Below are positions 1 through 64,000 of a stretch of 64,000 nt of DNA, piece by piece. Numbering within the stretch: the stretch's first letter is position 1; every line of letters begins with the position of its first letter. The position numbers were made by a program, and so were the translations under genes. The stretch is from Mollicutes bacterium. GTDB taxonomy: Bacteria > Bacillota_I > Bacilli_A > Izemoplasmatales > Izemoplasmataceae. Where the stretch lies: assembly GCA_003552925.1 (NCBI GenBank), contig PUOX01000030.1:1-64000 (forward strand), written 5' to 3'. Below the pieces are notes generated by a model. The model was not told the origin of the DNA. It made no database searches and was given only the letters and a program-made list of their open reading frames with translations.

Positions 1-1386
1 CTTACCAACCACGGCATCGAGTACGAAGAATACGACGCCTTCTCCTTCTCCATCGGTTCCAACGAGGACGTCGTCATAAACGGCGGCGAATACCTTGACG
101 CCGCCGAACTCTATGGCAACCGTATCTTTGCGGGGTTCAACACTGTCTACCGCGACCTTGATGGGAACTACCAGCCTACGGACGGGACGCTTGGCGGCAC
201 CTACAATTTCCCTTCCGGCGACGATGCGCAGTTCGTTACCCGCGAATACCGCGAGTGTAGCGTAGAAGGCGATTGTTTGAACGTCGACGGCGGCGAAAAC
301 AACGTCGTTTTGAACCGCGACCAATACTATTCCGAAGAACAAGACCGCGACAAGTTCTTCTCCGACATCTTCAGCGGTTTCCGCCTTATGGATTATTTCT
401 ACCAAACCATGAACGCCGAAGTCGACGCCAGCCAGCGTATCACTTCAAGCAATTACGAATCGCTCCTCACAAGCGACGCGAACGAAGGTGTCCTTGGTGA
501 GCTTGAAGGCGATTTGATTGCCAATGAAACCCGTACGCTCGACCAAGACACCATCAAAGACGGCGATTTGTTGGTCGACATTGAAGACAACACCTTAGAG
601 CTTGATGGATATAGCCTCGTTGTCCTAGGCGATTTGACCATTGAAAGCATCGCCGAAATCAACGGTCCCGGCCAAATCTTCGTCTACGGCGATGTGACCA
701 TCGAAAACGACCGGAACTTGAAAATTACGGCCAACATCTATTCCACCGGCGACATCTATGTAAATTTCGATTATGAAACCGGATTTGAAATTGTCGCCCA
801 AGGCCAGGCGAACGAAGGTTTCGGCCTCTTCGCCGACGGACACGTCATCATCGATTACTCCCGCACCTACGCCCACCAAAGCGGTGTGCGCATGTCTCTT
901 TTCGTCTTCGCGCGCCAATCGGTCCTCATCAACGCTTCGCTTGACCGCATGGCCTTTGGCGGCGCCATTTACGCACAGGGCCAAGGCGATCCTCTGCCCG
1001 ATTTCTACATCGACGAAGACGGTGAAGAAACCCCGTTCCGAGGCATTTGGATCAACAGCTACAACGGCACCATCGACCCTGATACCGGCTCTTCAAGCCC
1101 CGGTGACGGAGGCGATGGCGGCGGAGGCGGAGGCGGAACTCCGGGCAATCCGGGCGCGAACCCCGGCGGCGGTCGCCCACCTGGCGCCGGACCTCCGGGC
1201 CAAAGTGGCGGCGACCACTCCTTCAGCTTCAACTCGCTCTACCAAAGCACCCCGGGGAACAGCCCCTCCGACAATTTGCGCGAATCGTTCGACAACCTTC
1301 CCGAATTTTCCAAATTGGTGCTCTATCCGGAACCCGACAAGCTAAGTTCGGAGAAAAGCACCTTCCAATACGAACACCGCGATTGA
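1..1386 (+). CDS. C-terminal part of a large exported/surface protein (5' end outside window)
   Basis: The frame is open from base 1 to a TGA stop at 1384-1386, giving 461 residues with no start codon, so the gene begins left of the window. The middle section (from about base 500 to 1080) is a run of short beta-strand motifs alternating with Gly-Asp turns (for example VVLGDLTIES and IFVYGDVTIEND). That is the look of a right-handed beta-helix or bactofilin-like polymer-forming fold. It is followed by a low-complexity Gly/Pro/Ser stretch and a polar tail. No C-terminal sorting signal or membrane anchor is seen. The composition suggests a cell-surface or pilus-associated protein, but I do not recognise the family. 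It converges on gcvPB and shares a bidirectional terminator with it. Confidence 0.75.
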   Translation, partial: LTNHGIEYEEYDAFSFSIGSNEDVVINGGEYLDAAELYGNRIFAGFNTVYRDLDGNYQPTDGTLGGTYNFPSGDDAQFVTREYRECSVEGDCLNVDGGENNVVLNRDQYYSEEQDRDKFFSDIFSGFRLMDYFYQTMNAEVDASQRITSSNYESLLTSDANEGVLGELEGDLIANETRTLDQDTIKDGDLLVDIEDNTLELDGYSLVVLGDLTIESIAEINGPGQIFVYGDVTIENDRNLKITANIYSTGDIYVNFDYETGFEIVAQGQANEGFGLFADGHVIIDYSRTYAHQSGVRMSLFVFARQSVLINASLDRMAFGGAIYAQGQGDPLPDFYIDEDGEETPFRGIWINSYNGTIDPDTGSSSPGDGGDGGGGGGGTPGNPGANPGGGRPPGAGPPGQSGGDHSFSFNSLYQSTPGNSPSDNLRESFDNLPEFSKLVLYPEPDKLSSEKSTFQYEHRD

Positions 1387-1390
1387 CGAA

Positions 1391-1415
1391 AAAAGCTCCC
1401 GATTCGGGAGCTTTT
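1391..1415. terminator. bidirectional intrinsic terminator
   Basis: A perfect 10-bp stem (AAAAGCTCCC / GGGAGCTTTT) with a 5-nt loop, flanked by A and T runs. It lies between the convergent surface-protein gene and gcvPB and can serve both. Confidence 0.85.
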
Positions 1416-1432
1416 TGTATGGATTCTGGTCT

Positions 1433-2893
1433 TCACTCTTCAAGCAAGTCTTTGTATTTCACTATCGGTTTACGCGCCGCTCTCGCTTCGTCTAAGCGAC
1501 GTACGGGGGTGGTGTAGGGCGCGTTTTTCAAGATGTCGGGGTCTTCTTTCGCTTCTTTGGCGACTTTCTTCATGGCGTCGATGAAAGCGTCCAAAGTCTG
1601 CTTGGATTCGTTCTCGGTCGGTTCGACCATCATCGTTTCCTTGAACAAAAGCGGGAAATACACGGTCGGCGGATGGATGTCGAAATCAAGGAGACGCTTG
1701 GCGATATCAAGCGTGCGCACGTCGATCGATTCGTCCTTGAGGCCGTCGAAGACGAACTCGTGCTTGCAAATCTTGTCGACGGGGAGCTTGTAGACGTCTT
1801 TGAGCGCGTCCTTGACATAGTTGGCGTTTAGGGTGCTCATCTTCGCAATCTCTTTCATCCGCTCTTTGCCGTTGGTGAGCAAATAGGCATACGCCTTGAT
1901 GACGACGCCGATGTTGCCGAGGAAATGGCTGATTTGGCCGATGGAGTTCTTGCCCTTTCCATCAATCAAGTAAAGGTCGCCGGCCTTGCGGACAACGGGG
2001 GCGGGGAGGAAGGGTTCGAGTTCTTTCGTGACGCCGACCGGGCCGCTGCCGGGTCCGCCGCCACCATGAGGCGTCGAGAAGGTCTTGTGCAAGTTGATGT
2101 GGGTGATGTCGAAGCCCATATCGCCTGGACGGGCGACGCCTAGAAGCGGGTTCAAGTTCGCGCCGTCGTAATAGAGGAGTCCTCCGGCTTCGTGGACGAG
2201 TTTCGAGATTTCAAGAATGTCTTTTTCGAACATGCCGATGGTGTTCGGGTTGGTGAGCATGATGCCGGCGATTTCATCGCTCAAGACTTCTTTGAGGTCG
2301 GGGATGTTGACGGTGCCGTCGCTTTCATTCGACTTGACTTCGACGACTTCAAACCCTGCGACCGAGGCGCTGGCCGGGTTGGTGCCGTGCGCCGAGTCGG
2401 GGACGATGATTTTTTTGCGCTTGTGATCGCCGCGCGATTCGTGGTAGGCTTTGATGATCATCAAGCCCACATGTTCGCCGTGGGCGCCGGCGAAGGGGTT
2501 GAGCGAATACTTCGAAAGCCCGCTGATCTCCGAAAGCATCTTTTGGGTCTCGTAGTAAATCTTCAGCACGCCTTGGACGGTTTCTACCGGCTGGTAGGGG
2601 TGCAGCGACGTGAAGTTCTCGTGCGAGGAAACTTCAAGGTTGATTTTCGGGTTGTATTTCATCGTGCACGAGCCTAAGGGGTAAAACCCTTTTTCGATGC
2701 CGTGGTTTTTGAAGCTGACGTTGGTGTAGTGCCGGACGACATCGAACTCGCTCACTTCGGGAAGTTGCGGACAGTCGCCGCGCTTGTATTTGTCTTCAAG
2801 TTCGTATTCTTTGATCGGACTTTTCGGCAACGTATAGCCTTTGCGTCCTTCTTGCGATTTTTCAAATATCAACTGGCCATAGTATACGGACAT
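1433..2893 (-). CDS. gcvPB: glycine dehydrogenase (decarboxylating) subunit 2, P-protein beta
   Basis: PLP-dependent subunit of the glycine cleavage system P-protein. It decarboxylates glycine and passes the aminomethyl group to lipoyl-GcvH. The 486-residue length matches the family. The PLP lysine is about K270 in HINLHKTFSTPHGGGGPG, followed by the Gly-rich loop. The start ATG at 2893 has a GGGGGAG ribosome site; an in-frame upstream codon at 2926 would overlap gcvPA and lacks one. It is the last gene of gcvT-gcvH-gcvPA-gcvPB and starts 1 nt after the gcvPA stop, so it is probably translationally coupled. The stop is TGA. Confidence 0.96.
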   Translation of the reverse strand: MSVYYGQLIFEKSQEGRKGYTLPKSPIKEYELEDKYKRGDCPQLPEVSEFDVVRHYTNVSFKNHGIEKGFYPLGSCTMKYNPKINLEVSSHENFTSLHPYQPVETVQGVLKIYYETQKMLSEISGLSKYSLNPFAGAHGEHVGLMIIKAYHESRGDHKRKKIIVPDSAHGTNPASASVAGFEVVEVKSNESDGTVNIPDLKEVLSDEIAGIMLTNPNTIGMFEKDILEISKLVHEAGGLLYYDGANLNPLLGVARPGDMGFDITHINLHKTFSTPHGGGGPGSGPVGVTKELEPFLPAPVVRKAGDLYLIDGKGKNSIGQISHFLGNIGVVIKAYAYLLTNGKERMKEIAKMSTLNANYVKDALKDVYKLPVDKICKHEFVFDGLKDESIDVRTLDIAKRLLDFDIHPPTVYFPLLFKETMMVEPTENESKQTLDAFIDAMKKVAKEAKEDPDILKNAPYTTPVRRLDEARAARKPIVKYKDLLEE

Positions 2894-2894
2894 T

Positions 2895-4223
2895 TTATAA
2901 CTCCCCCAGTGTGCGGATGAGTTCATCCATTTGTTCTTTGGTGCGCTTTTCCGTCACCGCGAAGGTGACGAGGTCTTTTTTGTTTTCGTCGAAACGGCCT
3001 TGGGATAGCGGGCCGAGGTAGCCTTTTTCCCGAAGGGCGCGGTTGATCTTCTCGGGGTCCAAAGTCGTCTTCAAGGTGAACTCTTTGAAGAACGGTTTGT
3101 CGAAGGCCTGTTCAAACTGCGGCAGCTTCAGAAGCATGTCGTGGAGGTAGTGCGCGTGGTTGTAGGAAATCTGCTGGGCTTCGTAGACGCCCTTTTTGCC
3201 CATGGTCGCCATGTAGATGGTCACAAAGAGCGCCATGAGGCTCTGGTTCGAACAGATGTTCGAGTTCGCCTTCTCCCGGCGGATGTGTTGTTCGCGCGCT
3301 TGCAAGGTGAGGACGAAGGCGCGCTTGCCGTCTGCGTCTTCGGTGACGCCGCAGATGCGGCCGGGCATCTTGCGCATCAATTTCTTCGTGGTGGCCATAT
3401 AGCCGATGTAGGGCCCGCCATAGGACAGGGGAACCCCTAAAGACTGCGCTTCGCCGACGGCGATGTCGACGCCGTGTTCGGCGGGCGTTTTCAGGTGCGT
3501 AAGCGTCGAGGGGTCGTGGTTCATGATAAAGAGCGCTTTGTGTTCTTTCAAAGCGTCGCTGTACCCTTCGAAATCCTCAATCACGCCGTAGACGTTCGGG
3601 TTTTGCACGATCATGCCCGCGGTCTCGCCGTCCAGTTTGTCTTTTAGGTCCGCAAAATCGGTGGCGCCGTCTTTTTCGTCGACGACGACAATCTCGATGC
3701 CGCGATAGTGCGCATACGTTTTCACCACTTCGATGACGTTGGGGTTCACGGTGGCGCTTATGAGCACGCGGTTTTTCTTGCGCACGCCGGCCGCCATGAA
3801 CATCGCTTCGGCGGTCGCCGTGGCGCCGTCATACATCGAGGCGTTGGAGACATGCATGCCGGTGAGCTGGCAGATCATGCTTTGGTATTCGAAAATGTAT
3901 TGCAGGGTGCCTTGGGACACCTCTGGCTGATACGGAGTGTAGGCGGTCATGAATTCCTGGCGCTCGGTCAAATACGGGATGATGCTGGGCGTGTAATGGT
4001 CGTAAGCGCCCGCTCCCATAAACGGGATGAGCGGTTCGTTCATGCCGGCGAGCTTTTTGAAGTGTTCGCGCAGTTCCATCTCGGAGTGCGAACTGGGCAA
4101 ATCGAGTTCGCATTGCTTGAGCTCGTCGGGAATTTCCGCAAACAAGTCGTCGATCGAATCCACGCCGATGGTTTTCAGCATTTCATCGATGTCTTGGTAG
4201 GTATGCGGCAAATACTTAAACAT
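2895..4223 (-). CDS. gcvPA: glycine dehydrogenase (decarboxylating) subunit 1, P-protein alpha
   Basis: Non-PLP-anchoring half of the split glycine decarboxylase, which forms a heterotetramer with GcvPB. At 442 residues it has the usual family length, and its N-terminus (MFKYLPHTYQDI..EML) is typical. ATG at 4223 is preceded by GGAGG at 7-nt spacing, and that ribosome site lies on the gcvH stop. A TTG one codon earlier is ignored. Splitting P-protein into two chains is usual in Bacillota, Thermotogota and archaea, and contrasts with the single chain of Proteobacteria. Confidence 0.96.
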   Translation of the reverse strand: MFKYLPHTYQDIDEMLKTIGVDSIDDLFAEIPDELKQCELDLPSSHSEMELREHFKKLAGMNEPLIPFMGAGAYDHYTPSIIPYLTERQEFMTAYTPYQPEVSQGTLQYIFEYQSMICQLTGMHVSNASMYDGATATAEAMFMAAGVRKKNRVLISATVNPNVIEVVKTYAHYRGIEIVVVDEKDGATDFADLKDKLDGETAGMIVQNPNVYGVIEDFEGYSDALKEHKALFIMNHDPSTLTHLKTPAEHGVDIAVGEAQSLGVPLSYGGPYIGYMATTKKLMRKMPGRICGVTEDADGKRAFVLTLQAREQHIRREKANSNICSNQSLMALFVTIYMATMGKKGVYEAQQISYNHAHYLHDMLLKLPQFEQAFDKPFFKEFTLKTTLDPEKINRALREKGYLGPLSQGRFDENKKDLVTFAVTEKRTKEQMDELIRTLGEL

Positions 4224-4234
4224 CAAGAAGCCTC

Positions 4235-4612
4235 CTATTCTTTGCTCATGTTTTCGTACTCTTCGGCGCTCATCAGGTTGTCGAGTTCGCTTTCGTCTTC
4301 AAGTTCGACCTTGACGATCCAGTTTTCGTAGGGGTCTTCGTTTAGAAGCTCCGGCGAATCCTCAAGATCCTCGTTCACGTTCACAACGACGCCGCTTACG
4401 GGCGCGATGACGTCGGAGGCGGCTTTGACGGACTCGATGGCGGCGAATTCTTCACCTTGTGCGAGTTCGTCGCTTTCCTCGGGAAGTTCGATGAATACGA
4501 TTTCGCCTAATGCATCTTGCGCGTAGTCGGTGATGCCGATGTACGCGTGACCTTTTTCAACCTTGACCCATTCGTGTGTTTCTGTGTAGTAGAGATCCTT
4601 GGGGAATTTCAT
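4235..4612 (-). CDS. gcvH: glycine cleavage system H protein
   Basis: Lipoyl carrier protein of 125 residues that shuttles the aminomethyl intermediate between P, T and L proteins. The lipoylation site is K63 within ESVKAASD, and the N-terminal HEWV signature is present. ATG at 4612 has AGGAGT six bases upstream. It sits between gcvT and gcvPA in the same operon. The L protein (dihydrolipoyl dehydrogenase) and lipoate ligase are not in the window. Confidence 0.97.
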   Translation of the reverse strand: MKFPKDLYYTETHEWVKVEKGHAYIGITDYAQDALGEIVFIELPEESDELAQGEEFAAIESVKAASDVIAPVSGVVVNVNEDLEDSPELLNEDPYENWIVKVELEDESELDNLMSAEEYENMSKE

Positions 4613-4636
4613 ACAATCACTCCTATTCTTTTTCTT

Positions 4637-5719
4637 TTATTTTTGGCTTTTCTTGTAGAACTGTTTGTTGCGGACGGCAACTCGGACAAAGCGTTTGCGA
4701 ACCTTGACGCTTAGCTCGGTGCCCTTTTTTGTGTGCGGTTTGTCGATCAGCGCCATGGCGACGGCCTTGCCAAGCGACGGCGCTAGGTATCCGCTGGTGA
4801 CATGACCGACTTTGGCGTCGCCGGCGAACACTTCGTAGCCTTCGCGGATGATGCCCTTGTCCAGAAGCTCAAGACCGACGACGCGACGTTTCAGCCCTTC
4901 GGCCTTTTGCGCGGCGAGGGCGTCTTTGCCGATGAAGCGCTCTTTCGACAAGTCAACCGCAAAAGAATATCCGGCTTCAAGAGGGGTGATGTCCTCTGAA
5001 ATCTCATGCCCGTACAAGGGAAGCGCGACTTCGAAACGCAATGTGTCACGGGCACCGAGGCCACACGGCTTTAAGGCGTCGTTTTCTTCAAGCAAACGGG
5101 CAAACAGTTTGCGCACGGCTTCGTGGCCGCCATAAATCTCAAATCCGTCTTCGCCGGTGTACCCGGTTCTTGAGACCAAAAACTCTTCACCGTTAATAGA
5201 AATTTCGTCAAAAGTGAAAAAGCGGATGTCTTTGAGGTTCGCTTCGGTGTAGGCTTGCAAAATGCTCTCGGCGTTTGGGCCTTGCAAAGCGATCTCGCTG
5301 TATTCATCCGATTTGTTCAACACGGTCGCATCAAACGTGTTTTGCTTGTTGATCCATTCGAAGTCCTTGTCGGTATTGGCCGCGTTGACGACAAGCAGAT
5401 AATGCTGGTCGTTGTGCTTATACACCAGCAAATCGTCCACGACGCCGCCGTCATCGTAGCATAAAAATCCATAAAGTATCTGTTTGGCGGTCATCGAGCG
5501 GACGTTGTTGGTGAAGATATAATCAACGAAATCCGTGGCTTCTTCGCCGACAATGGCGATTTCGCCCATATGCGAGACATCGAAAACCCCGGCCTGGTTG
5601 CGGACGGCATGGTGTTCTTCTTTCAAGGACGAATATTCGACGGGCATGTCATACCCGGCGTATTCGGTCATTTTGGCGCCAAGGCGAAGGTGTTCGCCGT
5701 GAAGTGCGGTTTTTTTCAT
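4637..5719 (-). CDS. gcvT: aminomethyltransferase, glycine cleavage T protein
   Basis: Transfers the methylene carbon from aminomethyl-lipoyl GcvH to tetrahydrofolate, releasing ammonia. It has 360 residues. The N-terminus (KTALHGEHLRLGAKM..YAGYDMPVEY) and the folate-binding region with GYTGEDGFEIY are characteristic. ATG at 5719 follows AAGGAGA at good spacing; a longer reading to 5764 has no ribosome site and is rejected. It is the first gene of the gcv operon, about 60 nt downstream of a strong promoter. Reversal of the pathway (glycine synthesis) cannot be excluded, but the purine cluster in the same window favours glycine breakdown. Confidence 0.96.
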   Translation of the reverse strand: MKKTALHGEHLRLGAKMTEYAGYDMPVEYSSLKEEHHAVRNQAGVFDVSHMGEIAIVGEEATDFVDYIFTNNVRSMTAKQILYGFLCYDDGGVVDDLLVYKHNDQHYLLVVNAANTDKDFEWINKQNTFDATVLNKSDEYSEIALQGPNAESILQAYTEANLKDIRFFTFDEISINGEEFLVSRTGYTGEDGFEIYGGHEAVRKLFARLLEENDALKPCGLGARDTLRFEVALPLYGHEISEDITPLEAGYSFAVDLSKERFIGKDALAAQKAEGLKRRVVGLELLDKGIIREGYEVFAGDAKVGHVTSGYLAPSLGKAVAMALIDKPHTKKGTELSVKVRKRFVRVAVRNKQFYKKSQK

Positions 5720-5788
5720 AGTAGTCTCCTTTCGAAAATATCGTTCTGCATAAAAAAACGACATACTTGTAAGCCCTAACAGTTACTA

Positions 5789-5825
5789 ATTATAGACCAT
5801 ATCGCGCACATTGGCAAGCGCTTGC
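5789..5825 (-). promoter_or_regulatory. gcv operon promoter with overlapping palindromic operator
   Basis: On the minus strand: -35 TTGCCA (5812-5817), 17-bp spacer, -10 TATAAT (5789-5794). A perfect 12-bp palindrome GCAAGCGCTTGC (5814-5825) with a central CG overlaps the -35 box. The central CG and symmetric arms are what LacI-family regulators (CcpA cre sites included) bind, and its position suits repression. No glycine riboswitch is recognisable in the short leader. Confidence 0.7.
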
Positions 5826-5931
5826 AATTGGAAATTCACAACTTTTGACGCGGCCCGATAGGTACTAGGGAGTTTTATTATTTCATACTATGTGCTACTA
5901 TAAAAAGACAGGGGCATTAGGGGTGTTAAGT

Positions 5932-7590
5932 ATGCGCAAAATGCACAAAGACACATTCAAGGTCATTTCCATATATGTCATCTTCGGGACGGTCTGGATA
6001 GTCCTTTCGGACTGGCTGCTTTTGAATTTGCGTCCGGACTTGGAGGATTTTTACTATTACAGCCTCATCAAAGGCCTAGTGTTCGTAGCGCTTTCCGCGC
6101 TGATCATTTTCTTCACCTTGCGCGTGCAAGAAAACCGCTACGATCATTTGCAGAAAAATTTGGGCGCGCAAACAAACGCCTTGAAAAATTACGAGGAAAT
6201 CCTTTCCTTGCAAAGAAGCATGCTTCACGACCTCATCGACGAAGCGCCGCTTCCGATGATTCTCCACGCGGAAAACCAGCAAATCCTCCGCATCAGCAGG
6301 CATTTCCGTGACACCACCGGCTACAGTTTGTCGGAGATTCCAACCATCCGCGCCTGGGTCGAACGCGCTTATACGCAAAAGCGCGAAGAAATCTACGAAC
6401 ACATCATCCGTTCCTACAATCACAAAAAGAACACGTACGAAGGTACCTTCACCATTTCGACCAAAAACAGCGAACGACGCTATTGGGACTGGTATTCCGC
6501 CTACATCGGCCGTGACGAACAAGGACTGCGCAACTATGTCGCCATCGCCATCGACATCACCGAACAGACCCAAAAAGAAAAAGACCTCAAACATTTGAGC
6601 TATCACGACGATTTGACGAATCTCTACAACCGCCGCTACTACAACCAAATCATGGAGCTTTACGCCGACAAGAAAGGCAGCGGCGTCTTCTTGGCCGACA
6701 TCAACGGTCTCAAACTGGTGAACGACGTTTTCGGACACCACGAAGGAGACAACCTCCTGCGCGAGTTTGCGAATCTCTTGCGGGAACATCTCCCCAAAGA
6801 CAGCCTCATCGCCCGCATCGGCGGCGATGAATTCGTCGCCGTCATCCCGAAATTCGAAACGCGCGACATCAAAGGAACCATCCATTCCATCCGCAGCAAA
6901 ATCAAACGGTCCACTTCTTCTATGGCGCCTTTCCTATCAGCCGCCTTCGGCTATAGCAAGAAACCCGACAACGCTTCTTTGAAGCAATCGTTCCTCCGCG
7001 CCGAAAACATGCTGTACAAAGACAAGGTCCACGAATACCACATGCAAACGCGAAGCGTCGTGCGCGCCTTGCTTGAGAAGCTCTACGAACAAACCGACGA
7101 AAGTCCACGGCATTTGAAACGCCTTCACAACCTCGCCATCAAGTTCAGTCAGAAGATGGAGCTCTCTCCGCAGGACAAGCGTGAACTGTTCATGCTGATC
7201 GATTTGCACGACATCGGAAAAATCAGCCTCGACCGCGAGATTTTCGACCCCGAGGTTAATTTGACCATCGAACAGCGCGAAGAGTTGAAGCGGCACCCCG
7301 AAATCGGCTACCGCATCGCTAACGCTTTGCCCCGCCTTAAAAACGTCGCCTACGCCGTTTTGACGCATCATGAGAACATTGACGGCTCCGGCTTCCCGTT
7401 CGGGCTCAAACGCGACTCCATTCCGTTATCTGCGCGCATCTTCCGCATCCTCGACGCTTACGACGAAATGAGGCATTCAAACGGCCGGCGCAAAACAAAA
7501 AAAGAAGCGCTTGAAGCACTTCTTTCCAAAAGAGGCATCTATTACGATGCCGAACTTCTCGACACGTTCATAGACGCCATCAATGCATAA
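5932..7590 (+). CDS. membrane PAS-GGDEF-HD-GYP signalling protein
   Basis: A 552-residue c-di-GMP enzyme. It has two N-terminal membrane segments (about 9-31 and 43-63), a PAS-like sensor (about 95-215), a GGDEF domain with intact RIGGDEF (297-301), then an HD-GYP-type hydrolase with LHDIGKI, HPEIGYRIA and HHENIDGSGFP (GYP present as GFP). Both synthesis and degradation motifs look complete, so it could switch between them. I chose ATG 5932 because AGGGGTG precedes it; the earlier ATG at 5890 has no ribosome site. It is divergent from the gcv operon. Its 3' end comes within 5 nt of the convergent tRNA-Leu gene. Confidence 0.9.
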   Translation: MRKMHKDTFKVISIYVIFGTVWIVLSDWLLLNLRPDLEDFYYYSLIKGLVFVALSALIIFFTLRVQENRYDHLQKNLGAQTNALKNYEEILSLQRSMLHDLIDEAPLPMILHAENQQILRISRHFRDTTGYSLSEIPTIRAWVERAYTQKREEIYEHIIRSYNHKKNTYEGTFTISTKNSERRYWDWYSAYIGRDEQGLRNYVAIAIDITEQTQKEKDLKHLSYHDDLTNLYNRRYYNQIMELYADKKGSGVFLADINGLKLVNDVFGHHEGDNLLREFANLLREHLPKDSLIARIGGDEFVAVIPKFETRDIKGTIHSIRSKIKRSTSSMAPFLSAAFGYSKKPDNASLKQSFLRAENMLYKDKVHEYHMQTRSVVRALLEKLYEQTDESPRHLKRLHNLAIKFSQKMELSPQDKRELFMLIDLHDIGKISLDREIFDPEVNLTIEQREELKRHPEIGYRIANALPRLKNVAYAVLTHHENIDGSGFPFGLKRDSIPLSARIFRILDAYDEMRHSNGRRKTKKEALEALLSKRGIYYDAELLDTFIDAINA

Positions 7591-7595
7591 AAAAA

Positions 7596-7679
7596 TACCA
7601 GCAGTCGGAGTCGAACCGACACGGACTAACGTCCACCAGATTTTGAGTCTAGCGCGTCTACCAGTTCCGCCATGCTGGC
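7596..7679 (-). tRNA. tRNA-Leu (anticodon CAA)
   Basis: The cloverleaf reads on the minus strand. The acceptor is GCCAGCA/TGCTGGT (first pair G-U), the anticodon loop is CTCAAAA, there is a long variable arm of the leucine type, and the T arm is GTCGG-TTCGACT-CCGAC. The 3' CCA is not encoded, unlike the two other tRNA genes in the window. Confidence 0.93.
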
Positions 7680-7688
7680 CTATTAGGT

Positions 7689-7694
7689 ATTATA
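7689..7694 (-). promoter_or_regulatory. probable -10 box of tRNA-Leu
   Basis: TATAAT ends ten bases before the tRNA 5' end. The matching -35 region is T-rich and poor, and it overlaps the hairpin that ends the GntR gene. Confidence 0.5.
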
Positions 7695-7706
7695 ACAAAT
7701 CTTTCC

Positions 7707-7735
7707 AAAAAAGAAACGGTTCACGTTTCTTTTTT
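7707..7735. terminator. terminator at the 3' end of the GntR gene
   Basis: AGAAACG / CGTTTCT stem with a 5-nt loop, extended by A/T runs on both sides. The last codons of the GntR gene (Lys-Lys-Glu-Thr-stop) form part of the stem. Confidence 0.7.
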
Positions 7736-8446
7736 TTGATTTTTTTCAAAAGCCTCCTGGTAGGCTTCGTTGTACACGCATTTGAAGGTGTCGATGACTT
7801 TTTCCAAATGGTGCACGGTGTAAATGCGGGCAAGATTTTCGTCCTTGTGGACAATCGCGTCGTAAATGCGCTTGTGTTCGCCCACGCGGTCGTAGGTGGA
7901 GGGTTCGGTCACTTTGGTGTAATTCGGCCGGAGCGTCTTTTGCAGCACGTCCCAGATGATCAGGTGGATGTTGTGCAAAAAACGGTTCTTCGAGTATTTC
8001 GAAACCAAGAGATGGAACTTTTTGTCCAGTTCAAAGAAATCGCCGTCTTCTTCCAAATGCTCCATGCGGTCGATGATTTTCCCGAGCTTGCGCGTGCCGG
8101 CTTCGGTGATGTTTTGCGTGCAAAGCTGCACGCTCAAAGAATCGAGCGCGCGGCGAAGCTCCATAAGCTCGAGATAATCCGTGTTGTGCAGAAGGGTCGG
8201 CGTGAACACGGAGAGGTAATTGTCGTTTTTCGGGCGATTCACATACGTGCCCCCGCCTTTTTTCTTGTTGACGAGGCCGATCGCCGAAAGTTTTTCGATG
8301 CCCGCGCGCACGCTGACACGGCTTACTTTCAAGGTCTCGCCCAATTGTGCCTCCGAAGGGAGACGTTCGCCGGGTTTGTATTCGCCGCTTATGATCAGTT
8401 CTTCTATGTAGTCGTACACTTTTTGGCTTTTGCTTTTTCTTTTCAT
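7721..8446 (-). CDS. GntR/FadR-family transcriptional regulator
   Basis: A 241-residue regulator with an N-terminal winged helix-turn-helix (about 5-72, motif GERLPSEAQLGETLKVSR) and a C-terminal FCD ligand-binding domain. The usual metal-site residues appear in ELDKKFH, GEHKRIY and VHHLE. ATG at 8446 has AGGAGG at 7-nt spacing. FadR-type regulators sense small organic acids; the neighbours give no clue to the ligand. The gene stands alone, with its own promoter upstream and a terminator overlapping its stop. Confidence 0.88.
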   Translation of the reverse strand: MKRKSKSQKVYDYIEELIISGEYKPGERLPSEAQLGETLKVSRVSVRAGIEKLSAIGLVNKKKGGGTYVNRPKNDNYLSVFTPTLLHNTDYLELMELRRALDSLSVQLCTQNITEAGTRKLGKIIDRMEHLEEDGDFFELDKKFHLLVSKYSKNRFLHNIHLIIWDVLQKTLRPNYTKVTEPSTYDRVGEHKRIYDAIVHKDENLARIYTVHHLEKVIDTFKCVYNEAYQEAFEKNQKKET

Positions 8447-8476
8447 GGCGGTTCCTCCTACCATAATATCAAAAAC

Positions 8477-8482
8477 ATTATA
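8477..8482 (-). promoter_or_regulatory. extended -10 promoter of the GntR gene
   Basis: TGCTATAAT on the minus strand is an extended -10, about 30 bases upstream of the GntR start. The -35 match (TTCATT at 17 bp) is weak. Confidence 0.55.
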
Positions 8483-8535
8483 GCATATCGGAGGCGGAAA
8501 ATGAACAAGTTATAATACAACATTTTTTTCTTTTC

Positions 8536-8563
8536 AAAAAAAACCCTCTTTCATAGAGGGTTT
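8536..8563 (-). terminator. terminator of the cdr-like/DUF2892 operon
   Basis: Nine-bp stem AAACCCTCT / AGAGGGTTT with a 5-nt loop, followed on the minus strand by a run of eight T. Confidence 0.85.
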
Positions 8564-8568
8564 GCGAC

Positions 8569-8772
8569 TCATTTCTTTTTGTCGAACTTACAGGTGTTGA
8601 CGCCAAAAATCTTGTAAATGCCGCACCAGCTAATCGATGCGGTGACGCCCAAAATCACGGCGGGAATCAAAAGCCAAAGCCAGGCGTTTTGTAAAATGGC
8701 GGCCAAAACGATGAGTACGATGGCGATGATGTAACGAATGGTTTGATCGACTTTTCCTACATTGCTTTTCAT
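8569..8772 (-). CDS. DUF2892 small membrane protein (YgaP C-terminal type)
   Basis: A 67-residue protein with two closely spaced membrane segments and a cytoplasmic tail with two cysteines (WCGIYKIFGVNTC). This is the pattern of DUF2892 inner-membrane proteins, which in YgaP are fused to a rhodanese. ATG 8772 follows AGAGG; a GTG three codons earlier is less likely. It lies 14 nt behind a CoA-disulfide-reductase-like gene. In other bacteria such oxidoreductases often occur with rhodanese/DUF2892 proteins, so a link to sulfane sulfur or thiol redox is plausible but not shown here. Confidence 0.8.
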   Translation of the reverse strand: MKSNVGKVDQTIRYIIAIVLIVLAAILQNAWLWLLIPAVILGVTASISWCGIYKIFGVNTCKFDKKK

Positions 8773-8786
8773 CTCATACACCTCTT

Positions 8787-10133
8787 TTATTGGTTGTTTT
8801 TTTCACACTTTATTTGGTTGCAGGCAATCTGCAAGGGGTCCCATACAGGAGAAAAGGGCGGAGTGTACGCCAAATCCATGTTGGAAAACTCCGTGACGTC
8901 CATCTTGGCGTGCAAGGCGGCGGCCATGACGTTGATGCGATGGGCGACGCCTTTTTCGCCGACCATCTGCGCGCCCAGAAGACGGCAGTTTTCCGGATTG
9001 AAGAAAACTTTGACCTTGATTTTTTTCATCCCCGGATAATAGCCCGCATGCGAAGGTGCGGTGATGGTCACGCTTTGGACGGGGATGCCTTCCCGCTTTG
9101 CCTCGGTTTCGTCAAGACCGGTCTTCGCCACTTCGAGCGAGAGCGCCTTGAGCACCGTCGAACCGACGACTCCGTTAAACCGTTTGTCGTCTCCGGCGAT
9201 TTGATGGGCGACGACGCGCCCGCACTTGTTGGCGTGCGTGCCGAGCGGAATGTAGGCGTTTTCCGCTTTGAGCCGATGCGGCACGCTCGCGCAGTCCCCG
9301 GCGGCGTAGATGGAAGAGACGTTGCTTTCCATGCGGTCGTTGACTTGGATGGCGCCGTTTTTGTGCCTTTTAACACCCGTATTGTCCAAAAACGACGTAT
9401 TGGGGGAAACACCGATGGCTTCGACAACCACATCGGCGTCGATGTTGGAAGCGTCGGTCACAACATTTAAGGTATCGCCGCTTTGTTTGTAGGCTTTGAG
9501 GGTTTCGCCGAGATGAAGCTTCACACCCGCTTCTTTCAAGGCCTCTTCCACGGTTTCGCCGATCTCCGCATCAAAGCCCGGTAGGACGCGGTGTTCGCGT
9601 TCGATGAGGAAAACCTCCTTGCCCATCTCGACCAGCGCTTCGGCGACTTCGACGCCGATGTATCCGGCGCCGACGACGGCCACTTTTTTGGAGCTTTCCT
9701 CATGAAGAGCCTTTTTGAGCCGTTTGGCGTCCTCTAACGTGTTGAGGACATGGATGTTTTTGCTTTCGCTTCCCGGGACGTCGAGGCGAATCGCCGACGC
9801 TCCGCTTGCCACAAGCAACGCGTCGTACGTTTCGTCGCGAAGGTTGTTGTCCGGGGTTCTGATTTGCACTTTCTTCTGCTCTGTGTCGACACCGACTACT
9901 TCGTGGTAGGTGTGGACGTTGATGCCGCGCTTTTGAAACTCCGCGGCGCTACGCGCGACCAAGGCGTCCGCATCTTTGATGACGTCGCTAAGATAGTAAG
10001 GCATGCCGCATGCTCCATAGCTCACATCCGGCCCCTTTTCGTATACGTCGATGGTCGCATCCGGACGCAATCGTTTCAATTTGCTTGCGGCGCTCATTCC
10101 GGCGGCCACGCCGCCGACAATCACAATGCGCAT
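8787..10133 (-). CDS. CoA-disulfide reductase / NADH oxidase-like flavoprotein
   Basis: A pyridine-nucleotide-disulfide oxidoreductase of 448 residues. It has an N-terminal FAD motif VGGVAAG, the single redox cysteine C42 in SYGACGMPYY (as in CoA-disulfide reductase and NADH oxidase), a second nucleotide-binding motif VVGAGYIG, the FAD motif YAAGDC and a C-terminal dimerisation domain ending in the typical YTPPFSPVWDP. Candidate reactions are reduction of CoA disulfide or persulfide, or of oxygen, with NAD(P)H. ATG 10133 has AGGAGG at 6 nt. It is the first gene of a two-gene operon with the DUF2892 protein, which favours the disulfide/persulfide role. Confidence 0.87.
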   Translation of the reverse strand: MRIVIVGGVAAGMSAASKLKRLRPDATIDVYEKGPDVSYGACGMPYYLSDVIKDADALVARSAAEFQKRGINVHTYHEVVGVDTEQKKVQIRTPDNNLRDETYDALLVASGASAIRLDVPGSESKNIHVLNTLEDAKRLKKALHEESSKKVAVVGAGYIGVEVAEALVEMGKEVFLIEREHRVLPGFDAEIGETVEEALKEAGVKLHLGETLKAYKQSGDTLNVVTDASNIDADVVVEAIGVSPNTSFLDNTGVKRHKNGAIQVNDRMESNVSSIYAAGDCASVPHRLKAENAYIPLGTHANKCGRVVAHQIAGDDKRFNGVVGSTVLKALSLEVAKTGLDETEAKREGIPVQSVTITAPSHAGYYPGMKKIKVKVFFNPENCRLLGAQMVGEKGVAHRINVMAAALHAKMDVTEFSNMDLAYTPPFSPVWDPLQIACNQIKCEKNNQ

Positions 10134-10152
10134 GGAATCCCTCCTTACTTTT

Positions 10153-10180
10153 ATTGTACCATACAAAGGTACTGTGCAAG
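10153..10180 (-). promoter_or_regulatory. promoter of the CoA-disulfide-reductase-like operon
   Basis: -10 TACAAT (10153-10158) with TTGCAC or CTTGCA 15-16 bp upstream. An inverted repeat GTACC-N7-GGTAC (10156-10172) overlaps the -10 and could be an operator. Confidence 0.45.
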
Positions 10181-10195
10181 CGATTTTCGCAAGAA

Positions 10196-10219
10196 AAAAC
10201 GTCCGAAATCGGACGTTTT
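10196..10219 (-). terminator. terminator of the first ABC exporter pair
   Basis: Ten-bp stem AAAACGTCCG / CGGACGTTTT with a 4-nt loop and trailing T on the minus strand. It overlaps the TAA stop of the ABC gene. Confidence 0.85.
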
Positions 10220-12038
10220 AGTTGATGAGTGCGGTTTCTTTGAACTGGTTGGTGTAAAGCTGGTAATAGTGGGCGCGGTTGTGCAAGAGTTCTTCGTGCG
10301 AACCGGCTTCGATGATTTTTCCGTGTTCGAGGACAAGGATTTTGTCCGCGTTGACTATCGTCGAGAGCCGGTGCGCGATGACAAAGGAAGTTCGTCCGCG
10401 CATGATCACTTCGATGGCTTTTTGGATTTTTTGCTCGGTCGCGGTGTCGACGGAGCTCGTGGCTTCGTCTAGGATGAGAATCGCCGGGTCTTTGATGAGG
10501 GCGCGGGCGAAACTGATGAGCTGCTTTTGGCCGACGCTCAAGCGCGAACCGCCTTCTTGCACCTCGGTGTCGTAGCCCTTTTCAAATGAGCTTATGAACT
10601 CGTGCGCGCCGACAAGTTTCGCAGCCTCGACGATTTCCTCTTCGCTGGCGTCAAGCTTGCCGTAGCGGATGTTTTCCCGGATGGTGCCGCTGAAGAGTTG
10701 CGGGGATTGCAGCACATAGCCCAAATTGCCGTGCAGCCAGCTCATGGAGCGTTCTTTATAGTCTTTGCCGTCGATGAGGATTTTCCCCTCGGTAGGCTCA
10801 TAAAACCGGCAAATCAGATTGACGATGGTGCTTTTCCCCGCGCCGGTGTGACCGACCAAAGCGACGGACTCGCCGGCCTTGACATGCAAGTTGAAGTCGT
10901 CTAAGACCTGTTCGCCTTTTTTGTATTTGAACGAGATGTTCTCAAACTTGACATCGCCATGCAAGGGCTCCCAGTTTTCCTTTTTCGGATTCAAGATGGT
11001 GCCGTAGCGTTCGATGACTTCCGGTGTGTCTTTGATGTCGGGGTCGGCGTCGATCAAGCTGACGACGCGCTCGGCGCTCGCTTGGGCTTGTTGGAAGTGG
11101 GCGATGGTGTTCGCAAGCTGCATGATCGGATCGAAAAACTGCGCGACGTAACTCACAAACACATACAAAAGCCCCACTTGGATGACCTGGTCGCGGACAT
11201 CGAGTCCGCCGAAGTAAAAGACCAGCGCCGTGGCGATCGCGGCGATGAACAAGATGGTCGGAAAATAGAGCCCCGCGAACATCGCCGCGCGAATCGAGTG
11301 CTTCTTCATCTTGGATGTGAGCATGTCGAAATCCTGGTAGTTGCTGTCTTCAAGCACGAGCGTTTTGGTGGTCTTCGCGCCGCCGATGCCTTCGTTGAAG
11401 GCCCCGGTGATTTTCGAGTTTTGCTTGCGGATGCTGCGGTAGGCTTTGAGGATTTTCTTGCGGAAATACAGACTCAAATACACAAGCACCGGCAGGACGC
11501 TTAATACAATCAAGGCCAGCTGCCAATGCAAAATGAGCATCACGACCGCAAGGCCGATCATCATCAAGCCGCCCCAAGTGATGTCGATAAGTCCCCAGGA
11601 GATCATGTCGGAAAGCTGGCGCGAGTCGCTCGTCATTCTTGCCATGATCCATCCGGCGGGCGTCCGGTCGTAATACGAAAAGGGAAGCTCTTGAAGCTTT
11701 TTGAACGCCTTTTGGCGGATGGTGTAGGCTAGGTGGTTTTGCACCTTTTCGGCAAAATAGATGAACGTGTAGACAAGCAGACCCATAAAGAGCATGAACA
11801 AGACATACACGCCGATGAACCACGGAAGCATCGTCAAGTCCTCGTTTTCGATGATGTAGTCGATTCCGTAACGGTTGATCAAAGGGTACGCCAAATCGGC
11901 GACGGCGAGAAAGACGCCGCACAGCACAACAATCACCGCGTAGCGACGCAGAGGTTTCATGAAGGAGAAGATTCTTTTCCACGTTTTCGTGTCAAATTCC
12001 TTTTTGGCGAACGTTTCTTCCTCAAAATGCTGCATCAT
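10218..12038 (-). CDS. ABC exporter, canonical half of heterodimer (YheH/BmrD type)
   Basis: A 606-residue half-transporter: six-helix membrane domain (about 30-320) then a nucleotide-binding domain. Walker A is GHTGAGKST, and Walker B LILDEATSSVD has the catalytic Glu. The signature is non-canonical (LSVGQ). The partner upstream has the reverse pattern, so together they form one active and one degenerate ATP site, as in BmrCD, LmrCD and TM287/288. ATG 12038 (or 12035) follows AAAGGAGG and lies inside the end of the upstream gene, so the two are translationally coupled. Likely drug or lipid export; the substrate is unknown. Confidence 0.92.
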   Translation of the reverse strand: MMQHFEEETFAKKEFDTKTWKRIFSFMKPLRRYAVIVVLCGVFLAVADLAYPLINRYGIDYIIENEDLTMLPWFIGVYVLFMLFMGLLVYTFIYFAEKVQNHLAYTIRQKAFKKLQELPFSYYDRTPAGWIMARMTSDSRQLSDMISWGLIDITWGGLMMIGLAVVMLILHWQLALIVLSVLPVLVYLSLYFRKKILKAYRSIRKQNSKITGAFNEGIGGAKTTKTLVLEDSNYQDFDMLTSKMKKHSIRAAMFAGLYFPTILFIAAIATALVFYFGGLDVRDQVIQVGLLYVFVSYVAQFFDPIMQLANTIAHFQQAQASAERVVSLIDADPDIKDTPEVIERYGTILNPKKENWEPLHGDVKFENISFKYKKGEQVLDDFNLHVKAGESVALVGHTGAGKSTIVNLICRFYEPTEGKILIDGKDYKERSMSWLHGNLGYVLQSPQLFSGTIRENIRYGKLDASEEEIVEAAKLVGAHEFISSFEKGYDTEVQEGGSRLSVGQKQLISFARALIKDPAILILDEATSSVDTATEQKIQKAIEVIMRGRTSFVIAHRLSTIVNADKILVLEHGKIIEAGSHEELLHNRAHYYQLYTNQFKETALIN

Positions 12039-13836
12039 CACCGCCTCCTTTCTTCGCTTCGAATTCTTGCGCGATTTTCGTTTGCTGATGATAGAGTTCC
12101 GCATAAAGGCCGTCTTCTTCCAAAAGCGTATCGTGCGTGCCTTGGGCGATGATTTCGCCGCGGTCGAGCACGATGATCTTGTCCGCTTCCATGGCGGTGG
12201 TGATGCGGTGGGTGATGATGAACACGGTTGTGTTTTGCCAATGCTTGTAAAGCGCTCTGCGGATTTGGATGTCGGTCTCGGTATCGACGGCGCTTAAGGA
12301 GTCGTCAAAAATCAAGACGGGTTTCGGGTCCAAAAGCATCCTGGCAATGGCGAGGCGTTGTTTTTGCCCGCCGCTCAGCGTGACGCCGCGTTCGCCCACA
12401 AGGGTGTCGTACCCGGCTTCGAAATCTTCGATGTCGTCGTGGACTCTCGCAATGTTGGCGGCGTCGATGATGCGTTCTTTGGGGACGTCGCGTTTGATGA
12501 TGCCGATATTGTCGTAAACACTTTTCGAATACAAGAACGGTTCTTGCAAAACGATGCCGACGTTTTTACGAAGATGCTTTTTATTGATGGTGCGGATGTC
12601 GTGGCCGTCGAACATTATCCGCCCTTGTTGATTGTCAAGCAATCGGACCATCAAATTCATCAGCGTACTTTTACCGCTTCCGGTCTTGCCGATGACGGCC
12701 AAGGTTTCTCCGGCCTCCACTTCAAAACTGACATTCTTAAGGAGCGGCTTGTTGTCGTCGACGAATTGAAAGCCGACGTTGTCAAACGTAATCTGCCCCT
12801 TGATTTCAGGCTTAAAATCCGAATCGTCGTCGTGTTCGCTACGTTCGGCCATAATTTCGTCAATCCTGTCCAAAGCGACGGTGGTCTTTCCAAAATCGCC
12901 AACGATTCGGCCAAGCTGCCGCAGCGGCCAAACAATCAAACCGAGCAGGCTCAAAAACGCGATGAACTGTCCCGTGTCAAGCGTTCCGTTCACGGCGAAA
13001 TAAATCCCAAACGATGCGGTCAACGCGTATTGCGCGAAAATCAGCAAGTCGGTCCCGCCCCAGAAAAACGCCATGACACGTGTCAGTCTCATGCTTTCGT
13101 CGCGGAATTTCGTCGACGTTTCGTCGAATTTCTCCATTTCAAATTGCTCGTTCGCAAACGCCTTGACGACACGATTTCCGGTAACGTTTTCCTGGACCGC
13201 GGTCGTCATCTCGCCCTCTGCTTCTTCAACGCGCTGAAAGATTTTTCGCACGTAAGTGAAATACACCAGCGCGCTGATAAAGATGATGGGGGCCATCGCC
13301 AGTGATATCATTGTCATCCGCGGGTTCATCCGCGTCATCTGATACACCGCGAACACCATCAAAAACAAAAGCCTCAGCACATCGATCAGCTGTTCGCCGA
13401 TGAAACGGCGGTAAGTGTCGACGTCGGTTGTCGTCCTTTGAATCAAATCGCCGGTGTCGGCTTGCGAATGGTACGTGAACGACAAATTTTGCAACCGGTC
13501 GTAAAGGGTGTTGCGCATATTGTAGGCGGTGCGTTCGGTGAACACCGCAAAGATGACGCGTTCGACAAACACAAACGTCAAGCGGAAGAGCGCAAAGCCC
13601 ACCGAAAAAATCGCCACGAGCAGCAGTTGACGCTGCACGGTGTCGGCCATCAGCCAATCCGCGACGAATTGCGGAAGCGCCGAAGGCCTGCCCGCGAAAA
13701 CAGTGTCGACAATGTGCTGCACAAAAAGCGGCGTCAGCGTCCTAAAATATTGCAAGAAGAAAAGCAGCAGCATGCCGATGATGTATAGATGCAACTGTCC
13801 TTTCATCCATTTAGTGAATTGTTTGAGTCGTTTCAT
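12022..13836 (-). CDS. ABC exporter, degenerate-site half of heterodimer (YheI/BmrC type)
   Basis: A 604-residue half-transporter with Walker A GKTGSGKST, intact signature LSGGQ and Walker B LIFDDSLSAVD, in which Asp replaces the catalytic Glu. The H-loop His is present (ITHRITT). This is the catalytically impaired subunit of a heterodimeric exporter. It is the first structural gene after a leader with a small ORF and an intrinsic terminator, an arrangement known to control bmrCD in Bacillus subtilis. ATG 13836 has AGAGGTG upstream. Confidence 0.92.
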   Translation of the reverse strand: MKRLKQFTKWMKGQLHLYIIGMLLLFFLQYFRTLTPLFVQHIVDTVFAGRPSALPQFVADWLMADTVQRQLLLVAIFSVGFALFRLTFVFVERVIFAVFTERTAYNMRNTLYDRLQNLSFTYHSQADTGDLIQRTTTDVDTYRRFIGEQLIDVLRLLFLMVFAVYQMTRMNPRMTMISLAMAPIIFISALVYFTYVRKIFQRVEEAEGEMTTAVQENVTGNRVVKAFANEQFEMEKFDETSTKFRDESMRLTRVMAFFWGGTDLLIFAQYALTASFGIYFAVNGTLDTGQFIAFLSLLGLIVWPLRQLGRIVGDFGKTTVALDRIDEIMAERSEHDDDSDFKPEIKGQITFDNVGFQFVDDNKPLLKNVSFEVEAGETLAVIGKTGSGKSTLMNLMVRLLDNQQGRIMFDGHDIRTINKKHLRKNVGIVLQEPFLYSKSVYDNIGIIKRDVPKERIIDAANIARVHDDIEDFEAGYDTLVGERGVTLSGGQKQRLAIARMLLDPKPVLIFDDSLSAVDTETDIQIRRALYKHWQNTTVFIITHRITTAMEADKIIVLDRGEIIAQGTHDTLLEEDGLYAELYHQQTKIAQEFEAKKGGGDDAAF

Positions 13837-13867
13837 GATGTCTCACCTCTTCGTGGTTCGATCCAAT

Positions 13868-13905
13868 AAAAAAACGCCCCTTCTATCCAACGATAAAAGG
13901 TGGCG
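13868..13905 (-). terminator. leader attenuator upstream of the ABC exporter pair
   Basis: On the minus strand a 13-bp stem (CGCC, one bulged A, CCTTTTATC / GATAGAAGG, GGCG, one G-U pair) with loop GTTG runs into seven T, about 30 bases before the ABC start codon. It sits in the leader, so it must be read through for expression. Upstream CTATCCA (13962-13968) can pair with TGGATAG (13883-13889) of the 3' arm and loop, and AGGGTG (13949-13954) with CACCTT of the 5' arm. Confidence 0.75.
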
Positions 13906-13940
13906 CGAAAAGATTGCGGCATGACGGGGTTAGCGCATGC

Positions 13941-14018
13941 TCAAAATGCACCCTCAAAAGATGGATAGTACGTCGTATTCGGTTGTGCCTTTTTAGGACG
14001 AATGTTCCATACAGTCAT
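13941..14018 (-). CDS. candidate leader peptide of the ABC exporter operon
   Basis: A 25-residue ORF (MTVWNIRPKK... ending YYPSFEGAF, TGA stop) lies between the operon promoter and the attenuator. A weak GCGGTGA ribosome site sits before ATG 14018; an alternative ATG at 14036 would give 31 residues but has no ribosome site. Its last codons contain both segments able to pair with the terminator arms, so ribosome position on this ORF would decide termination. That is the logic of the BmrB leader in B. subtilis. I infer the regulatory role from position and pairing, not from sequence similarity. Confidence 0.6.
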   Translation of the reverse strand: MTVWNIRPKKAQPNTTYYPSFEGAF

Positions 14019-14058
14019 GGCAATCACCGCTTTCATTGAATGTGTGTCGCACAAAAAA

Positions 14059-14087
14059 AGTCTATCACATCTTTTGTGAAATGTAAA
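14059..14087 (-). promoter_or_regulatory. promoter of the leader/ABC operon with internal inverted repeat
   Basis: -35 TTTACA (14082-14087), 17-bp spacer, extended -10 TGATAGACT (hexamer 14059-14064). The spacer holds a perfect inverted repeat TCACA-N5-TGTGA (14065-14079), a possible operator. The stretch 13837-14104 otherwise holds only the leader peptide and attenuator. Confidence 0.6.
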
Positions 14088-14104
14088 CACAATAATCGAA
14101 AAAA

Positions 14105-14126
14105 AGCCCTGTTGTGCGACAGGGCT
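14105..14126 (-). terminator. terminator of the soluble GGDEF gene
   Basis: Eight-bp stem AGCCCTGT / ACAGGGCT, 6-nt loop, then a T run on the minus strand. It overlaps the TAG stop. Confidence 0.85.
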
Positions 14127-15039
14127 ATTTTTTGTAGACAACGTTTCCTTTTCCATTGCGTTTGGCTTCGTACATCGCCTCGTCGCTTATTTGCAGGAGC
14201 GTATCAAAATCCATGCAGTTGCTGTCTAGAGGAATGACGCCGATAGAAGCCGTAAGATGGACGGTGCAAGGTCCCAATTCGATGTTTTGAAACTTCTTAG
14301 TCAAATCACGGGCAAACTCCAAGGCTTCTTTATGCGAGTCCGTCCGCATGACGACAAAGAATTCATCGCCGCCGATGCGGTAAAAGCGAAGGCTTTTTCG
14401 TTGATGTTTTTTCAGCCGTTTCGCCACCTTTTCGAGCGCGCGGTCTCCGTAATAGTGCCCGTATAGGTCGTTGATTTCTTTGAAGTCGTCCATGTCGATG
14501 AACATCGCGTAATGCTTCGCGTTTGTCTTCAGTCGCATGATGTGCTGTCTCAAGGCTTCGCGGTTGTAAAGGCCGGTAGGGTCGTCGGTGTGGGCGGTTT
14601 TGTAGAGTGTCATGCTGAAAGGTTCGTTTTCGTGGATGTGGACCACTTCGCCGCCAAACGCATCAAATCCTTCGTTCGTCTTGCCTAAAGGGTACACTCT
14701 CACCAACAACCATAAAGGAGCGTCTTCTCTTTTAATCGGCAACAAAAAGACATTGGTCGACGCTTCGGGGTGAAAGTTTCTTTTTAAATGTCGGAGGTAA
14801 TCTTCGGTGCCCAAGATTTCGGTAAAAATGGTGTCAAGATCTATTCGTTGTTGGAATTCACTGCATGTAAAGGAGGCCTGCGAAGGCAACCCGATTGCCC
14901 GTGGCTCACCCCTGACGACATGAACAACCATCTCATCTTTCTTTTGAATCGCCAAAAACTGCAAAAAACGCGAATCTTCGGAGATGGTCGCCCGGCCACC
15001 GACCACCGTTTTCTTTAGCTGTTCTAAAGTTTTGCTCAT
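14125..15039 (-). CDS. cytoplasmic GGDEF protein (putative diguanylate cyclase)
   Basis: A 304-residue protein without membrane segments. The N-terminal half (about 20-140) has a PAS-like sensor fold with no clear ligand motif. The C-terminal GGDEF domain (about 150-304) has intact RIGGDEFF and the upstream Asp-rich metal site (FIDMDDFKEIND), so it can be an active diguanylate cyclase. No RxxD inhibitory-site motif is obvious. ATG 15039 is preceded by GGGGGAT. It is transcribed alone from a clear promoter and ends in a terminator. Confidence 0.88.
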   Translation of the reverse strand: MSKTLEQLKKTVVGGRATISEDSRFLQFLAIQKKDEMVVHVVRGEPRAIGLPSQASFTCSEFQQRIDLDTIFTEILGTEDYLRHLKRNFHPEASTNVFLLPIKREDAPLWLLVRVYPLGKTNEGFDAFGGEVVHIHENEPFSMTLYKTAHTDDPTGLYNREALRQHIMRLKTNAKHYAMFIDMDDFKEINDLYGHYYGDRALEKVAKRLKKHQRKSLRFYRIGGDEFFVVMRTDSHKEALEFARDLTKKFQNIELGPCTVHLTASIGVIPLDSNCMDFDTLLQISDEAMYEAKRNGKGNVVYKK

Positions 15040-15073
15040 TGCCTATCCCCCACGTAGTGTATCAAATTAGTAT

Positions 15074-15102
15074 AGTATAGCGCACAATAAGCATAATTGC
15101 AA
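15074..15102 (-). promoter_or_regulatory. promoter of the soluble GGDEF gene
   Basis: -35 TTGCAA (15097-15102), 17-bp spacer, -10 TATACT (15074-15079) on the minus strand, about 35 bases before the start codon. Confidence 0.6.
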
Positions 15103-15113
15103 ATCGTCGCAGT

Positions 15114-16982
15114 TTACTCGAATTGTGCTTGATAAAGATTGTAGTAAAAACCTTTTTGCTCGAGCAAGCTTTCATGGGTGCCGGTTTCGATCAAGCGTCC
15201 TTGGTGGATGACAAGAATCTTGTCCGCCTTTTGGATGGTCTGCAGACGGTGGGCAATGACGATGCTTGTCCTACCTTCCATCAACAAATTCATGCTTTTT
15301 TGGATTTTGGCCTCGGTGCGGGTGTCGACGTTGGAAGTGGCTTCGTCCAAAATCAGCAAGTCCGGGTTCGAAAGAATGCTGCGGGCGATGCTGATAAGCT
15401 GCCGTTCGCCCTGGGAGAAGTTTTGCCCGCCTTCATGAATCTCGGTGTCGTAGCCTTTGGGCAGCTTGACGATGAAATCATGCGCGCCGGAGAGTTTGCT
15501 TGCGCGCAGCACCTCTTCTTCGGTGGCGGAAAAATCGCCGTAGTGGATGTTGTCGAAAACGCTGCCTTTGAACAGTTGCGTGTCTTGCAACACGACGCCG
15601 ATTTTCTTGCGAAGTTCGTCGCGTTTCATGTCGCGGATGTCGACGCCGTCAAGCTTGATGGTGCCCGAGAGCACATCGTAAAAACGATTGATGAGCTTGA
15701 TGGTGGTGGTTTTTCCGCCGCCTGTTGGACCGACGATGGCGATCAGTTCGCCTTTTTGGGCTTTGAAGGTGACATCGCGGAGCACCAACACGTTTTCGTC
15801 ATAGCCGAAATTCACATCGTCGAACTCGATCTCGCCGTTCAAAGAATCCACGGATATCTCACCGTCGCTTGCGTATTCGCTGTCGGCATCGATGATTTCA
15901 AACACGCGTTCCGCGCCCGCTACGCCCTGCATGAGCGCGTTGAAAAGCTGTGCGAGGTTGCTGATGGGCATGATGAACTGGCGCGAATACTGCGAGACGC
16001 CGGCGATTTGTCCGATGGTTAGAACTCCCGTGGGCAAATACAGATAGAGGAGCGCGCCGACGCCGACGACGCTTAGGAAAATCAAGTTGTTCATAAAATG
16101 GATGAACGGCCAAATGAGCCCCGAATAGAATTGCGCCATGAAGCCCGCTTTTTTCAGTTTGTCGTTTTCAATGCGAAAATCTTCGATGAACGGCTCTTCT
16201 TGGTTGTATAGTTTCACCGTCTTAAGTCCGGAGACGTTTTCTTCGATGATGCCGTTGAGGCTCGCGAGATGGATTTGCTGTTCTTTGAAGCCTTTGCGCG
16301 TCTTTTTGGAAATCTTCACCGTGAACAGCACCATCAGCGGAATGAAAGCCACCACGATGAGCGCAAGCATCCAGTTCAGGTAAAACATGAACACAAAGGC
16401 GCCGAGGATGACGATGGAAGAGTTCAAAACTTCCAACACGGTTTGACCGAGAGAGTTGCTGATGAGTTCGACGTCGTTGGAGATGCGGCTGACGATGTCG
16501 CCGCTGCCGAGCTTGTCGTAATAGGAGACGGGGGTCTTCATCAACTTGCCAAACGCGTCGCTACGCAGTTTTTTGACCACTTTTTGCGACACGCGCGCCA
16601 TCAAGAATCTTGAGAGGAACCGCACCATGCTGTTGATTAAGGCCAAAAAGACGATGATCAAACCGATACGGTAGACGCCCTCGAAATCGAAGACCAAAAT
16701 GTAATCGTCGAGCGCGACGCTGAAAAGAATCGGCACCAGCAAAAACATGAGCGTAGAAACGACCAACGCGAGGAAAATAAAAATCAACGCGAAGCGATAG
16801 GCGCCCATGTACGAAAGCAAGCGGAACACCGTTTGGCGGATGTTTTTCGGTTTCGCGCCGACCGGAGGGCCGCCGCGCATGCGGCCGCCTCTTCTTGGCG
16901 CATGCGTTGGTGAAGTCGGGTCGATTTTCTTTTTCAGTTTTTCGTTAAGTTCCCGTTTGGTAAGAATCTTCGAATCGCTCAC
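15114..16982 (-). CDS. ABC exporter, canonical half of the TetR-linked heterodimer
   Basis: A 622-residue half-transporter. An N-terminal extension rich in Arg/Gly/Pro (about 20-45) precedes the membrane domain. Walker A is GPTGGGKTT, Walker B LLILDEATSNVD is catalytic, the signature is non-canonical (FSQGE), and the H-loop His is present. I placed the start at GTG 16982, which has AGGAGG at 8 nt; an earlier GTG at 16991 touches the ribosome site and cannot use it. It overlaps the upstream ABC gene by about 38 nt, implying coupling. Third gene of tetR-ABC-ABC. Confidence 0.9.
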   Translation of the reverse strand: MSDSKILTKRELNEKLKKKIDPTSPTHAPRRGGRMRGGPPVGAKPKNIRQTVFRLLSYMGAYRFALIFIFLALVVSTLMFLLVPILFSVALDDYILVFDFEGVYRIGLIIVFLALINSMVRFLSRFLMARVSQKVVKKLRSDAFGKLMKTPVSYYDKLGSGDIVSRISNDVELISNSLGQTVLEVLNSSIVILGAFVFMFYLNWMLALIVVAFIPLMVLFTVKISKKTRKGFKEQQIHLASLNGIIEENVSGLKTVKLYNQEEPFIEDFRIENDKLKKAGFMAQFYSGLIWPFIHFMNNLIFLSVVGVGALLYLYLPTGVLTIGQIAGVSQYSRQFIMPISNLAQLFNALMQGVAGAERVFEIIDADSEYASDGEISVDSLNGEIEFDDVNFGYDENVLVLRDVTFKAQKGELIAIVGPTGGGKTTTIKLINRFYDVLSGTIKLDGVDIRDMKRDELRKKIGVVLQDTQLFKGSVFDNIHYGDFSATEEEVLRASKLSGAHDFIVKLPKGYDTEIHEGGQNFSQGERQLISIARSILSNPDLLILDEATSNVDTRTEAKIQKSMNLLMEGRTSIVIAHRLQTIQKADKILVIHQGRLIETGTHESLLEQKGFYYNLYQAQFE

Positions 16983-18738
16983 TTCGCCCACCTCCTATGT
17001 CAAGCTGGCTTGCGGCAATCTCTTGGTATACCGGACTCTTTTTCATCAGTTCGTCGTGGGTGCCGACGCCGTCGATGCGGCCGTCGTTGTTGACGACGAT
17101 GATTTTGTCCATCCTGCGGACGGTGGCGACTTTTTGTGAAATCAAGATAAGCGTCGGCTCATAGGGCAAAGCGTCGATATGCGCGAGAATGCTGCGTTCG
17201 CTTTCGGCGTCGACGGCGCTCGTCGCGTCGTCGAATATCAAAATCGGCGGACGCTTGATGAGCGCGCGGGCGATGGACAAACGCTGTTTTTGGCCGCCGC
17301 TCAAATTCACGCCCTTGCTTAGGACGAGATGGTTGTAATGCTCGTCTTGTTCGTGGATGAAATCGTTCAACAAGGCTTGTTTCGAAGCTTCTTCAAGTTC
17401 GCTGAACCCCGCGTCTTCTTTCCCTTGCCGGATGTTCGTGGCGATCGAGCCGCTAAAAATCGTGGCGTTTTGCGTCACAAACCCGACGCTGTCGCGGAGT
17501 TGCTTCAAATCGTAGTTGTCCACCGCGACGCCGTCGATCAAGACTCTTCCCCGGGTCGTGTCGTAAAGCCTCGGAATCAGGTTCACCAACGTGCTTTTCC
17601 CGCTGCCGGTGGAACCGATGACGCCGACCTTTTCACCCTGCGCGATGGTGAAGTTGACGTCTTCGATGACTTGATTCCCGCCGTTGCCGTAGCCGAAACT
17701 CACATCGTCAAAGACGATTTCGCCTTGAATGGTGCGGTCGGTGGGGTCTTTCGGGTTTTCAAGGTCGATCTTCGCGGAAAAGATCTCGTTGATTCTCGCG
17801 GCGCTGACGTTCGCCCGACTTAAGAAAATCATAATCATCGCAAACATCATCAACCCGACCAGAATTTGCTGGCTGTACGAGTTGAACGCCATCAGCACGC
17901 CGACTTGCGGAATGCCAAGCGGGCTGATGAATTCGCCTTGCAACATGTAATACGCTCCAAAAAACAAAATCAGCGACACTCCGACGGTGAAGATGAAGTT
18001 GATGACGGGGTCGGCGAATGCCATCACCGTTTCCGCGCCCGTATTGGCTTGGCGGTAGTTTTCGTTGGTGCGCTCGAAACGTTCGTTCTCATGGGGTTGC
18101 GTGACGAACGATTTGACCACTTGCGGCGAATTCGCGTTTTCAAGCACGACGTTGTTCAAGTCGTCAAGCGCATATTGCACCTTTTTGAACCGCGGGTAGG
18201 CGTTGATCATGATGATGATGACGGCGATGACGAGCAACGGCATGGTGATGTAGAAGACCTGGCTCAAAAGGAACGACGTCCGCAGCGCCAAAATAAGGCC
18301 CATCACAATCATCAAAGGCGCACGGATGACAATGCGGAGCATCATGGTGAAAAACATCTGCACCCGCAGCACGTCGTTCGTGGCGTTGGTGATCAGACGC
18401 GACGCTTTGAAATCGTCGACGTTTTTGAACGACAGCTCCTGAATCTTGCGGAAAAGATCCAAACGAAGCGAGGCGGTTGCGTATTGCGAGATGTATTGCG
18501 AAGTATAGGTGTTGATCACGCCGCTCGCAATCCCCAAAAACGCCATCCCCAGCATGATAAGCGCCGTGTTGACCACGGCGTCAAACGCACGCTCGGGCAG
18601 CGCGACGTCGATGATGTCAATCATCAAAAAGGGAATGTAAAAGCTGACAAAGACCTGTACGAACATCGTGGCGATTGAAATCCATATGTAGCCCTTGTAG
18701 GGGGCGGCGTATCGAAGCAGTCTCAGTATATGGCTCAT
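16945..18738 (-). CDS. ABC exporter, degenerate-site half of the TetR-linked heterodimer
   Basis: A 597-residue half-transporter. Walker A is GSTGSGKST and the signature LSGGQ is intact. Walker B LIFDDATSAVD carries Asp for Glu, and the H-loop His is also lost (LISQKVAT), so this subunit is more degenerate than the equivalents in the two other pairs. The ATG at 18738 overlaps the tetR stop as ATGA. Likely partner of the 15114-16982 product in a drug exporter that the TetR protein would regulate. Confidence 0.9.
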   Translation of the reverse strand: MSHILRLLRYAAPYKGYIWISIATMFVQVFVSFYIPFLMIDIIDVALPERAFDAVVNTALIMLGMAFLGIASGVINTYTSQYISQYATASLRLDLFRKIQELSFKNVDDFKASRLITNATNDVLRVQMFFTMMLRIVIRAPLMIVMGLILALRTSFLLSQVFYITMPLLVIAVIIIMINAYPRFKKVQYALDDLNNVVLENANSPQVVKSFVTQPHENERFERTNENYRQANTGAETVMAFADPVINFIFTVGVSLILFFGAYYMLQGEFISPLGIPQVGVLMAFNSYSQQILVGLMMFAMIMIFLSRANVSAARINEIFSAKIDLENPKDPTDRTIQGEIVFDDVSFGYGNGGNQVIEDVNFTIAQGEKVGVIGSTGSGKSTLVNLIPRLYDTTRGRVLIDGVAVDNYDLKQLRDSVGFVTQNATIFSGSIATNIRQGKEDAGFSELEEASKQALLNDFIHEQDEHYNHLVLSKGVNLSGGQKQRLSIARALIKRPPILIFDDATSAVDAESERSILAHIDALPYEPTLILISQKVATVRRMDKIIVVNNDGRIDGVGTHDELMKKSPVYQEIAASQLDIGGGRSERFEDSYQTGT

Positions 18739-19349
18739 GTCTTCTCACTCCTCGCGCCCTCTTCGATCAAACCGACAAAGAACAGATAGTCGCTATAGGC
18801 TTCGCTGTAACGCGCTTCGTCGCGAAGCACCTTTTGGATGAACTGCATTTTAAGATGCGCGAGCAGTCGGAAAATTTTCATGCACTTCTCGGTTTCAAAC
18901 GCCTGCAGCGACTCGTCGCGGAAATGGTGAAGCAAGTGCTCGAAAAAACGGTCCCTGCGGCGCTCGAAGTAGTCGATGTCAAGCCCCGCACCTTGCCTTT
19001 CTCGCAAAAACTTGCGAATCAAGGCATGGTCGTTCGACTCTTTCAAATACCGGTAGTCTTTCGCGAAAGAGGCGCGGTAATAATCGAAAACCGAACTCTC
19101 CTCGCTTAAGCGGAGGCGTTCATAAAGCATGTCCTCATACGCGGATAGAGATAGTTCGAAAACATGCTTGTAAAGGTCTTCCAGATCTTCAAAATACTGA
19201 TAGAAGCTCCCGCGCGGAATGTTGGCGGCGGAGACGATGGCGCTGATGGTGATCTCCGCGTAAGGGGTGTGCAAAAACACCTTCCTGGCGGCTTCTTCAA
19301 TGCGTTTTTGTTTTGAGGGCGATAGCGCTTCAAACGTTTTTGTGGGCAT
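18735..19349 (-). CDS. TetR-family repressor of the adjoining ABC exporter
   Basis: A 204-residue TetR-type regulator. It has an N-terminal helix-turn-helix (about 12-60, ITISAIVSAANIPRGSFYQYFED) and a divergent C-terminal ligand domain. ATG 19349 has GGAGG at 6 nt. It heads the operon tetR-ABC-ABC with a 4-nt overlap, so it probably represses itself and the exporter. A 13-bp palindrome lies directly upstream, and the identical 13-mer occurs in the promoter of the MATE pump 12 kb away, suggesting one regulator for both. Confidence 0.9.
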   Translation of the reverse strand: MPTKTFEALSPSKQKRIEEAARKVFLHTPYAEITISAIVSAANIPRGSFYQYFEDLEDLYKHVFELSLSAYEDMLYERLRLSEESSVFDYYRASFAKDYRYLKESNDHALIRKFLRERQGAGLDIDYFERRRDRFFEHLLHHFRDESLQAFETEKCMKIFRLLAHLKMQFIQKVLRDEARYSEAYSDYLFFVGLIEEGARSEKT

Positions 19350-19363
19350 AAGCTTCCTCCGAG

Positions 19364-19376
19364 TGACAAATTGTCA
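19364..19376. promoter_or_regulatory. probable TetR operator upstream of tetR
   Basis: TGACAAATTGTCA is a palindrome (TGACA arms, 3-bp centre) 15 bases upstream of the tetR start codon. It recurs exactly at 31593-31605. Confidence 0.65.
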
Positions 19377-19387
19377 TTTCTATGGGC

Positions 19388-19420
19388 AAAAAATAAAACC
19401 TACGGGTGCGCAGGTTTTAT
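19388..19420 (-). terminator. terminator of the DUF2188 gene
   Basis: ATAAAACCT / AGGTTTTAT stem (9 bp) with a partly paired loop and a run of T on the minus strand. It includes the gene's stop codon. Confidence 0.75.
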
Positions 19421-19743
19421 TTTTCCCTTAACGTACCATCGGCTTTGTAGACTAGATATTCAAGATTTTCTTTTTCGGCGAACTCGATGGCCTCTTTTTG
19501 ATAATTGAAGACACGGTACGCCTTAGTTGCGTTCTCTTTGAGAATCTGCCAGCCTTCAGGGTGTTTTTTGATGTGGTAGACCGTCTTCTCTTCCGAAGCT
19601 TTCTTTTCGACTTCTTTGACATTGTCGAGTTCTTTCTCGACATCTTCTAGGCTGACATCGCGTGGTGCTTTGGTTTTTTCAGGTTCCACTTGCGCTTGCT
19701 GGGGCTGCTTTTTACGGCCAAACAGTTTTTTGAAGAATCCCAT
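19417..19743 (-). CDS. DUF2188 protein with a basic, amphipathic N-terminus
   Basis: A 108-residue protein. The N-terminus (MGFFKKLFGRKKQ) is a short amphipathic basic helix that could touch the membrane, followed by a charged linker. The C-terminal 55 residues (from about YHIKKHPEGWQILKE) match the DUF2188 pattern: a Trp after a GW turn, then a conserved helix with AIEFAEKE and a closing strand with DGTLREK. Function is unknown for the family. AAGGAG precedes ATG 19743. Single-gene unit with its own promoter and terminator. Confidence 0.8.
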   Translation of the reverse strand: MGFFKKLFGRKKQPQQAQVEPEKTKAPRDVSLEDVEKELDNVKEVEKKASEEKTVYHIKKHPEGWQILKENATKAYRVFNYQKEAIEFAEKENLEYLVYKADGTLREK

Positions 19744-19796
19744 ACCATTTCTCCTTTTTCACCAATTTGTCGTGAAATGCCTTTGCTCTTACTAAA

Positions 19797-19825
19797 ATCA
19801 TATCACAGGAATTTTTAAAAAACAA
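19797..19825 (-). promoter_or_regulatory. promoter of the DUF2188 gene
   Basis: -35 TTGTTT (19820-19825), 17-bp spacer, extended -10 TGATATGAT (hexamer TATGAT 19797-19802) on the minus strand. Confidence 0.6.
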
Positions 19826-19867
19826 TCGTAAGGCGTTGCTTAAAGCAAAAAAAACGTTGAGAACCAA

Positions 19868-21277
19868 TCAAGTTTGTGTACTATTTGTTTTGGGGGCGAA
19901 GGTTTGCAACACCGCGTTTAACGACATTGGGCGGTAAAAAAAATAGCCTTGGGCGAAGTGCACGGGCATTTGCTTGACGATTTCGTAATCGTCGGGGAGT
20001 TCGATACCTTCGACGATGGTGGCGATGCCGAAGTTTTCGGCAAGTTTCACCATTGTATCGACTAACGCTCGGTTGTTTTTGTCGATGGCGATGTTGTGGA
20101 TGAACATGCGATCGATTTTGATGCGGTCGATTTGGTTTTTGGAAAGGCGCATCAAAGAAGAATATCCTGTCCCGAAATCGTCAATGGCGACTTTGAAGTT
20201 GCGGCTTCTCAACTTTTCGATGAAGACCGCCTCTTCTTCCATGCCGCGGGGATCTGTGGTCTCGGTGAATTCCACAATGATGCGTTTGGGGTCCAGTTTG
20301 AGCCTTTTGGTGGTGGCGACGAGATGGTCGATGAAGTCGAGGTTGTAGATCTCCTGCGAAGATATGTTGATGGAGAGGAACTCGATGGGCACATTGGCGT
20401 CGCGGATTTTGCGGAAGGACTCCAAGGATCTTTCCACGACGTAGTAATCGATTTCTTCGATCATGTTGTAACGTTCGGCGTATTCGATGATGTCGGCGGG
20501 GAAATGGATTTTGTATTTGTCCTGGATGCGGATGAGCGATTCAAGGCCTACGGGTTTTTCTGTGTCCAAATCGACGATGGGCTGAAACTCCAAATAGAAC
20601 AGTTCGTTTTTCAAAGCGTCCTTGATGGATTGAAACATCCGAAACGAATCCTGGTTTTCTCTTCGCAAGTCGCTCGAATAGGCGATGACCCTGTCCTTGC
20701 CTCGGGATTTGGCGGCTTGCAGGGCGAGTTCGCTGCGAAAAACGCATTCGTAGTAGCGGGGGCGCTTTTCGGGTATGTCGTAGCGTCCGGCCGAGACCGT
20801 GAGACGGATTTCGTAATCCTCAACAAGAAACGGCTCTTTCAACCCTTGCAATAAATTCTTCGAAAAGGCTTCGTGTTCGCTTTTCGGATGCAACACGATA
20901 AAGCGGTCCGAATGGACGCGGTAGACATGCGTGTAGGGGGCGCAAAGCTCTTCCAGCCGCCGCGCGAATTCATAGAGCAGACGATTGCTCAAATTGATGC
21001 CAAAGAGGTCGTTGTGGTTTTTGAAGTTGTCGATGTTCAAATAATACATCGAAACCTCAGAATCGAAATCCGGCAGCGAATCGGCGAAAAAGCGTTCCAA
21101 ATAGGTGCTTTTTTTCAGCTCGGTCAGCTCGTCGATGTAAAGGAGCTTGCGGTACCGCCTTACGGCACGCATGCGAAAGGCGGTGATGACGGCAAGCACC
21201 GCCAAAAGCGCCGCAAAAACCGCGCTTAAAAGCCATGGCGGCCAATAGATTCCGTTGTTCAGCAAATTCGCGTGCAT
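19868..21277 (-). CDS. membrane protein with degenerate GGDEF and intact EAL domain (c-di-GMP phosphodiesterase)
   Basis: A 469-residue protein. One membrane helix (about 14-34) is followed by a GGDEF domain whose active loop has become HSDRF, so cyclase activity is not expected. The EAL domain (about 220-460) keeps its key motifs: ESLIR, INISSQ, VEFTET, DDFGTGYSSL, IKIDR, EGIE and AQGYFF. It is therefore a probable c-di-GMP phosphodiesterase, perhaps with a regulatory GTP site in the dead GGDEF. ATG 21277 has GAAGG at 6 nt; the ATG at 21283 abuts the ribosome site. It follows the aldo/keto reductase by 25 nt. Confidence 0.9.
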   Translation of the reverse strand: MHANLLNNGIYWPPWLLSAVFAALLAVLAVITAFRMRAVRRYRKLLYIDELTELKKSTYLERFFADSLPDFDSEVSMYYLNIDNFKNHNDLFGINLSNRLLYEFARRLEELCAPYTHVYRVHSDRFIVLHPKSEHEAFSKNLLQGLKEPFLVEDYEIRLTVSAGRYDIPEKRPRYYECVFRSELALQAAKSRGKDRVIAYSSDLRRENQDSFRMFQSIKDALKNELFYLEFQPIVDLDTEKPVGLESLIRIQDKYKIHFPADIIEYAERYNMIEEIDYYVVERSLESFRKIRDANVPIEFLSINISSQEIYNLDFIDHLVATTKRLKLDPKRIIVEFTETTDPRGMEEEAVFIEKLRSRNFKVAIDDFGTGYSSLMRLSKNQIDRIKIDRMFIHNIAIDKNNRALVDTMVKLAENFGIATIVEGIELPDDYEIVKQMPVHFAQGYFFYRPMSLNAVLQTFAPKTNSTQT

Positions 21278-21302
21278 AGTCATCCTTCTTTCATGAGTCG
21301 GG

Positions 21303-22127
21303 TCAGATTAAGAAATTGTCGGGGTCGGGGAATGTCTTTTTGGCCTTGTTGAGGGCGAAGAGGGCTTTCATGTCGTCCTCGTCAAGGGTGAAATCGAAAA
21401 TGGCGATGTTTTCTTCGATGCGGCCCTTGTTTGCGGATTTTGGGATGGCGATGATCTCCCGCTGGTTTAAGAACCGCAACGCGACTTGCGCGTTGGTTTT
21501 TCCGTGTTTTTTTGCAATTTCGGAGACGGTTTCGTCGCCCAGAAGCGTCTTGATTTCGCTGCTCATGAGCGGCGCGTACGCTTCTAGGTAAATGCCGTGC
21601 TTCATGCAAAACTCCTGAAGCTTGTAGTTTTGCAGGTAAAGATGGGTTTCCACCTGGTTGACCTGAGGAACGATTTCGGCATCCTCAAGCAAATGTTCTA
21701 AGTGGTGAAAGGAGAAATTGCTTACGCCGATGGCTCGGGTGTAGCCTTCGAAGTACAAATCTTCCATCGCTTGGTAGGAGTCTTTGTTGTCGGTGTAATC
21801 TTTGGGCCAATGAATCAAGTAGAGGTCCACATAATCAAGGCCGAGACGCTTAAGCGATTTCTTTAGGGCTCGCTTGGCCGAGAGATAGCCGTGGTCGGCC
21901 CACCATAGTTTCGTTGTAATGAAAAGGTCTTCTCTTTTGACGCCGGAATCGCGAATCGCCCGGCCGATGTCTTCTTCGTTGCCATAAGCCGCGGCGGTAT
22001 CGATCAAACGGTAGCCGCTTTTGATGGCGTGCAAAACGGCGTTGTAGGCTTCCTCTCCTTTGCTTTGAAACGTCCCTAAGCCTAGGGTAGGCATTTCAAC
22101 ACCATTGTTCAACGTAACTTTTTCCAT
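21303..22127 (-). CDS. aldo/keto reductase
   Basis: A 274-residue NADP-dependent reductase of the AKR superfamily ((beta/alpha)8 barrel), close to the 2,5-diketo-gluconate/methylglyoxal reductase group. The catalytic tetrad is visible as D43, Y48, K73 and H106 (motifs LIDTAAAYGNEE, TTKLW, LIHWP). The cofactor-binding IPKSANKGR is present near the C-terminus. ATG 22127 follows AAGGTG. The substrate is not predictable. It lies in a leftward row with the glycosyltransferase and tocopherol-cyclase-like genes, 21 nt behind the latter. Confidence 0.92.
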   Translation of the reverse strand: MEKVTLNNGVEMPTLGLGTFQSKGEEAYNAVLHAIKSGYRLIDTAAAYGNEEDIGRAIRDSGVKREDLFITTKLWWADHGYLSAKRALKKSLKRLGLDYVDLYLIHWPKDYTDNKDSYQAMEDLYFEGYTRAIGVSNFSFHHLEHLLEDAEIVPQVNQVETHLYLQNYKLQEFCMKHGIYLEAYAPLMSSEIKTLLGDETVSEIAKKHGKTNAQVALRFLNQREIIAIPKSANKGRIEENIAIFDFTLDEDDMKALFALNKAKKTFPDPDNFLI

Positions 22128-22148
22128 AAATCGCACCTTCCTTATTTT

Positions 22149-23027
22149 TTATAGCATCCACTCAAGAGCGGCGCAAGCCGCTTTGTCCTTAAGCAGGATT
22201 GTGGATTTTTTCTTCAAGGCAATGTGCAAATTGGCGTCAAGCGTTTCATAGACGTCGCGCCCCATCTTTCCCTTGTCGGCGGGGCCCGAAAGTCTTGTGG
22301 GTTTCGAAGGGGTTATGCGGATGTCCAAACGATAACGGCCTTTGCGCACCGTCACCATCATTGTATCACCGTTTTGCGATGTTTTGATGCGGGATGCGTT
22401 GTACGACGCAAAGCGGTAGGTCCGATCGCCGTGTTTGAGAAGCACGAAGAAACCAAACGGTCGAAACATCAAAAACGGCACACTGCCACCGGCAAGGCTC
22501 AACGCGACACTCGCGTCGGTGAAATTGTTTGCCTGCACCCAAAGCCAGCGTTTAGGGAACGCGCGGCCGTAGGTCTTCTCCATGTAAATCTTGCCGGAGA
22601 AGTTTCGGCGTTCGTGAGTGGTCGCATCGGCTTCGCCATCAAGCAGCAAGACTTCCTGATAGCACTGCAAAGGAAGCTTTTTCAAAAAACCCATCGCGCT
22701 TTTTTTAGGCGGAAGAACTTTCCGACGAAAGCGGATGTCAAGTTTGTGGTTTGGCGTATCGATGGAAAGATGCTCGCTCGTCAGCGTGTTCGGGCCGAGG
22801 GTCAAACGCTCTTCTTCGAAATCGAAATCGGAAAGGGGATATCGATGGTAAGTGTTTTCCCGTTTTATTCCGTCAAAGACCTGCAAAAAAGCGTGCGGGT
22901 CTTCTTCGTTGTAGGTGACCGCAAAGATGAACGCCAAGTTGACATTGTCTTCCGCGTCGTAAAAACGCACATAGTACCCTTCGAAGTAATTCTTCTCCCG
23001 AAGTTTGCGAAACGTGAAGGCGTTCAA
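22149..23027 (-). CDS. tocopherol-cyclase-like protein
   Basis: A 292-residue protein with the landmarks of the tocopherol cyclase-like family: an N-terminal NYFEGYYVRF segment and the central MEKTYGRAFPKRWLWVQANNF-type block (the family's E-K-x-WG-x-FP-x-x-W-x-W-x-Q-N-F), plus repeated beta-strands of a lipocalin-like fold. In plants and cyanobacteria the family closes the chromanol ring; in Bacillota its role is unknown. The start is TTG 23027, which has AAGAGG upstream and overlaps the glycosyltransferase stop as TTGA. The pairing with a membrane glycosyltransferase suggests lipid or pigment modification (inference). Confidence 0.72.
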   Translation of the reverse strand: MNAFTFRKLREKNYFEGYYVRFYDAEDNVNLAFIFAVTYNEEDPHAFLQVFDGIKRENTYHRYPLSDFDFEEERLTLGPNTLTSEHLSIDTPNHKLDIRFRRKVLPPKKSAMGFLKKLPLQCYQEVLLLDGEADATTHERRNFSGKIYMEKTYGRAFPKRWLWVQANNFTDASVALSLAGGSVPFLMFRPFGFFVLLKHGDRTYRFASYNASRIKTSQNGDTMMVTVRKGRYRLDIRITPSKPTRLSGPADKGKMGRDVYETLDANLHIALKKKSTILLKDKAACAALEWML

Positions 23028-24034
23028 GTGCGGGCCTCTTCTTTGCGCGTTTTGCGTGTCAAAAACCTTTTGAAGACGCCCGTTAAGAAAACGGCGTCAA
23101 AAAAGAGCATGTAAAAAGGAATGAAGACAAACTGCAAGGGGTGTTGGTGCATGTCGCGTCTTGAAAGGATGTAAAGACTGCCGTGCACCAGGGCAATCAG
23201 CACAAGGTTCAAGATATGAAACCAATAGAACACCGAAAAATAGAACCCGTGCAACGCTACTAGAAACATCAACATTTTTTGAATGCCGACGTTTTCATTC
23301 CGCGTGGCGAATTTTTCAAGCCACCGGCTAGTAAAAGATTTCATGTCGCCCGCGGTTTCGCTTTTGCGGACGGAATGGTTGTGGTCGATGTGGACGATGC
23401 TGATGTTTTTACGTTCAATGTCTTTCTCAAAATCCTCGATGCGGTCGTAGAGTTTATTGTGGCACTCCGGCAACTCAAAAGTCGAACGTTTCACCGCGAA
23501 AAACGAATGGTTCAACCGTTGCGAAGAGACGTTCATCTCCCGGAAAAAATCAAAAAACAGTTTGAAGCCTTCGTTGTAATCGCGGTACGGATATGTTTCT
23601 TTCAACGTGTAGACTTGGTGTTCGACAAGGTTGTTGGCCATGTGCTTGAGCACTTTGTAGTTGTCGAAGTGCAACTCGGCGTCCAAAAACAACAAATAGT
23701 CGCTTTCGGTGTAGGCGTATCCTTCTTTGTAGGCTTTCTCTAGCAGTTTCGTCTTGGCGTCGGGGTCGTCGGAGTCGACGTATTGGTTCACTTCGACGAC
23801 ACGCACTTCGCTTGGGTAGTCGGGCAAGGAGCCATTGACATCGACAAAAACGAACTCGTGTTCGGATTCTTTCGCGAAATCGAAGAGTTTTTCAATGTAG
23901 TAGCTATACTGGACCACCGCGACCACGATGGAGAAGCGATGCTTGTTTTTGTAATAAATCAACGATTGACGCTTATATTTGATGGCGTGGTCGATGAAAA
24001 CCAGCATCACCAAAACGAAAAACAAAGCCGGCAT
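23024..24034 (-). CDS. membrane-anchored family 2-like glycosyltransferase
   Basis: A 336-residue protein: one N-terminal membrane helix, a GT-A catalytic domain (about 35-235) with an acidic metal-binding motif FLDAELHFD, and two or more C-terminal membrane helices. The layout resembles CrtQ-type glycosyltransferases that act on carotenoid acids and other lipids. ATG 24034 follows GGAGGGG; an upstream GTG is less likely. It starts a leftward group with the tocopherol-cyclase-like protein (4-nt overlap), aldo/keto reductase and EAL protein. Donor and acceptor are unknown. Confidence 0.8.
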   Translation of the reverse strand: MPALFFVLVMLVFIDHAIKYKRQSLIYYKNKHRFSIVVAVVQYSYYIEKLFDFAKESEHEFVFVDVNGSLPDYPSEVRVVEVNQYVDSDDPDAKTKLLEKAYKEGYAYTESDYLLFLDAELHFDNYKVLKHMANNLVEHQVYTLKETYPYRDYNEGFKLFFDFFREMNVSSQRLNHSFFAVKRSTFELPECHNKLYDRIEDFEKDIERKNISIVHIDHNHSVRKSETAGDMKSFTSRWLEKFATRNENVGIQKMLMFLVALHGFYFSVFYWFHILNLVLIALVHGSLYILSRRDMHQHPLQFVFIPFYMLFFDAVFLTGVFKRFLTRKTRKEEART

Positions 24035-24059
24035 AAAAACCCCTCCTGTCACTAAGCGT

Positions 24060-24088
24060 ATTATACACTACGACGAGAAAACTGGCAA
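24060..24088 (-). promoter_or_regulatory. promoter of the glycosyltransferase operon
   Basis: -35 TTGCCA (24083-24088), 17-bp spacer, -10 TATAAT (24060-24065) on the minus strand. Both hexamers match those of the gcv and guaD promoters exactly. Confidence 0.75.
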
Positions 24089-24097
24089 TGCTCCAAG

Positions 24098-24126
24098 AAA
24101 AACCCCCCGATTTTGTCGAGGGGTTT
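24098..24126 (-). terminator. terminator of the MarR-linked ABC operon
   Basis: AAACCCC / GGGGTTT stem with one internal mismatch, 5-nt loop and a short T run on the minus strand, 6 bases behind the ABC stop. Confidence 0.75.
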
Positions 24127-24132
24127 GGAATT

Positions 24133-25905
24133 CTATTGGTCTTGGTATTGAAGCTGGTACAAGTAATAATAATGGCCTTTTTGCTGGAGCAATTCCTGGT
24201 GGTTGCCCTGTTCGATGATTTCGCCTTGCTGAAGGACGATGATTTTGTCGACATGCTGAATCGTCGAAAGGCGATGGGCGACAATCAACATCGTGCCGAT
24301 GTTCATCATTTTCTTCATGGACTCCTGAATCAGCTCTTCGGTCTCGGTGTCGATGTTTGCTGTGGCCTCATCAAGAATCATGATGCTCGGTTTGTGCACC
24401 AGCGTACGCGCAAAGCTGATCAGCTGCCTTTGGCCCGCGGAATAGTTGTTGCCGCGTTCGCGCACCTTTTCGTAATACTTGTTCGGCAGTTTTTCAATGA
24501 ACCGATGCGCGTTGACGTATCGGCAGGCCTGCTTCACTTGTTCTTCGGTGATGGATTCGTCTCGTAGCGTGATGTTCGACATGATGGTTCCGCTGAACAT
24601 GAAAACATCTTGAAGCATCTGGCCGATATGGGCGCGAAGGCTTGAAATCTTGATGTTGCGAATGTCGATGCCGTCTAACAAAATTTGCCCGTGTTGAATG
24701 TCGTAATTTCTGCACAAAAGGCCGAGGATAGTGGTCTTTCCGGCGCCGGTCGCGCCGACGAAAGCCACGGATTCTTTGGCGTTCACTTTGAAACTGACGT
24801 CTTTTAAAACCCATTCGTCTTTTTTGTAGGCGAACCAGACATTTTTGAACTCAATCTCGCCGCGCACTTCGTCAAGTTCAATCGCATCGGGGCGGTTGAC
24901 CACTTCGGGGTGGTTGTCCAAGATGGCGAAAATCCTTTCGCTTGAGGCAAACGCCGACTGTACGATGTTGAACTGCTCGGCGAGTTGCTGGATGGGCTCG
25001 AAAAAGCGGCGCAGATAGTTGTAAAACGCCACAAGCGTACCGACGGTCAGTGTGCCGGCGATGACCTGCATGCCGCCGAAGTAGAAAATGATGATGGTTG
25101 CGATCATGAAGAGCATATAGACCGTGGGACGGTAAATCGCAAAGACGAGCAGCTCGCGAAGCTCGCTTCGTTTGAGTTCCGTGTTCTTCTCGTCGAATTC
25201 TTCGTGTTTGTCGGGTTCTTTGTTGAAAATTTGTACGACTTTCATCCCCGATAGATGTTCGGCCAAGAATCCGTTGACGCGTGACATGTTTGCGCGAACG
25301 GCCCTGTAGGCTTTGCGCGAGAACCTGCGGAAAATGAACGAAAACAATATGATGAAGGGGATGACCGTGAGAACCAAAAGCGCCAAACGGACATTCAGAA
25401 GGAGCATCGCCGTCATGATGCCGATAATCATCAACAGATTCCTGAAAACGTTGACGACGACGTTTGTGTACATCTCGTTCAACGTGTTGGTGTCGTTGGC
25501 GATGCGGGTGACGAGCTTGCCGGTCGGAATGGAATTGAAGTATTCGATGTCCTGGCGTTCGACATGCGTGAACACTTCTTCGCGCATGTTGTAGATGATG
25601 GTTTGGCCCGTCTTTTGCAGGATGATGGTTTGCAAATACTCAAACAATGCACTCAACAAGATCGACGCGACGAACAACGCCAAAATCCGAAAGAGGAACG
25701 TCGTATCGATTGGAATTTCGGTCAGCGTGTCGACGCTCAAACCGATGATGAAAGGTTCAAGCAGCGCAAACATCACCGATAGCACCATCAAGAAGAATGT
25801 GACGACGAAAGCGGGGATGTAGGGTTTCGCATACGACATGAGCCGTTTCAAGATGGCTTTGTCGGAGTACTGATGCAGTCTTTGGTCTGTGTCAATGTCG
25901 TACAT
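24133..25905 (-). CDS. ABC exporter, canonical half of the MarR-linked heterodimer
   Basis: A 590-residue half-transporter: six-helix membrane domain (about 20-310) and a nucleotide-binding domain with Walker A GATGAGKTT, catalytic Walker B IMILDEATANID, H-loop AHRLST and non-canonical signature YSAGQ. Its ATG directly follows the TAA of the upstream ABC gene (no gap), with GGAGGTGGAG as ribosome site. Last gene of marR-ABC-ABC. Probable multidrug export. Confidence 0.92.
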   Translation of the reverse strand: MYDIDTDQRLHQYSDKAILKRLMSYAKPYIPAFVVTFFLMVLSVMFALLEPFIIGLSVDTLTEIPIDTTFLFRILALFVASILLSALFEYLQTIILQKTGQTIIYNMREEVFTHVERQDIEYFNSIPTGKLVTRIANDTNTLNEMYTNVVVNVFRNLLMIIGIMTAMLLLNVRLALLVLTVIPFIILFSFIFRRFSRKAYRAVRANMSRVNGFLAEHLSGMKVVQIFNKEPDKHEEFDEKNTELKRSELRELLVFAIYRPTVYMLFMIATIIIFYFGGMQVIAGTLTVGTLVAFYNYLRRFFEPIQQLAEQFNIVQSAFASSERIFAILDNHPEVVNRPDAIELDEVRGEIEFKNVWFAYKKDEWVLKDVSFKVNAKESVAFVGATGAGKTTILGLLCRNYDIQHGQILLDGIDIRNIKISSLRAHIGQMLQDVFMFSGTIMSNITLRDESITEEQVKQACRYVNAHRFIEKLPNKYYEKVRERGNNYSAGQRQLISFARTLVHKPSIMILDEATANIDTETEELIQESMKKMMNIGTMLIVAHRLSTIQHVDKIIVLQQGEIIEQGNHQELLQQKGHYYYLYQLQYQDQ

Positions 25906-27696
25906 TTACTCCACCTCCACTTCGTCTTCGAGTTGTTGACGCTCAACAAGGTCGCGATAAAACTCGCAACGCTCGTAGAGTTCGTCGTGGGTGCCCACAT
26001 CGAGGACTTCGCCCTCGTCGATGACGATGATTTTGTCCGCGTTTTTGACGGTCGATATACGGTGGGCGATCATGATGGTTGTTTTGCCTTGGCGGATTTT
26101 GCGCAAGTTCCTTAAAATCTTCTCTTCGGTCGACGTGTCGACGGCGCTGACGGAATCGTCCATGATCAGAATTGGTGGATTTTTGGCCAAAGCGCGGGCA
26201 ATGGAGACCCGTTGTTTTTGACCGCCGCTCAACGTGACGCCGCGTTCGCCGATGACGGTTTCGTAGCCGTGTTTGAACTGCACGATGTTGTCGTGGACAT
26301 CGCTGAGCTTCGCGACTTCTTGAATCTTGTCCATTTCGCTTCCTTCATAATCGACACCGAGGGCGATGTTGTTTTTGATGGTGTCGGAGAACAAAAAGCC
26401 GTCTTGGGGAACATAGCCGATGTTTTCGCGGACTTGCTTGATGGGCAAGCGCATGATGTCGTGCCCGTCGATGAACAATTGACCTTCTTCTAGGTTGTAA
26501 AGTCGGAGCAGCAAATCGACGATGCTGGTCTTGCCGCTGCCCGTACGACCGAGGATGCCCACCATTTCGCCGGCGTCGATTTTAAAACTGATGTCTTTGA
26601 GCACATATTCGTCGCCTTTTTCATCAGGGTATTTGAAATATAGGTTGTTGAATTCTATATCGCCGTGGATTTCTTCAACGTCGATGACGTTTTCATCCTT
26701 GATTTCAATTGGTTCGTCCAAAAACTCTTCGATTCGTTGCAAAGAGGCGCGACCGCGGCTGCGGACGTTGATGATCATCGAAATCGCCATCATCGGCCAG
26801 ATGAGCATGCCGAAATACGAAAGGAACGCCACAAGGTCACCGACCGTGAAGGGGTCGGCGGTGCCGCTTGTCCTCTCGACAAGCTCGGCGCCGTAGACAA
26901 TCATAAGCACAAACGTAAGCGAAACGATGCTGCGGACGATGACTTGAAGCAGCATTTGCATCCGCACGAAGCGGATGTTTTTGTCTTTCGCGTTTTTATT
27001 GGCTTTCAAGAAGTGCCGGATTTCCAGTTCTTCTTTGACAAAAGCTTTGATGACGGAAATCCCCGAAAGCGACTCCTGCGTGACATCGCTTAGGTCCTCA
27101 AACGCTTTTTGCGCTTGACGGAACCTTTGGCGCATGCGGGTTCCGATAAAGATGCCCGCTGAAGCAATCAGCACAAGGGGCAAAACAAGCACCAGCGTCA
27201 TGCGCGCATCGAGCATGATCATGCGGGTGAAGACCAAAGCCCCTAGGACAATCGCATCGACCATCATCAAAAGCCCCGGGCCCACCGCCCGACGGATGGC
27301 CTCGATGTCGTTGATGAACAGCGCCATCAACCCTCCGACCTTGCGTTCGCTGTAAAAGCGGTTCGAAAGCAAAAGGGCATGCGAAAACATATCGTCGCGA
27401 AGTTCGTAGCCCATCCGGCGCGAAGCGCCCATGATGCCGATGCGCCAAGAGAAACGGCCGATGACGATCAAAGCGCTGATGCCCACAAGCAACAGCAAGA
27501 TGTTGCGGACCGCTTCTACCGCTTCGGCGCGGGTAATGTCTCCTGTCCGGTAGGCTTCAAGGTCATCGACCAAGCGGCCGATGATGACCGGCACCTCAAG
27601 TTGCGCCAAGTCAACGACGATCAAGGCGATGATGCCGATAAAAAAGAGATGGAAATATTTCAGGTAGTAACGGTTGATGGATTTTGAAAACAGCAT
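25906..27696 (-). CDS. ABC exporter, degenerate-site half of the MarR-linked heterodimer
   Basis: A 596-residue half-transporter with Walker A GRTGSGKTS, intact signature LSGGQ and Walker B LIMDDSVSAVD (Asp for the catalytic Glu). The H-loop His is retained (AHRIST). The acidic C-terminal tail (EDEVEVE) is unusual. It begins 3 nt behind the marR stop. It complements the canonical half downstream, so the pair would hydrolyse ATP at one site only. Confidence 0.92.
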   Translation of the reverse strand: MLFSKSINRYYLKYFHLFFIGIIALIVVDLAQLEVPVIIGRLVDDLEAYRTGDITRAEAVEAVRNILLLLVGISALIVIGRFSWRIGIMGASRRMGYELRDDMFSHALLLSNRFYSERKVGGLMALFINDIEAIRRAVGPGLLMMVDAIVLGALVFTRMIMLDARMTLVLVLPLVLIASAGIFIGTRMRQRFRQAQKAFEDLSDVTQESLSGISVIKAFVKEELEIRHFLKANKNAKDKNIRFVRMQMLLQVIVRSIVSLTFVLMIVYGAELVERTSGTADPFTVGDLVAFLSYFGMLIWPMMAISMIINVRSRGRASLQRIEEFLDEPIEIKDENVIDVEEIHGDIEFNNLYFKYPDEKGDEYVLKDISFKIDAGEMVGILGRTGSGKTSIVDLLLRLYNLEEGQLFIDGHDIMRLPIKQVRENIGYVPQDGFLFSDTIKNNIALGVDYEGSEMDKIQEVAKLSDVHDNIVQFKHGYETVIGERGVTLSGGQKQRVSIARALAKNPPILIMDDSVSAVDTSTEEKILRNLRKIRQGKTTIMIAHRISTVKNADKIIVIDEGEVLDVGTHDELYERCEFYRDLVERQQLEDEVEVE

Positions 27697-27699
27697 GTC

Positions 27700-28119
27700 T
27701 TACACCTGCCCTATTTTGTCAAACAGACGCACAAGGGTCTGAAGTTCTTGGTTGTCTAAGCGGGAAAATATCTTTTCCATCGCCTTGTTGCTCTCTAACA
27801 CATTCGTCTTCGCAAGAAGCTTGCCGCGTTTTGTGAGCGTGATGTTGTACACTCTCGCATCGTCTTTGCACCGCTTCTTTTCAATCAGTCCGGTCTCTTC
27901 AAACGTCCGGATGGTCTCGGTCACGGTCGGCTTCGACAGATTAAAAATCTGCGCGATTTCGCTCATCGTGACAGATTCACGCTTGTCAATTTCGCGCAAA
28001 TAACGAAATTGGCGGTCGCTGACGTTTTTCAAATCAAGGTCTTCATAGACTTCGCGGCAACTGTTGAAATACATTTTTAAAAACGCGTTGAAGGAGTCGC
28101 GGAAACGTTCCTTGTCCAT
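27700..28119 (-). CDS. MarR-family regulator of the adjoining ABC exporter
   Basis: A 139-residue winged-helix regulator of the MarR type, with recognition region MSEIAQIFNLSKPTVTETIRTFEETGLI and wing around KRCKDDARVYNITLT. ATG 28119 follows GGGAGGGG. First gene of marR-ABC-ABC. A perfect inverted repeat lies just downstream of its -10 box, so it most likely represses its own operon and is released by a drug-like ligand. Confidence 0.92.
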   Translation of the reverse strand: MDKERFRDSFNAFLKMYFNSCREVYEDLDLKNVSDRQFRYLREIDKRESVTMSEIAQIFNLSKPTVTETIRTFEETGLIEKKRCKDDARVYNITLTKRGKLLAKTNVLESNKAMEKIFSRLDNQELQTLVRLFDKIGQV

Positions 28120-28145
28120 GACGTCCCCTCCCGGGAAGATATTTA

Positions 28146-28191
28146 GTTAGGCTTTACCTAACCATTATATACGTTCTCGCTTATTTGTCAA
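28146..28191 (-). promoter_or_regulatory. marR-ABC promoter and operator
   Basis: Consensus hexamers on the minus strand: -35 TTGACA (28186-28191), 16-bp spacer, -10 TATAAT (28164-28169). Immediately downstream lies GTTAGG-N5-CCTAAC (28146-28162), a perfect inverted repeat over the transcription start. GTTAG half-sites are known for MarR proteins such as MepR. Confidence 0.8.
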
Positions 28192-28198
28192 TAGCGCA

Positions 28199-28229
28199 AG
28201 AAAAAAGGCCGCAAATTTTTTGCGGCCTT
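28199..28229 (-). terminator. terminator of the Ig-like repeat protein gene
   Basis: Eleven-bp stem AAGGCCGCAAA / TTTGCGGCCTT with a 3-nt loop and T run on the minus strand, 5 bases after the stop. Confidence 0.85.
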
Positions 28230-28233
28230 CTCA

Positions 28234-30042
28234 TTAACGTTTGCGTCGCCAACCGATATAAAACAAAGCCGTCAGTCCCGCTCCGCAAAGGATGAACCAT
28301 TCAAGGGCGGAATCGGTGCTCGCATCCGCGCCCTCTACAAGAACCTCGAAAACACGAACCGTCGAATCGCCGGCACGGTTGGTCAATTCCACTTCATAGC
28401 TGTGTGTGCCCGGGACTTTTTCGTTGTTGGTGTAGCCATCATAAAGCATTTTCGCTTCAACCGCCTCAAACCCTTCGGCTTGCGCGCTTCTTAAAGCGAT
28501 TGAAAGCATGTCGTCTTGCGAAAGCGTCGAACCTTCGGTCACGACAATCCGCTCATCCACGGTGAAGACCGGCGGCACGTCGTCGATGATTTCCACAGAC
28601 ACTTTGTGCGTGGATTCGTTGCCCGATGAGTCGGCGACTTTGAATCGGACACTGTAGGTTCCGATTTCACCGGATTCGACCGTGTTTTCCACCACCGTCA
28701 CATGCTCAAGCGTCAAATCGTCGACGTTGTCGTTCACATACATCCTCGCCCTCAAATCGCGCCAGTCAAACGTCTCGGTATACGATATACGGTGCACGAT
28801 TGGACCGCTCAACGTGGGCGGAACATCGTCGTGGACATGGATTTGAACCGTCCGATGCGTCTCATTGCCTGATGCATCCACCGCTTTTAGGTCCATCGAG
28901 TATTCACCCGGAACTTCGAGATTGTCGCTGAAATTCTCATCAACAACATAAAACGCGATGTCCGTCTCCGGGGTGTGGTTGTCAGAAAGCGTGTACATCA
29001 ACAATATCTCGTTGAAACTTTTGGGGTTTGAAAGCTTGATGTCCACAACATCCGGACCGTCGATGACGGGCGGAGTCACATCTTCCAAAACGACCGTAAA
29101 AGTTTTCAGCGCTTCGTTCCCGCTTTCGTCTTGCACGCCGAAAGTCACGGTTTTCTCGCCCAAAGTTTCAAGCGTATGGGAGTAGTTGTCCTCGTGGATG
29201 GTGAAGCCGCTCAGCATTCCATCGTAGTCGTCGAAAAACTCGAAATGCTCTGCGATCAAATCTTCAAGCGCCGGCGGCGCATCGACATCGACGTTCAAGG
29301 AATCGGGGCCCGTAATCACCGGCGGGATTTCGTCTTTGACCATAATGGTAAGGGTGAAATACGCCGTGTTTCCGGAGGAATCGCTCACTTCAAGGCGCAC
29401 TTCGTAATCGCCGATGACGCCTTCGTTGCCGGAGTATTCGTCTTCGACAATGTCAATGTCGTCGCTCAAATCTCCGTCAATTTCATCATAGGCGCCAATG
29501 TGCGCATCGACCAAGCTTTCAATCGATGGCGTTTCTTGATAGGAAAGCACCATGTACCCGCTGCCGGAAAACGACGGAGGATCTTCGTTCACGGGCGTGT
29601 AAGGCTCATACGGCGTCGCCTCATCGCCCAGTTCAAGCTGAAAGCCCTCCAACCCCAAATGACCGAAGTGCTGCGAGGCCATCCCGCCTCGGACTTCCAT
29701 GTAAAAATCGCCATCCCGAAGCGTCAAATGACAGACCATGATGTTGGAGTCCGACCCGTCACAAACATCCAAGGCGGAAGAGGATTCTTCCACTAGAATC
29801 TGTTGGCCGCTTTCGATCGTCAACACGGCGCCATCCAACTCCGTAGGCAAAGTGAGCGTATACTCGCCCGGCTCCACCGGATGGCGCGGTGCGGTGTAAA
29901 AGACGTTCTCGCCCGCGTTCATTTGAAAGTACGCGGGGTTTAAAAGATTTTTTCCGCTGGGTGTTGTCTCAAGCGCCGACAAATAATAGGCCGACATCAT
30001 GAAGAGCATACACCCGGCGATGAACACCACTGCTTTTTTCAT
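28234..30042 (-). CDS. surface protein with five Ig-like (HYR-type) repeats
   Basis: A 602-residue secreted protein with a Lys-started signal peptide (about 1-27) and an N-terminal carbohydrate-binding-like region (about 35-160). Five beta-sandwich repeats of roughly 80 residues follow, each opening with a Pro-Pro hinge (EDPPSFSG, EIPPVITG, VTPPVIDG, DVPPTLSG, DVPPVFTV) and carrying DSSGN-type turns. The C-terminus has one membrane helix and the basic tail GWRRKR. No LPxTG sortase motif is seen, so anchoring is by the helix. Such stalks usually hold adhesion or sensing domains off the surface. ATG 30042 follows GAGGTG. Confidence 0.82.
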   Translation of the reverse strand: MKKAVVFIAGCMLFMMSAYYLSALETTPSGKNLLNPAYFQMNAGENVFYTAPRHPVEPGEYTLTLPTELDGAVLTIESGQQILVEESSSALDVCDGSDSNIMVCHLTLRDGDFYMEVRGGMASQHFGHLGLEGFQLELGDEATPYEPYTPVNEDPPSFSGSGYMVLSYQETPSIESLVDAHIGAYDEIDGDLSDDIDIVEDEYSGNEGVIGDYEVRLEVSDSSGNTAYFTLTIMVKDEIPPVITGPDSLNVDVDAPPALEDLIAEHFEFFDDYDGMLSGFTIHEDNYSHTLETLGEKTVTFGVQDESGNEALKTFTVVLEDVTPPVIDGPDVVDIKLSNPKSFNEILLMYTLSDNHTPETDIAFYVVDENFSDNLEVPGEYSMDLKAVDASGNETHRTVQIHVHDDVPPTLSGPIVHRISYTETFDWRDLRARMYVNDNVDDLTLEHVTVVENTVESGEIGTYSVRFKVADSSGNESTHKVSVEIIDDVPPVFTVDERIVVTEGSTLSQDDMLSIALRSAQAEGFEAVEAKMLYDGYTNNEKVPGTHSYEVELTNRAGDSTVRVFEVLVEGADASTDSALEWFILCGAGLTALFYIGWRRKR

Positions 30043-30092
30043 TTCATCACCTCGCATAAATCATACGCAAAACGGTCCGGTTTTTCTTAAAA

Positions 30093-30118
30093 AAAACTTC
30101 CTGAAATCAGGAAGTTTT
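30093..30118 (-). terminator. terminator of the MATE gene
   Basis: Eleven-bp stem AAAACTTCCTG / CAGGAAGTTTT with a 4-nt loop and T run. The MATE stop codon lies within it. Confidence 0.85.
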
Positions 30119-31561
30119 CAAATGCGGCTCGGCGTGGGCGAGTTTTTGTTTGTCTTTGATGTCGACTTTCGGCTTGAAATCGATGCGCGTGTACAAATAG
30201 AAGCCCACAAGGGCAATGAGAAGATTGCTCAAAAGCATCACTTCCCAAATGATGCGGCTGCCTCTTTCCGGAAACAGCGCGCCGGCCAAAAGCACCAAGG
30301 GTATTCGAAAGCCCCACAGTCTCGTAACGGCCATGATGAAGGTATAATGCGTGTTCGCCGTGCCGTTGAACGTCCCGATGAACGTTTGGAAGACGGCCAT
30401 CAACGGCAGGCCGATCAATATATAAAACATATAATCAACCGTCAAGCGGAGCGCTTCCGGGTCTTCGCCCAAGAAAATGCGCGCCAAAGGTTCACGCACC
30501 ATAATCAGCGCGAGCGAACCCACCGCCATAATGCCGACGGAAAGCTTCATAGTCTTGAAGAACGTTTCTTTTGCGCGCCCCGGGTTTTGCGCGCCGATGT
30601 TTTGTCCGATGTAGGCGCTCAAAATGGCCCCCATCGCCATGACCGGGTGCAAAATCATCGAAAGCAGCCGGTTGCCGATGCCAAAGGCGGCCACCGTCTC
30701 TACGCCGTAGGAGTATATCACGCCGTTCATGACGCCAAACCCGATGGCGGTGATGGCCTGCCCAATCGACGCAGGCGCCGCGGTTTTCAAGATTTTAACC
30801 ACCGCTTCCGCTTTCGATTGCAAAGCGGCCGTCCATTCGTCTTTCTTCACCTTAAGCAAGTACCGCAAATCGATGGTCACGCCGGTTCTTGCGTAAAACA
30901 GCCTGAATATGCCGATGGGCATGATTACGACATTACTTGTGAGCGTCGCAAAAGCCGCACCGGGAACGCCGAAGCCGAGGACGCTGATGAATATGGGGGA
31001 TAGCACCACGTTCAACAAGATAGCCCCGCCGCTTACGAGCATGGGACTCCATGTGTCTCCGCTCGCCTGCCTTGTGGCCATAAACGCGAAAAACGTGAAA
31101 AAGATCGACAGCTCGAACGATCGTATTCGCAAATACGCGGTTGCGTTGTCGAAGACGAAATCTTCCGCACCCATCGCGCCGACGATGTAAGGCGCCGCGA
31201 AAAAGCCCGCAACGTTAAGCATAACGCCGAACAATACGGCGATCACAAAAAGAAGCGTCGCGTAATAGCGCGCCTGCGGATAGTCGTTGCCGCCGACGAA
31301 CTGCGAAATCAGCGCCACACCGGCAACCGACAGACCCATCCCCAAAGACAAAAACGTAAACACGACCGGAAAAACCAGCTGAATCGACGAAACAGCCTCG
31401 GCGCTGACGCCGGGGATGCGGCTGACAAAAAACATGTCGACAATGTCGTGCAACGATTTCAACAAATTGTTCAGCATTAAAGGAAGGGCCAAAATAAGCA
31501 GCCCTTTGTAGATGTTTTTGTCTTTTAGGATAAGATGTCGTTTGCGTTCGTCTTTCGTCAT
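30107..31561 (-). CDS. MATE-family multidrug efflux transporter
   Basis: A 484-residue protein with about 12 membrane helices in two MatE halves. The N-terminal ALPLMLNNLLKSLHDIVDMFFV segment and the second-half GIGNRL are typical of the DinF/NorM superfamily. Expected to expel cationic drugs in exchange for Na+ or H+. ATG 31561 has AGGGTG upstream; the GTG three codons earlier is ignored. Its promoter contains the same 13-bp palindrome found before the tetR-ABC operon, which predicts joint control. Confidence 0.9.
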   Translation of the reverse strand: MTKDERKRHLILKDKNIYKGLLILALPLMLNNLLKSLHDIVDMFFVSRIPGVSAEAVSSIQLVFPVVFTFLSLGMGLSVAGVALISQFVGGNDYPQARYYATLLFVIAVLFGVMLNVAGFFAAPYIVGAMGAEDFVFDNATAYLRIRSFELSIFFTFFAFMATRQASGDTWSPMLVSGGAILLNVVLSPIFISVLGFGVPGAAFATLTSNVVIMPIGIFRLFYARTGVTIDLRYLLKVKKDEWTAALQSKAEAVVKILKTAAPASIGQAITAIGFGVMNGVIYSYGVETVAAFGIGNRLLSMILHPVMAMGAILSAYIGQNIGAQNPGRAKETFFKTMKLSVGIMAVGSLALIMVREPLARIFLGEDPEALRLTVDYMFYILIGLPLMAVFQTFIGTFNGTANTHYTFIMAVTRLWGFRIPLVLLAGALFPERGSRIIWEVMLLSNLLIALVGFYLYTRIDFKPKVDIKDKQKLAHAEPHLKTS

Positions 31562-31578
31562 TTTGTTCACCCTGAATC

Positions 31579-31606
31579 ATTATACCATATTATGACAAAT
31601 TGTCAC
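31579..31606 (-). promoter_or_regulatory. MATE promoter with second copy of the TetR-type operator
   Basis: Extended -10 TGGTATAAT (hexamer 31579-31584), 16-bp spacer, -35 GTGACA (31601-31606). The palindrome TGACAAATTGTCA (31593-31605) lies between the boxes and identically repeats 19364-19376. Occupancy would block the polymerase. Confidence 0.75.
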
Positions 31607-31625
31607 ATCATGTGACCGGTTTTTC

Positions 31626-32747
31626 TCATTTTTTCGGAGGCGGGCCGATGTATTGATACAACCTTGTCTTGATGGGGCCGTTGAAGAGCACCCGCGTGCG
31701 GCTGGGCTTCTTGCCCATCAGCTGTTCGACACCGCTCACCGGCGTCAAGATGTAAAACGAGGCGTCTTTGTGTTTTCGAAGCAGTTTCCCAAGGCCCTTG
31801 TAAAGACGCGCCACCTCTTCTTCGCCCATGCGCTCGCCATAAGGAGGATTGGTGATGAACACCGGCGACGCCGCGGAAAAATTCTGGTGCGAAAAATCGG
31901 CGATTTCAAAATTGATCGCCTCGTCGACACCGGCATGTTCGGCGTTCTCTTTGGCACTCCTTATCACGCCCGGGTCGACATCGCTCGCCACAATCGGCGC
32001 GATGGACTCATGCTTGATTTGCTTGAGCGCATTTCTCCGCGCCGTGTTGTAGTCGTCTTTCGACACCCAAAAGAAACGTTGGAAAGCGAAGTTTCGGTTG
32101 AGCCCGGGGGCGATGTTTTTGGCAATCATCGCCGCTTCGATCGGAATGGTGCCCGAACCGCAAAACGGGTCGTAAAGCGTCCGGTCCTTTCCGTAATGGC
32201 TCAAAAGCACCATCGCCGCGGCCAAGGTTTCCTTTAGCGGCGCGCTTCCGGTTTGTTTGCGGTAGCCCCGCTTATGAAGCGCCGCGCCGCTTGTGTCGAG
32301 CCAAAGCTCGGCCACGTCGTTTTGCAGATTCAAAAGCAATCCGTAAGATTCGGCGGTTTCGGGAAAACGTTCCACGCCGTAGTGTTTTTGCAGGCGTTTG
32401 ATCAAAGCCTTCTTGCCAATCGACTGGATATCGCGTAAACTAAAGAGTGTGCTTTTCGAACTTTTCGCGTTCACGATGAAACGGCCCTTTTGATGAAGGT
32501 ACCTCTCCAACGGCAATTCAACCATCCAATCGAACAGTTCATCGAAGCTTTTCACCTTTTGCGAACCGAGAACGACATACACCCTTTCGGCCGTGCGCAA
32601 ATGAAGGTTCGCGCCGATTATGCCCGAAACGTCCGTTTCGAAATAGATTCTTCCGTTGCTTGAACGCTTGATGTCAAACCCGAGCTTGATAAGCTCGCGT
32701 TTCAAAACGGCCTCAATCCCAAAGGCGGTCGTTGCGACACATTCCAT
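31626..32747 (-). CDS. THUMP-domain rRNA guanine-N2 methyltransferase (RlmL/YpsC-like)
   Basis: A 373-residue RNA methyltransferase. An N-terminal ferredoxin-like plus THUMP RNA-binding region (about 1-155) is followed by a Rossmann methyltransferase with SAM motif DPFCGSGTIPIEAA and catalytic TNPPYGER. This architecture makes N2-methylguanosine in 23S rRNA (N-terminal half of E. coli RlmL; B. subtilis YpsC). ATG 32747 is preferred over TTG 32753. It is divergent from the sigma factor gene. Confidence 0.9.
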   Translation of the reverse strand: MECVATTAFGIEAVLKRELIKLGFDIKRSSNGRIYFETDVSGIIGANLHLRTAERVYVVLGSQKVKSFDELFDWMVELPLERYLHQKGRFIVNAKSSKSTLFSLRDIQSIGKKALIKRLQKHYGVERFPETAESYGLLLNLQNDVAELWLDTSGAALHKRGYRKQTGSAPLKETLAAAMVLLSHYGKDRTLYDPFCGSGTIPIEAAMIAKNIAPGLNRNFAFQRFFWVSKDDYNTARRNALKQIKHESIAPIVASDVDPGVIRSAKENAEHAGVDEAINFEIADFSHQNFSAASPVFITNPPYGERMGEEEVARLYKGLGKLLRKHKDASFYILTPVSGVEQLMGKKPSRTRVLFNGPIKTRLYQYIGPPPKK

Positions 32748-32898
32748 CTTCAATCATCCTTTCAACACCATCTTAACACCTTTTTCTCCGTAATCCCATC
32801 TTTGAACCGAGAGGTTGTAAAGATTTTAAACAAAATTTTCCAATAAAACGACCACTTGCATTGTTTTCAATATGTAAGGGCTCGGCGAGGTGAAACGC

Positions 32899-33432
32899 AT
32901 GAACAAACACAAACTCGAAAACATCGTTGAAGCCTTCAAAAACGGGGACGAAACCGCGTTCGACCGTTTGTATGAAGAGACCAAAACCGATGTCTACTAC
33001 ACCATCCTGCTCGTCCTCAAGGACCCTTCGCTCAGCGAAGACATCATGCAAGAGACGTATCTGAAGATGATCGAAAACCTCCCCGGCTACCGACGCAAAG
33101 GCGAATTCCGGGCCTGGATCAAAACCATCGCCAAACGCCTCGCCATCAACGCCTACCATAAGCGAAAAAAGGAAACCGCCATCGACGCCGACGAGCATCC
33201 GAACCTCTTTGAAAGCGAAGGGCAAGACAGCGAAAAGCGTTACTATCTTGAAGAACTCATGAACATTCTCAGCGAGGAAGAACAAACCATCGTCATCCGC
33301 CACGCCATCTTGGGCGATAAGCACAAGGACATCGCCAAGGATTTGGACAAACCCCTAGGCACCGTGCTTTGGAAGTATAAAAACGCCCTCGAAAAAATGC
33401 GCAAGGAAGGAGGAGGGTTTGATGAAGAATAG
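32899..33432 (+). CDS. ECF-type RNA polymerase sigma factor
   Basis: A 177-residue sigma-70 family factor with region 2 (about 10-85, LSEDIMQETYLKM) and region 4 (about 115-170, HKDIAKDLDKPLGTVLWKYKNAL), lacking regions 1 and 3 as ECF factors do. ATG 32899 has GAGGTG at 6 nt. The anti-sigma gene overlaps its end by 11 nt, so the two are coupled. I see no convincing own-promoter signature in the 150 bases upstream, only a short AACC-N4-GGTT repeat at 32805-32816. Confidence 0.9.
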   Translation: MNKHKLENIVEAFKNGDETAFDRLYEETKTDVYYTILLVLKDPSLSEDIMQETYLKMIENLPGYRRKGEFRAWIKTIAKRLAINAYHKRKKETAIDADEHPNLFESEGQDSEKRYYLEELMNILSEEEQTIVIRHAILGDKHKDIAKDLDKPLGTVLWKYKNALEKMRKEGGGFDEE

Positions 33433-34210
33433 AGAAACGAGAAAAAGGCTGTACCGTTATGCAAAAGAAGACACACCGGATTTGAAAGCGCAAATCAAAG
33501 CCTCTTCAACCTACAAAGACTTCATGGAAACGCAAACACACATGCCGCAAAGAAGTCCGCGATTCCGATGGAACCGCCGTCTTGCCTTCGGCGGCACGCT
33601 CGCGCTGCTCATTCTTCTTTTCGTCTTTGCGTTGCCCATATTCGAGACTCCCGCCTCTTCCACGGTGTATATGGACATCAACCCCAGTTTGCGCTTGCAA
33701 GTCGGAGAAGACGACCGCGTCGTAGAATTGGAAGGCGTCAACGAAGATGGCGTGCAGTTCCTAAGCAGACTTGAAAATTTACATAACAAGTCCTTTGACG
33801 ACGTCCTCGACGTTTTGATCGACGAAGCGATTGAACAGGGACTTTTGAGCGAAGCGAACCCGTATGTGATGTTTGACGTCCAAAGCGAAAACGAAGACTT
33901 GCGCGCCCACCACCTATCCAAAATGGAAGAGCGGCTTCCCGAAATCGCACAGGCTCGCGTCCCCAATTTCGCCATGATGCAAGGCTCCAGCGAAAATGCG
34001 GACGAGGACGAACTCGAACGGGCGCAGCAACATGGAATCAGCGTGATGAAAAGCCGCATCATCGAAGCGATACTAGAAGAAACCGACGAGTACGACTTTG
34101 AGACGTTGAGCGAATACTCCGTCGGCCAATTGCGACAGCTCTTGGACGACTACGACATATCCCCGCACCGGCCCGGCCCACCGCATCGAACCCCCCCGTC
34201 CGGGCCGTAA
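33422..34210 (+). CDS. RsgI-like transmembrane anti-sigma factor
   Basis: A 262-residue single-pass protein. The cytoplasmic part (about 1-50) would bind the sigma factor. A membrane helix (about 54-74) follows, then an extracytoplasmic RsgI-type domain starting with TVYMDINPSLRLQV and NEDG, and a long acidic helical region with a Pro-rich tail. The DINPS motif (85-89) is the conserved site where RsgI proteins are reported to self-cleave between Asn and Pro. RsgI normally partners SigI-type factors; here the partner is ECF-type. No polysaccharide-binding module is attached. ATG 33422 follows GGAGGAGGG. Confidence 0.82.
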   Translation: MKNRETRKRLYRYAKEDTPDLKAQIKASSTYKDFMETQTHMPQRSPRFRWNRRLAFGGTLALLILLFVFALPIFETPASSTVYMDINPSLRLQVGEDDRVVELEGVNEDGVQFLSRLENLHNKSFDDVLDVLIDEAIEQGLLSEANPYVMFDVQSENEDLRAHHLSKMEERLPEIAQARVPNFAMMQGSSENADEDELERAQQHGISVMKSRIIEAILEETDEYDFETLSEYSVGQLRQLLDDYDISPHRPGPPHRTPPSGP

Positions 34211-34234
34211 AAAACAGCTCGCAAGAGCTGTTTT
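34211..34234. terminator. bidirectional terminator between anti-sigma and SDR genes
   Basis: Ten-bp stem AAAACAGCTC / GAGCTGTTTT with GCAA loop and T run. It lies between convergent genes and can serve both. Confidence 0.9.
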
Positions 34235-34235
34235 T

Positions 34236-35090
34236 TTACGTCAACTTTTCGTTTGGGTCAATCTTCAGCAACGACGCGGTTTCGTCGAAGAGCGCGTTCA
34301 CATTGTCGCGGTTCAGGGCAATGTCCGAATACCGCAAGGGCTGAGCCTTGTGAAAATAGGGGATAATCGTTTTGGGGTCTTTTTCATACACCAAAAACCC
34401 GTACGTGAACACCACGCGATGGGGCGGCAGGGCTTTTTTAGTGAACCAACGCCAAACGGCTTTATAACTGCGTCGTTTGCCTTTTTCGCCGATACGCGTC
34501 TTGACTTTGCCGGGGTGCACCGCAAACGCCTTCAGGCCGACACGTTCGGCGTAACGGTCGTTGAGCGCGATGGTGAAAAGCAAATTGTACAGTTTCGTCC
34601 GCGCATAACTGCGCAGGGGATGGTAGCGTTTGAGGGCCTGCAAATCGTCAAGGTCGAACTTGGCCTTTTTGTGGAGTTCGCTGGAAGTTGTGATGATGCG
34701 TCCCTGTCTTTTTTTGAGCAGTTGAAAGAGTTCAAGCGATATGAGCGCCGGAACGAGGTGGTTCACTTGGAACTGCGTCTCAAAACCATCTTCGGTCATT
34801 CGTTTTTTGTGCGGGAACACCGCGGCGTTGTTGATGAGGGCGTCAAGCCCCTCGGGAAACGTCTTTTCGATAGCGGCGAGCGTTTCTTTGACTTCACGCA
34901 TTTTGGCGAAATCGGCTTTGTAAAGATGCACGCGTTCTTTGTCGTGGTCTTCTAACAACTCCACACGCAGCGATTCAAGTTTCTTTGAATCCCGTGCGAT
35001 GCCGATGACTTCTTCGCCGTGTTCCAAGAAGTATTCCATCAACGCTTTTCCGATGCCGCTCGTAACGCCGGTAATGACGATTCTTTTCAT
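34236..35090 (-). CDS. short-chain dehydrogenase/reductase (retinol-dehydrogenase-like)
   Basis: A 284-residue NAD(P)-dependent oxidoreductase. The cofactor motif TGVTSGIG, the NNAA motif, catalytic Ser in TTSSE and YARTK (Tyr-x3-Lys) are present. The long C-terminal half with an insertion after VHPGKVKTRIG matches the retinol dehydrogenase/WWOX-like group rather than FabG. ATG 35090 has AAAGGAGG at 6 nt. A 28-residue membrane peptide gene lies 12 nt upstream on the same strand. The substrate is unknown. Confidence 0.9.
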   Translation of the reverse strand: MKRIVITGVTSGIGKALMEYFLEHGEEVIGIARDSKKLESLRVELLEDHDKERVHLYKADFAKMREVKETLAAIEKTFPEGLDALINNAAVFPHKKRMTEDGFETQFQVNHLVPALISLELFQLLKKRQGRIITTSSELHKKAKFDLDDLQALKRYHPLRSYARTKLYNLLFTIALNDRYAERVGLKAFAVHPGKVKTRIGEKGKRRSYKAVWRWFTKKALPPHRVVFTYGFLVYEKDPKTIIPYFHKAQPLRYSDIALNRDNVNALFDETASLLKIDPNEKLT

Positions 35091-35102
35091 GTTGTGCCTC
35101 CT

Positions 35103-35189
35103 TTAGACAATCATTGCCAAGAGCAAGACGATCAACAAAAACAAGACCATGAAGACGACTTTTTTCAAAAATGCATATTTCTCCAGCAT
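35103..35189 (-). CDS. 28-residue single-helix membrane protein
   Basis: A short ORF with a clear ribosome site (AAGGGAG, 7-nt spacing). The product MLEKYAFLKK... has a charged N-terminus and an unbroken hydrophobic helix to the C-terminus (VVFMVLFLLIVLLLAMIV). The TAA stop is followed at once by the SDR ribosome site, so the two are likely cotranscribed. Spacing, ribosome site and composition all look like a genuine small membrane protein. No family recognised; it could modulate the SDR or be independent. Confidence 0.6.
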   Translation of the reverse strand: MLEKYAFLKKVVFMVLFLLIVLLLAMIV

Positions 35190-35207
35190 AGCAGCACTCC
35201 CTTAAAA

Positions 35208-35233
35208 TAAAAAATGCTTGCGCGGACAAGCAT
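35208..35233 (-). terminator. terminator behind tRNA-Thr
   Basis: ATGCTTG / CAAGCAT stem with a 6-nt loop and T run on the minus strand, 12 bases after the tRNA. Confidence 0.8.
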
Positions 35234-35244
35234 GAAGAAAAAAG

Positions 35245-35321
35245 TGGTGCCGCTTGCCGGACTCGAACCAGCAACCTCTTCCTTACCATGGAATTGCTCT
35301 ACCTGTTGGAGCTAAAGCGGC
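35245..35321 (-). tRNA. tRNA-Thr (anticodon GGT)
   Basis: Minus-strand cloverleaf with acceptor GCCGCTT/AAGCGGC, D arm GCTC/GAGC, anticodon loop ATGGTAA, T arm GCTGG-TTCGAGT-CCGGC and encoded 3' CCA. The outer pair of the anticodon stem is A-G. Confidence 0.93.
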
Positions 35322-35381
35322 ACGATGGGCGATTTTCCTCAAACATTCTAACACGAAACGCCGGGAATGAAAAGCCCTTTT

Positions 35382-35708
35382 TTACAATTCGACGAAAACC
35401 TTGCCGTTTTCGACGACGGCTTTGTAGGTTGTCGCTTTCTTGGTGGGCATGTGGACAAACCCGATTTTCGCTTTCCGCAGGACGTCTCCCGTTTTCACAT
35501 CGATTTGCGCGCCGTGCTTGCGGCACGTCACAACACCGTCTTCAAAGGTGCCTTTGTACAATGATGCTCGCATGTGGGGGCACTTGTCTTTGAGGATATA
35601 GACGTTTTCCTCATGATAGAGAACCAACAGCGGCAAATCTTCAATTTCCACCCGAATCTTCTTTTCTTTCGCCAAAACATCCAGCTTTTCCAAAAAGTGT
35701 TTGGCCAT
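35382..35708 (-). CDS. Rieske [2Fe-2S] ferredoxin-like protein
   Basis: A 108-residue soluble Rieske protein. Ligands are C43/H45 (CPH) and C62/H65 (CRKH), 16 residues apart, in the spacing of dioxygenase-type ferredoxins and NirD. Length and lack of a membrane helix fit a small electron carrier or redox sensor. ATG 35708 follows GAGGGG; an in-frame extension to 35732 has no support. No oxygenase or nitrite reductase partner is nearby, so its electron acceptor is unknown. Confidence 0.88.
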   Translation of the reverse strand: MAKHFLEKLDVLAKEKKIRVEIEDLPLLVLYHEENVYILKDKCPHMRASLYKGTFEDGVVTCRKHGAQIDVKTGDVLRKAKIGFVHMPTKKATTYKAVVENGKVFVEL

Positions 35709-35780
35709 GGGCGCTTCCCCTCTCTTTCTCATCCTAAGTTCATTATATCACCTCACCGTACAAAAAGCATCCGCACAACC

Positions 35781-35808
35781 TTGAAAAAATGGCTTTTATT
35801 GGTATAAT
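35781..35808 (+). promoter_or_regulatory. promoter of the nucleoside kinase gene
   Basis: -35 TTGAAA (35781-35786), 16-bp spacer, extended -10 TGGTATAAT (hexamer 35803-35808), 43 bases before the start codon. Confidence 0.7.
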
Positions 35809-35850
35809 AGTTTTACTAAACGTCTTTTTCAACAAGAAAGGAGAATCACC

Positions 35851-37488
35851 ATGTTTACACTCGACATCGAAGGTCAGAAAAAGCAATTCAAGGAACCCGT
35901 GAAATTGCTCGATTTGATCGACGATCCCGAACATCGCTATTTTATCGCCCTAGTCAACAACCGTATGCGCGAACTGCATTATATCATCGACTACGACGCC
36001 AAGGTGGAATTCTTGGACACGCGCCACCCCGAGGCGATTTATCCTTATGAAGCAAGCTTGCGCTATTTGGTGTCCATGGCCTTTCACAACCTTTTTCCCG
36101 AATACGACTTCAAGTTCAACTACAGCATATCCCGTTCGGTCTTCTGCCACATCATCAACCTTGAGAAGGCCAGCGACATAGGCAGGATTTTGCGGGAGTT
36201 AGAACAGGAAATGACGCGGCTCGTAAAACTCGACCTTCCCATCACACGAACCGAAATGAACAAAGAAGACGCCATCGAGTTTTACAAAAAGCACAACTAC
36301 CACGACAAAATCGAAGCCATCAAATACCGCCCCGAAGACATCGTCCACTTCTACGAGTGCAACGGCTACAAAAACTACATGTACTCCCTCATGGTTCCCT
36401 CGACGGGCTATTTGAAAGAGTTCGTGTTGCGCACATACCCGCCCGGTTTCTTGATCCAATACCCGCGCGCCGAAGAAGGCGGAAAAATCCCCCCTTTCGA
36501 AGACGCCCCGATTTACGGACGCACCCTTCGCAACGCAAACCGCTGGCTTGAGCGCATCGACGCCGAAACCGTCGCGCGCATGAACCGCCATGCCGACAGC
36601 GATCACATCGTCGAATTTGTCCAGATGAACGAAGCGCGCCACAACCAAATGCTCAGCGAAATCGGACGCACCATCAAGGAAAACAGCGCGGACATCCGCC
36701 TAATCGCCATCGCCGGACCTTCTTCAAGCGGCAAGACCACATTCTCCAACCGGCTGCGCATCGAATTGATGAGCCAAGGCCTTCAACCGGTCATGATCTC
36801 CCTTGACGACTATTACCTCGACCGCGACCAAATCGAACCCGACGAAGACGGAAACATCGACCTCGAGCACATCAACACGCTCGACATCGAACTGTTCAAC
36901 CAAAACATGCTCGACCTCATCCAGGGGCGCGAAGTCGACATTCCCACCTTCGATTTCATGACCAAGACCCGTTCCGGCTACAAAAAGCTGAAAATCACCG
37001 AAAACAACCCCATCATCATCGAAGGCATCCACGCCTTGAACGAAACGCTCACTTCCCTGATTCCCCAACACCAAAAATACAAAATCTTCATCAGCCCGCA
37101 ACTCCAAGTCAACGTCGACTATCAAAACCCCATCAACATCACCAACCTCCGGCTTCTGCGCCGCATTGTGCGCGACCGCAAATTCCGCAACGCCCCCGCA
37201 AGCAAGACCATCGGCATGTGGAGTTCGGTACGCCGCGGCGAATTCCGTTGGATTTACCCTCACCAAGAAGGCGCGGACTACATCTTCAACAGCTCTTTGA
37301 CCTATGAGCTCGGCATCATGAAAAAACACGCGCTCGACACGTTGATGGAAATTCCCCGGGAAAGCGAGCACTTCATCACTGCCAACCGGCTGATCAAGTT
37401 CCTCAAATACTTCCGCGACATCGACGACGACCATGTCCCCAACAATTCGCTCCTGCGCGAGTTCATCGGCGGAAGCTGCTTCGATTAA
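35851..37488 (+). CDS. TGS/threonyl-tRNA-synthetase-like N-terminus fused to uridine kinase
   Basis: A 545-residue fusion. The first 60 residues resemble a TGS domain, and residues about 60-240 the second additional (editing-like) domain of threonyl-tRNA synthetase. A uridine-kinase-type P-loop kinase follows, with Walker A GPSSSGKTT (289-297) and a nucleoside-binding SLDDYYLDRD segment. Such fusions are widespread in Bacillota and are annotated as nucleoside kinases; the role of the synthetase-like part is not established. Likely ATP-dependent phosphorylation of uridine/cytidine, fitting the nucleobase theme (upp, purine operon). ATG 35851 has AAGGAG at 7 nt. Confidence 0.88.
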   Translation: MFTLDIEGQKKQFKEPVKLLDLIDDPEHRYFIALVNNRMRELHYIIDYDAKVEFLDTRHPEAIYPYEASLRYLVSMAFHNLFPEYDFKFNYSISRSVFCHIINLEKASDIGRILRELEQEMTRLVKLDLPITRTEMNKEDAIEFYKKHNYHDKIEAIKYRPEDIVHFYECNGYKNYMYSLMVPSTGYLKEFVLRTYPPGFLIQYPRAEEGGKIPPFEDAPIYGRTLRNANRWLERIDAETVARMNRHADSDHIVEFVQMNEARHNQMLSEIGRTIKENSADIRLIAIAGPSSSGKTTFSNRLRIELMSQGLQPVMISLDDYYLDRDQIEPDEDGNIDLEHINTLDIELFNQNMLDLIQGREVDIPTFDFMTKTRSGYKKLKITENNPIIIEGIHALNETLTSLIPQHQKYKIFISPQLQVNVDYQNPINITNLRLLRRIVRDRKFRNAPASKTIGMWSSVRRGEFRWIYPHQEGADYIFNSSLTYELGIMKKHALDTLMEIPRESEHFITANRLIKFLKYFRDIDDDHVPNNSLLREFIGGSCFD

Positions 37489-37495
37489 AAAAATA

Positions 37496-37517
37496 AGCGA
37501 TGCTCAAGCATCGCTTT
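37496..37517. terminator. bidirectional terminator between kinase and GGDEF genes
   Basis: Ten-bp inverted repeat AAGCGATGCT / AGCATCGCTT with A and T runs outside, between convergent genes. Confidence 0.8.
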
Positions 37518-39021
37518 TCTTTTTGATATGGTCGATCAAAGCTTTTTGGTATTCGAGCGTGTCCTCGTCTTTTGCCGTATAAAGACTGATATCGGCCCGG
37601 CGCAACACATCCTCGAATGACTCGCCTTGTTGGCGGATCGCATAGCCGGCGGACATGGAGATGCGCTCTAGAATGTCTTCGTCCATGCACCGTTTTTCGA
37701 TGGAGCGAATCATCGCTTTCAGACCGTCTTCTTCCGCATTCGGGATGAGGAGCATCATTTCGTCGCCGCCCATGCGTAGCGCTTGAACGCCTTCGTGCTG
37801 ATTCGCCACTTCTTTCAAAATCGCGGCGTAGCGCTTCAACAGGCGGTCGCCGGCATGATGGCCGAAATTGTCGTTAATCAGTTTCAGTCCGTTCACATCC
37901 GTCATAATCATTCCGTAGGACTTGTCGCTATTGTCATAGGCTTGAATCAAGCTTTCCATGTAATTTCGGTTGTACATGTCGGTCATCACGTCGTAATTCT
38001 TCAAATATTCGAGTTCGCTGACCAGTGCGACAAACTCACTTTCGTCGTAGAGAAGCAACAACTTCCCCTCATTGCCTTGCTTGTCTATGGAAAAGGCTTT
38101 CTCATAAGCGTACAAATACGGTTTGTCCGCCGTTTTGTTTTTCAAGGCTTCGATGGATTCATAGAGCACGGCCTTTTGGCGAAGCTCGTCGAGAAGCGTG
38201 TCGATATGGCGATGGTCCGCCAAATCGAAGCGTTCGCGCAACGCTTTCGAGAATTCGATAATCTCGCCTTCGCTGTTCATGCAGACATACATCTCGCGCA
38301 TCTCTTCGATCAACGTCTCGCGGCCTTCGCGCATCATGGCGTAATGGGGATCCTTGCGGTAGACAAGGCGGTAAAGCAGCAAACTAAACGCCACTACGGT
38401 CAAATGGGTGGGATCGATGTTCATCGGAAAGACGAACACGTGGACAATGTTGATGAGTATCGCAAACGCAATCGCCACCGTAAAGAGAAACCCGGCCCTT
38501 TGATAGGGCTCTTTTCTGGAAAGATAACGATAACGGCGATAAAACGTGCCCACGGCGTAAACAAGAAATCCATAGCTCAAAAACGCATGGACGTAAAAAA
38601 ACGGTCCCACCGCGGCAAAGAGAATGTCGTCAAACGTGGCAATCTCCGCTAAAGAAAGGTCAAGAAACCATAAATGAAGATTGTTGGTAAGAGCGATGGT
38701 AAAATTCGCCACAAAAAACGTCGCCGCAAAAATGTCAATCCCTTTCGGCGCAGTTGCACCGACATAAGAAGTGATGGTCTTATAGCAATAATAAACAATG
38801 GCGAAGATTAAAGGAAAACGAAGCACATGAAGATAATACGAAAAAGCGATCTGCGGCGTGATGGGATTCACGAGCAAAACAATCGACCAAAGGGCGATCA
38901 AAAATGCGAAACGGCGCAGGTTTGTAAACCGCTCGCTTCCGGCGTAGGACGCCAGGTGTACCGCCGGTATGAAGCTGATCACGGACGCGACCACAAGAAC
39001 GACGCCTTGTAGAGCCGTCAT
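37504..39021 (-). CDS. polytopic membrane GGDEF protein
   Basis: A 505-residue protein with about six to seven N-terminal membrane helices (to about 225, resembling the 7TM sensor of histidine-kinase/cyclase N-termini). A PAS-like region (about 240-330) and a GGDEF domain follow. The signature loop is GGDEM in place of GGDEF; the last position tolerates change, and the metal-binding TDVNGLKLIND is intact, so cyclase activity remains possible. ATG 39021 has GGGGAGG at 7 nt. Confidence 0.88.
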   Translation of the reverse strand: MTALQGVVLVVASVISFIPAVHLASYAGSERFTNLRRFAFLIALWSIVLLVNPITPQIAFSYYLHVLRFPLIFAIVYYCYKTITSYVGATAPKGIDIFAATFFVANFTIALTNNLHLWFLDLSLAEIATFDDILFAAVGPFFYVHAFLSYGFLVYAVGTFYRRYRYLSRKEPYQRAGFLFTVAIAFAILINIVHVFVFPMNIDPTHLTVVAFSLLLYRLVYRKDPHYAMMREGRETLIEEMREMYVCMNSEGEIIEFSKALRERFDLADHRHIDTLLDELRQKAVLYESIEALKNKTADKPYLYAYEKAFSIDKQGNEGKLLLLYDESEFVALVSELEYLKNYDVMTDMYNRNYMESLIQAYDNSDKSYGMIMTDVNGLKLINDNFGHHAGDRLLKRYAAILKEVANQHEGVQALRMGGDEMMLLIPNAEEDGLKAMIRSIEKRCMDEDILERISMSAGYAIRQQGESFEDVLRRADISLYTAKDEDTLEYQKALIDHIKKKSDA

Positions 39022-39068
39022 GTTTACGCCTCCCCTTTCGTGCGACTTCGCAAAAAGCTTATCAGAGA

Positions 39069-39074
39069 ATTATA
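39069..39074 (-). promoter_or_regulatory. extended -10 promoter of the membrane GGDEF gene
   Basis: TGGTATAAT on the minus strand (hexamer 39069-39074), about 48 bases before the start codon. No good -35 is seen. Confidence 0.55.
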
Positions 39075-39099
39075 CCACACACTGTGAATTATGCAAAAT

Positions 39100-39531
39100 C
39101 TACTCGTCTTCAAAAAGCTTCAAGTATTCGCCATAACCCTCTTTTTCAAGGCGTTCGCGTGGAATGAACCGCAGCGATGCGGAGTTGATGCAGTAACGAA
39201 GGCCGCCTTCCGCTTCGGGGCCGTCGTCGAAAACATGCCCCAAATGGGAGTCCGCTTGTTTGCTGCGGACATCGATGCGGCGCATGCCATGGGAAAGGTC
39301 CGTTTTTTCTTCAACTTCCTGAAGCGGTTTTGTGAAACTCGGCCATCCGCAACCGGCGTCGTATTTGTCTTTGCTGCTAAAGAGGGGTTCGCCGCTAACA
39401 ACGTCCACATAAAGGCCTTCCGCTTCGTTGTCGAAATATTCGTTAGCAAAAGGCGGCTCGGTCGCGTTCTTTTGCGTGACTTCGTATTGCAGCTTCGTCA
39501 GACGCTTTTTCAAATCATCGCGTTTGTTCAT
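39100..39531 (-). CDS. msrB: peptide methionine (R)-S-oxide reductase
   Basis: A 143-residue stand-alone MsrB that repairs the R-sulfoxide of methionine in proteins. Catalytic C114 sits in [18 protein letters not shown] and the HLGHVF motif of the active site are present. The paired CxxC zinc motifs found in many MsrB are absent, as in many Gram-positive forms; C61 in CGWPSF is the expected resolving cysteine. ATG 39531 follows GAGGTG. Single-gene unit. Confidence 0.95.
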
Positions 39532-39588
39532 GGTATCACCTCAATTGAATTGTATCATTCGAATTGAAGCAAGGGGGCGAAAACGCAT

Positions 39589-39614
39589 AAAAAAGCGCTC
39601 CGTTCGGAACGCTT
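39589..39614 (-). terminator. terminator of the FabG-like SDR operon
   Basis: AAGCG(c)TCCG / CGGA(a)CGCTT stem with one mismatch and TT loop, then T run on the minus strand. The stop codon overlaps. Confidence 0.75.
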
Positions 39615-40359
39615 AATGAATTGCGAGAAATCCGTCGTCGGCCAGCACCGTGGATCCGTTTATGGCGACGCTGTCTTCTGAAAACAGGAAAACGACCACT
39701 TTGGCAACCTCTTCCGCGCTTAGCAACTTGCCGCGAAGGTGTTTTTTCTCTAGTCGCTTGCGGCGCTCTTCGGGGACGTGTTTCAAGAGCGCGGTATCGA
39801 TGAACGCGGGGGCGATGGCCGTCACTCGGATGCCGTCTTCGGCCAAAGCGTCGGCGCCCGATTTGGTCATGTTCTCCACCGCCGCTTTGGCGGCGCTATA
39901 GCGGAAACTCTTTTTCGCGCCAAAGAAGCTGCGGATGGATGCCGTATTGACGATGCGGCCGCCTTGAACGTTCAACTCGCGCATTTTCTTCGCCGCGTAG
40001 TGCATGCCGTAATAGACGCCGTGTTGGTTGATGGCCAAATGGTCATGGTAAGATTCGGGCGTCACCTCGGTGAAATGCGTGCCGTCGCGAACGCCGGCGT
40101 TGTTGAAGATGCCGTCCAAGGTTCCGAAAGTTTCCACCGCAAAGTCCACTAGCGCCTTCACTTCTTCCGCTTTGGAAACGTCCGTCACACGCGACACGGC
40201 GTCGCCGCCATTTGTGCGGATGCTTTCAACGACAGCTTCAAGATTGCCCTTGTCGATATCGGCCGCAACGATGCGTGCGCCCTTTTCGGCCAAAAGCCTA
40301 GCGGCGGCCGCGCCTAGACCGCTGGCGGCGCCGGTTACAATGAGTACGTCGTTTTGCAT
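39613..40359 (-). CDS. short-chain dehydrogenase/reductase (FabG-like)
   Basis: A 248-residue classical SDR with cofactor motif TGAASGLG, acidic AADID after beta-2 (suggesting NAD preference), NNAG, catalytic Ser in TASIRS and YSAAK. The length fits the FabG/3-hydroxy-dehydrogenase group, but no fatty-acid genes are adjacent, so the substrate is open. ATG 40359 has GGAGGG at 6 nt. It follows the repeat membrane protein gene by 18 nt, and mnmM lies before that, so all three may be one operon. Confidence 0.9.
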   Translation of the reverse strand: MQNDVLIVTGAASGLGAAAARLLAEKGARIVAADIDKGNLEAVVESIRTNGGDAVSRVTDVSKAEEVKALVDFAVETFGTLDGIFNNAGVRDGTHFTEVTPESYHDHLAINQHGVYYGMHYAAKKMRELNVQGGRIVNTASIRSFFGAKKSFRYSAAKAAVENMTKSGADALAEDGIRVTAIAPAFIDTALLKHVPEERRKRLEKKHLRGKLLSAEEVAKVVVFLFSEDSVAINGSTVLADDGFLAIH

Positions 40360-40377
40360 GCCTAACCCTCCTGAATG

Positions 40378-40896
40378 CTATTTTTCGTCGTCTTCGATGG
40401 TAACGTCTTTTTCGTCGACTATATCGGAAAACGTCGAACGGAAAAATTCTCCGCTACGGCGAATGTGAATGTGCTGTTTCGGGAAAAAGATGGTGTTGAT
40501 GATCGGAATGAGCAACAGCATAATCCAACCGGGGTGCCAAAAGTCGTCCAAGACGATGCCCAAGACAATATAAGCAATGGTCACAATCAGCGTGACCAGA
40601 CTGCGCATGTCCACTTTGTGGCTGTATAGAATGTTGGAAAGGGGAATTAGGAAAAAGACGACCCATCCTGGATGCGCAAGATCAAACCCCAACCATAGCC
40701 ACAAAAATACAATCAGCGCAATCAACGGCATCATTTGGTTCAACCGTTTGAACACTTGACGCGACAACAAAATCGCCGAAATGGGAATCAACAAAAAGAA
40801 ACTAATCCCCAAAGACCAATTATCCAGCACCAAACCGCTAAACAAAAACAACAGCAAACTAATCAGCGGCATGGCCGCCACAAGACGTTCTTTCAT
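40378..40896 (-). CDS. membrane protein of three tandem HPGW-type repeats, unknown function
   Basis: A 172-residue protein made of three similar units of about 45 residues. Each has a Leu-rich helix, a D-x(3-6)-(HPGW)-type turn and a second helix ending in a LIPI/LIPLSNIL motif (LDNWSLGISFFLLIPI, DLAHPGWVVFFLIPLSN, DDFWHPGWIMLLLIPIIN). Six membrane passes are expected, with an acidic cytoplasmic C-terminus. I do not recognise a characterised family. AAGGAG precedes ATG 40896, 16 nt behind the mnmM-like gene. Confidence 0.75.
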   Translation of the reverse strand: MKERLVAAMPLISLLLFLFSGLVLDNWSLGISFFLLIPISAILLSRQVFKRLNQMMPLIALIVFLWLWLGFDLAHPGWVVFFLIPLSNILYSHKVDMRSLVTLIVTIAYIVLGIVLDDFWHPGWIMLLLIPIINTIFFPKQHIHIRRSGEFFRSTFSDIVDEKDVTIEDDEK

Positions 40897-40912
40897 ACAA
40901 TCTCTCCTTCAT

Positions 40913-41458
40913 CTATTTAAGTTTTTCAATGAACAGGGTGAATGGTGCGTCCAAACGATTCAAGAACTTATACACGCTCACTTTGTATGCGTCCTTGGGG
41001 AGGCTTTCGGCAAAATCTGTCACAGCGCGGGCCTCTTCTTTGCCTTCATTGTGGCCGGTGTAGGCGGTCACCGCAACGAGGCCGCCTGGAACAATCAGTT
41101 CCAAGACGTTCTCAATCGCCGCCAAGGTCGTTTCGCGTTTGGTCGTCAGGGCCTTGTCGCTTCCGGGCAAGTAACCCAGGTTGAACACCGCCGCGTCCAC
41201 ATCCTTATAGATGTGCAACGGAATGTTCTCATGCGAATCGTGGATGAGCGTGACGTTGGAAAGCCCGGACGTCCTCAAGCGCTCTCGCGTGCTCTTTAAC
41301 GCTTCCTCTTGCACGTCAAAAGCGAACACATGTCCGGCAATTTCCGCTAAAAACGCCGTGTCGTGGCCGTTGCCGGCGGTCGCATCCACAACGACGCTTT
41401 CGCTTGTGATGTATTCTTCAAGCATTTTGTGCGTAAAGGAAATGAGCCGCTTAGACAT
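40913..41458 (-). CDS. mnmM: class I SAM methyltransferase, YtqB/MnmM family
   Basis: A 181-residue methyltransferase with SAM motif DATAGNGHDT and the family signature FNLGYLPGSDK. B. subtilis YtqB (MnmM) completes mnm5s2U at the tRNA wobble position by methylating nm5s2U, and this protein matches it in length and motifs. ATG 41458 follows GGAGG at 5 nt. It is divergent from the guanine deaminase gene. The function is assigned from family motifs only. Confidence 0.85.
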   Translation of the reverse strand: MSKRLISFTHKMLEEYITSESVVVDATAGNGHDTAFLAEIAGHVFAFDVQEEALKSTRERLRTSGLSNVTLIHDSHENIPLHIYKDVDAAVFNLGYLPGSDKALTTKRETTLAAIENVLELIVPGGLVAVTAYTGHNEGKEEARAVTDFAESLPKDAYKVSVYKFLNRLDAPFTLFIEKLK

Positions 41459-41547
41459 CTTCGCCTCCGTGTTTCCAATCTTTTTATATTATACCAAACA
41501 TTGCCCTTTGTGAGTAGACTTATTTGCAAAGACTCCCCCGGGAATCA

Positions 41548-41576
41548 TTGCCATAAAGCCCCGAAAAAGGTATAAT
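41548..41576 (+). promoter_or_regulatory. promoter of the guanine deaminase gene
   Basis: -35 TTGCCA (41548-41553), 17-bp spacer, -10 TATAAT (41571-41576). Confidence 0.75.
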
Positions 41577-41600
41577 TGGGGTAACAGACTGAATGATGAG

Positions 41601-42089
41601 GTGATTCACATCAAAACCACGGAAAAGGAAATCATGCAACTCGCCATCGAACGCGCCAAAAAAACCATGAACGAAGATTTGGGCGGACCGTTCGGCGCGG
41701 CCATCATCGACGAACAAGGTGAAGTGCTCTCCGTAGCGTCCAACTCGGTGCTCGGCGACCACGACGCGACCGCCCACGCCGAAATCAACGCCATCCGCGA
41801 AGCGTCAAAGAAGATTCAAAGCCACGATTTGAGCGGTTGCACCCTTTATACGACCGCGCATCCCTGCCCGATGTGCCTCGGCGCCATCATTTGGGCGAAC
41901 ATCAAAACCATCGTCTACGGATGCCGTCCGCAAGACGCCGACGCCATCGGGTTCCGCGACGACTTCATCTACAAATACATCGAAGAAGGTTGCGGCGACA
42001 CGAGCATTTTGGAGATCCGCGAAGATTTCCGCGAAGATTGCTTGAAACTGTTCAAAGAATACGAGGCGATGGGCAAAGAAATCTATTAG
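41601..42089 (+). CDS. guaD: guanine deaminase (cytidine deaminase-fold)
   Basis: Converts guanine to xanthine, feeding the molybdenum hydroxylases encoded alongside. The 162-residue reading shows the zinc site HAE (59-61) and PCPMC (88-92). The LGGPFGAAI entry and IGFRDDFIYKYI near the C-terminus match GuaD rather than TadA. The start is uncertain. GTG 41601 has no proper ribosome site. The genome's usual GAGGTGAT motif lies so that an ATC at 41610 would be the natural start. ATG 41634 has AAAAGGA but would cut into the conserved N-terminal helix. It is divergent from mnmM and convergent with the purine operon. Confidence 0.85.
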   Translation: MIHIKTTEKEIMQLAIERAKKTMNEDLGGPFGAAIIDEQGEVLSVASNSVLGDHDATAHAEINAIREASKKIQSHDLSGCTLYTTAHPCPMCLGAIIWANIKTIVYGCRPQDADAIGFRDDFIYKYIEEGCGDTSILEIREDFREDCLKLFKEYEAMGKEIY

Positions 42090-42096
42090 TCCACGT

Positions 42097-42121
42097 AAAA
42101 AGCGCTCCGAGGAGCGCTTTT
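42097..42121. terminator. bidirectional terminator between guaD and ygeW
   Basis: AAAAGCGCTCC / GGAGCGCTTTT inverted repeat, A and T runs outside. It closes both guaD and the 18-gene purine operon. Confidence 0.85.
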
Positions 42122-42125
42122 TTCT

Positions 42126-43109
42126 TTACTTGTCGCCCATTGTCATCGCCATGACCGCTTTGGCGGTATGGAGACGGTTTTCGGCTTCTTGATAGACGAT
42201 GGACTGCTTGCCGTCGATGACGGAATCTTCGACTTCGTTGCCTCTGTCGGCGGGAAGAGCGTGCATGTAGTTGCAATCGGGCTTGGCCAGCGCCATCATC
42301 TCTTCGGTGCATTTCCAGTGCTTGTTGGCTTCGAGGATGTCGTCGATGACATCGTCGCTTTGGTTGCTCACCCAGCTGCCCCAGTTTTTGGGGATGACGA
42401 TGTCGGCGTCTTTGTAGGCCTCTTCCATGTCGTTGGTGACGCGGAAGGTGCCGCCGTTCGCCTCGGCGTTGTTGCGGGCTTTTTCAAGAACCCAACCGGG
42501 CAGTTCATAGCCTTCAGGGTGGGCGAGGACAACGTCCATGCCGAAGCGCGGAAAAAGGAGCGCTTGGGTGACGGGGACGCTGATGGGCTTTTTGTGGCTC
42601 GTGGCGTAGGCCCAGATGATCGAAACCTTGACGTTTTCGGTCTTCTTTTTAACCTCTTTGATGGTCATCAAATCGGCAAGGCCTTGCATCGGATGGTACA
42701 AGTCGCATTGCAGGTTCATCACGGGGACGGTGGCGTTGTCGGCCATCTCGCGCAGGAACTTGTTGCCTTGCTGCCAAAAGCAGTTGCGGGCGGCGATGCC
42801 GTGTCCGTAACTAGAGAGGATGATGGCGGTGTCCTTGCCGGTTTCTCCGTGCGAAATTTGCATGGTCGAGGTGTCCAGGAAGTTGGCGTGTCCGCCCAGT
42901 TGGGCGATGCCGGCTTCCATGGAATTGCGCGTGCGGGTGGATTGTTCAAAGAACATCAAAAATGACGTCTTGTTTTTCAAGTAGTCGGTGATTTCGTTGT
43001 TTTTGAATTTCTCCTTGAGTTCGCTTGAGACTTCTAACAGTTTTTCGATTTCTTCGGTTTTCCATTCTTCGAGCGTGATGAAGTGTTTTCCTTTGAAAAG
43101 TGGTTTCAT
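42126..43109 (-). CDS. ygeW: YgeW-like knotted carbamoyltransferase
   Basis: A 327-residue member of the aspartate/ornithine carbamoyltransferase family. It has carbamoyl-phosphate motif STRTR (57-61), HGET, NLQCDLYHPMQGLADL and MHALPADRG. Similarity to E. coli YgeW is clear in RFGMDVVLAHPEGYEL and in the WKCTEEMM segment, but this form is about 70 residues shorter. In the purine/urate pathway such an enzyme is thought to act in the degradative direction, moving a carbamoyl group from a ureido compound to phosphate for ATP production by carbamate kinase. ATG 43109 follows AAAGGAG. Last gene of the operon. Confidence 0.88.
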   Translation of the reverse strand: MKPLFKGKHFITLEEWKTEEIEKLLEVSSELKEKFKNNEITDYLKNKTSFLMFFEQSTRTRNSMEAGIAQLGGHANFLDTSTMQISHGETGKDTAIILSSYGHGIAARNCFWQQGNKFLREMADNATVPVMNLQCDLYHPMQGLADLMTIKEVKKKTENVKVSIIWAYATSHKKPISVPVTQALLFPRFGMDVVLAHPEGYELPGWVLEKARNNAEANGGTFRVTNDMEEAYKDADIVIPKNWGSWVSNQSDDVIDDILEANKHWKCTEEMMALAKPDCNYMHALPADRGNEVEDSVIDGKQSIVYQEAENRLHTAKAVMAMTMGDK

Positions 43110-43126
43110 GGGCAATCTCCTTTATA

Positions 43127-44347
43127 TTATTGGTTTTGGTTTTCTATGCGTTTCAGGTACAGATTCGGGATGACGGCGTACATGGCCGCCGCTTTGACGA
43201 GGTGCTCTTTTTCCGTTTTTTCGTTGGGGGCGTGGGCTTCTTGTTCGTGCCCGGGGCCGAAGCCTACGCAGGGGATGCCGTAGCGGCCCATGATGGAGAC
43301 GCCGTTGGTGGAAAAGGTCCATTTGTCGACGAGCGGATTGTCGTCAAAGAGTTCCTGATAGGCGTCCACGACCGTTTGCGTGGCGATGTGCTCCTCTTTT
43401 TGGACCCAGCTTGGGAAGTAGGTTTTCGTCGGATAGACCAAGCCGGTGTAGGATGGTTTTTGATAGTCGTACATCTCGACTTCCGCGCCCGCTTTTTTGA
43501 CCGAAGGCAAGTTGCGGATTTCATCCATGGCGCCTTCGGGCGTTTCTCCGTGGGTCAAGCGGCGGTCGATGGAAATGCTGCAACCGTCGGCGACCGCGCA
43601 GCGGGAAGGAGAACTGTAAAAAATCTCGCTTACGGTCAAGGTGCCTTTGCCAAGGAAGGGGTCGTCGTGCAAGTTTTCATGCAATTCTTCAAGTTCCTGA
43701 AGAATCGGCGCCATTTTGAAAATGGCGTTGTCGCCGCGTTCGGGCGCGCTGCCGTGGCAGGACACGCCGTGCGTGGACACCTTGATTTCCATGCGTCCGC
43801 GTTGTCCGCGGTAGATGTTGCAAGATGTCGGTTCCGTGATGACGACGAACTCGGGCTTGATGTCCATCTCTTCAATGAGATACTGCCAGCACAATCCGTC
43901 GCAGTCTTCTTCTTGCACCGTGCCGGTCACGAGAAGGGTATAGTCATCTTCAAGGTTGAAGTCCTTGATGATTTTTCCGGCGTACACCATGGAGGCCATG
44001 CCGCCTTCTTGGTCGCTCGTGCCGCGTCCGCCGATGTACTTCTCGTCTTCGAAGCCTTCATAAGGGTCGAAGTCCCAGTTTTTGAGCTCGCCGACGCCGA
44101 CGGTGTCGATGTGGGCGTCCATGGCGATTAGATGCTTGCCGCTGCCGATGGTGCCGATGATGTTGCCCATCGGGTCGATTTCGACCTTGTCGAAGCCGAC
44201 TTTTTCCATCTCCTCTTTGATGCGCAAGATCACTTCTTTTTCCTGTTGGCTTTCGCTGGGGATGCGCACCATGTCCCGAAGGAATTTCGTCATTTCGGGT
44301 TGGTAACTTTTCGCTTTTTTCAGTATTTCGTCAAATTCTATCTTCAC
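43127..44347 (-). CDS. ygeY: YgeY-like M20-family metallohydrolase
   Basis: A 406-residue M20 family amidohydrolase/peptidase with di-metal motifs [28 protein letters not shown] (catalytic Glu) and a final HAPNE. YgeY orthologs lie beside ygeW in anaerobic purine/urate clusters and are thought to cleave a ureido/amide intermediate. The start is GTG 44347 with AGGAGG at 6 nt. It lies 10 nt behind the PLP enzyme and 17 nt before ygeW. Confidence 0.9.
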
Positions 44348-44357
44348 TGTATACCTC

Positions 44358-45716
44358 CTAATGGTTTCGCAAAGCTTTGATTTTGTCGTTGTAGTCGTAC
44401 ACTTTTTCGTATTCTTCGTCCCAGAAGTCCATCGACTTCATTTTGTCCAGATAGGCTTGTTCGTAGCCGAATTTCAGCCAGTCGTCCTCTTTTTGTTTGA
44501 AGAGTTTTTCTTTTTGCGCCTTTCCGCGGGTGTCGGCGATATGCTCGGTGTCGGCTTTTAAGAAGATGTCGCGGAACCAGCGGCGCATGACAAAGTCTTC
44601 GGTCTCAAGATAGCGGTTTTCCAAATCTTCCATGACGCTGTCGTAGCGGTCGAAGCCGTCGGTGGCGACGGTGACGACGTTGTCTTCGGGTCCGAGCTTC
44701 AGATGTTTCGCCATTTTGATCGCGCCCAGGATGTTGCAGACGCCGCTGACGCCGAAGAAATCGCGCATGGCTTGCAGCTGTTTTTTGTCCACGCCGTATT
44801 CGGCCAAAACATCGGCGCCATCGCGCAGGATTTTCAAGCCTCTCACCGCGTCTTCGTCGCTGATCAAGGCGATGAAGTCGGTGCTTAAGACATTGTGGAT
44901 CAGCGTGCACATCTTGTCGCCGATGCCTTCGATGCGATGCTGCCCGCGTCCGCCGTCCATCAGCGTCGAGCACTCGTAGGGCTCAAGCGCGACGACTTTC
45001 GCTTCAGGGTATTCCTTTTTGATTTGGTCGCCCGCGGCCAAGGTGCCGGCGCTTCCCGGCGCCGAGGCAAAACAGGCGATGCGGCCGTTGCCGATGCCTT
45101 TGACCGCTTCGATGGCGCTATGGCCGGTGACGTGGCGGTGGAAACGATAATTCGGCATCAACTCGAATTGCGCCAAGGCGACGTTTTTAGGGTCTTTGGA
45201 AAGCTCGTGCGTCTTTTCTAACGTCAAGATGACGTCGGATTCCGTTCCGGGGGTCAAATCGAGTTTGGCTCCGTAGCCTTTGATGCGGTCGTAGCGTTCT
45301 TTGCTCATGTTGTCGGGCATGATGACGACGGCCTCATAATCCATGAGGTTGCAGATGTAGGAAACGCCGATGCCGAAATTGCCGGTCGAGGGACCGAGAA
45401 TTGTGTGTTTGCCGGGTACGATGTCGCCATCGACATACCCTTCGATCAAGGTCGAATACGCCGGCCCGACTTTGTGCGAGCCGCTTGGGAAATCCTTGCC
45501 GAGCATCACGACGATGTTCGCGTCGACGCCGGTCAGGGCTTTGGGCAAGACGACCTTGTTGACCTCGTTGTTTTCTTTCTTCCAGGTGATGTTGAACAGG
45601 TTCATCGGGTCCAGTTCGTCTTTTTTCGCTTCAAGCGCTTTTTTGCGCAAATCGGCGTCCAGTTTGCTGGGGTAAAGCATTTCATCGTACGTCGGACCCA
45701 GGGTGCTTTTTTTCAT
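44358..45716 (-). CDS. fold-type II PLP enzyme (cysteine-synthase-like), purine-cluster associated
   Basis: A 452-residue PLP enzyme of the tryptophan synthase beta superfamily. The Schiff-base lysine is K82 in [11 protein letters not shown], the Asn loop is [10 protein letters not shown] and the phosphate loop APGSAGT. It carries a long C-terminal extension (from about 370) rich in charged and aromatic residues. It is not YgeX (diaminopropionate ammonia-lyase), whose motifs differ, but it occupies that slot between ygeY and the other amino-acid enzyme. A role in eliminating ammonia from a 2,3-diamino acid or serine-like product is inference. AAGGAGG precedes ATG 45716, which overlaps the upstream stop as ATGA. 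Confidence 0.82.
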
Positions 45717-46963
45717 GTTCGTCCTCCTTCGTTGTTCTCAATATAGTCTATCAACAGATCCAAATCGGGTTTGAGCCGTTTGGGTTTGATTCCGCATTTG
45801 TCCATGGCTTTTGTGTCTTTGAGGCCGTTGCCGGTGACGATCACCGACACGGTTTGCGCAGGCGATATGAGATTTTGTTCGAGGGCTTCTAGTAGCCCCG
45901 CCACACTCGCGGCGGCGGCCGGTTCGGCAAAAATGCCCTCATCTTTGCCCAAGAGCGCGATCGCATCGAGAATCTGCTCGTCGCGGACGGTGATCCAGGC
46001 GCCGCCGGAAGCTTTGACCGCGTTCAGCCCTTTCACGGGGTTTCGCGGTATGCCGACCGCGATGCTGTCGGCGAGCGTGTCTTCCGCGGTCTCTTGTAGA
46101 TCGCGGTTTTCCTTTGCGGCTTCGTAAAACGGGGCGCAGCCCTCGCTTTGCACGCCGAGGATTTTCGGGATTTTTGATGTGAGACCGATTTGATGCAAAT
46201 CGTAAAAGCCCTTGTACACGCCGGCGATGGTGCAGCCGTCTCCGACGCTCACAACCACCCAGTCGGGAACGTTGAAATCCATCTGTTCGGCGATTTCATA
46301 CGCCACGGTCTTTTTGCCTTCGACCATGTGGGGGTTGATGGCGGCGTTGCGGTTGTACCAGCCGAAATGATTGATTGCCGCCTTGGAAAGCTGGAAGGCA
46401 GCCTTGTAGTCGCCCTCGACGCTGATGACGTCGGCGCCATAGGCGAGGAGTTGCGAAAGTTTGCCCAAAGGCGCGCGTTTGGGCACGAATATGACGCTTT
46501 TAAGCCCCATGTGCGCGGCGTTGCCCGCAAGGCTCGAGGCCGCGTTTCCGGTGGAAGAACAAGCGATGGTGCGGTTGTCGTTTTCGATCGCTTTCAAAAC
46601 CGCCACGGCCGAAGCCCGATCTTTGAGAGAGCCGGTCGGGTTGAGCCCTTCGTCTTTGATATAGAGGGCCTCCATGTTCAATCTATTCGCCAGTTGGCGG
46701 CTTTTGTAATGCGGCGTCCAACCGACTGAAAGCGTCTTGTCGATATGGTTCTTGGATACGCTCATGAGCGGCTCATAACGCCACATGCTGTAGTTTTTGT
46801 TGTTTTCGAAATACGCTTTGGAAAGCTTCTCTTTCAAGCGTTCGTAATCGTAGTGGATGTCCAAAATGCCCTTTTCGCCGCACTTCGGGCATGTGTAAAA
46901 CTCTACGGGCGGACGGTAAGTCTCCCCGCAAAGTGTGCAGGAGTAATGGGTGAGAAATTCCAT
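45713..46963 (-). CDS. threonine-synthase-like PLP enzyme with zinc ribbon
   Basis: A 416-residue ThrC-like protein. An N-terminal four-Cys zinc ribbon (C9, C12, C25, C28) is followed by a fold-type II PLP domain with K114 in PTGSLKDRAS, SSTGNAASSLAG and the phosphate loop VSVGDGCT. No homoserine kinase or homoserine dehydrogenase is nearby. Its place inside the purine operon, overlapping the next PLP enzyme by 4 nt, argues for a catabolic role in amino-acid elimination over threonine synthesis, though synthesis cannot be excluded. The ribosome site before ATG 46963 is weak, so translation may depend on coupling to ade 15 nt upstream. Confidence 0.82.
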   Translation of the reverse strand: MEFLTHYSCTLCGETYRPPVEFYTCPKCGEKGILDIHYDYERLKEKLSKAYFENNKNYSMWRYEPLMSVSKNHIDKTLSVGWTPHYKSRQLANRLNMEALYIKDEGLNPTGSLKDRASAVAVLKAIENDNRTIACSSTGNAASSLAGNAAHMGLKSVIFVPKRAPLGKLSQLLAYGADVISVEGDYKAAFQLSKAAINHFGWYNRNAAINPHMVEGKKTVAYEIAEQMDFNVPDWVVVSVGDGCTIAGVYKGFYDLHQIGLTSKIPKILGVQSEGCAPFYEAAKENRDLQETAEDTLADSIAVGIPRNPVKGLNAVKASGGAWITVRDEQILDAIALLGKDEGIFAEPAAAASVAGLLEALEQNLISPAQTVSVIVTGNGLKDTKAMDKCGIKPKRLKPDLDLLIDYIENNEGGRT

Positions 46964-46978
46964 GCTATCACGCTTTCT

Positions 46979-48688
46979 TTAGTCTTCTATGGGTACGATG
47001 CGAAAGGCGTTGACGTCAAAGAGGCCTTGGTCGGTCAACTTCAAATCGGGAATGACCGGAAGAGAAAGGAACGCCAACTGGATGAAAGGGTCGTCGATGG
47101 AGTCGCTAAGCCCCATGGAACGAACTTTTTCTTTCATACGGTCAAGCGTCTTTGCGACATTCGGCGCGGGTTGCGTCGTCATTATGCCTCCGATTTCAAG
47201 CTGCAAGAAGTCTTCGACTTTTCCGTCTTTGACGAGCACGATGCCGCCAGAAATCTCGACAATTTTCTCGGTCGCCAAACGCATCGCTTCGTCGGTGTCG
47301 CCTAGGACGACGAGGTTGTGGGAATCGTGGGCGATGGTCATGGCAAGCGCGCCGTTTTTGATGCCGAAGCCTTTGACAAGACCAAGGCCGAAAGCGCCGC
47401 TTGATTTGTGGCGTTCGACGACGGCGAGTTTCAAAATGTCTTGGTCCGGATCGTTGCGGTATACGCCGTCTTCGACACGGACGGTTTCACGAAGGCTTTT
47501 GGTGGTGATGTTGTTTTCGACGAGGCCGATGACTTTCACGCTTTCTTTTTTGAGTTTCAAGGTGAAATCCAACTTGTCAAGGTCGATGTTGACGGTGTCG
47601 CTCACGGCTTTTCCTTTGACAATCGGCGCGTCGATCAAAGGTTTGCCGTCTTTTGCCACCAACGCGCCCCGTTTGTAGACAGCCTTTGGTTCGATGTTCT
47701 CAAGGTCGTCGAAAACCACAAGGTCGGCGTAATACGAAGGCGCAATGGCGCCATGTCGGGATAAACCGTAACAATTCGCGGCGTTCAACGTCGCCATGCT
47801 TATGGCGGTTATAGGATCGATGCCGTGTTGGACGGCCAAATTGATGTTGAAGTTGATGTGGCCTTCGGCCTTGATGTCTTCGGGATGCTTGTCGTCGGTA
47901 CAAAAAAGCAAGCGTTCGACGTTCTTCTCGGTGACACCCTTTAAGAGGGTGCCGACGTTGCGGGTGACCGAGCCTTCACGCAAGTGCACATACATTCCGC
48001 GTTTGACGCGGTCGAGCATTTCTTCGACGGTCGAGCACTCATGGTCGGTTTGCACTCCGGCAGTCCTGTAGGCGTTCAAGTCGTTGCCTTTGAGAGACGG
48101 GGCGTGCCCGTCGATCGGGCGAGGTTGCATCAACCGTATTTTTTTGTGGATGTTTGCCTCGCCGTTTAAGACATCGGGAAAGTTCATCACTTCGCCAAGG
48201 CCCAAGACGCCCTCTTCGCCGGAAAGTTCGGCGATGTCGTCGGCGGTAATGGTTGCGCCTGCCGTCTCATAAGTCGTCGCGGGGACGCTTGAGGGAATCA
48301 TCATGTACACATCAAGCAAAGAGGCCTTGGAGCTTTCAAGCATGTAGCGGATGCCTTCTTTGCCGCTTACGTTGGCGATTTCATGCGGATCGGCGATGAT
48401 GGTTGTCGTACCTTTGGGCAGGACAATGTTCGCAAAATGGGGCGGGGTGACCATCGATGATTCGATGTGAACGTGCCCGTCGATGAAACCGGGCGCGACA
48501 TAGCTGCCTTGTACGTCGACTTCTTCTTTGCCATGGTATTCACCGACGCCGACGATGACGCCGTTTTGAATGGCGATGTCGCCGTCTTCAATTGCTTTGG
48601 TGAACACGTTGACAATGCGGGCGTTTTTCAGAACAAGCGCCGCTTTTTCTTGACCCCTTGCGATTTTCATGAGTTCTTTGTCGTTCAT
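46979..48688 (-). CDS. ade: adenine deaminase
   Basis: A 569-residue amidohydrolase of the AdeC family, converting adenine to hypoxanthine and ammonia. Metal ligands are in DGHVHIESSM; further family blocks are PKGTTTIIADPHEIANVSG, FCTDDKHPEDI and the C-terminal MTIAHDSHNLVVLG. Length matches bacterial AdeC. ATG 48688 has AGGTG at 6 nt; an upstream GTG is discarded. It supplies hypoxanthine for the molybdenum hydroxylases in the same operon. Confidence 0.95.
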   Translation of the reverse strand: MNDKELMKIARGQEKAALVLKNARIVNVFTKAIEDGDIAIQNGVIVGVGEYHGKEEVDVQGSYVAPGFIDGHVHIESSMVTPPHFANIVLPKGTTTIIADPHEIANVSGKEGIRYMLESSKASLLDVYMMIPSSVPATTYETAGATITADDIAELSGEEGVLGLGEVMNFPDVLNGEANIHKKIRLMQPRPIDGHAPSLKGNDLNAYRTAGVQTDHECSTVEEMLDRVKRGMYVHLREGSVTRNVGTLLKGVTEKNVERLLFCTDDKHPEDIKAEGHINFNINLAVQHGIDPITAISMATLNAANCYGLSRHGAIAPSYYADLVVFDDLENIEPKAVYKRGALVAKDGKPLIDAPIVKGKAVSDTVNIDLDKLDFTLKLKKESVKVIGLVENNITTKSLRETVRVEDGVYRNDPDQDILKLAVVERHKSSGAFGLGLVKGFGIKNGALAMTIAHDSHNLVVLGDTDEAMRLATEKIVEISGGIVLVKDGKVEDFLQLEIGGIMTTQPAPNVAKTLDRMKEKVRSMGLSDSIDDPFIQLAFLSLPVIPDLKLTDQGLFDVNAFRIVPIED

Positions 48689-48705
48689 GGGTTTCACCTA
48701 CTTTG

Positions 48706-49557
48706 TCAGTCTTGAGTGTGCATGGTGGTGATGAAATCTTCAATCATGTTAAAGGCCACGCGCTTGCGGTAGACACGGTTGGAACGCTGGTCGTCGATAG
48801 GCTTGATATGGGGCACGTAGGCGTTTTTGATGCTGACGATGTTGTCTTGTACCGCGCTGATGGTTTCGCCGATGTGCCGTTTTTCGACGTCGCGCAGGCG
48901 CACTACGGTCACGTTGATGGCGCCTAGGGCCATGCGGAGATCCTTGACGACGCCGTCTTCAATGGTCACAGCGCCGGCGAAGGCGACTTTGGAGATGGCG
49001 TCGGCTTTGCGTCCGCCGACTTTCAAAAAGCGCGTCTTTGTGAAACGGGTTTTGGGAAGCCTGATTTCTTTGATGATTTCTTCGTTGGATAGGGTGGTTT
49101 TGCCGGGGCCGACAATGACGTCGTCGATCAACGCTTCGCGCGCGGAGCCCTTTTGCTCGATTACTAGTTTCGCGTCCAAAAGATACAGCGTCAACACTCC
49201 GTCGGCCGCCGGTGAGGCGTTGCCGATGTTTCCGGCCAAGGTCCCGACTTTGCGGATGCCGGGGCCGGCGATTTCAAGCATGCAGTCCTTAAGGACTTGC
49301 GGAACCGCCTCGTGGCGCAAAAGCGTTTCATAATCCGTGAGCGCGCCGATGGCGAGATAGTCGCCTCGGTCTTCGATATAGCGGAGTTCCTCAAGATTGT
49401 GGATGTAGAGGATGTCTTGTTTGAAGCGGGCGGGCGTTTCGCTCCAAGAACGGTTCTTGACCATGAGGTCGGTACCTCCGGCCAACACTTTGAACGTGCC
49501 TTCACTCAAATGGTCCAACGCTTCTTCGTAGGTTTTGGGGATGACATGTTTTACCAT
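48706..49557 (-). CDS. molybdenum hydroxylase FAD-binding subunit, second set
   Basis: A 283-residue CO-dehydrogenase/xanthine-dehydrogenase medium subunit with FAD motifs KVLAGGTDLMV and GTLAGNIGNASPAADG and a C-terminal CutM/CoxM domain. It passes electrons from the 2Fe-2S subunit to NAD(P) or another acceptor. It overlaps the Fe-S subunit gene by 7 nt and completes a Mo / Fe-S / FAD set in the order 50017-52116, 49551-50024, 48706-49557. Xanthine dehydrogenase (XdhB-like) is the most likely identity given adjoining adenine deaminase. Confidence 0.92.
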   Translation of the reverse strand: MVKHVIPKTYEEALDHLSEGTFKVLAGGTDLMVKNRSWSETPARFKQDILYIHNLEELRYIEDRGDYLAIGALTDYETLLRHEAVPQVLKDCMLEIAGPGIRKVGTLAGNIGNASPAADGVLTLYLLDAKLVIEQKGSAREALIDDVIVGPGKTTLSNEEIIKEIRLPKTRFTKTRFLKVGGRKADAISKVAFAGAVTIEDGVVKDLRMALGAINVTVVRLRDVEKRHIGETISAVQDNIVSIKNAYVPHIKPIDDQRSNRVYRKRVAFNMIEDFITTMHTQD

Positions 49558-50024
49558 AGTCCCTCACCTTCTTTCGATGCGCGTTTGACGGCTTTGAAAA
49601 TCATTTCGTATCCGGTGCAGCGGCACAAGTTGCCGGCTAAAGCGATGCGGATCTCTTCTTCGCTTGGAGACGGGTTTCGGTTCAAGAGGTTTTCCGCCGC
49701 CATGACCATGCCCGGCGTGCAAATGCCGCATTGCACGGCGCCTTCTTCGACAAAGGCGTTTTCGAGGACTTTGTAGCGCTTGGTTTCGCGATAGCCTTCG
49801 ATGGTCATGATGTCCCGGCCTTCAACGCTCGCAAGCGGCAGCAAACAAGAGTTCACCAGCCATCCGTCCATGAAGACCGAACATGCGCCGCATTCTCCTT
49901 CGCCGCAGCCTTCTTTTGAACCGGTGAGGCCGAGTTCCTTGCGCAAAATGTCCAAAAAGCGCATGTTCAAGGGCTCATCAACGGTAACGGTTTCGTCGTT
50001 CAAGGTGAACGTGACTTTAGCCAT
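49551..50024 (-). CDS. molybdenum hydroxylase 2Fe-2S subunit, second set
   Basis: A 157-residue small subunit carrying two [2Fe-2S] clusters. The N-terminal plant-ferredoxin-like cluster has GCGEGECGACSV plus a later Cys; the C-terminal four-helix cluster has QCGICTPG and LCRCTGY. It links the molybdenum site to the FAD subunit. The start ATG 50024 lies within the end of the molybdenum-subunit gene (8-nt overlap), with GGAG upstream. Confidence 0.95.
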   Translation of the reverse strand: MAKVTFTLNDETVTVDEPLNMRFLDILRKELGLTGSKEGCGEGECGACSVFMDGWLVNSCLLPLASVEGRDIMTIEGYRETKRYKVLENAFVEEGAVQCGICTPGMVMAAENLLNRNPSPSEEEIRIALAGNLCRCTGYEMIFKAVKRASKEGEGLW

Positions 50025-52116
50025 TGTCGATCAACTCCATAATGGATTCGGGGGTCGCGGGAATCTTCTTGACTTTGCGGCCGATGGCCTGTTCGATGGC
50101 GAGCGCCACGGCTGGCGCGCCGCCCACGAGCGTCAGCTCGCCGACGCCTTTCGCGCCGTAGGGGCCTAAGGGATAGGGATTGTCCATGATGTGGTTTTCC
50201 ATCTTCGGCACATCGACCGAGGTCGGGATGATATAGTCGGTCATGTTTTTTTGTTTCAGTTTGCCTTGTTCGTGGTTCATCACTTCCAAATACCCATACG
50301 CGATGCCTTGCGCCTGGCCGCCGTCGGCCTGGCCGAGGACGATGCGTTCGTCGATGGCTTTGCCGAGGTCGTAGATGTTCCAGGCGTTTTTGACGGTGAC
50401 TTCATAGGTCACTTTCGAGACTTCGACCTCGACGACGTTGACGCCCCACGAATAGGCGGGGTACGCGTCGCCGCGCATCGTGTCTTGGTCCCATTCGATG
50501 TATTCGGGTTGCTTGTATTGCTTGGTGATGGTTTGTTCTTCGCCGGCAATCCACTCTTCTTTTAAGGATTTCGCCGCACGCGCGAGCAATCCGCCGACGA
50601 CCATCATCGTTCTTGAGGCGACGGTCGGGCCGGAGTCGGGGACGTAACGGGTGTCGGGGTAGTTGAACGTCACCTGCTCGATCGGCACATCCAACAAGTC
50701 GGCGACGAGTTTGCGGAAGGTCGTCTTCGGGCCTTGGCCCATGTCGACGGCCGCCACAAGGATGTGCACGTTGTCTTTGTCGTCTTTTTTGAGCTTCACC
50801 TGGGCTTTGATGATGTCGGATTCGCCGCTGCCGGTGAAGCCGCATCCATGCAAGAACCAGCTCATGCCGATGCCTTTGAAGGTGTCTTTGTCTTCGTAGG
50901 CTTTGGCCTTGTTGTGGTAATCGGAGATTTCCACCGCTTTGTCGACCATGTCGCTTAGAATGATCGGGTCGCGGAAGGTGCCGCTCGTTGAGGTTTTGTC
51001 GCCTTGTTTGACCATGTGGCGTTTGCGGAAAGCAAAGGGGTCTTCGCCAACGTCTTTGGCGATGTGGTGGATGAACATTTCAATCGCGAAGATCATCTGC
51101 GGCGCGCCAAAGCCTCGGAAAGCGCCGTTGGGGACGGTGTTGGTGATGTAGACGTCGCCGCTCACGTCCAAGTTGTCCACGGTATAGGCGTTGGTGACGG
51201 CAAGCATGCCGCGTGAGAGAACAACTCCGGAGAGGCCGATGTAAGCGCCGCCGTCCAAAGCGAGGTTCGAACGGATGCCGATGATGTTGTTGTCTACATC
51301 GAGTGCGGCTTCCATTTTGGTTTTTGAAGGATGGCGCTTAGTAGTCGTTTCCATGTCCTCTTCGCGTTCGTAGATGAACTTGATGGGCTTTTGAATCTTC
51401 TTGAGCGCGACGGCGAGCTGGCAGGCGGTGACGGAAGGAAACTCTTCCTTGCCGCCGAAGGCTCCGCCGACGGGCGCTTGGATGACGCGGACTTTGTCTT
51501 CTTCTTCGCCCATGGTGTCGAGCACGGCGTTTTTGACATAGTACGGGCACTGGATGGAGCCGACCAAGGTGTAGCCGCCGTCTTCGGGGTAGCCCACGAA
51601 TCCTTGCGGTTCGATGTAGGCTTGTTCTTGGTAGCCGGTCTCGTATTCGTATTCGACGGTTTTGGCGGCGCGTTCAAAGGCGGCGTCGACATCACCTTTG
51701 TCAAAGTGCAGCTGCACGCCGCTGTTTTTGAAATCGAAAACGGGGTCTTTTTCCTCAAAATCGATTTCTACCGCATCGGCAAGGTTCATGACGGTTTCCT
51801 TGTCCGGGCCGACTACGAGCATAATCGGTTCGCCGATAAAGTTCACGTCTTTCTCGGCGAAAACCGGCCAATCTTCGTAAATCATTTTTACGACGTTGCG
51901 CTTGGGAATGTCGGAAGCGTCGACGGTATGATAGCCTTCCGGCATCTTTGGCAGTTTGATGTTTTTGATCGTCCCCCGCGCGATGGGCGAACGGACGGTC
52001 TTCGCATAGAGCATCCCGTCGATGCTGATGTCGCTCGTATACGGGGCGCGTCCGGAGATTTTCTCTTCGCTGTCGACTTTGCGGATGGATTCGGAAATGT
52101 CTTTTTTCGTTTTCAT
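50017..52116 (-). CDS. molybdenum hydroxylase large (molybdopterin) subunit, second set; probable xanthine dehydrogenase
   Basis: A 699-residue molybdopterin-binding subunit. Family motifs are GEPIMLVVG, GGAFGGKE, GAFRGFGAPQ, DMGQG and the terminal YGAKGVGELT, whose Glu is the catalytic base. The true start is ATG 52116 (AGGGTG at 7 nt); a long in-frame extension to 52275 crosses the preA-like gene and is rejected. It is smaller than the other large subunit at 57820-60144 and clearly a paralog. Hydroxylation of hypoxanthine/xanthine is expected; substrate preference cannot be read from sequence. Confidence 0.92.
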   Translation of the reverse strand: MKTKKDISESIRKVDSEEKISGRAPYTSDISIDGMLYAKTVRSPIARGTIKNIKLPKMPEGYHTVDASDIPKRNVVKMIYEDWPVFAEKDVNFIGEPIMLVVGPDKETVMNLADAVEIDFEEKDPVFDFKNSGVQLHFDKGDVDAAFERAAKTVEYEYETGYQEQAYIEPQGFVGYPEDGGYTLVGSIQCPYYVKNAVLDTMGEEEDKVRVIQAPVGGAFGGKEEFPSVTACQLAVALKKIQKPIKFIYEREEDMETTTKRHPSKTKMEAALDVDNNIIGIRSNLALDGGAYIGLSGVVLSRGMLAVTNAYTVDNLDVSGDVYITNTVPNGAFRGFGAPQMIFAIEMFIHHIAKDVGEDPFAFRKRHMVKQGDKTSTSGTFRDPIILSDMVDKAVEISDYHNKAKAYEDKDTFKGIGMSWFLHGCGFTGSGESDIIKAQVKLKKDDKDNVHILVAAVDMGQGPKTTFRKLVADLLDVPIEQVTFNYPDTRYVPDSGPTVASRTMMVVGGLLARAAKSLKEEWIAGEEQTITKQYKQPEYIEWDQDTMRGDAYPAYSWGVNVVEVEVSKVTYEVTVKNAWNIYDLGKAIDERIVLGQADGGQAQGIAYGYLEVMNHEQGKLKQKNMTDYIIPTSVDVPKMENHIMDNPYPLGPYGAKGVGELTLVGGAPAVALAIEQAIGRKVKKIPATPESIMELIDNG

Positions 52117-52121
52117 CGCTA

Positions 52122-53210
52122 TCACCCTAATTTGTCCATTTTGATGGCGTCGGTGGGGCAAATCGAGACGCACAGTCCGCAGCTGAAACATTTGTCCGGA
52201 TTGAACGTGATTTTGTCTTTGAAATCGATGGCAAAATACGGACAGGCTTTTTGACAAAGCATGCATTCGATGCATTTGTCTTCGATTAGCTTCGGCAGTT
52301 CGTCTTCGTAGGTGACATCGTTGGTCAAATCGGTGCCGATCACTTCTTCAACGCTTTCGAATCCGAACTTTTCAAGCGCCTTCGGCAGGTCTTTGAGGAT
52401 TTTTGCGTACAGCTGTTTGCCTTTAAGAAGGGCACCCGAGAGCATTTGCACGCCGCTTGCGCCGGCTAGGAGAAACTCGACGACGTCTTCGGCGGTGCTG
52501 ACGCCGCCAACGCCTAAGACCGTGAGGTCGGGTTCGGCCTGTTTGATTTTGTAGACGGTTGCGAGGGCGAGGTTTTTAATCACCGGCCCGGTGGTCCAGA
52601 CGAAGCCGTCTTCGGCGCCGTATTCGATGCGGCGCTTGGCCGGGTTGATGTTGATGGTCGGGCCTAGGGAGTTGATGGCCACCACGCCGTTTGCGCCGGC
52701 TTCCTTGATGGCTTTCGCATACCCTTCGGGGTCGGGGATGTGCGGGCTGATTTTCATGTAAAACGGCTTGTCGGTGAGGGAACGGATGGTTTTTACCGTT
52801 TCGGAAATGACCGCAAGGTCGGTGCCGACATAATGCGTCGACACTTCAAAGGCGTCGGCAAAGGCGTCGAGTTTGGGAATGAGCACTTCCATGTCTTCTT
52901 TGGAATACCCGACGCTAATGATGAGCGGACGGTCGTTATCTTTGGTATAGGCCGGGAGAAACTCTTCGACCCATTTTTCCATCGGGTGCTCGCTCCAAAG
53001 TTCGCTGTTCATGACGTAGTTCTTGCCGGTGTAGATGCAGGGTTTGGGAATCTTGGGGTCTTTCGTGGAGATGGTTTTCGTCACGACGGCGCCGCAACCG
53101 GCGTCTTCACGCATGAAAAGCAGTTTTTCCGCATCGCCCACAAGGGGGCCCGATGCGGGCATGAGCGGATTTTCAAGCGTTAAACCGTCAAAGGAAGTCT
53201 TCAGTTTCAT
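52122..53210 (-). CDS. PreA-like flavoprotein with two 4Fe-4S clusters
   Basis: A 362-residue protein with a dihydroorotate/dihydropyrimidine dehydrogenase-type FMN barrel (about 1-300) and a C-terminal bacterial ferredoxin module (CIECMLCQKACP and CFSCGLCVSICP). This is the layout of PreA, the catalytic chain of NAD-dependent dihydropyrimidine dehydrogenase. No PreT partner is adjacent. In E. coli-type purine clusters this slot is filled by YgfK, a larger Fe-S flavoprotein; here PreA-like chemistry (reduction of an oxidised purine or pyrimidine-like ring) probably replaces it. ATG 53210 overlaps the ssnA stop as ATGA. Confidence 0.87.
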   Translation of the reverse strand: MKLKTSFDGLTLENPLMPASGPLVGDAEKLLFMREDAGCGAVVTKTISTKDPKIPKPCIYTGKNYVMNSELWSEHPMEKWVEEFLPAYTKDNDRPLIISVGYSKEDMEVLIPKLDAFADAFEVSTHYVGTDLAVISETVKTIRSLTDKPFYMKISPHIPDPEGYAKAIKEAGANGVVAINSLGPTININPAKRRIEYGAEDGFVWTTGPVIKNLALATVYKIKQAEPDLTVLGVGGVSTAEDVVEFLLAGASGVQMLSGALLKGKQLYAKILKDLPKALEKFGFESVEEVIGTDLTNDVTYEDELPKLIEDKCIECMLCQKACPYFAIDFKDKITFNPDKCFSCGLCVSICPTDAIKMDKLG

Positions 53211-54511
53211 GAGGATTCACCTTCTTCTATTCTTTGCCAAAGGTCTTGCGCGTGCGCTTTGGCTTTTTGGTAGGTTTCTTGCAAGTTCTTCCGGACTTCG
53301 TAATCTTTCACGACAGGGTTTCCTGCGACAAAGACGTTGCGGGGTTTGAAACTGTTGAAGCATCCGAAGAACAGATGGCCGAGCGCGTTGTCTTTGTGGA
53401 TCGGGGTGGGCGGAGCATAAGGAAGCATCAATAAGTCCGCCTCATAGTCTTTTTGGAAACGGCCGAGCTTGATGCCGAAACGAGCGGAAACGTAGTCGTA
53501 GGTGTCGTCGATTATTTTTTGGATGTCGCCGAGATTCATCGCCTCCGGCGTTTTTTTGAGCGCATGCGAGGCGTATAGCAGGTTCAAGTACTCGGTCGTG
53601 ACCGAGGAAGACAGGCCGTCGTTGCCGACGATGACGCGGATGCCTTTTTCTTTTAACGCCGGGTAATCGGGGATGCCGACTCCGTTGTTCATGTTTGAGG
53701 ACGGGTTGAGCGCGACGACACAGTCGTTTTCGGCGATGAGTTCGCGTTCGCTGTCGCTGACGTAAAGCGCATGCGTCAAAATCGAATCCTTGTTCAAGAG
53801 GCCATGGCGGTGCAGACGGGTTACGACCCGTTCACCGTATTGTTTCAAGGAATCGTTTTGGTCCATTTCGCTTTCACCAACATGGATATGGATGGGCGCG
53901 TCGGCGAGACGTTCGCTCACGCGTTGTAGCGTCTCCTCCGAAAGCGAAAGCGAAGCGTGCAAACCGAAATGGCCGCTTACCTTGTCCGTTTGATGATTGT
54001 CTAAGAAACGGCGGTTTTCTTGGATGCATTGTTCGACATTGAAGCGGTCACTCGTTTCAAAAGCGAACATGCCACGAAGGCCGACGTCGTCGACGACAGC
54101 CTTTTTAAGGGCCTCAAGAGCGCCGGACACGCTGCCGCTCGCATGGTGGTCGATGATGGTGGTCACGCCGTTTTTCACGTGGTCGACGGCGTTGACGATG
54201 CCGCTATAATAGATGGATTGCTCTTCAAGACCGCGGTCGAGTTTCCACCACTGCCCTTCTAAAATGTCCATGAAGTTTTCGTATTTGAAGCTGTTCATCC
54301 AACCCCTGGCAAACGTGGAATAGATATGGGTATGGCCGATGACGAGTGAAGGCATGACCAAGTGCCCTTTGCCGTCGATCAACTCGTAGTTGTCGTCTTC
54401 AAAGTCTTTCATGTCTCCGGCTTTCAGGATTTTTTCATCGAAGAGAACGTATCCGCTTGGATAAAAGCGGTCGAAATCGTAGACCATGGCGTTGACAATA
54501 GCTTTAGGCAT
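53207..54511 (-). CDS. ssnA: SsnA-like amidohydrolase
   Basis: A 434-residue metal-dependent aminohydrolase of the TRZ/ATZ-chlorohydrolase group. It has metal ligands H60 and H62 (GHTHIYS), the later HVGESE and HALYVSD blocks, and the closing Asp in VGNDGLSSS. Orthologous to E. coli SsnA, a member of the anaerobic urate/purine catabolic set that opens or deaminates a ring intermediate. AAAGGAG precedes ATG 54511, which lies within the end of the hydantoinase gene (8-nt overlap). Confidence 0.9.
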   Translation of the reverse strand: MPKAIVNAMVYDFDRFYPSGYVLFDEKILKAGDMKDFEDDNYELIDGKGHLVMPSLVIGHTHIYSTFARGWMNSFKYENFMDILEGQWWKLDRGLEEQSIYYSGIVNAVDHVKNGVTTIIDHHASGSVSGALEALKKAVVDDVGLRGMFAFETSDRFNVEQCIQENRRFLDNHQTDKVSGHFGLHASLSLSEETLQRVSERLADAPIHIHVGESEMDQNDSLKQYGERVVTRLHRHGLLNKDSILTHALYVSDSERELIAENDCVVALNPSSNMNNGVGIPDYPALKEKGIRVIVGNDGLSSSVTTEYLNLLYASHALKKTPEAMNLGDIQKIIDDTYDYVSARFGIKLGRFQKDYEADLLMLPYAPPTPIHKDNALGHLFFGCFNSFKPRNVFVAGNPVVKDYEVRKNLQETYQKAKAHAQDLWQRIEEGESS

Positions 54512-55811
54512 TGCTTACACTCCTTTTCAAATAGCGTCCTTGCCTCGGGAAGAAGGCTTGGTCCTTGACGATGAATTCTCCGCGCGCGATGGTGGCACGA
54601 AGCGCCGCACCGCCTTTTAAAGATTCGTACACCGAGTAATCGGAAGCGGCATGGTTGGTGTCGATGGTCGTTTCTTTCGCTTCGAAGATTGCCAAATCGG
54701 CATCCGCCCCCACAGCTATCGAGCCTTTTTGCGGGGCGAGCCGATGCACCGACGCGATGTTTTCGCTCATTTTCGGTATCACTTCGGGACCGAAATGGCG
54801 ATACATAATTGAAAACGAATGTTCGACGCCGCCGATGCCTAGCGGCATATCTTTAAGTTTTTCCGTTTGTTTGTCCGCTTTCATGAACGCGCAGTGGTCG
54901 GTGCCGATGGTGTGGATGTCTTCAATGTGTTCGCGCAAAATCTTGCGTTCGCGTTCGCTCCTTAGAGGCGGCGCGAAGGTGAACAGTTTGCCGGCCTCGC
55001 CTTTGAGCTGGTCGTGGTTGAACGTGAAATACTGCGGGCAGCTTTCTATGATAAAATTTTTGTTCAGCAAATGCGGATAGCGCTCTTTGAGCGCACGGAG
55101 GGTGTCGCCGCTGCTCAAGTGCACCATGTAGAGGGTGCCGCCTGTCTTTTCGACGTAGGAAGCGAGCTTAAGCGCTTCGCTTGTTTCGCTCTTCGAAGGT
55201 CGGCTCTTCGGGAGGTCCTCGTGGGTGTAAGCGTCGTCTAACGTAATCATCTCGTCGTTTTCGATATGGGCGAGCAGGGTGATGCCGTGTTTTTTAGAAA
55301 GACGCAACAATTCCTTGATGTCTTTGTCGTAGGTGCGCCGGTTCGAATCGGAATACGTCGTGAAAAACTTGAGCGTTGTGATGCCGAGCGTTTTCATCGT
55401 AAGCACAAACGTTTCCAAATCGTCTTTTGGGTTTTTGATGGTCGCGTGAAAGGCGTAGTCGAGGTGAGACCTCTCCGCTTCTTGCTTGCGCTTTTCATAG
55501 GCCTTTTTCAAATTTTCGACGTTGTCGACAGGGTCCAAAAAGTCGATGAACGTTGTGACGCCGCCGTACGCGGCGGCTTTTGAACCCGCCTCGAAATCGT
55601 CGACGGACACGAACGCGCCCAAATCCAAAGCGAAATGGACATGCGGGTCTATAAGGCCCGGCAAGACCATCGCGCCTTTTGCGTCGTAAACTTCTTTAGA
55701 AGCTATGTCCTTGTCGGAGAGTGCGGCAATGCGGCCGTCTTTGATATAGACATTCATCTTTTCAAAGGCACCGTTGACATATACCTCGCCGTTTTTAATG
55801 GCCAAATCCAT
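54504..55811 (-). CDS. hydA: dihydropyrimidinase / D-hydantoinase
   Basis: A 435-residue amidohydrolase with metal ligands H57 and H59 (DPHVHF), the carbamylated lysine K148 (ITTLKFFTTYS), and later HIEND, MVHLSSG and GTDHCAF. It opens cyclic ureides to carbamoyl (ureido) acids; the E. coli counterpart in the ygeW-xdhD cluster is HyuA. In context it should act on a hydantoin- or dihydropyrimidine-like intermediate from purine breakdown. ATG 55811 follows GAGGGGG; a longer start at 55826 lacks a site. It overlaps the upstream NTPase-like gene by 17 nt. Confidence 0.92.
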   Translation of the reverse strand: MDLAIKNGEVYVNGAFEKMNVYIKDGRIAALSDKDIASKEVYDAKGAMVLPGLIDPHVHFALDLGAFVSVDDFEAGSKAAAYGGVTTFIDFLDPVDNVENLKKAYEKRKQEAERSHLDYAFHATIKNPKDDLETFVLTMKTLGITTLKFFTTYSDSNRRTYDKDIKELLRLSKKHGITLLAHIENDEMITLDDAYTHEDLPKSRPSKSETSEALKLASYVEKTGGTLYMVHLSSGDTLRALKERYPHLLNKNFIIESCPQYFTFNHDQLKGEAGKLFTFAPPLRSERERKILREHIEDIHTIGTDHCAFMKADKQTEKLKDMPLGIGGVEHSFSIMYRHFGPEVIPKMSENIASVHRLAPQKGSIAVGADADLAIFEAKETTIDTNHAASDYSVYESLKGGAALRATIARGEFIVKDQAFFPRQGRYLKRSVSNA

Positions 55812-56286
55812 CGTTTTCCCCCTCAATGATGTAGTAATCGATTATGTCGTATTGCTTAAGAAAGTCGGGCAGCAAATGTCTTCGTACCGTGAAGTACACA
55901 TCAAGTCCGGAATCGACCATGATTTTCACCGTTTTGGCAAATCCTTGGCCGCGCATTTCCAATATGCCGACCTCGTCCAAAAACAGTGGTTCAACCTCTT
56001 TTTCAACGAGGCTCGTTAACGTGCTTTCTATCCACTTGACACAATCTTTTGCAAAGTGGTAGGGGCCAATTTTGTCGCATGCATCAAAGCCCTCAGGCAT
56101 GAAAACGTCGCGGACGATCAACAGCCTGCTTTCGCCTGTGGACAGTCGTTTGGCGGTATAACTGTGAACAACGTCCTTGTTCATGGTTTTTAACGACACA
56201 AAACCGTCGCCTCCCAACCGTTCGTACAAAGCTAGCATGTGAGTGGTTTTGCGGTCGTTAATCTTCCCAGTAACGATGTGTACCAT
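55795..56286 (-). CDS. P-loop NTPase-like protein (THEP1-like) of the molybdenum hydroxylase cluster
   Basis: A 163-residue protein with a nucleotide-triphosphatase look. Its N-terminal TGKINDRKTT is a degenerate Walker A (Arg replaces the Gly before Lys-Thr), and LLIVRD and LFLDEVG look like Walker B-type strands. It resembles the THEP1-like small NTPases that neighbour selenium-dependent molybdenum hydroxylase genes. A part in molybdenum cofactor maturation or insertion is inferred from location. ATG 56286 overlaps the XdhC-like gene by 29 nt. I cannot say whether it binds nucleotide. Confidence 0.6.
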   Translation of the reverse strand: MVHIVTGKINDRKTTHMLALYERLGGDGFVSLKTMNKDVVHSYTAKRLSTGESRLLIVRDVFMPEGFDACDKIGPYHFAKDCVKWIESTLTSLVEKEVEPLFLDEVGILEMRGQGFAKTVKIMVDSGLDVYFTVRRHLLPDFLKQYDIIDYYIIEGENDGFGH

Positions 56287-57118
56287 TTTCGGTTTCCCTC
56301 ATGTGCAGATGGCCTTTCTTGCCGTGTGAAATGGCCAGAATTTCCGATGTAATGGAAATAGCGATTTCCTCCGGACTTCCCCCACCGGTATCGAGTCCGA
56401 CCGGGGCATAGAAGTTGCTCAAATCAACGTCTTCACCGAAGGTTTCATAGGTTCTTTTCAAATAGTCTTTCAATTTGGCCGACGAACAAAGCATTCCTAT
56501 GTATTTCGGGGACAAGTCGAGTTCTAAGATTTTATTGATGACGTGATAGTCGTTCGCGTGTTTTGGTGTGCAGACGACCACAAAGCTCCCGTCTTTGATG
56601 CCCTCTTCTTCAATGAACTGCACAAAGGGCTTTTCGACGAGCCTGTCGGCATAAGGATAAACTTCCAAGACCTCTTTTCGATCGTCGATGACGGTCAAAT
56701 GGAAATCCAAGGTGTGCAGGATTCGTCCTAAAGCTTTCGAAACGTGGCCGGCGCCGAAAAGGTAGATATGGTTTTTGACCCCGATAAACTCGTAAAAAAG
56801 AGTCACAACACCACCGCACTTCATCGGCAATGTCGTCATATCCGAACGTCCGTCGACTTCCACTTTTTCTTCGTTAAGCAAATAGCGTTCAAGTCTGCTT
56901 TGGCGCTCTTTGAGAATCTCTTTGCATTTCTCGCGAGCATGGTATTCAAGCGCGCCGCCACCTACGGTGCCGATTGCTTCATCGTCTTCGCTCACAAGCA
57001 TCTTGATGCCGATTGAGACCGGGCCTTCGCCTTTCTTCTCGACCGCCGTGACCAACACGGCGTCTTTTCCTTCGTTTTTATAACGCAGAATCCGTTCGTA
57101 GAGTGTTTCTTTTTCCAT
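56258..57118 (-). CDS. XdhC/CoxI-family molybdenum hydroxylase maturation protein
   Basis: A 286-residue protein with an N-terminal CoxI-type domain (AVLVTAVEKKGEGP.SIGIKM, GTVGGGALEY) and a C-terminal Rossmann XdhC domain (IYLFGAGHVSKAL, VVVCTPKHAND, GTGGG-like LDTGGGSPEEIA). This family binds molybdenum cofactor and inserts the sulfurated form into xanthine dehydrogenases. Its central position suits service to both hydroxylase sets. The start is ATG 57118; the ATG at 57124 abuts the ribosome site. A long perfect hairpin lies just upstream. Confidence 0.88.
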   Translation of the reverse strand: MEKETLYERILRYKNEGKDAVLVTAVEKKGEGPVSIGIKMLVSEDDEAIGTVGGGALEYHAREKCKEILKERQSRLERYLLNEEKVEVDGRSDMTTLPMKCGGVVTLFYEFIGVKNHIYLFGAGHVSKALGRILHTLDFHLTVIDDRKEVLEVYPYADRLVEKPFVQFIEEEGIKDGSFVVVCTPKHANDYHVINKILELDLSPKYIGMLCSSAKLKDYLKRTYETFGEDVDLSNFYAPVGLDTGGGSPEEIAISITSEILAISHGKKGHLHMRETENGTHRYWED

Positions 57119-57147
57119 GGTCATCCTACTTTCTTGTTGTTAAAGAT

Positions 57148-57181
57148 TCGACCAAAACGTGAAAAATCACGTTTTGGTCGA
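57148..57181. other. perfect 15-bp inverted repeat inside the purine operon
   Basis: TCGACCAAAACGTGA / TCACGTTTTGGTCGA with an AAAA loop, in the 68-bp gap between the membrane-protein gene and the XdhC-like gene. There is no T run on the transcribed (minus) side, so it is not a standard terminator. It could be an RNA processing/stability element or a protein-binding site. Confidence 0.8.
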
Positions 57182-57186
57182 CGCTA

Positions 57187-57816
57187 CTACAATAAGACGG
57201 TCAAAACAGCGGCCAGCGCAAGCATGAACGTCGCCCCTATAGGACGGATACGAAGGCTCAAAGCGCTGCGGGTCTCAAAGAACGTGAAGCCCCTGAGCAA
57301 AGCAAAGGCCAATGCACCGCTGAAAACGCCTTGAAGCACGGTGAACGTCAACGCATTGCCAAAAGAGCTGACTTGCTCGGCGAGGAATCCGGTGGCCGCG
57401 AACTGAACGCCGAACCAAACGAGGTATGCACCGCGCCAGGCGACTGAGGCACCGACAAATCCCAAAATTTGGTGCTTAAGATTTCTTGAGATCAAGAAGT
57501 TTGCGACCGCGACCACCATCAGCGTTTCAAGCACGATGGAGATCATCGGGTTGATGATGCCCCAGTGGTTCATGGGCATGAAGAAATTCAGCGCTTTGAT
57601 CGAAGCCGCAATGACGCCGACGGCCAACAGCGCTTTTTTAGAATTTGTGTGTTTAAACGCATAGATCAAAATCAGCGTTGCCAAAGGAAACATGATGCTT
57701 CCGGCCAAAAAGGGCACGGGAATTAAATGCAGTAGATAGCCTAGTGTGGCTTCCAGCACACCCCAAAAGGCGCCGAAAAAGACGATGGTGCTTATCAATG
57801 CAATGTTTCTGTTCAT
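57187..57816 (-). CDS. five- or six-pass membrane protein, unknown function
   Basis: A 209-residue hydrophobic protein with about six membrane helices separated by short loops, rich in Phe, Ala and Gly (FFGAFWGVLEATLGYLLHLI at the N-terminus). Size and shape recall the substrate-binding (S) components of ECF-type transporters, but I see no diagnostic motif and no adjoining ATPases. The position between a molybdenum hydroxylase set and the cofactor-insertion gene suggests uptake of a cofactor precursor, molybdate/selenium-linked compound or purine. This is inference. AAGGAG precedes ATG 57816. Confidence 0.7.
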   Translation of the reverse strand: MNRNIALISTIVFFGAFWGVLEATLGYLLHLIPVPFLAGSIMFPLATLILIYAFKHTNSKKALLAVGVIAASIKALNFFMPMNHWGIINPMISIVLETLMVVAVANFLISRNLKHQILGFVGASVAWRGAYLVWFGVQFAATGFLAEQVSSFGNALTFTVLQGVFSGALAFALLRGFTFFETRSALSLRIRPIGATFMLALAAVLTVLL

Positions 57817-57819
57817 GGT

Positions 57820-60144
57820 CTAAATCTCCTTATCTTTTAATCTTTTTAGTATTTTTTCGGATGTGACCGGCAGAGTCTTGATGCGTACTCCGGTGGCGTT
57901 GTAAATCGCGTTCGCGATTGCCGCCGGCGGGGTGTCGATGCCGATTTCGCCAACCGATTTCGCGCCGTAAGGGCCGCTTTCTTCGTAGCTGTCGGCGAAC
58001 TCTGTCGTAAGCTTTTTGAGCGTCAAATTCGTGGGGATTTTGTAGTTGAGCATGTCGCTTGTGATCAGCTTGCCGTTCTTGGCGTAGTGGACGTCTTCGG
58101 TCACGGCCATTCCGAGCCCTTGCACAATGCCGCCTTCGACTTGACCGCGGGCGAGTTCGGGGTTGATGGTCGTGCCGCAATCGACGACGCTTACATAGTC
58201 TAAGACATCGTATTCGCCGGTTTCAAGGTCCACTTCGACTTCGACGAAGCCGGCCATGAAAGGCGGCGGCGATTTCGTACCGTAGTAACTGCCGGTTGCG
58301 ACAAGCTGTTTTTGATCTTCGTTGTAGTAAAGACGGTTGGAAAGGTCGGAAAGGGTAATCTTGTCGTCTTCACCTTTGACGCGGAACACCTCGCCGTCAA
58401 ATTCGATTCTTTCGATGTCGACTTCCAGCGAGCGCGCCGCTTCGGCGATGACCATCGAGCGCATCTCTTTCGCCGCTTTCAACACGGCGTTTCCGGAAAC
58501 GTAGGTGGTGCTCGATGCATACGCGCCGGGGTCGAAGGGCGTTAGGTCTGTGTCGGAAGAATAGACGATGACTTTCGAAACGTCGACGCCGAGCTGTTCG
58601 GCCGCAATTTGGGCGAGGATGGTGTCGCTGCCCTGGCCGATTTCCGTCGCGCCGACCATCAGGTTGTAAAAGCCGTCGTCGTTCAATTTCAAAATGGCCG
58701 CGCCCATATCGATATAGGGGATGCCGCTGCCTTGCATGGCGATGGCGCCGCCGATGCTGCGGACTTTATGATCGCTTACTTTGCGTTTTGGGTATTTGTT
58801 TTTGTAGTCGATCAGCTCCATGCCGCGTTTGACGCAGTAGTCGAGCTTGCAGCTGTCCATGTTCATCGCGGTGCCCTCGGTGCCTTCGCCCATGATTTCA
58901 AAAATCGGTGACGTCTCGTTTTCGAGAATCATGTTCTTTTGGCGAAGTTCCATCGGATCCATGCCAAGTTTTTCCGCAAGCATGTCGACGATGGATTCTA
59001 GGGCGTAGTTGCCTTGAATCGCGCCGTATCCACGGAAGGCGCCTGAAGAGACGGTGTTGGTGTAGACAACGTCTCCGTGAAAACGGACGGAATCGACTTT
59101 GTTGTAAAGGGGCAGCACTTTCGAACCGGTCACCATGAAGACGGTCAAAGCGTGTTCACCGTACGCGCCGGTGTCGGAAAGGCCGTAGCAGTCGATGCCG
59201 GTGATTTTTCCGTCTTTGGTCGCGCCGATTTTCATATCGAGGCGCATCGGATGGCGCGTGCAGGAAGATTCGAACACTTCCTTGCGGGTATAGGTAAGTT
59301 TGGATGGCTTGCCTGTCCTTTTGGTGATTGCCGCGGCTAGCATTTCGCCATGAATGGCTTGTTTGCCGCCGAAGCCTCCGCCGACTCGGGGCTTGATCAC
59401 CCGAATTTTGCTCAGGGGAATCTCCAACGTCTGCGAGAGAATCCTGCGCACGTGAAAAGGCGTCTGCGTGGCCGAATACAACACCAGTCGGTCTTGGTAG
59501 TCGATATGCGCATTGACGGTGTGTGGTTCCAACATCACATGCGCCTGCGCTTGTGTGTAGAACGACTCTTCCACCACAACGTCGCTTTCTTTCAAGGTTC
59601 TCTCCACGTCGCCGACTTCCATCGAATAGGCGGCGGCAACATTCTTTTTCGGGTCGAAACCGATGGGAAACATTTCGTAGATGTCTTCTTCTGGATGAAT
59701 GATCGATTCGTGCCCTTTGGCTTGTTCGAAATCAAGGACGGGCGTCAATTTCTCGTATTCCACCTCAATCAGGCTTAACGCCTCGAGGGCGGTCGCTTCG
59801 TCGACGGCCGCAACGGCGGCGACTTCGTCACCGACATAGCGTACGTATTCGTCCAAAGGGAACTTGTCGTGCGGCGAAGGCTCGGGATAGCCTTGGCCGG
59901 CACGTGTATAGGCGTTTCTCTTGAAATCCTTGTGGGTCAACACGATTTCGACACCCGCTAGTTCTTCCGCTTTCTTGGTGTCTATGGAGACGATTTTCGC
60001 AAACGCGTGCGGGCTTCTCAACACTTTGATGATCAGCGAATCTTTTAAAGCGAGGTCGTCGGTGAATGCCGGACGGCCCATCATAATGCCTTTTCCGTCG
60101 ATGGACGGGGTTTTTACGTTGACGGCTTTGAAGGATTTACTCAT
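57820..60144 (-). CDS. molybdenum hydroxylase large (molybdopterin) subunit, first set; XdhD/SDMH-like
   Basis: A 774-residue molybdopterin-binding subunit with GDEVAAVAAVD, GGGFGGKQ, GAFRGYGAIQ, EIGQGSDT and the final YGAKSVGEIG holding the catalytic Glu. Together with the MocA-like, XdhC-like and NTPase-like neighbours it resembles the large subunit of selenium-dependent molybdenum hydroxylases; selenium in this class is a labile ligand, not selenocysteine, so sequence cannot prove it. The start is ATG 60144 with GGGTGAT; GTG 60153 is discarded. It overlaps the Fe-S gene by 8 nt. Confidence 0.9.
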   Translation of the reverse strand: MSKSFKAVNVKTPSIDGKGIMMGRPAFTDDLALKDSLIIKVLRSPHAFAKIVSIDTKKAEELAGVEIVLTHKDFKRNAYTRAGQGYPEPSPHDKFPLDEYVRYVGDEVAAVAAVDEATALEALSLIEVEYEKLTPVLDFEQAKGHESIIHPEEDIYEMFPIGFDPKKNVAAAYSMEVGDVERTLKESDVVVEESFYTQAQAHVMLEPHTVNAHIDYQDRLVLYSATQTPFHVRRILSQTLEIPLSKIRVIKPRVGGGFGGKQAIHGEMLAAAITKRTGKPSKLTYTRKEVFESSCTRHPMRLDMKIGATKDGKITGIDCYGLSDTGAYGEHALTVFMVTGSKVLPLYNKVDSVRFHGDVVYTNTVSSGAFRGYGAIQGNYALESIVDMLAEKLGMDPMELRQKNMILENETSPIFEIMGEGTEGTAMNMDSCKLDYCVKRGMELIDYKNKYPKRKVSDHKVRSIGGAIAMQGSGIPYIDMGAAILKLNDDGFYNLMVGATEIGQGSDTILAQIAAEQLGVDVSKVIVYSSDTDLTPFDPGAYASSTTYVSGNAVLKAAKEMRSMVIAEAARSLEVDIERIEFDGEVFRVKGEDDKITLSDLSNRLYYNEDQKQLVATGSYYGTKSPPPFMAGFVEVEVDLETGEYDVLDYVSVVDCGTTINPELARGQVEGGIVQGLGMAVTEDVHYAKNGKLITSDMLNYKIPTNLTLKKLTTEFADSYEESGPYGAKSVGEIGIDTPPAAIANAIYNATGVRIKTLPVTSEKILKRLKDKEI

Positions 60145-60592
60145 CGCTATCACCCAAATATTTTTTGATGGCTTGGTGTTGGGCCTGATAACCCGTGCAA
60201 CGGCACAAGTGGCCCACTAGGTAGTGGCGCAGGGTTTCGTCGGTGATGCCTTTTCCGCTTTTTTGCAAGGCGTATACGCTTAAGGCAATGCCGGAATTGC
60301 AAAACCCGCATTGGTCGGCGCCGGTTTCGCCGAAATGCTCGCTCAGCTTTTCGGCGTGTTTGGGGATGCCTTCAACCGTGGTGATGGTCTTCCCATCAGC
60401 GCGGACGCTCAAGTAGGCGCAAGAGGGTACGGGTTGGTCGTCGACCAAAATCGTGCACACGCCGCAACTTGTCGTGTCGCATCCGCGACGGACGCTTAAG
60501 TAGTTGTAACGGCGGAGCGTGTCGACTAGATATTCGTCGGGTTGAACGTCCAAAACGCGTTTCATGCCGTTGATGGTGGCGTTAACTTTCAC
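60137..60592 (-). CDS. molybdenum hydroxylase 2Fe-2S subunit, first set
   Basis: A 151-residue two-cluster small subunit with ferredoxin-type GCDTTSCGVCT plus SCAYL, then QCGFCNSG and LCRCTGY. The start is GTG 60592 with GAGGTGAG upstream. It overlaps the FAD gene by 11 nt and the large-subunit gene by 8 nt, forming a tightly coupled FAD/Fe-S/Mo set. Confidence 0.95.
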   Translation of the reverse strand: MKVNATINGMKRVLDVQPDEYLVDTLRRYNYLSVRRGCDTTSCGVCTILVDDQPVPSCAYLSVRADGKTITTVEGIPKHAEKLSEHFGETGADQCGFCNSGIALSVYALQKSGKGITDETLRHYLVGHLCRCTGYQAQHQAIKKYLGDSDE

Positions 60593-61385
60593 AGTCTCTC
60601 ACCTCTTTCAACCCGCGCTTGGTGTAGACGTAGGCGAGTTCTTCCCTGTATTCTTGCGATGCTCTGGGGTTTTGGCCGAACTTCACGTTTTTGCGTACCA
60701 ATTTTGCGGCGTGTTCAAGGTCTTCGTCGCGCAAGGATTTTTTGCCGTTCACATACGCCATCGCTTCTTCGGAGAGGGTCGCTACGCTCGGACGCGATCC
60801 GAGGACGATGCGGTACTGATCGTCTATTTTGGTGATGGCAACGTTTAGAACCGCAAAATCGAGCGGCGTCTTGGCGACCTTTTTGAAATACCCGGTTCCT
60901 GCAGTTTTCGGAAGCACGACTTTTTCGAGCACGTCATCGGTACGCCCCTTCTGCGAGAGAAACTCTGGCAAGGTCGTTTCGCCTTGTTTGTAGAACACCA
61001 ATTTCGTGTTCATGGCAAGCAATGGCGTCAACACGTCGGAAAAACCATATTTTCCGACCACACTGCCGCCGACGGTGACAAGATTGCGCAGCGAAACGCC
61101 CATGATTTGCGACACGGCTTGTGGCAAAATGCCCTTGCAAATCTTCATGAGGGCTTCGCTTTCGACAATCTTCTGTAGCGGCGTCATGCTGCCGATTTCT
61201 ACGGCGTTGTCGGTCTCCTTGATGTAATCGAGCGGCAAATCGCTCAAATCGACGGCCTTTTCGATGGTCCGGCTGGAAAGCTTGAGCCATCCGCCACCGG
61301 CGACGATGGCGTTGTTGCGGCTTTCGGTCAAGACTTCGTAGGCGTCTTGCAGCGAAGTTGCCAAGTGATAGTTCTTGATTTTCAC
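60582..61385 (-). CDS. molybdenum hydroxylase FAD-binding subunit, first set
   Basis: A 267-residue medium subunit with FAD-binding VAGGGWLKL in place of the usual AGGTDL, and LVTVGGSVVGKYGFSD in place of the GGNIxNxSPxxD motif. It is therefore a more diverged member than the paralog at 48706-49557. The start is GTG 61385, which overlaps the MocA-like stop as GTGA. Whether FAD binding is fully retained is not certain from sequence. Confidence 0.88.
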   Translation of the reverse strand: MKIKNYHLATSLQDAYEVLTESRNNAIVAGGGWLKLSSRTIEKAVDLSDLPLDYIKETDNAVEIGSMTPLQKIVESEALMKICKGILPQAVSQIMGVSLRNLVTVGGSVVGKYGFSDVLTPLLAMNTKLVFYKQGETTLPEFLSQKGRTDDVLEKVVLPKTAGTGYFKKVAKTPLDFAVLNVAITKIDDQYRIVLGSRPSVATLSEEAMAYVNGKKSLRDEDLEHAAKLVRKNVKFGQNPRASQEYREELAYVYTKRGLKEVRDCES

Positions 61386-61957
61386 ACGCTTGTGCCCCTT
61401 TCAATATCGTTTCGTAGTTTTTTGTAATCGGTCATGGTATCGACGTCTTTTAGGATGCCTTCATCGTCGATATCCACAACCGTGAGTGGGTAGTTGTCAC
61501 GGAACGCTTTGAGATTGTCGGTTTTGTCGCGCTTAAGCAAAGGGTCGCGCAATGTTTGGTCCAAATAGAGAGGATGACCTTTGCGGCCTTTATACGCAGG
61601 CACGCGCACCTTGCCCCTTGCTTTTTTCAACGCTTCATACGTTGAAGGTTTGATTAAGGGAATGTCGCCCGGAACGATGAACACGTCTCCTTTTGTCGCT
61701 TCCATGCCCTTTTGCACGGAGGTGAACATGCCCTCGGGATAATCGGGGTTGTACACCACTTCGCAGTTGGGTTTTCCATCAAAGAGGCGGGCGATTTCCT
61801 CGTGATGGTGTCCGGCGACAACGACGATGCGTGAGACATGCGGCGCCATCGCATTCGCGGTGCAAAGAATCAGCGGAACGCCATCAATCGTCAACGCCAT
61901 CTTGTTTTCGCCGGTCCGGCGGGAATACCCACCGGCCAAAATGATGCCCTCAATCAT
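61382..61957 (-). CDS. mocA: MocA-like molybdenum cofactor nucleotidyltransferase
   Basis: A 191-residue NTP-transferase with the signature LAGGYSRRTGENKM, VPGDIPLI (the metal Asp) and HPLYLD. This group adds CMP to molybdopterin, giving the dinucleotide cofactor used by molybdenum hydroxylases; E. coli mocA lies in the equivalent cluster. ATG 61957 has GAGGG at 7 nt. It is the first gene of the 18-gene leftward run, about 55 nt behind a possible promoter. Confidence 0.88.
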   Translation of the reverse strand: MIEGIILAGGYSRRTGENKMALTIDGVPLILCTANAMAPHVSRIVVVAGHHHEEIARLFDGKPNCEVVYNPDYPEGMFTSVQKGMEATKGDVFIVPGDIPLIKPSTYEALKKARGKVRVPAYKGRKGHPLYLDQTLRDPLLKRDKTDNLKAFRDNYPLTVVDIDDEGILKDVDTMTDYKKLRNDIERGTSV

Positions 61958-62017
61958 ATATTTACCCTCATCATAATCCGCTTAAAAACAACGGTTCTTC
62001 ACTTTGATTAACTTTAT

Positions 62018-62046
62018 ATTTTACCATAAAGAAAACGTTTTTTCCA
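62018..62046 (-). promoter_or_regulatory. candidate promoter of the purine operon
   Basis: Minus strand: -35 TGGAAA (62041-62046), 17-bp spacer, extended -10 TGGTAAAAT (hexamer 62018-62023). The palindrome AAAACGTTTT (62032-62041) with a central CG lies in the spacer. In the 280-base gap 61958-62237 I see only this and the tRNA-Ser terminator. Confidence 0.45.
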
Positions 62047-62192
62047 TAGCGCAAAGGGAAAAAGCCCTTATCTATAATGATTATTTTGTGTGCGCAACAA
62101 TCAAAATGAATGTGAAGCGTCGAAAAACAATCAAACGTTTGAGAAGAAGTCATTGCACATCCCTCGCCGTAATGAACCGGCGTTTCGCATAC

Positions 62193-62221
62193 AAAAAAGG
62201 ATTTGAGGAGACGACCTCAAA
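62193..62221 (-). terminator. terminator behind tRNA-Ser
   Basis: TTTGAGG / CCTCAAA stem with a 6-nt loop and a run of six T on the minus strand. Confidence 0.8.
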
Positions 62222-62237
62222 CCCTAGTGAAAGCAAT

Positions 62238-62328
62238 TGGCGGAGGGGAGGGGATTTGAACCCCTGCGACGCGTTAACGCCCTACTAGCTTTCCAAGCCA
62301 GCCCCTTCAGCCACTTGGGTACCCCTCC
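62238..62328 (-). tRNA. tRNA-Ser (anticodon GGA)
   Basis: Minus-strand cloverleaf with acceptor GGAGGGG/CCCCTCC, anticodon loop TTGGAAA, a long class II variable arm, T arm with TTCAAAT, discriminator G and encoded CCA. It begins 5 nt after the nnr stop and is probably cotranscribed with upp-nnr. Confidence 0.95.
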
Positions 62329-62333
62329 AATAT

Positions 62334-63860
62334 CTATTCGTGTGAGACGTAGTCGTCGGGTTTCAACGATGCGAGAGCTTCCGGCAAAAACGCGATGAGG
62401 TCGGAAGCCACCATGCCTTCTTCGCCGAATGTTTCAGCGGCGTATTCGCCGGCGAGTCCGTGAACGTATGTGCCGATTTTCGCCGCCTCAAGCGGCGGAT
62501 GGGCGTGCATGAAACGTGCGATGACGCCGGATAAAACATCGCCGCTGCCGGCAGTGGCCATGCCAGGGTGGCCTTTGAGGTTGAAATACTGAACGTCTTC
62601 ATTCGCGATGATTGTGCAAGGCCCCTTGAGGACGACAGTCACGTTGTAGCGAGCGATCAGGCTGTTGACGTAATAAAGCGGATTGCGCATGACTTGTCCG
62701 GGCGCGACGTCAAAGAGTCTCGCCATTTCACCCACATGCGGCGTCAACACTGCGTGTTCGCACCGCTCAATCGTCGGCATGATGTCTTTGAAGACTTTCA
62801 ATCCGTCGGCGTCGATGACAACGGGGATATCGTTTTCAAGGATGCGCTTTAGAATCTCGACGTTCGCCGGTTCCGCTTCGCCCATCCCCGGACCGAAGAC
62901 AACCGCCGTAGTTCTTGGGAGCAGTTCTTCAAAATCGTCGGCGTGTTCATAAGGCATGGACAAAACTTCTGAAAGTTGCGGCGTGCGCTGATTGTAAAAT
63001 CGCTTCGGCAGGGCAAGGCGTGAAAGCCCTCCGCCCGCGCGCAACACCGCTTCCGCCGACAAGTTCGGTGCGCCCATCATGCCTTGATGGCCGCCGATGG
63101 TGAGCACGCTGCCGTAATGATACTTGTGGGTGTGGTGCTTCCGCCAGGGAATTGCGTTTTTGAGCAGCGCATCGGAAAGCAGGAAACGGTTGGCGAAACT
63201 CTCGTCCTGCAAGATGCCGGCGTCAAGTCGAACCAACTCTCCTGAATAGTCTAACGCATCTTGCAAAAGATTTCCAGTCTTAAAGTTTTGTATGGAAACC
63301 GTATGGTCGGCACGGACGGCATGCTTTTCCTTCAATCCGTTTTCGGCGTTGATGCCCGAGGGGATGTCGACGCTGATGACGAAGCCGTTTTGCCGGTTGA
63401 TCCACCGGATAACGTCGGCGTATACACCCTCGATTTCGCGGTCAAGACCGATGCCGAAAAGCGCGTCGACAAACACGGCCTTCTTGGGAATGTCGGGCAA
63501 AGCGGCAACGTCGTCGCCGCCTTCAAGACGGAGGATGCGTTCCTTGGCGATGGCGGTGTTTTCAAGCATCGCTCTCGTCTCTTCGCTCATTGAGGATTCG
63601 TCGCCCACAAGGACAAGGCGGACGTTATGGCCGTCTTCGATCAGTTTCTTGCCTAGACCAATCCCGTCGCCGCCGTTGTTGCCGCTTCCGGCAAACACGA
63701 AAACCTTGTCTTCTTTGTCGATGAGCTTGCGCTTGCGGACGTGTTCATACATCGCATCCACCACTTGCTCCATCAGCTGAAGCGACGATATGCGTTTTTC
63801 TTTCATGGTCTTCTTGTCCAAAATCCGCATTTCATCAGGCGTCAAAATGGGCATGTCCAT
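62334..63860 (-). CDS. nnr: bifunctional NAD(P)HX epimerase/dehydratase
   Basis: A 508-residue two-domain repair enzyme. The N-terminal YjeF epimerase domain (about 1-215, GSGNNGGDG, DIPSGI) is followed by an ADP/ATP-dependent NAD(P)HX dehydratase of ribokinase-like fold (about 235-500, GPGMG, TPHVGEMARL, GSGDVLSG). It recovers NAD(P)H damaged by hydration. ATG 63860 has AGGTGG upstream; ATG 63854 is an alternative. It lies 11 nt behind upp, and its stop is 5 nt before tRNA-Ser. Confidence 0.94.
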   Translation of the reverse strand: MDMPILTPDEMRILDKKTMKEKRISSLQLMEQVVDAMYEHVRKRKLIDKEDKVFVFAGSGNNGGDGIGLGKKLIEDGHNVRLVLVGDESSMSEETRAMLENTAIAKERILRLEGGDDVAALPDIPKKAVFVDALFGIGLDREIEGVYADVIRWINRQNGFVISVDIPSGINAENGLKEKHAVRADHTVSIQNFKTGNLLQDALDYSGELVRLDAGILQDESFANRFLLSDALLKNAIPWRKHHTHKYHYGSVLTIGGHQGMMGAPNLSAEAVLRAGGGLSRLALPKRFYNQRTPQLSEVLSMPYEHADDFEELLPRTTAVVFGPGMGEAEPANVEILKRILENDIPVVIDADGLKVFKDIMPTIERCEHAVLTPHVGEMARLFDVAPGQVMRNPLYYVNSLIARYNVTVVLKGPCTIIANEDVQYFNLKGHPGMATAGSGDVLSGVIARFMHAHPPLEAAKIGTYVHGLAGEYAAETFGEEGMVASDLIAFLPEALASLKPDDYVSHE

Positions 63861-63871
63861 GCTAACACCAC

Positions 63872-64000
<129 letters not shown>

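Follow-up and report, generated by a model that had tools for sequence, protein, structure and literature searches.

What controls an ABC exporter operon that begins behind a short open reading frame (ORF) and a terminator? This question is raised by a locus within a 64,000-nt stretch of DNA (positions 1 to 64,000 of contig PUOX01000030.1, hereafter the window) from a Mollicutes bacterium of the family Izemoplasmataceae. A preliminary description of the window had read the region as a leader peptide and attenuator controlling a BmrCD-type exporter. Here, we examine the exporter, the leader and its counterparts in related genomes, and weigh the possible modes of control. Coordinates of the features are given in Table 1.

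Table 1. Features of the leader, the exporter operon and neighbouring regulatory genes in the window
Feature	Position	Strand	Remarks
Attenuator leader and exporter operon (predicted)	10218-14087	-	leader lies between GGDEF gene and ABC genes
Promoter (predicted)	14059..14087	-	-35 TTTACA (14087-14082), 17-nt spacer, extended -10 TG-A-TAGACT ending at 14059
SD-like sequence of leader ORF	14024..14030	-	GCGGTGA; from sequence
Leader ORF (putative), 25 codons	13941..14018	-	MTVWNIRPKKAQPNTTYYPSFEGAF, then stop; holds R7-P8-K9 (R/K-X-R/K)
AUGGA of codons 3-5, candidate anti-antiterminator	14006..14010	-	predicted pairing with UCCAU (13965-13961) in ribosome-free fold; candidate known from the window's leader
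Antiterminator 5' arm at ORF end (predicted)	13949..13968	-	CUAUCCA (13968-13962) and GAGGGUG (13955-13949); nascent fold and comparison
Post-stop hairpin GCAUG...CAUGC (predicted)	13919..13940	-	nested within antiterminator; nascent-transcript fold
Intrinsic terminator (predicted)	13868..13906	-	stem 13906-13874, T run 13874-13868; 13903-13884 partners the antiterminator arm
ABC exporter subunit 1, 604 aa	12022..13836	-	Walker B VLIFDD, degenerate; start ATG at 13836
ABC exporter subunit 2, ~607 aa	10218..12041	-	Walker B LILDE, signature LSVGQ
TetR-type gene	18735-19349		beside exporter pair
MarR-like gene	27700-28119		beside exporter pair; by eye

The exporter and its surroundings

Both exporter subunits contain the Pfam domains PF00664 (ABC_membrane) and PF00005 (ABC_tran). 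In the Walker B motifs, read by eye from the translations, subunit 1 has Asp (IFDD) and subunit 2 the usual Glu (ILDE). Judged by these sequence features, the pair is a putative heterodimeric ABC exporter with one degenerate site, of the type represented by TM287/288, TmrAB and BmrCD. The designation "BmrCD-type" fits only loosely. The best bacterial PDB relatives of subunit 2 were, in this order, TM288, TmrA and YheH. When the pair was compared with solved structures, YheH scored 354 bits, with TM287/288, TmrAB and Sav1866 as close or closer, and YheI was not among the best 60 matches (i.e. below 275 bits). The window's best match to YheI/YheH (BmrC/BmrD) of Bacillus subtilis is instead another pair, at 24133-27696 (405/417 bits).

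Three ABC-exporter pairs are found within 18 kb of the window (10218-13836, 15114-19349 and 24133-28119), and they appear to have three types of control, namely a TetR-type gene, a MarR-type gene and the attenuator. Upstream, the leader is adjoined by a GGDEF gene (14125-15039) that has a terminator of its own. This gene and a GGDEF-EAL gene (19868-21283, by eye) both adjoin exporters in a small wall-less genome, the assembly of which has 1.28 Mb and is 73% complete. Named relatives of the exporter, with 63-90% identity, come from MAGs listed as Candidatus Izimaplasma, Mollicutes or Acholeplasmatales bacterium, hence from wall-less bacteria resembling Izemoplasma. A first cultured isolate of Izemoplasma has been reported (PMC8397711).

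The leader in the window

The promoter, the 25-codon ORF and the seven-T terminator that had been described before the ABC genes were all present on the minus strand. As expected of an attenuator, the putative leader ORF with its SD stands behind a promoter of its own, and the predicted intrinsic terminator lies between this ORF and the structural gene. The terminator stem has 14 predicted pairs, including one G-T, and one bulge (-20.4 kcal/mol), and is followed by seven T. From the T run to the ATG of the exporter there are 31 nt; no promoter was found in this interval, so that the exporter probably depends on read-through. The complementarity of the ORF end to the terminator arms, also noted previously, was confirmed: CTATCCA (13968-13962) is complementary to TGGATAG of the terminator loop and 3' arm, and in the 5' arm CACCTT is the partner of AGGGTG (13954-13949), one of the pairs being a G-U. 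The leader matched no family of Rfam release 15 at the gathering score, and a Pfam search with the 25-aa leader peptide gave no match.

Taken alone, the window offers little beyond chance. Terminators exceeded the expectation (6 found in 1 kb versus 1.1 +/- 1.2 in shuffles), the promoter was at chance level (1 found versus 1.2 expected from shuffles), and the pairing that joins the ORF end to the loop and 3' arm of the terminator did not reach significance (z -0.29, p 0.34). Folding of the nascent transcript gave p 0.055 by pair count and 0.14 by energy. The complementarity of the arms is therefore close to chance in the window alone and significant only by comparison with relatives; since only the terminator exceeds chance here, the finding stands or falls with this comparison.

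Folding of the leader in both ribosome states had been suggested as a check, and at full length it showed no switch: the terminator had a probability of 0.93-0.99 whatever the ribosome covered, and it was 6.5 kcal/mol better than the best alternative. A thermodynamic switch was rejected for the window's full-length leader, as the terminator wins every state at equilibrium. In the stalled state, the antiterminator was preferred until about 10 of the 14 nt of the terminator 3' arm were out; it joins CUAUCCA to UGGAUAG and GAGGGUG to the 5' arm, as had been drawn in the preliminary description, and comprises 14 pairs in the transcript ending 7 nt into the 3' arm. Because the antiterminator is favoured only before the point at which these 10 nt are out, control would have to be kinetic. 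When the leader is folded without a ribosome, AUGGA (codons 3-5) is predicted to pair with the UCCAU of the antiterminator arm and transcription to terminate, so that induction should need both initiation and early stalling.

Occurrence of the leader in related genomes

Orthologues of the exporter were present in 44 of the 49 genomes of the window's family. A leader ORF (16-34 codons) and a terminator directly preceded the orthologous exporter at 24 loci in nine genera, a count to be read with the caveat that ORF starts and terminators were chosen by rule from the tested sequences, which favours finding the layout. A reading of the exporters in six genera (g6, g7, g9, g11, g12 and g17) as leaderless was rejected: there the exporter is preceded by an ABC-F gene, and the leader stands ahead of that gene. 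At this site, 14 leaders with promoter, SD, ORF and terminator were found. Across all 38 analysed leaders from 15 genera, the ORFs at the equivalent position have 16-36 codons. The leader ORFs of relatives likewise have SD-like sequences ahead of them, and of the 23 exporter-linked leaders with upstream sequence available, 20 have a promoter with an extended (TG) -10 and a spacer of 17 nt. The gene upstream of the leader varies among relatives while the promoter-leader unit is retained. The terminator core (at most one mismatch) occurs in one copy per matching genome, always at the attenuator's exporter. Leader peptides hardly match between genera and are alike only within close groups.

The one ABC-F protein from upstream of an exporter that was tested in full matches NCBIfam NF000355, ribosomal protection-like (502 bits versus a cut-off of 380). 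In the window's own incomplete (73%) genome, ABC-F matches were found only away from the locus, with identity of at most 31%. The operon structure suggests that the ribosome-protection-like ABC-F and the exporter act together.

Two more leaders emerged from a pattern search, a fifteenth one of the ABC-F type (L096) and one that stands before a GNAT acetyltransferase gene (L098). The latter, at 1400-1700, is a second leader copy in genome G031 and stands before a gene with an N-terminal GNAT domain (1731-3086), which is thus a possible second target of the leader switch. Outside the window's family, the form in which the SD pairs with the antiterminator arm (see below) was absent from the pattern search of 395 class genomes, save one match; this lies within a DinB-like frame and was dismissed by eye as chance. 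In genomes of the sister family f3 the leader is absent, and a gene read by eye as argS ends just before the exporter. At one locus (L073, genome G006), a TetR-type gene similar to that at 18735-19349 of the window precedes the exporter, with a terminator-like hairpin between them, and at another (L074, genome G005) no clear leader was recognised.

Conservation of the predicted antiterminator pairing

Transcripts ending 7 nt into the terminator 3' arm were folded, and the minimum-energy fold was taken. In 34 of the 38 nascent folds, the ORF end paired with the terminator 5' arm, the loop and the start of the 3' arm. This antiterminator gave the lowest energy in 22 of 24 exporter leaders (11-21 pairs) and 12 of 14 ABC-F leaders (13-20 pairs); little or no antiterminator was formed by L036, L037, L084 and L085. 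With a ribosome placed at the stop codon, the terminator formed in all 38 leaders. The comparison of leaders of homologous exporters proposed earlier has thus borne out both the layout (24 leaders, nine genera) and the pairing of the arms (22/24).

Dinucleotide-shuffled ORF ends paired worse than the natural ones (Stouffer z -7.4 for the 24 exporter leaders). When relatedness was allowed for, z was -7.5 on the 15 genus means and -5.4 with each genus represented by its worst leader. Neither the opening 45 nt of the ORF (z -0.2) nor the stretch behind the stop codon (z +1.0) showed such pairing. Cognate arms had -16.7 kcal/mol versus -14.5 +/- 0.6 for swapped arms (0/20,000 permutations), a difference to which base composition adds. 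Pair types vary at almost every position, which serves as illustration, the pairs having been chosen by folding. A MAFFT alignment of 20 leaders was discarded, as it misaligned the arms, and an alignment anchored on the arm start was used in its place. On this fixed alignment of 13 leaders, 82.7% of cells paired, versus 38-55% when slid by 1-3 columns, and double-sided changes were found in 6 cells versus 2.5 expected from shuffles. Together, comparison and nascent folds point to a predicted antiterminator that uses leader-ORF sequence and excludes the terminator, although not at the full-length equilibrium of the window's leader.

Additional RNA elements in the leaders of relatives

Complementarity between the SD region (GGUGAUGG) and the antiterminator arm (CCAUCAC, at the end of the ORF) is seen in most relatives; Stouffer z is -9.0 over the 14 ABC-F leaders and -7.3 over 23 exporter leaders. 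In the window's leader, this pairing is missing (z +2.2). The SD region of the relatives is therefore predicted from these sequences to be a natural anti-antiterminator, which an initiating ribosome would remove. Leaders of nine genera also contain a run of 5-8 U starting 46-57 nt after the start codon, and in 8 of 24 leaders a U tract comes right after a hairpin of 5-7 bp, versus 1.0 in shuffles. In L016, L017, L015, L020, L022, L024, L060 and L061, hairpin and U tract lie within the ORF, 33-40 nt after the start codon, and the stem sequence changes. Perhaps these elements represent an RNA-polymerase pause site; no such U tract was present in the window's leader. In L080, the RNA stretch UUUUUUGUCAUGCAAAAA, the code for FFVMQK in most leaders of the ABC-F type, has been retained, although a different frame is read. 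This hints that the RNA rather than the peptide may be under selection.

With somewhat less than even confidence, we propose that these leaders constitute a family-wide sensor of Izemoplasma-like bacteria, in which the peptide would be nearly free while the RNA is kept. The SD would double as anti-antiterminator, so that antitermination would need initiation as well as a stalled ribosome, and the U tract roughly 50 nt downstream of the start codon (nine genera) may pause the polymerase and so synchronise it with the ribosome. The switch would have been attached to the exporter, to ABC-F plus exporter and to one GNAT gene, and the window's leader would be a derived form, its codons 3-5 replacing the SD pairing.

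Proposed mechanism and alternative explanations

We conclude that the exporter operon is very probably preceded by a ribosome-mediated transcription attenuator that is induced by ribosome stalling. The earlier reading of leader ORF, terminator and ORF-end antiterminator as an attenuator thereby gains the support of 38 leaders from 15 genera. What has been computed in its favour is the layout, its conservation, the order of the competing structures and the compensatory pairing; we infer that the ORF is translated and transcription terminated in the cell, and likewise the kinetic trapping and the identity of the inducer. Transcription would start about 33-40 nt before the leader ORF. A ribosome translating freely to the stop codon would cover the inner arm AGGGUG, the terminator would fold, and RNA polymerase would stop at 13868. 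If a ribosome initiated but stalled early (at codons ~1-9), it would open the pairing of codons 3-5 and free CUAUCCA...GAGGGUG; the freed arm would then capture the emerging terminator 5' arm, the loop and the first bases of the 3' arm, termination would fail within a short time window, and the exporter operon would be read. With no ribosome, the arm would be sequestered and transcription would terminate. The natural inducer is probably an antibiotic that acts on the ribosome and to which the operon contributes resistance, as judged from the exporter and its ABC-F company.

A different trigger might act through the same architecture. The peptide could sense the drug itself by nascent-chain arrest, carrying the macrolide/ketolide motif R/K-X-R/K as in the erm(K), mef(E) and tlrB leaders; this motif has been described as a stall signal for these drugs (PMC8298421, PMC6851288), and an msr(C) leader MTASMKLR... 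has been listed (PMC4335068). The motif is present in 11 of 24 exporter leaders versus 6.1 expected (p 0.011), and within the first 12 residues in 8 of 24 versus 2.4 expected, but its carriers are related and cluster in few genera. The motif at codons 7-9 of the window's leader and the MIKLR with which several relatives begin are suggestive only, the carriers being related, and L009, the exporter of which is 90% identical, lacks the motif. Only a fraction of such motifs stall (PMC6851288). We regard specific arrest as less likely than not. Alternatively, attenuation could respond to general slowing of translation (amino-acid shortage, cold or (p)ppGpp) instead of antibiotics. That peptides hardly match between genera would be expected if any slow ribosome served. 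However, none of the leaders has many codons for any one amino acid, trp-type codon runs are absent, and the controlled genes are a drug-exporter-type pair together with, in six genera, a ribosome-protection-like ABC-F. General slowing therefore seems an unlikely signal.

Two further explanations dispense with leader translation as the sensor. The terminator might be constitutive and leaky and merely lower exporter expression, the ORF being incidental, in keeping with its dominance in all states of the window's full-length leader. This is very unlikely in view of the ORF position, the antiterminator arm and its covariation with the terminator, which are kept while primary sequence is not. Conserved alternative structures would also be compatible with a protein- or ligand-binding RNA of the riboswitch type, but no Rfam family matches the leader, the arm lies inside an ORF with SD, and the SD itself pairs with the arm in most relatives, making this explanation highly improbable.

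If the stall-induced attenuator is real, antibiotic-responsive ribosome-mediated attenuation extends to uncultured, wall-less, mostly environmental bacteria, with some 40 natural variants of one switch in related species. Given that the peptide changes while covariation is kept in the antiterminator, experiments should be able to distinguish specific arrest peptides from sensing of stalls in general. Our literature search returned no paper joining Izemoplasma with leader peptides. Given this and the absence of a matching Rfam family, it may be regarded as a hitherto unlisted switch with an anatomy of its own within a known kind of control.

Comparison with known systems

The classical trp-type attenuator comprises a terminator, an antiterminator and a sequestering 5' helix, and terminates when translation does not take place. 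The window's leader shares this logic, including the predicted termination without translation, and differs in that the leaders described here contain no run of regulatory codons. Like bmrBCD of B. subtilis, the locus couples a heterodimeric ABC exporter to an upstream leader ORF, a terminator and an antiterminator; in bmrBCD, leader translation is needed for induction, and Reilman et al. described the bmrB antiterminator as less favourable than its terminator (PMC4191407). However, the bmrB terminator lies inside the 162-bp bmrB ORF, whereas that of the window is placed 34 nt after the stop (13941) of a 25-codon ORF, and the attenuator's exporter is not the closest BmrCD relative in the window.

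The erm(K) and mef(E)/mel leaders resemble the present ones in having a short leader peptide, R/K-X-R/K in some members, a terminator before the resistance gene and distal antiterminator pairing (PMC4335068). Their peptides are conserved (MTHSMRLR and MTASMRLR, respectively), whereas in the Izemoplasma-like leaders the peptides diverge and the pairing is conserved. Finally, tlrB (yxjB) of B. subtilis likewise combines a leader peptide with a terminator. Stalling of the ribosome averts termination, and the mechanism includes pausing of RNA polymerase (PMC6851288); the U tract of many relatives could serve likewise as a pause. In tlrB, it is the stalled ribosome as such that blocks the terminator hairpin, while translation is controlled by a second hairpin; in the leaders described here, the predicted block is an antiterminator built from the ORF end.
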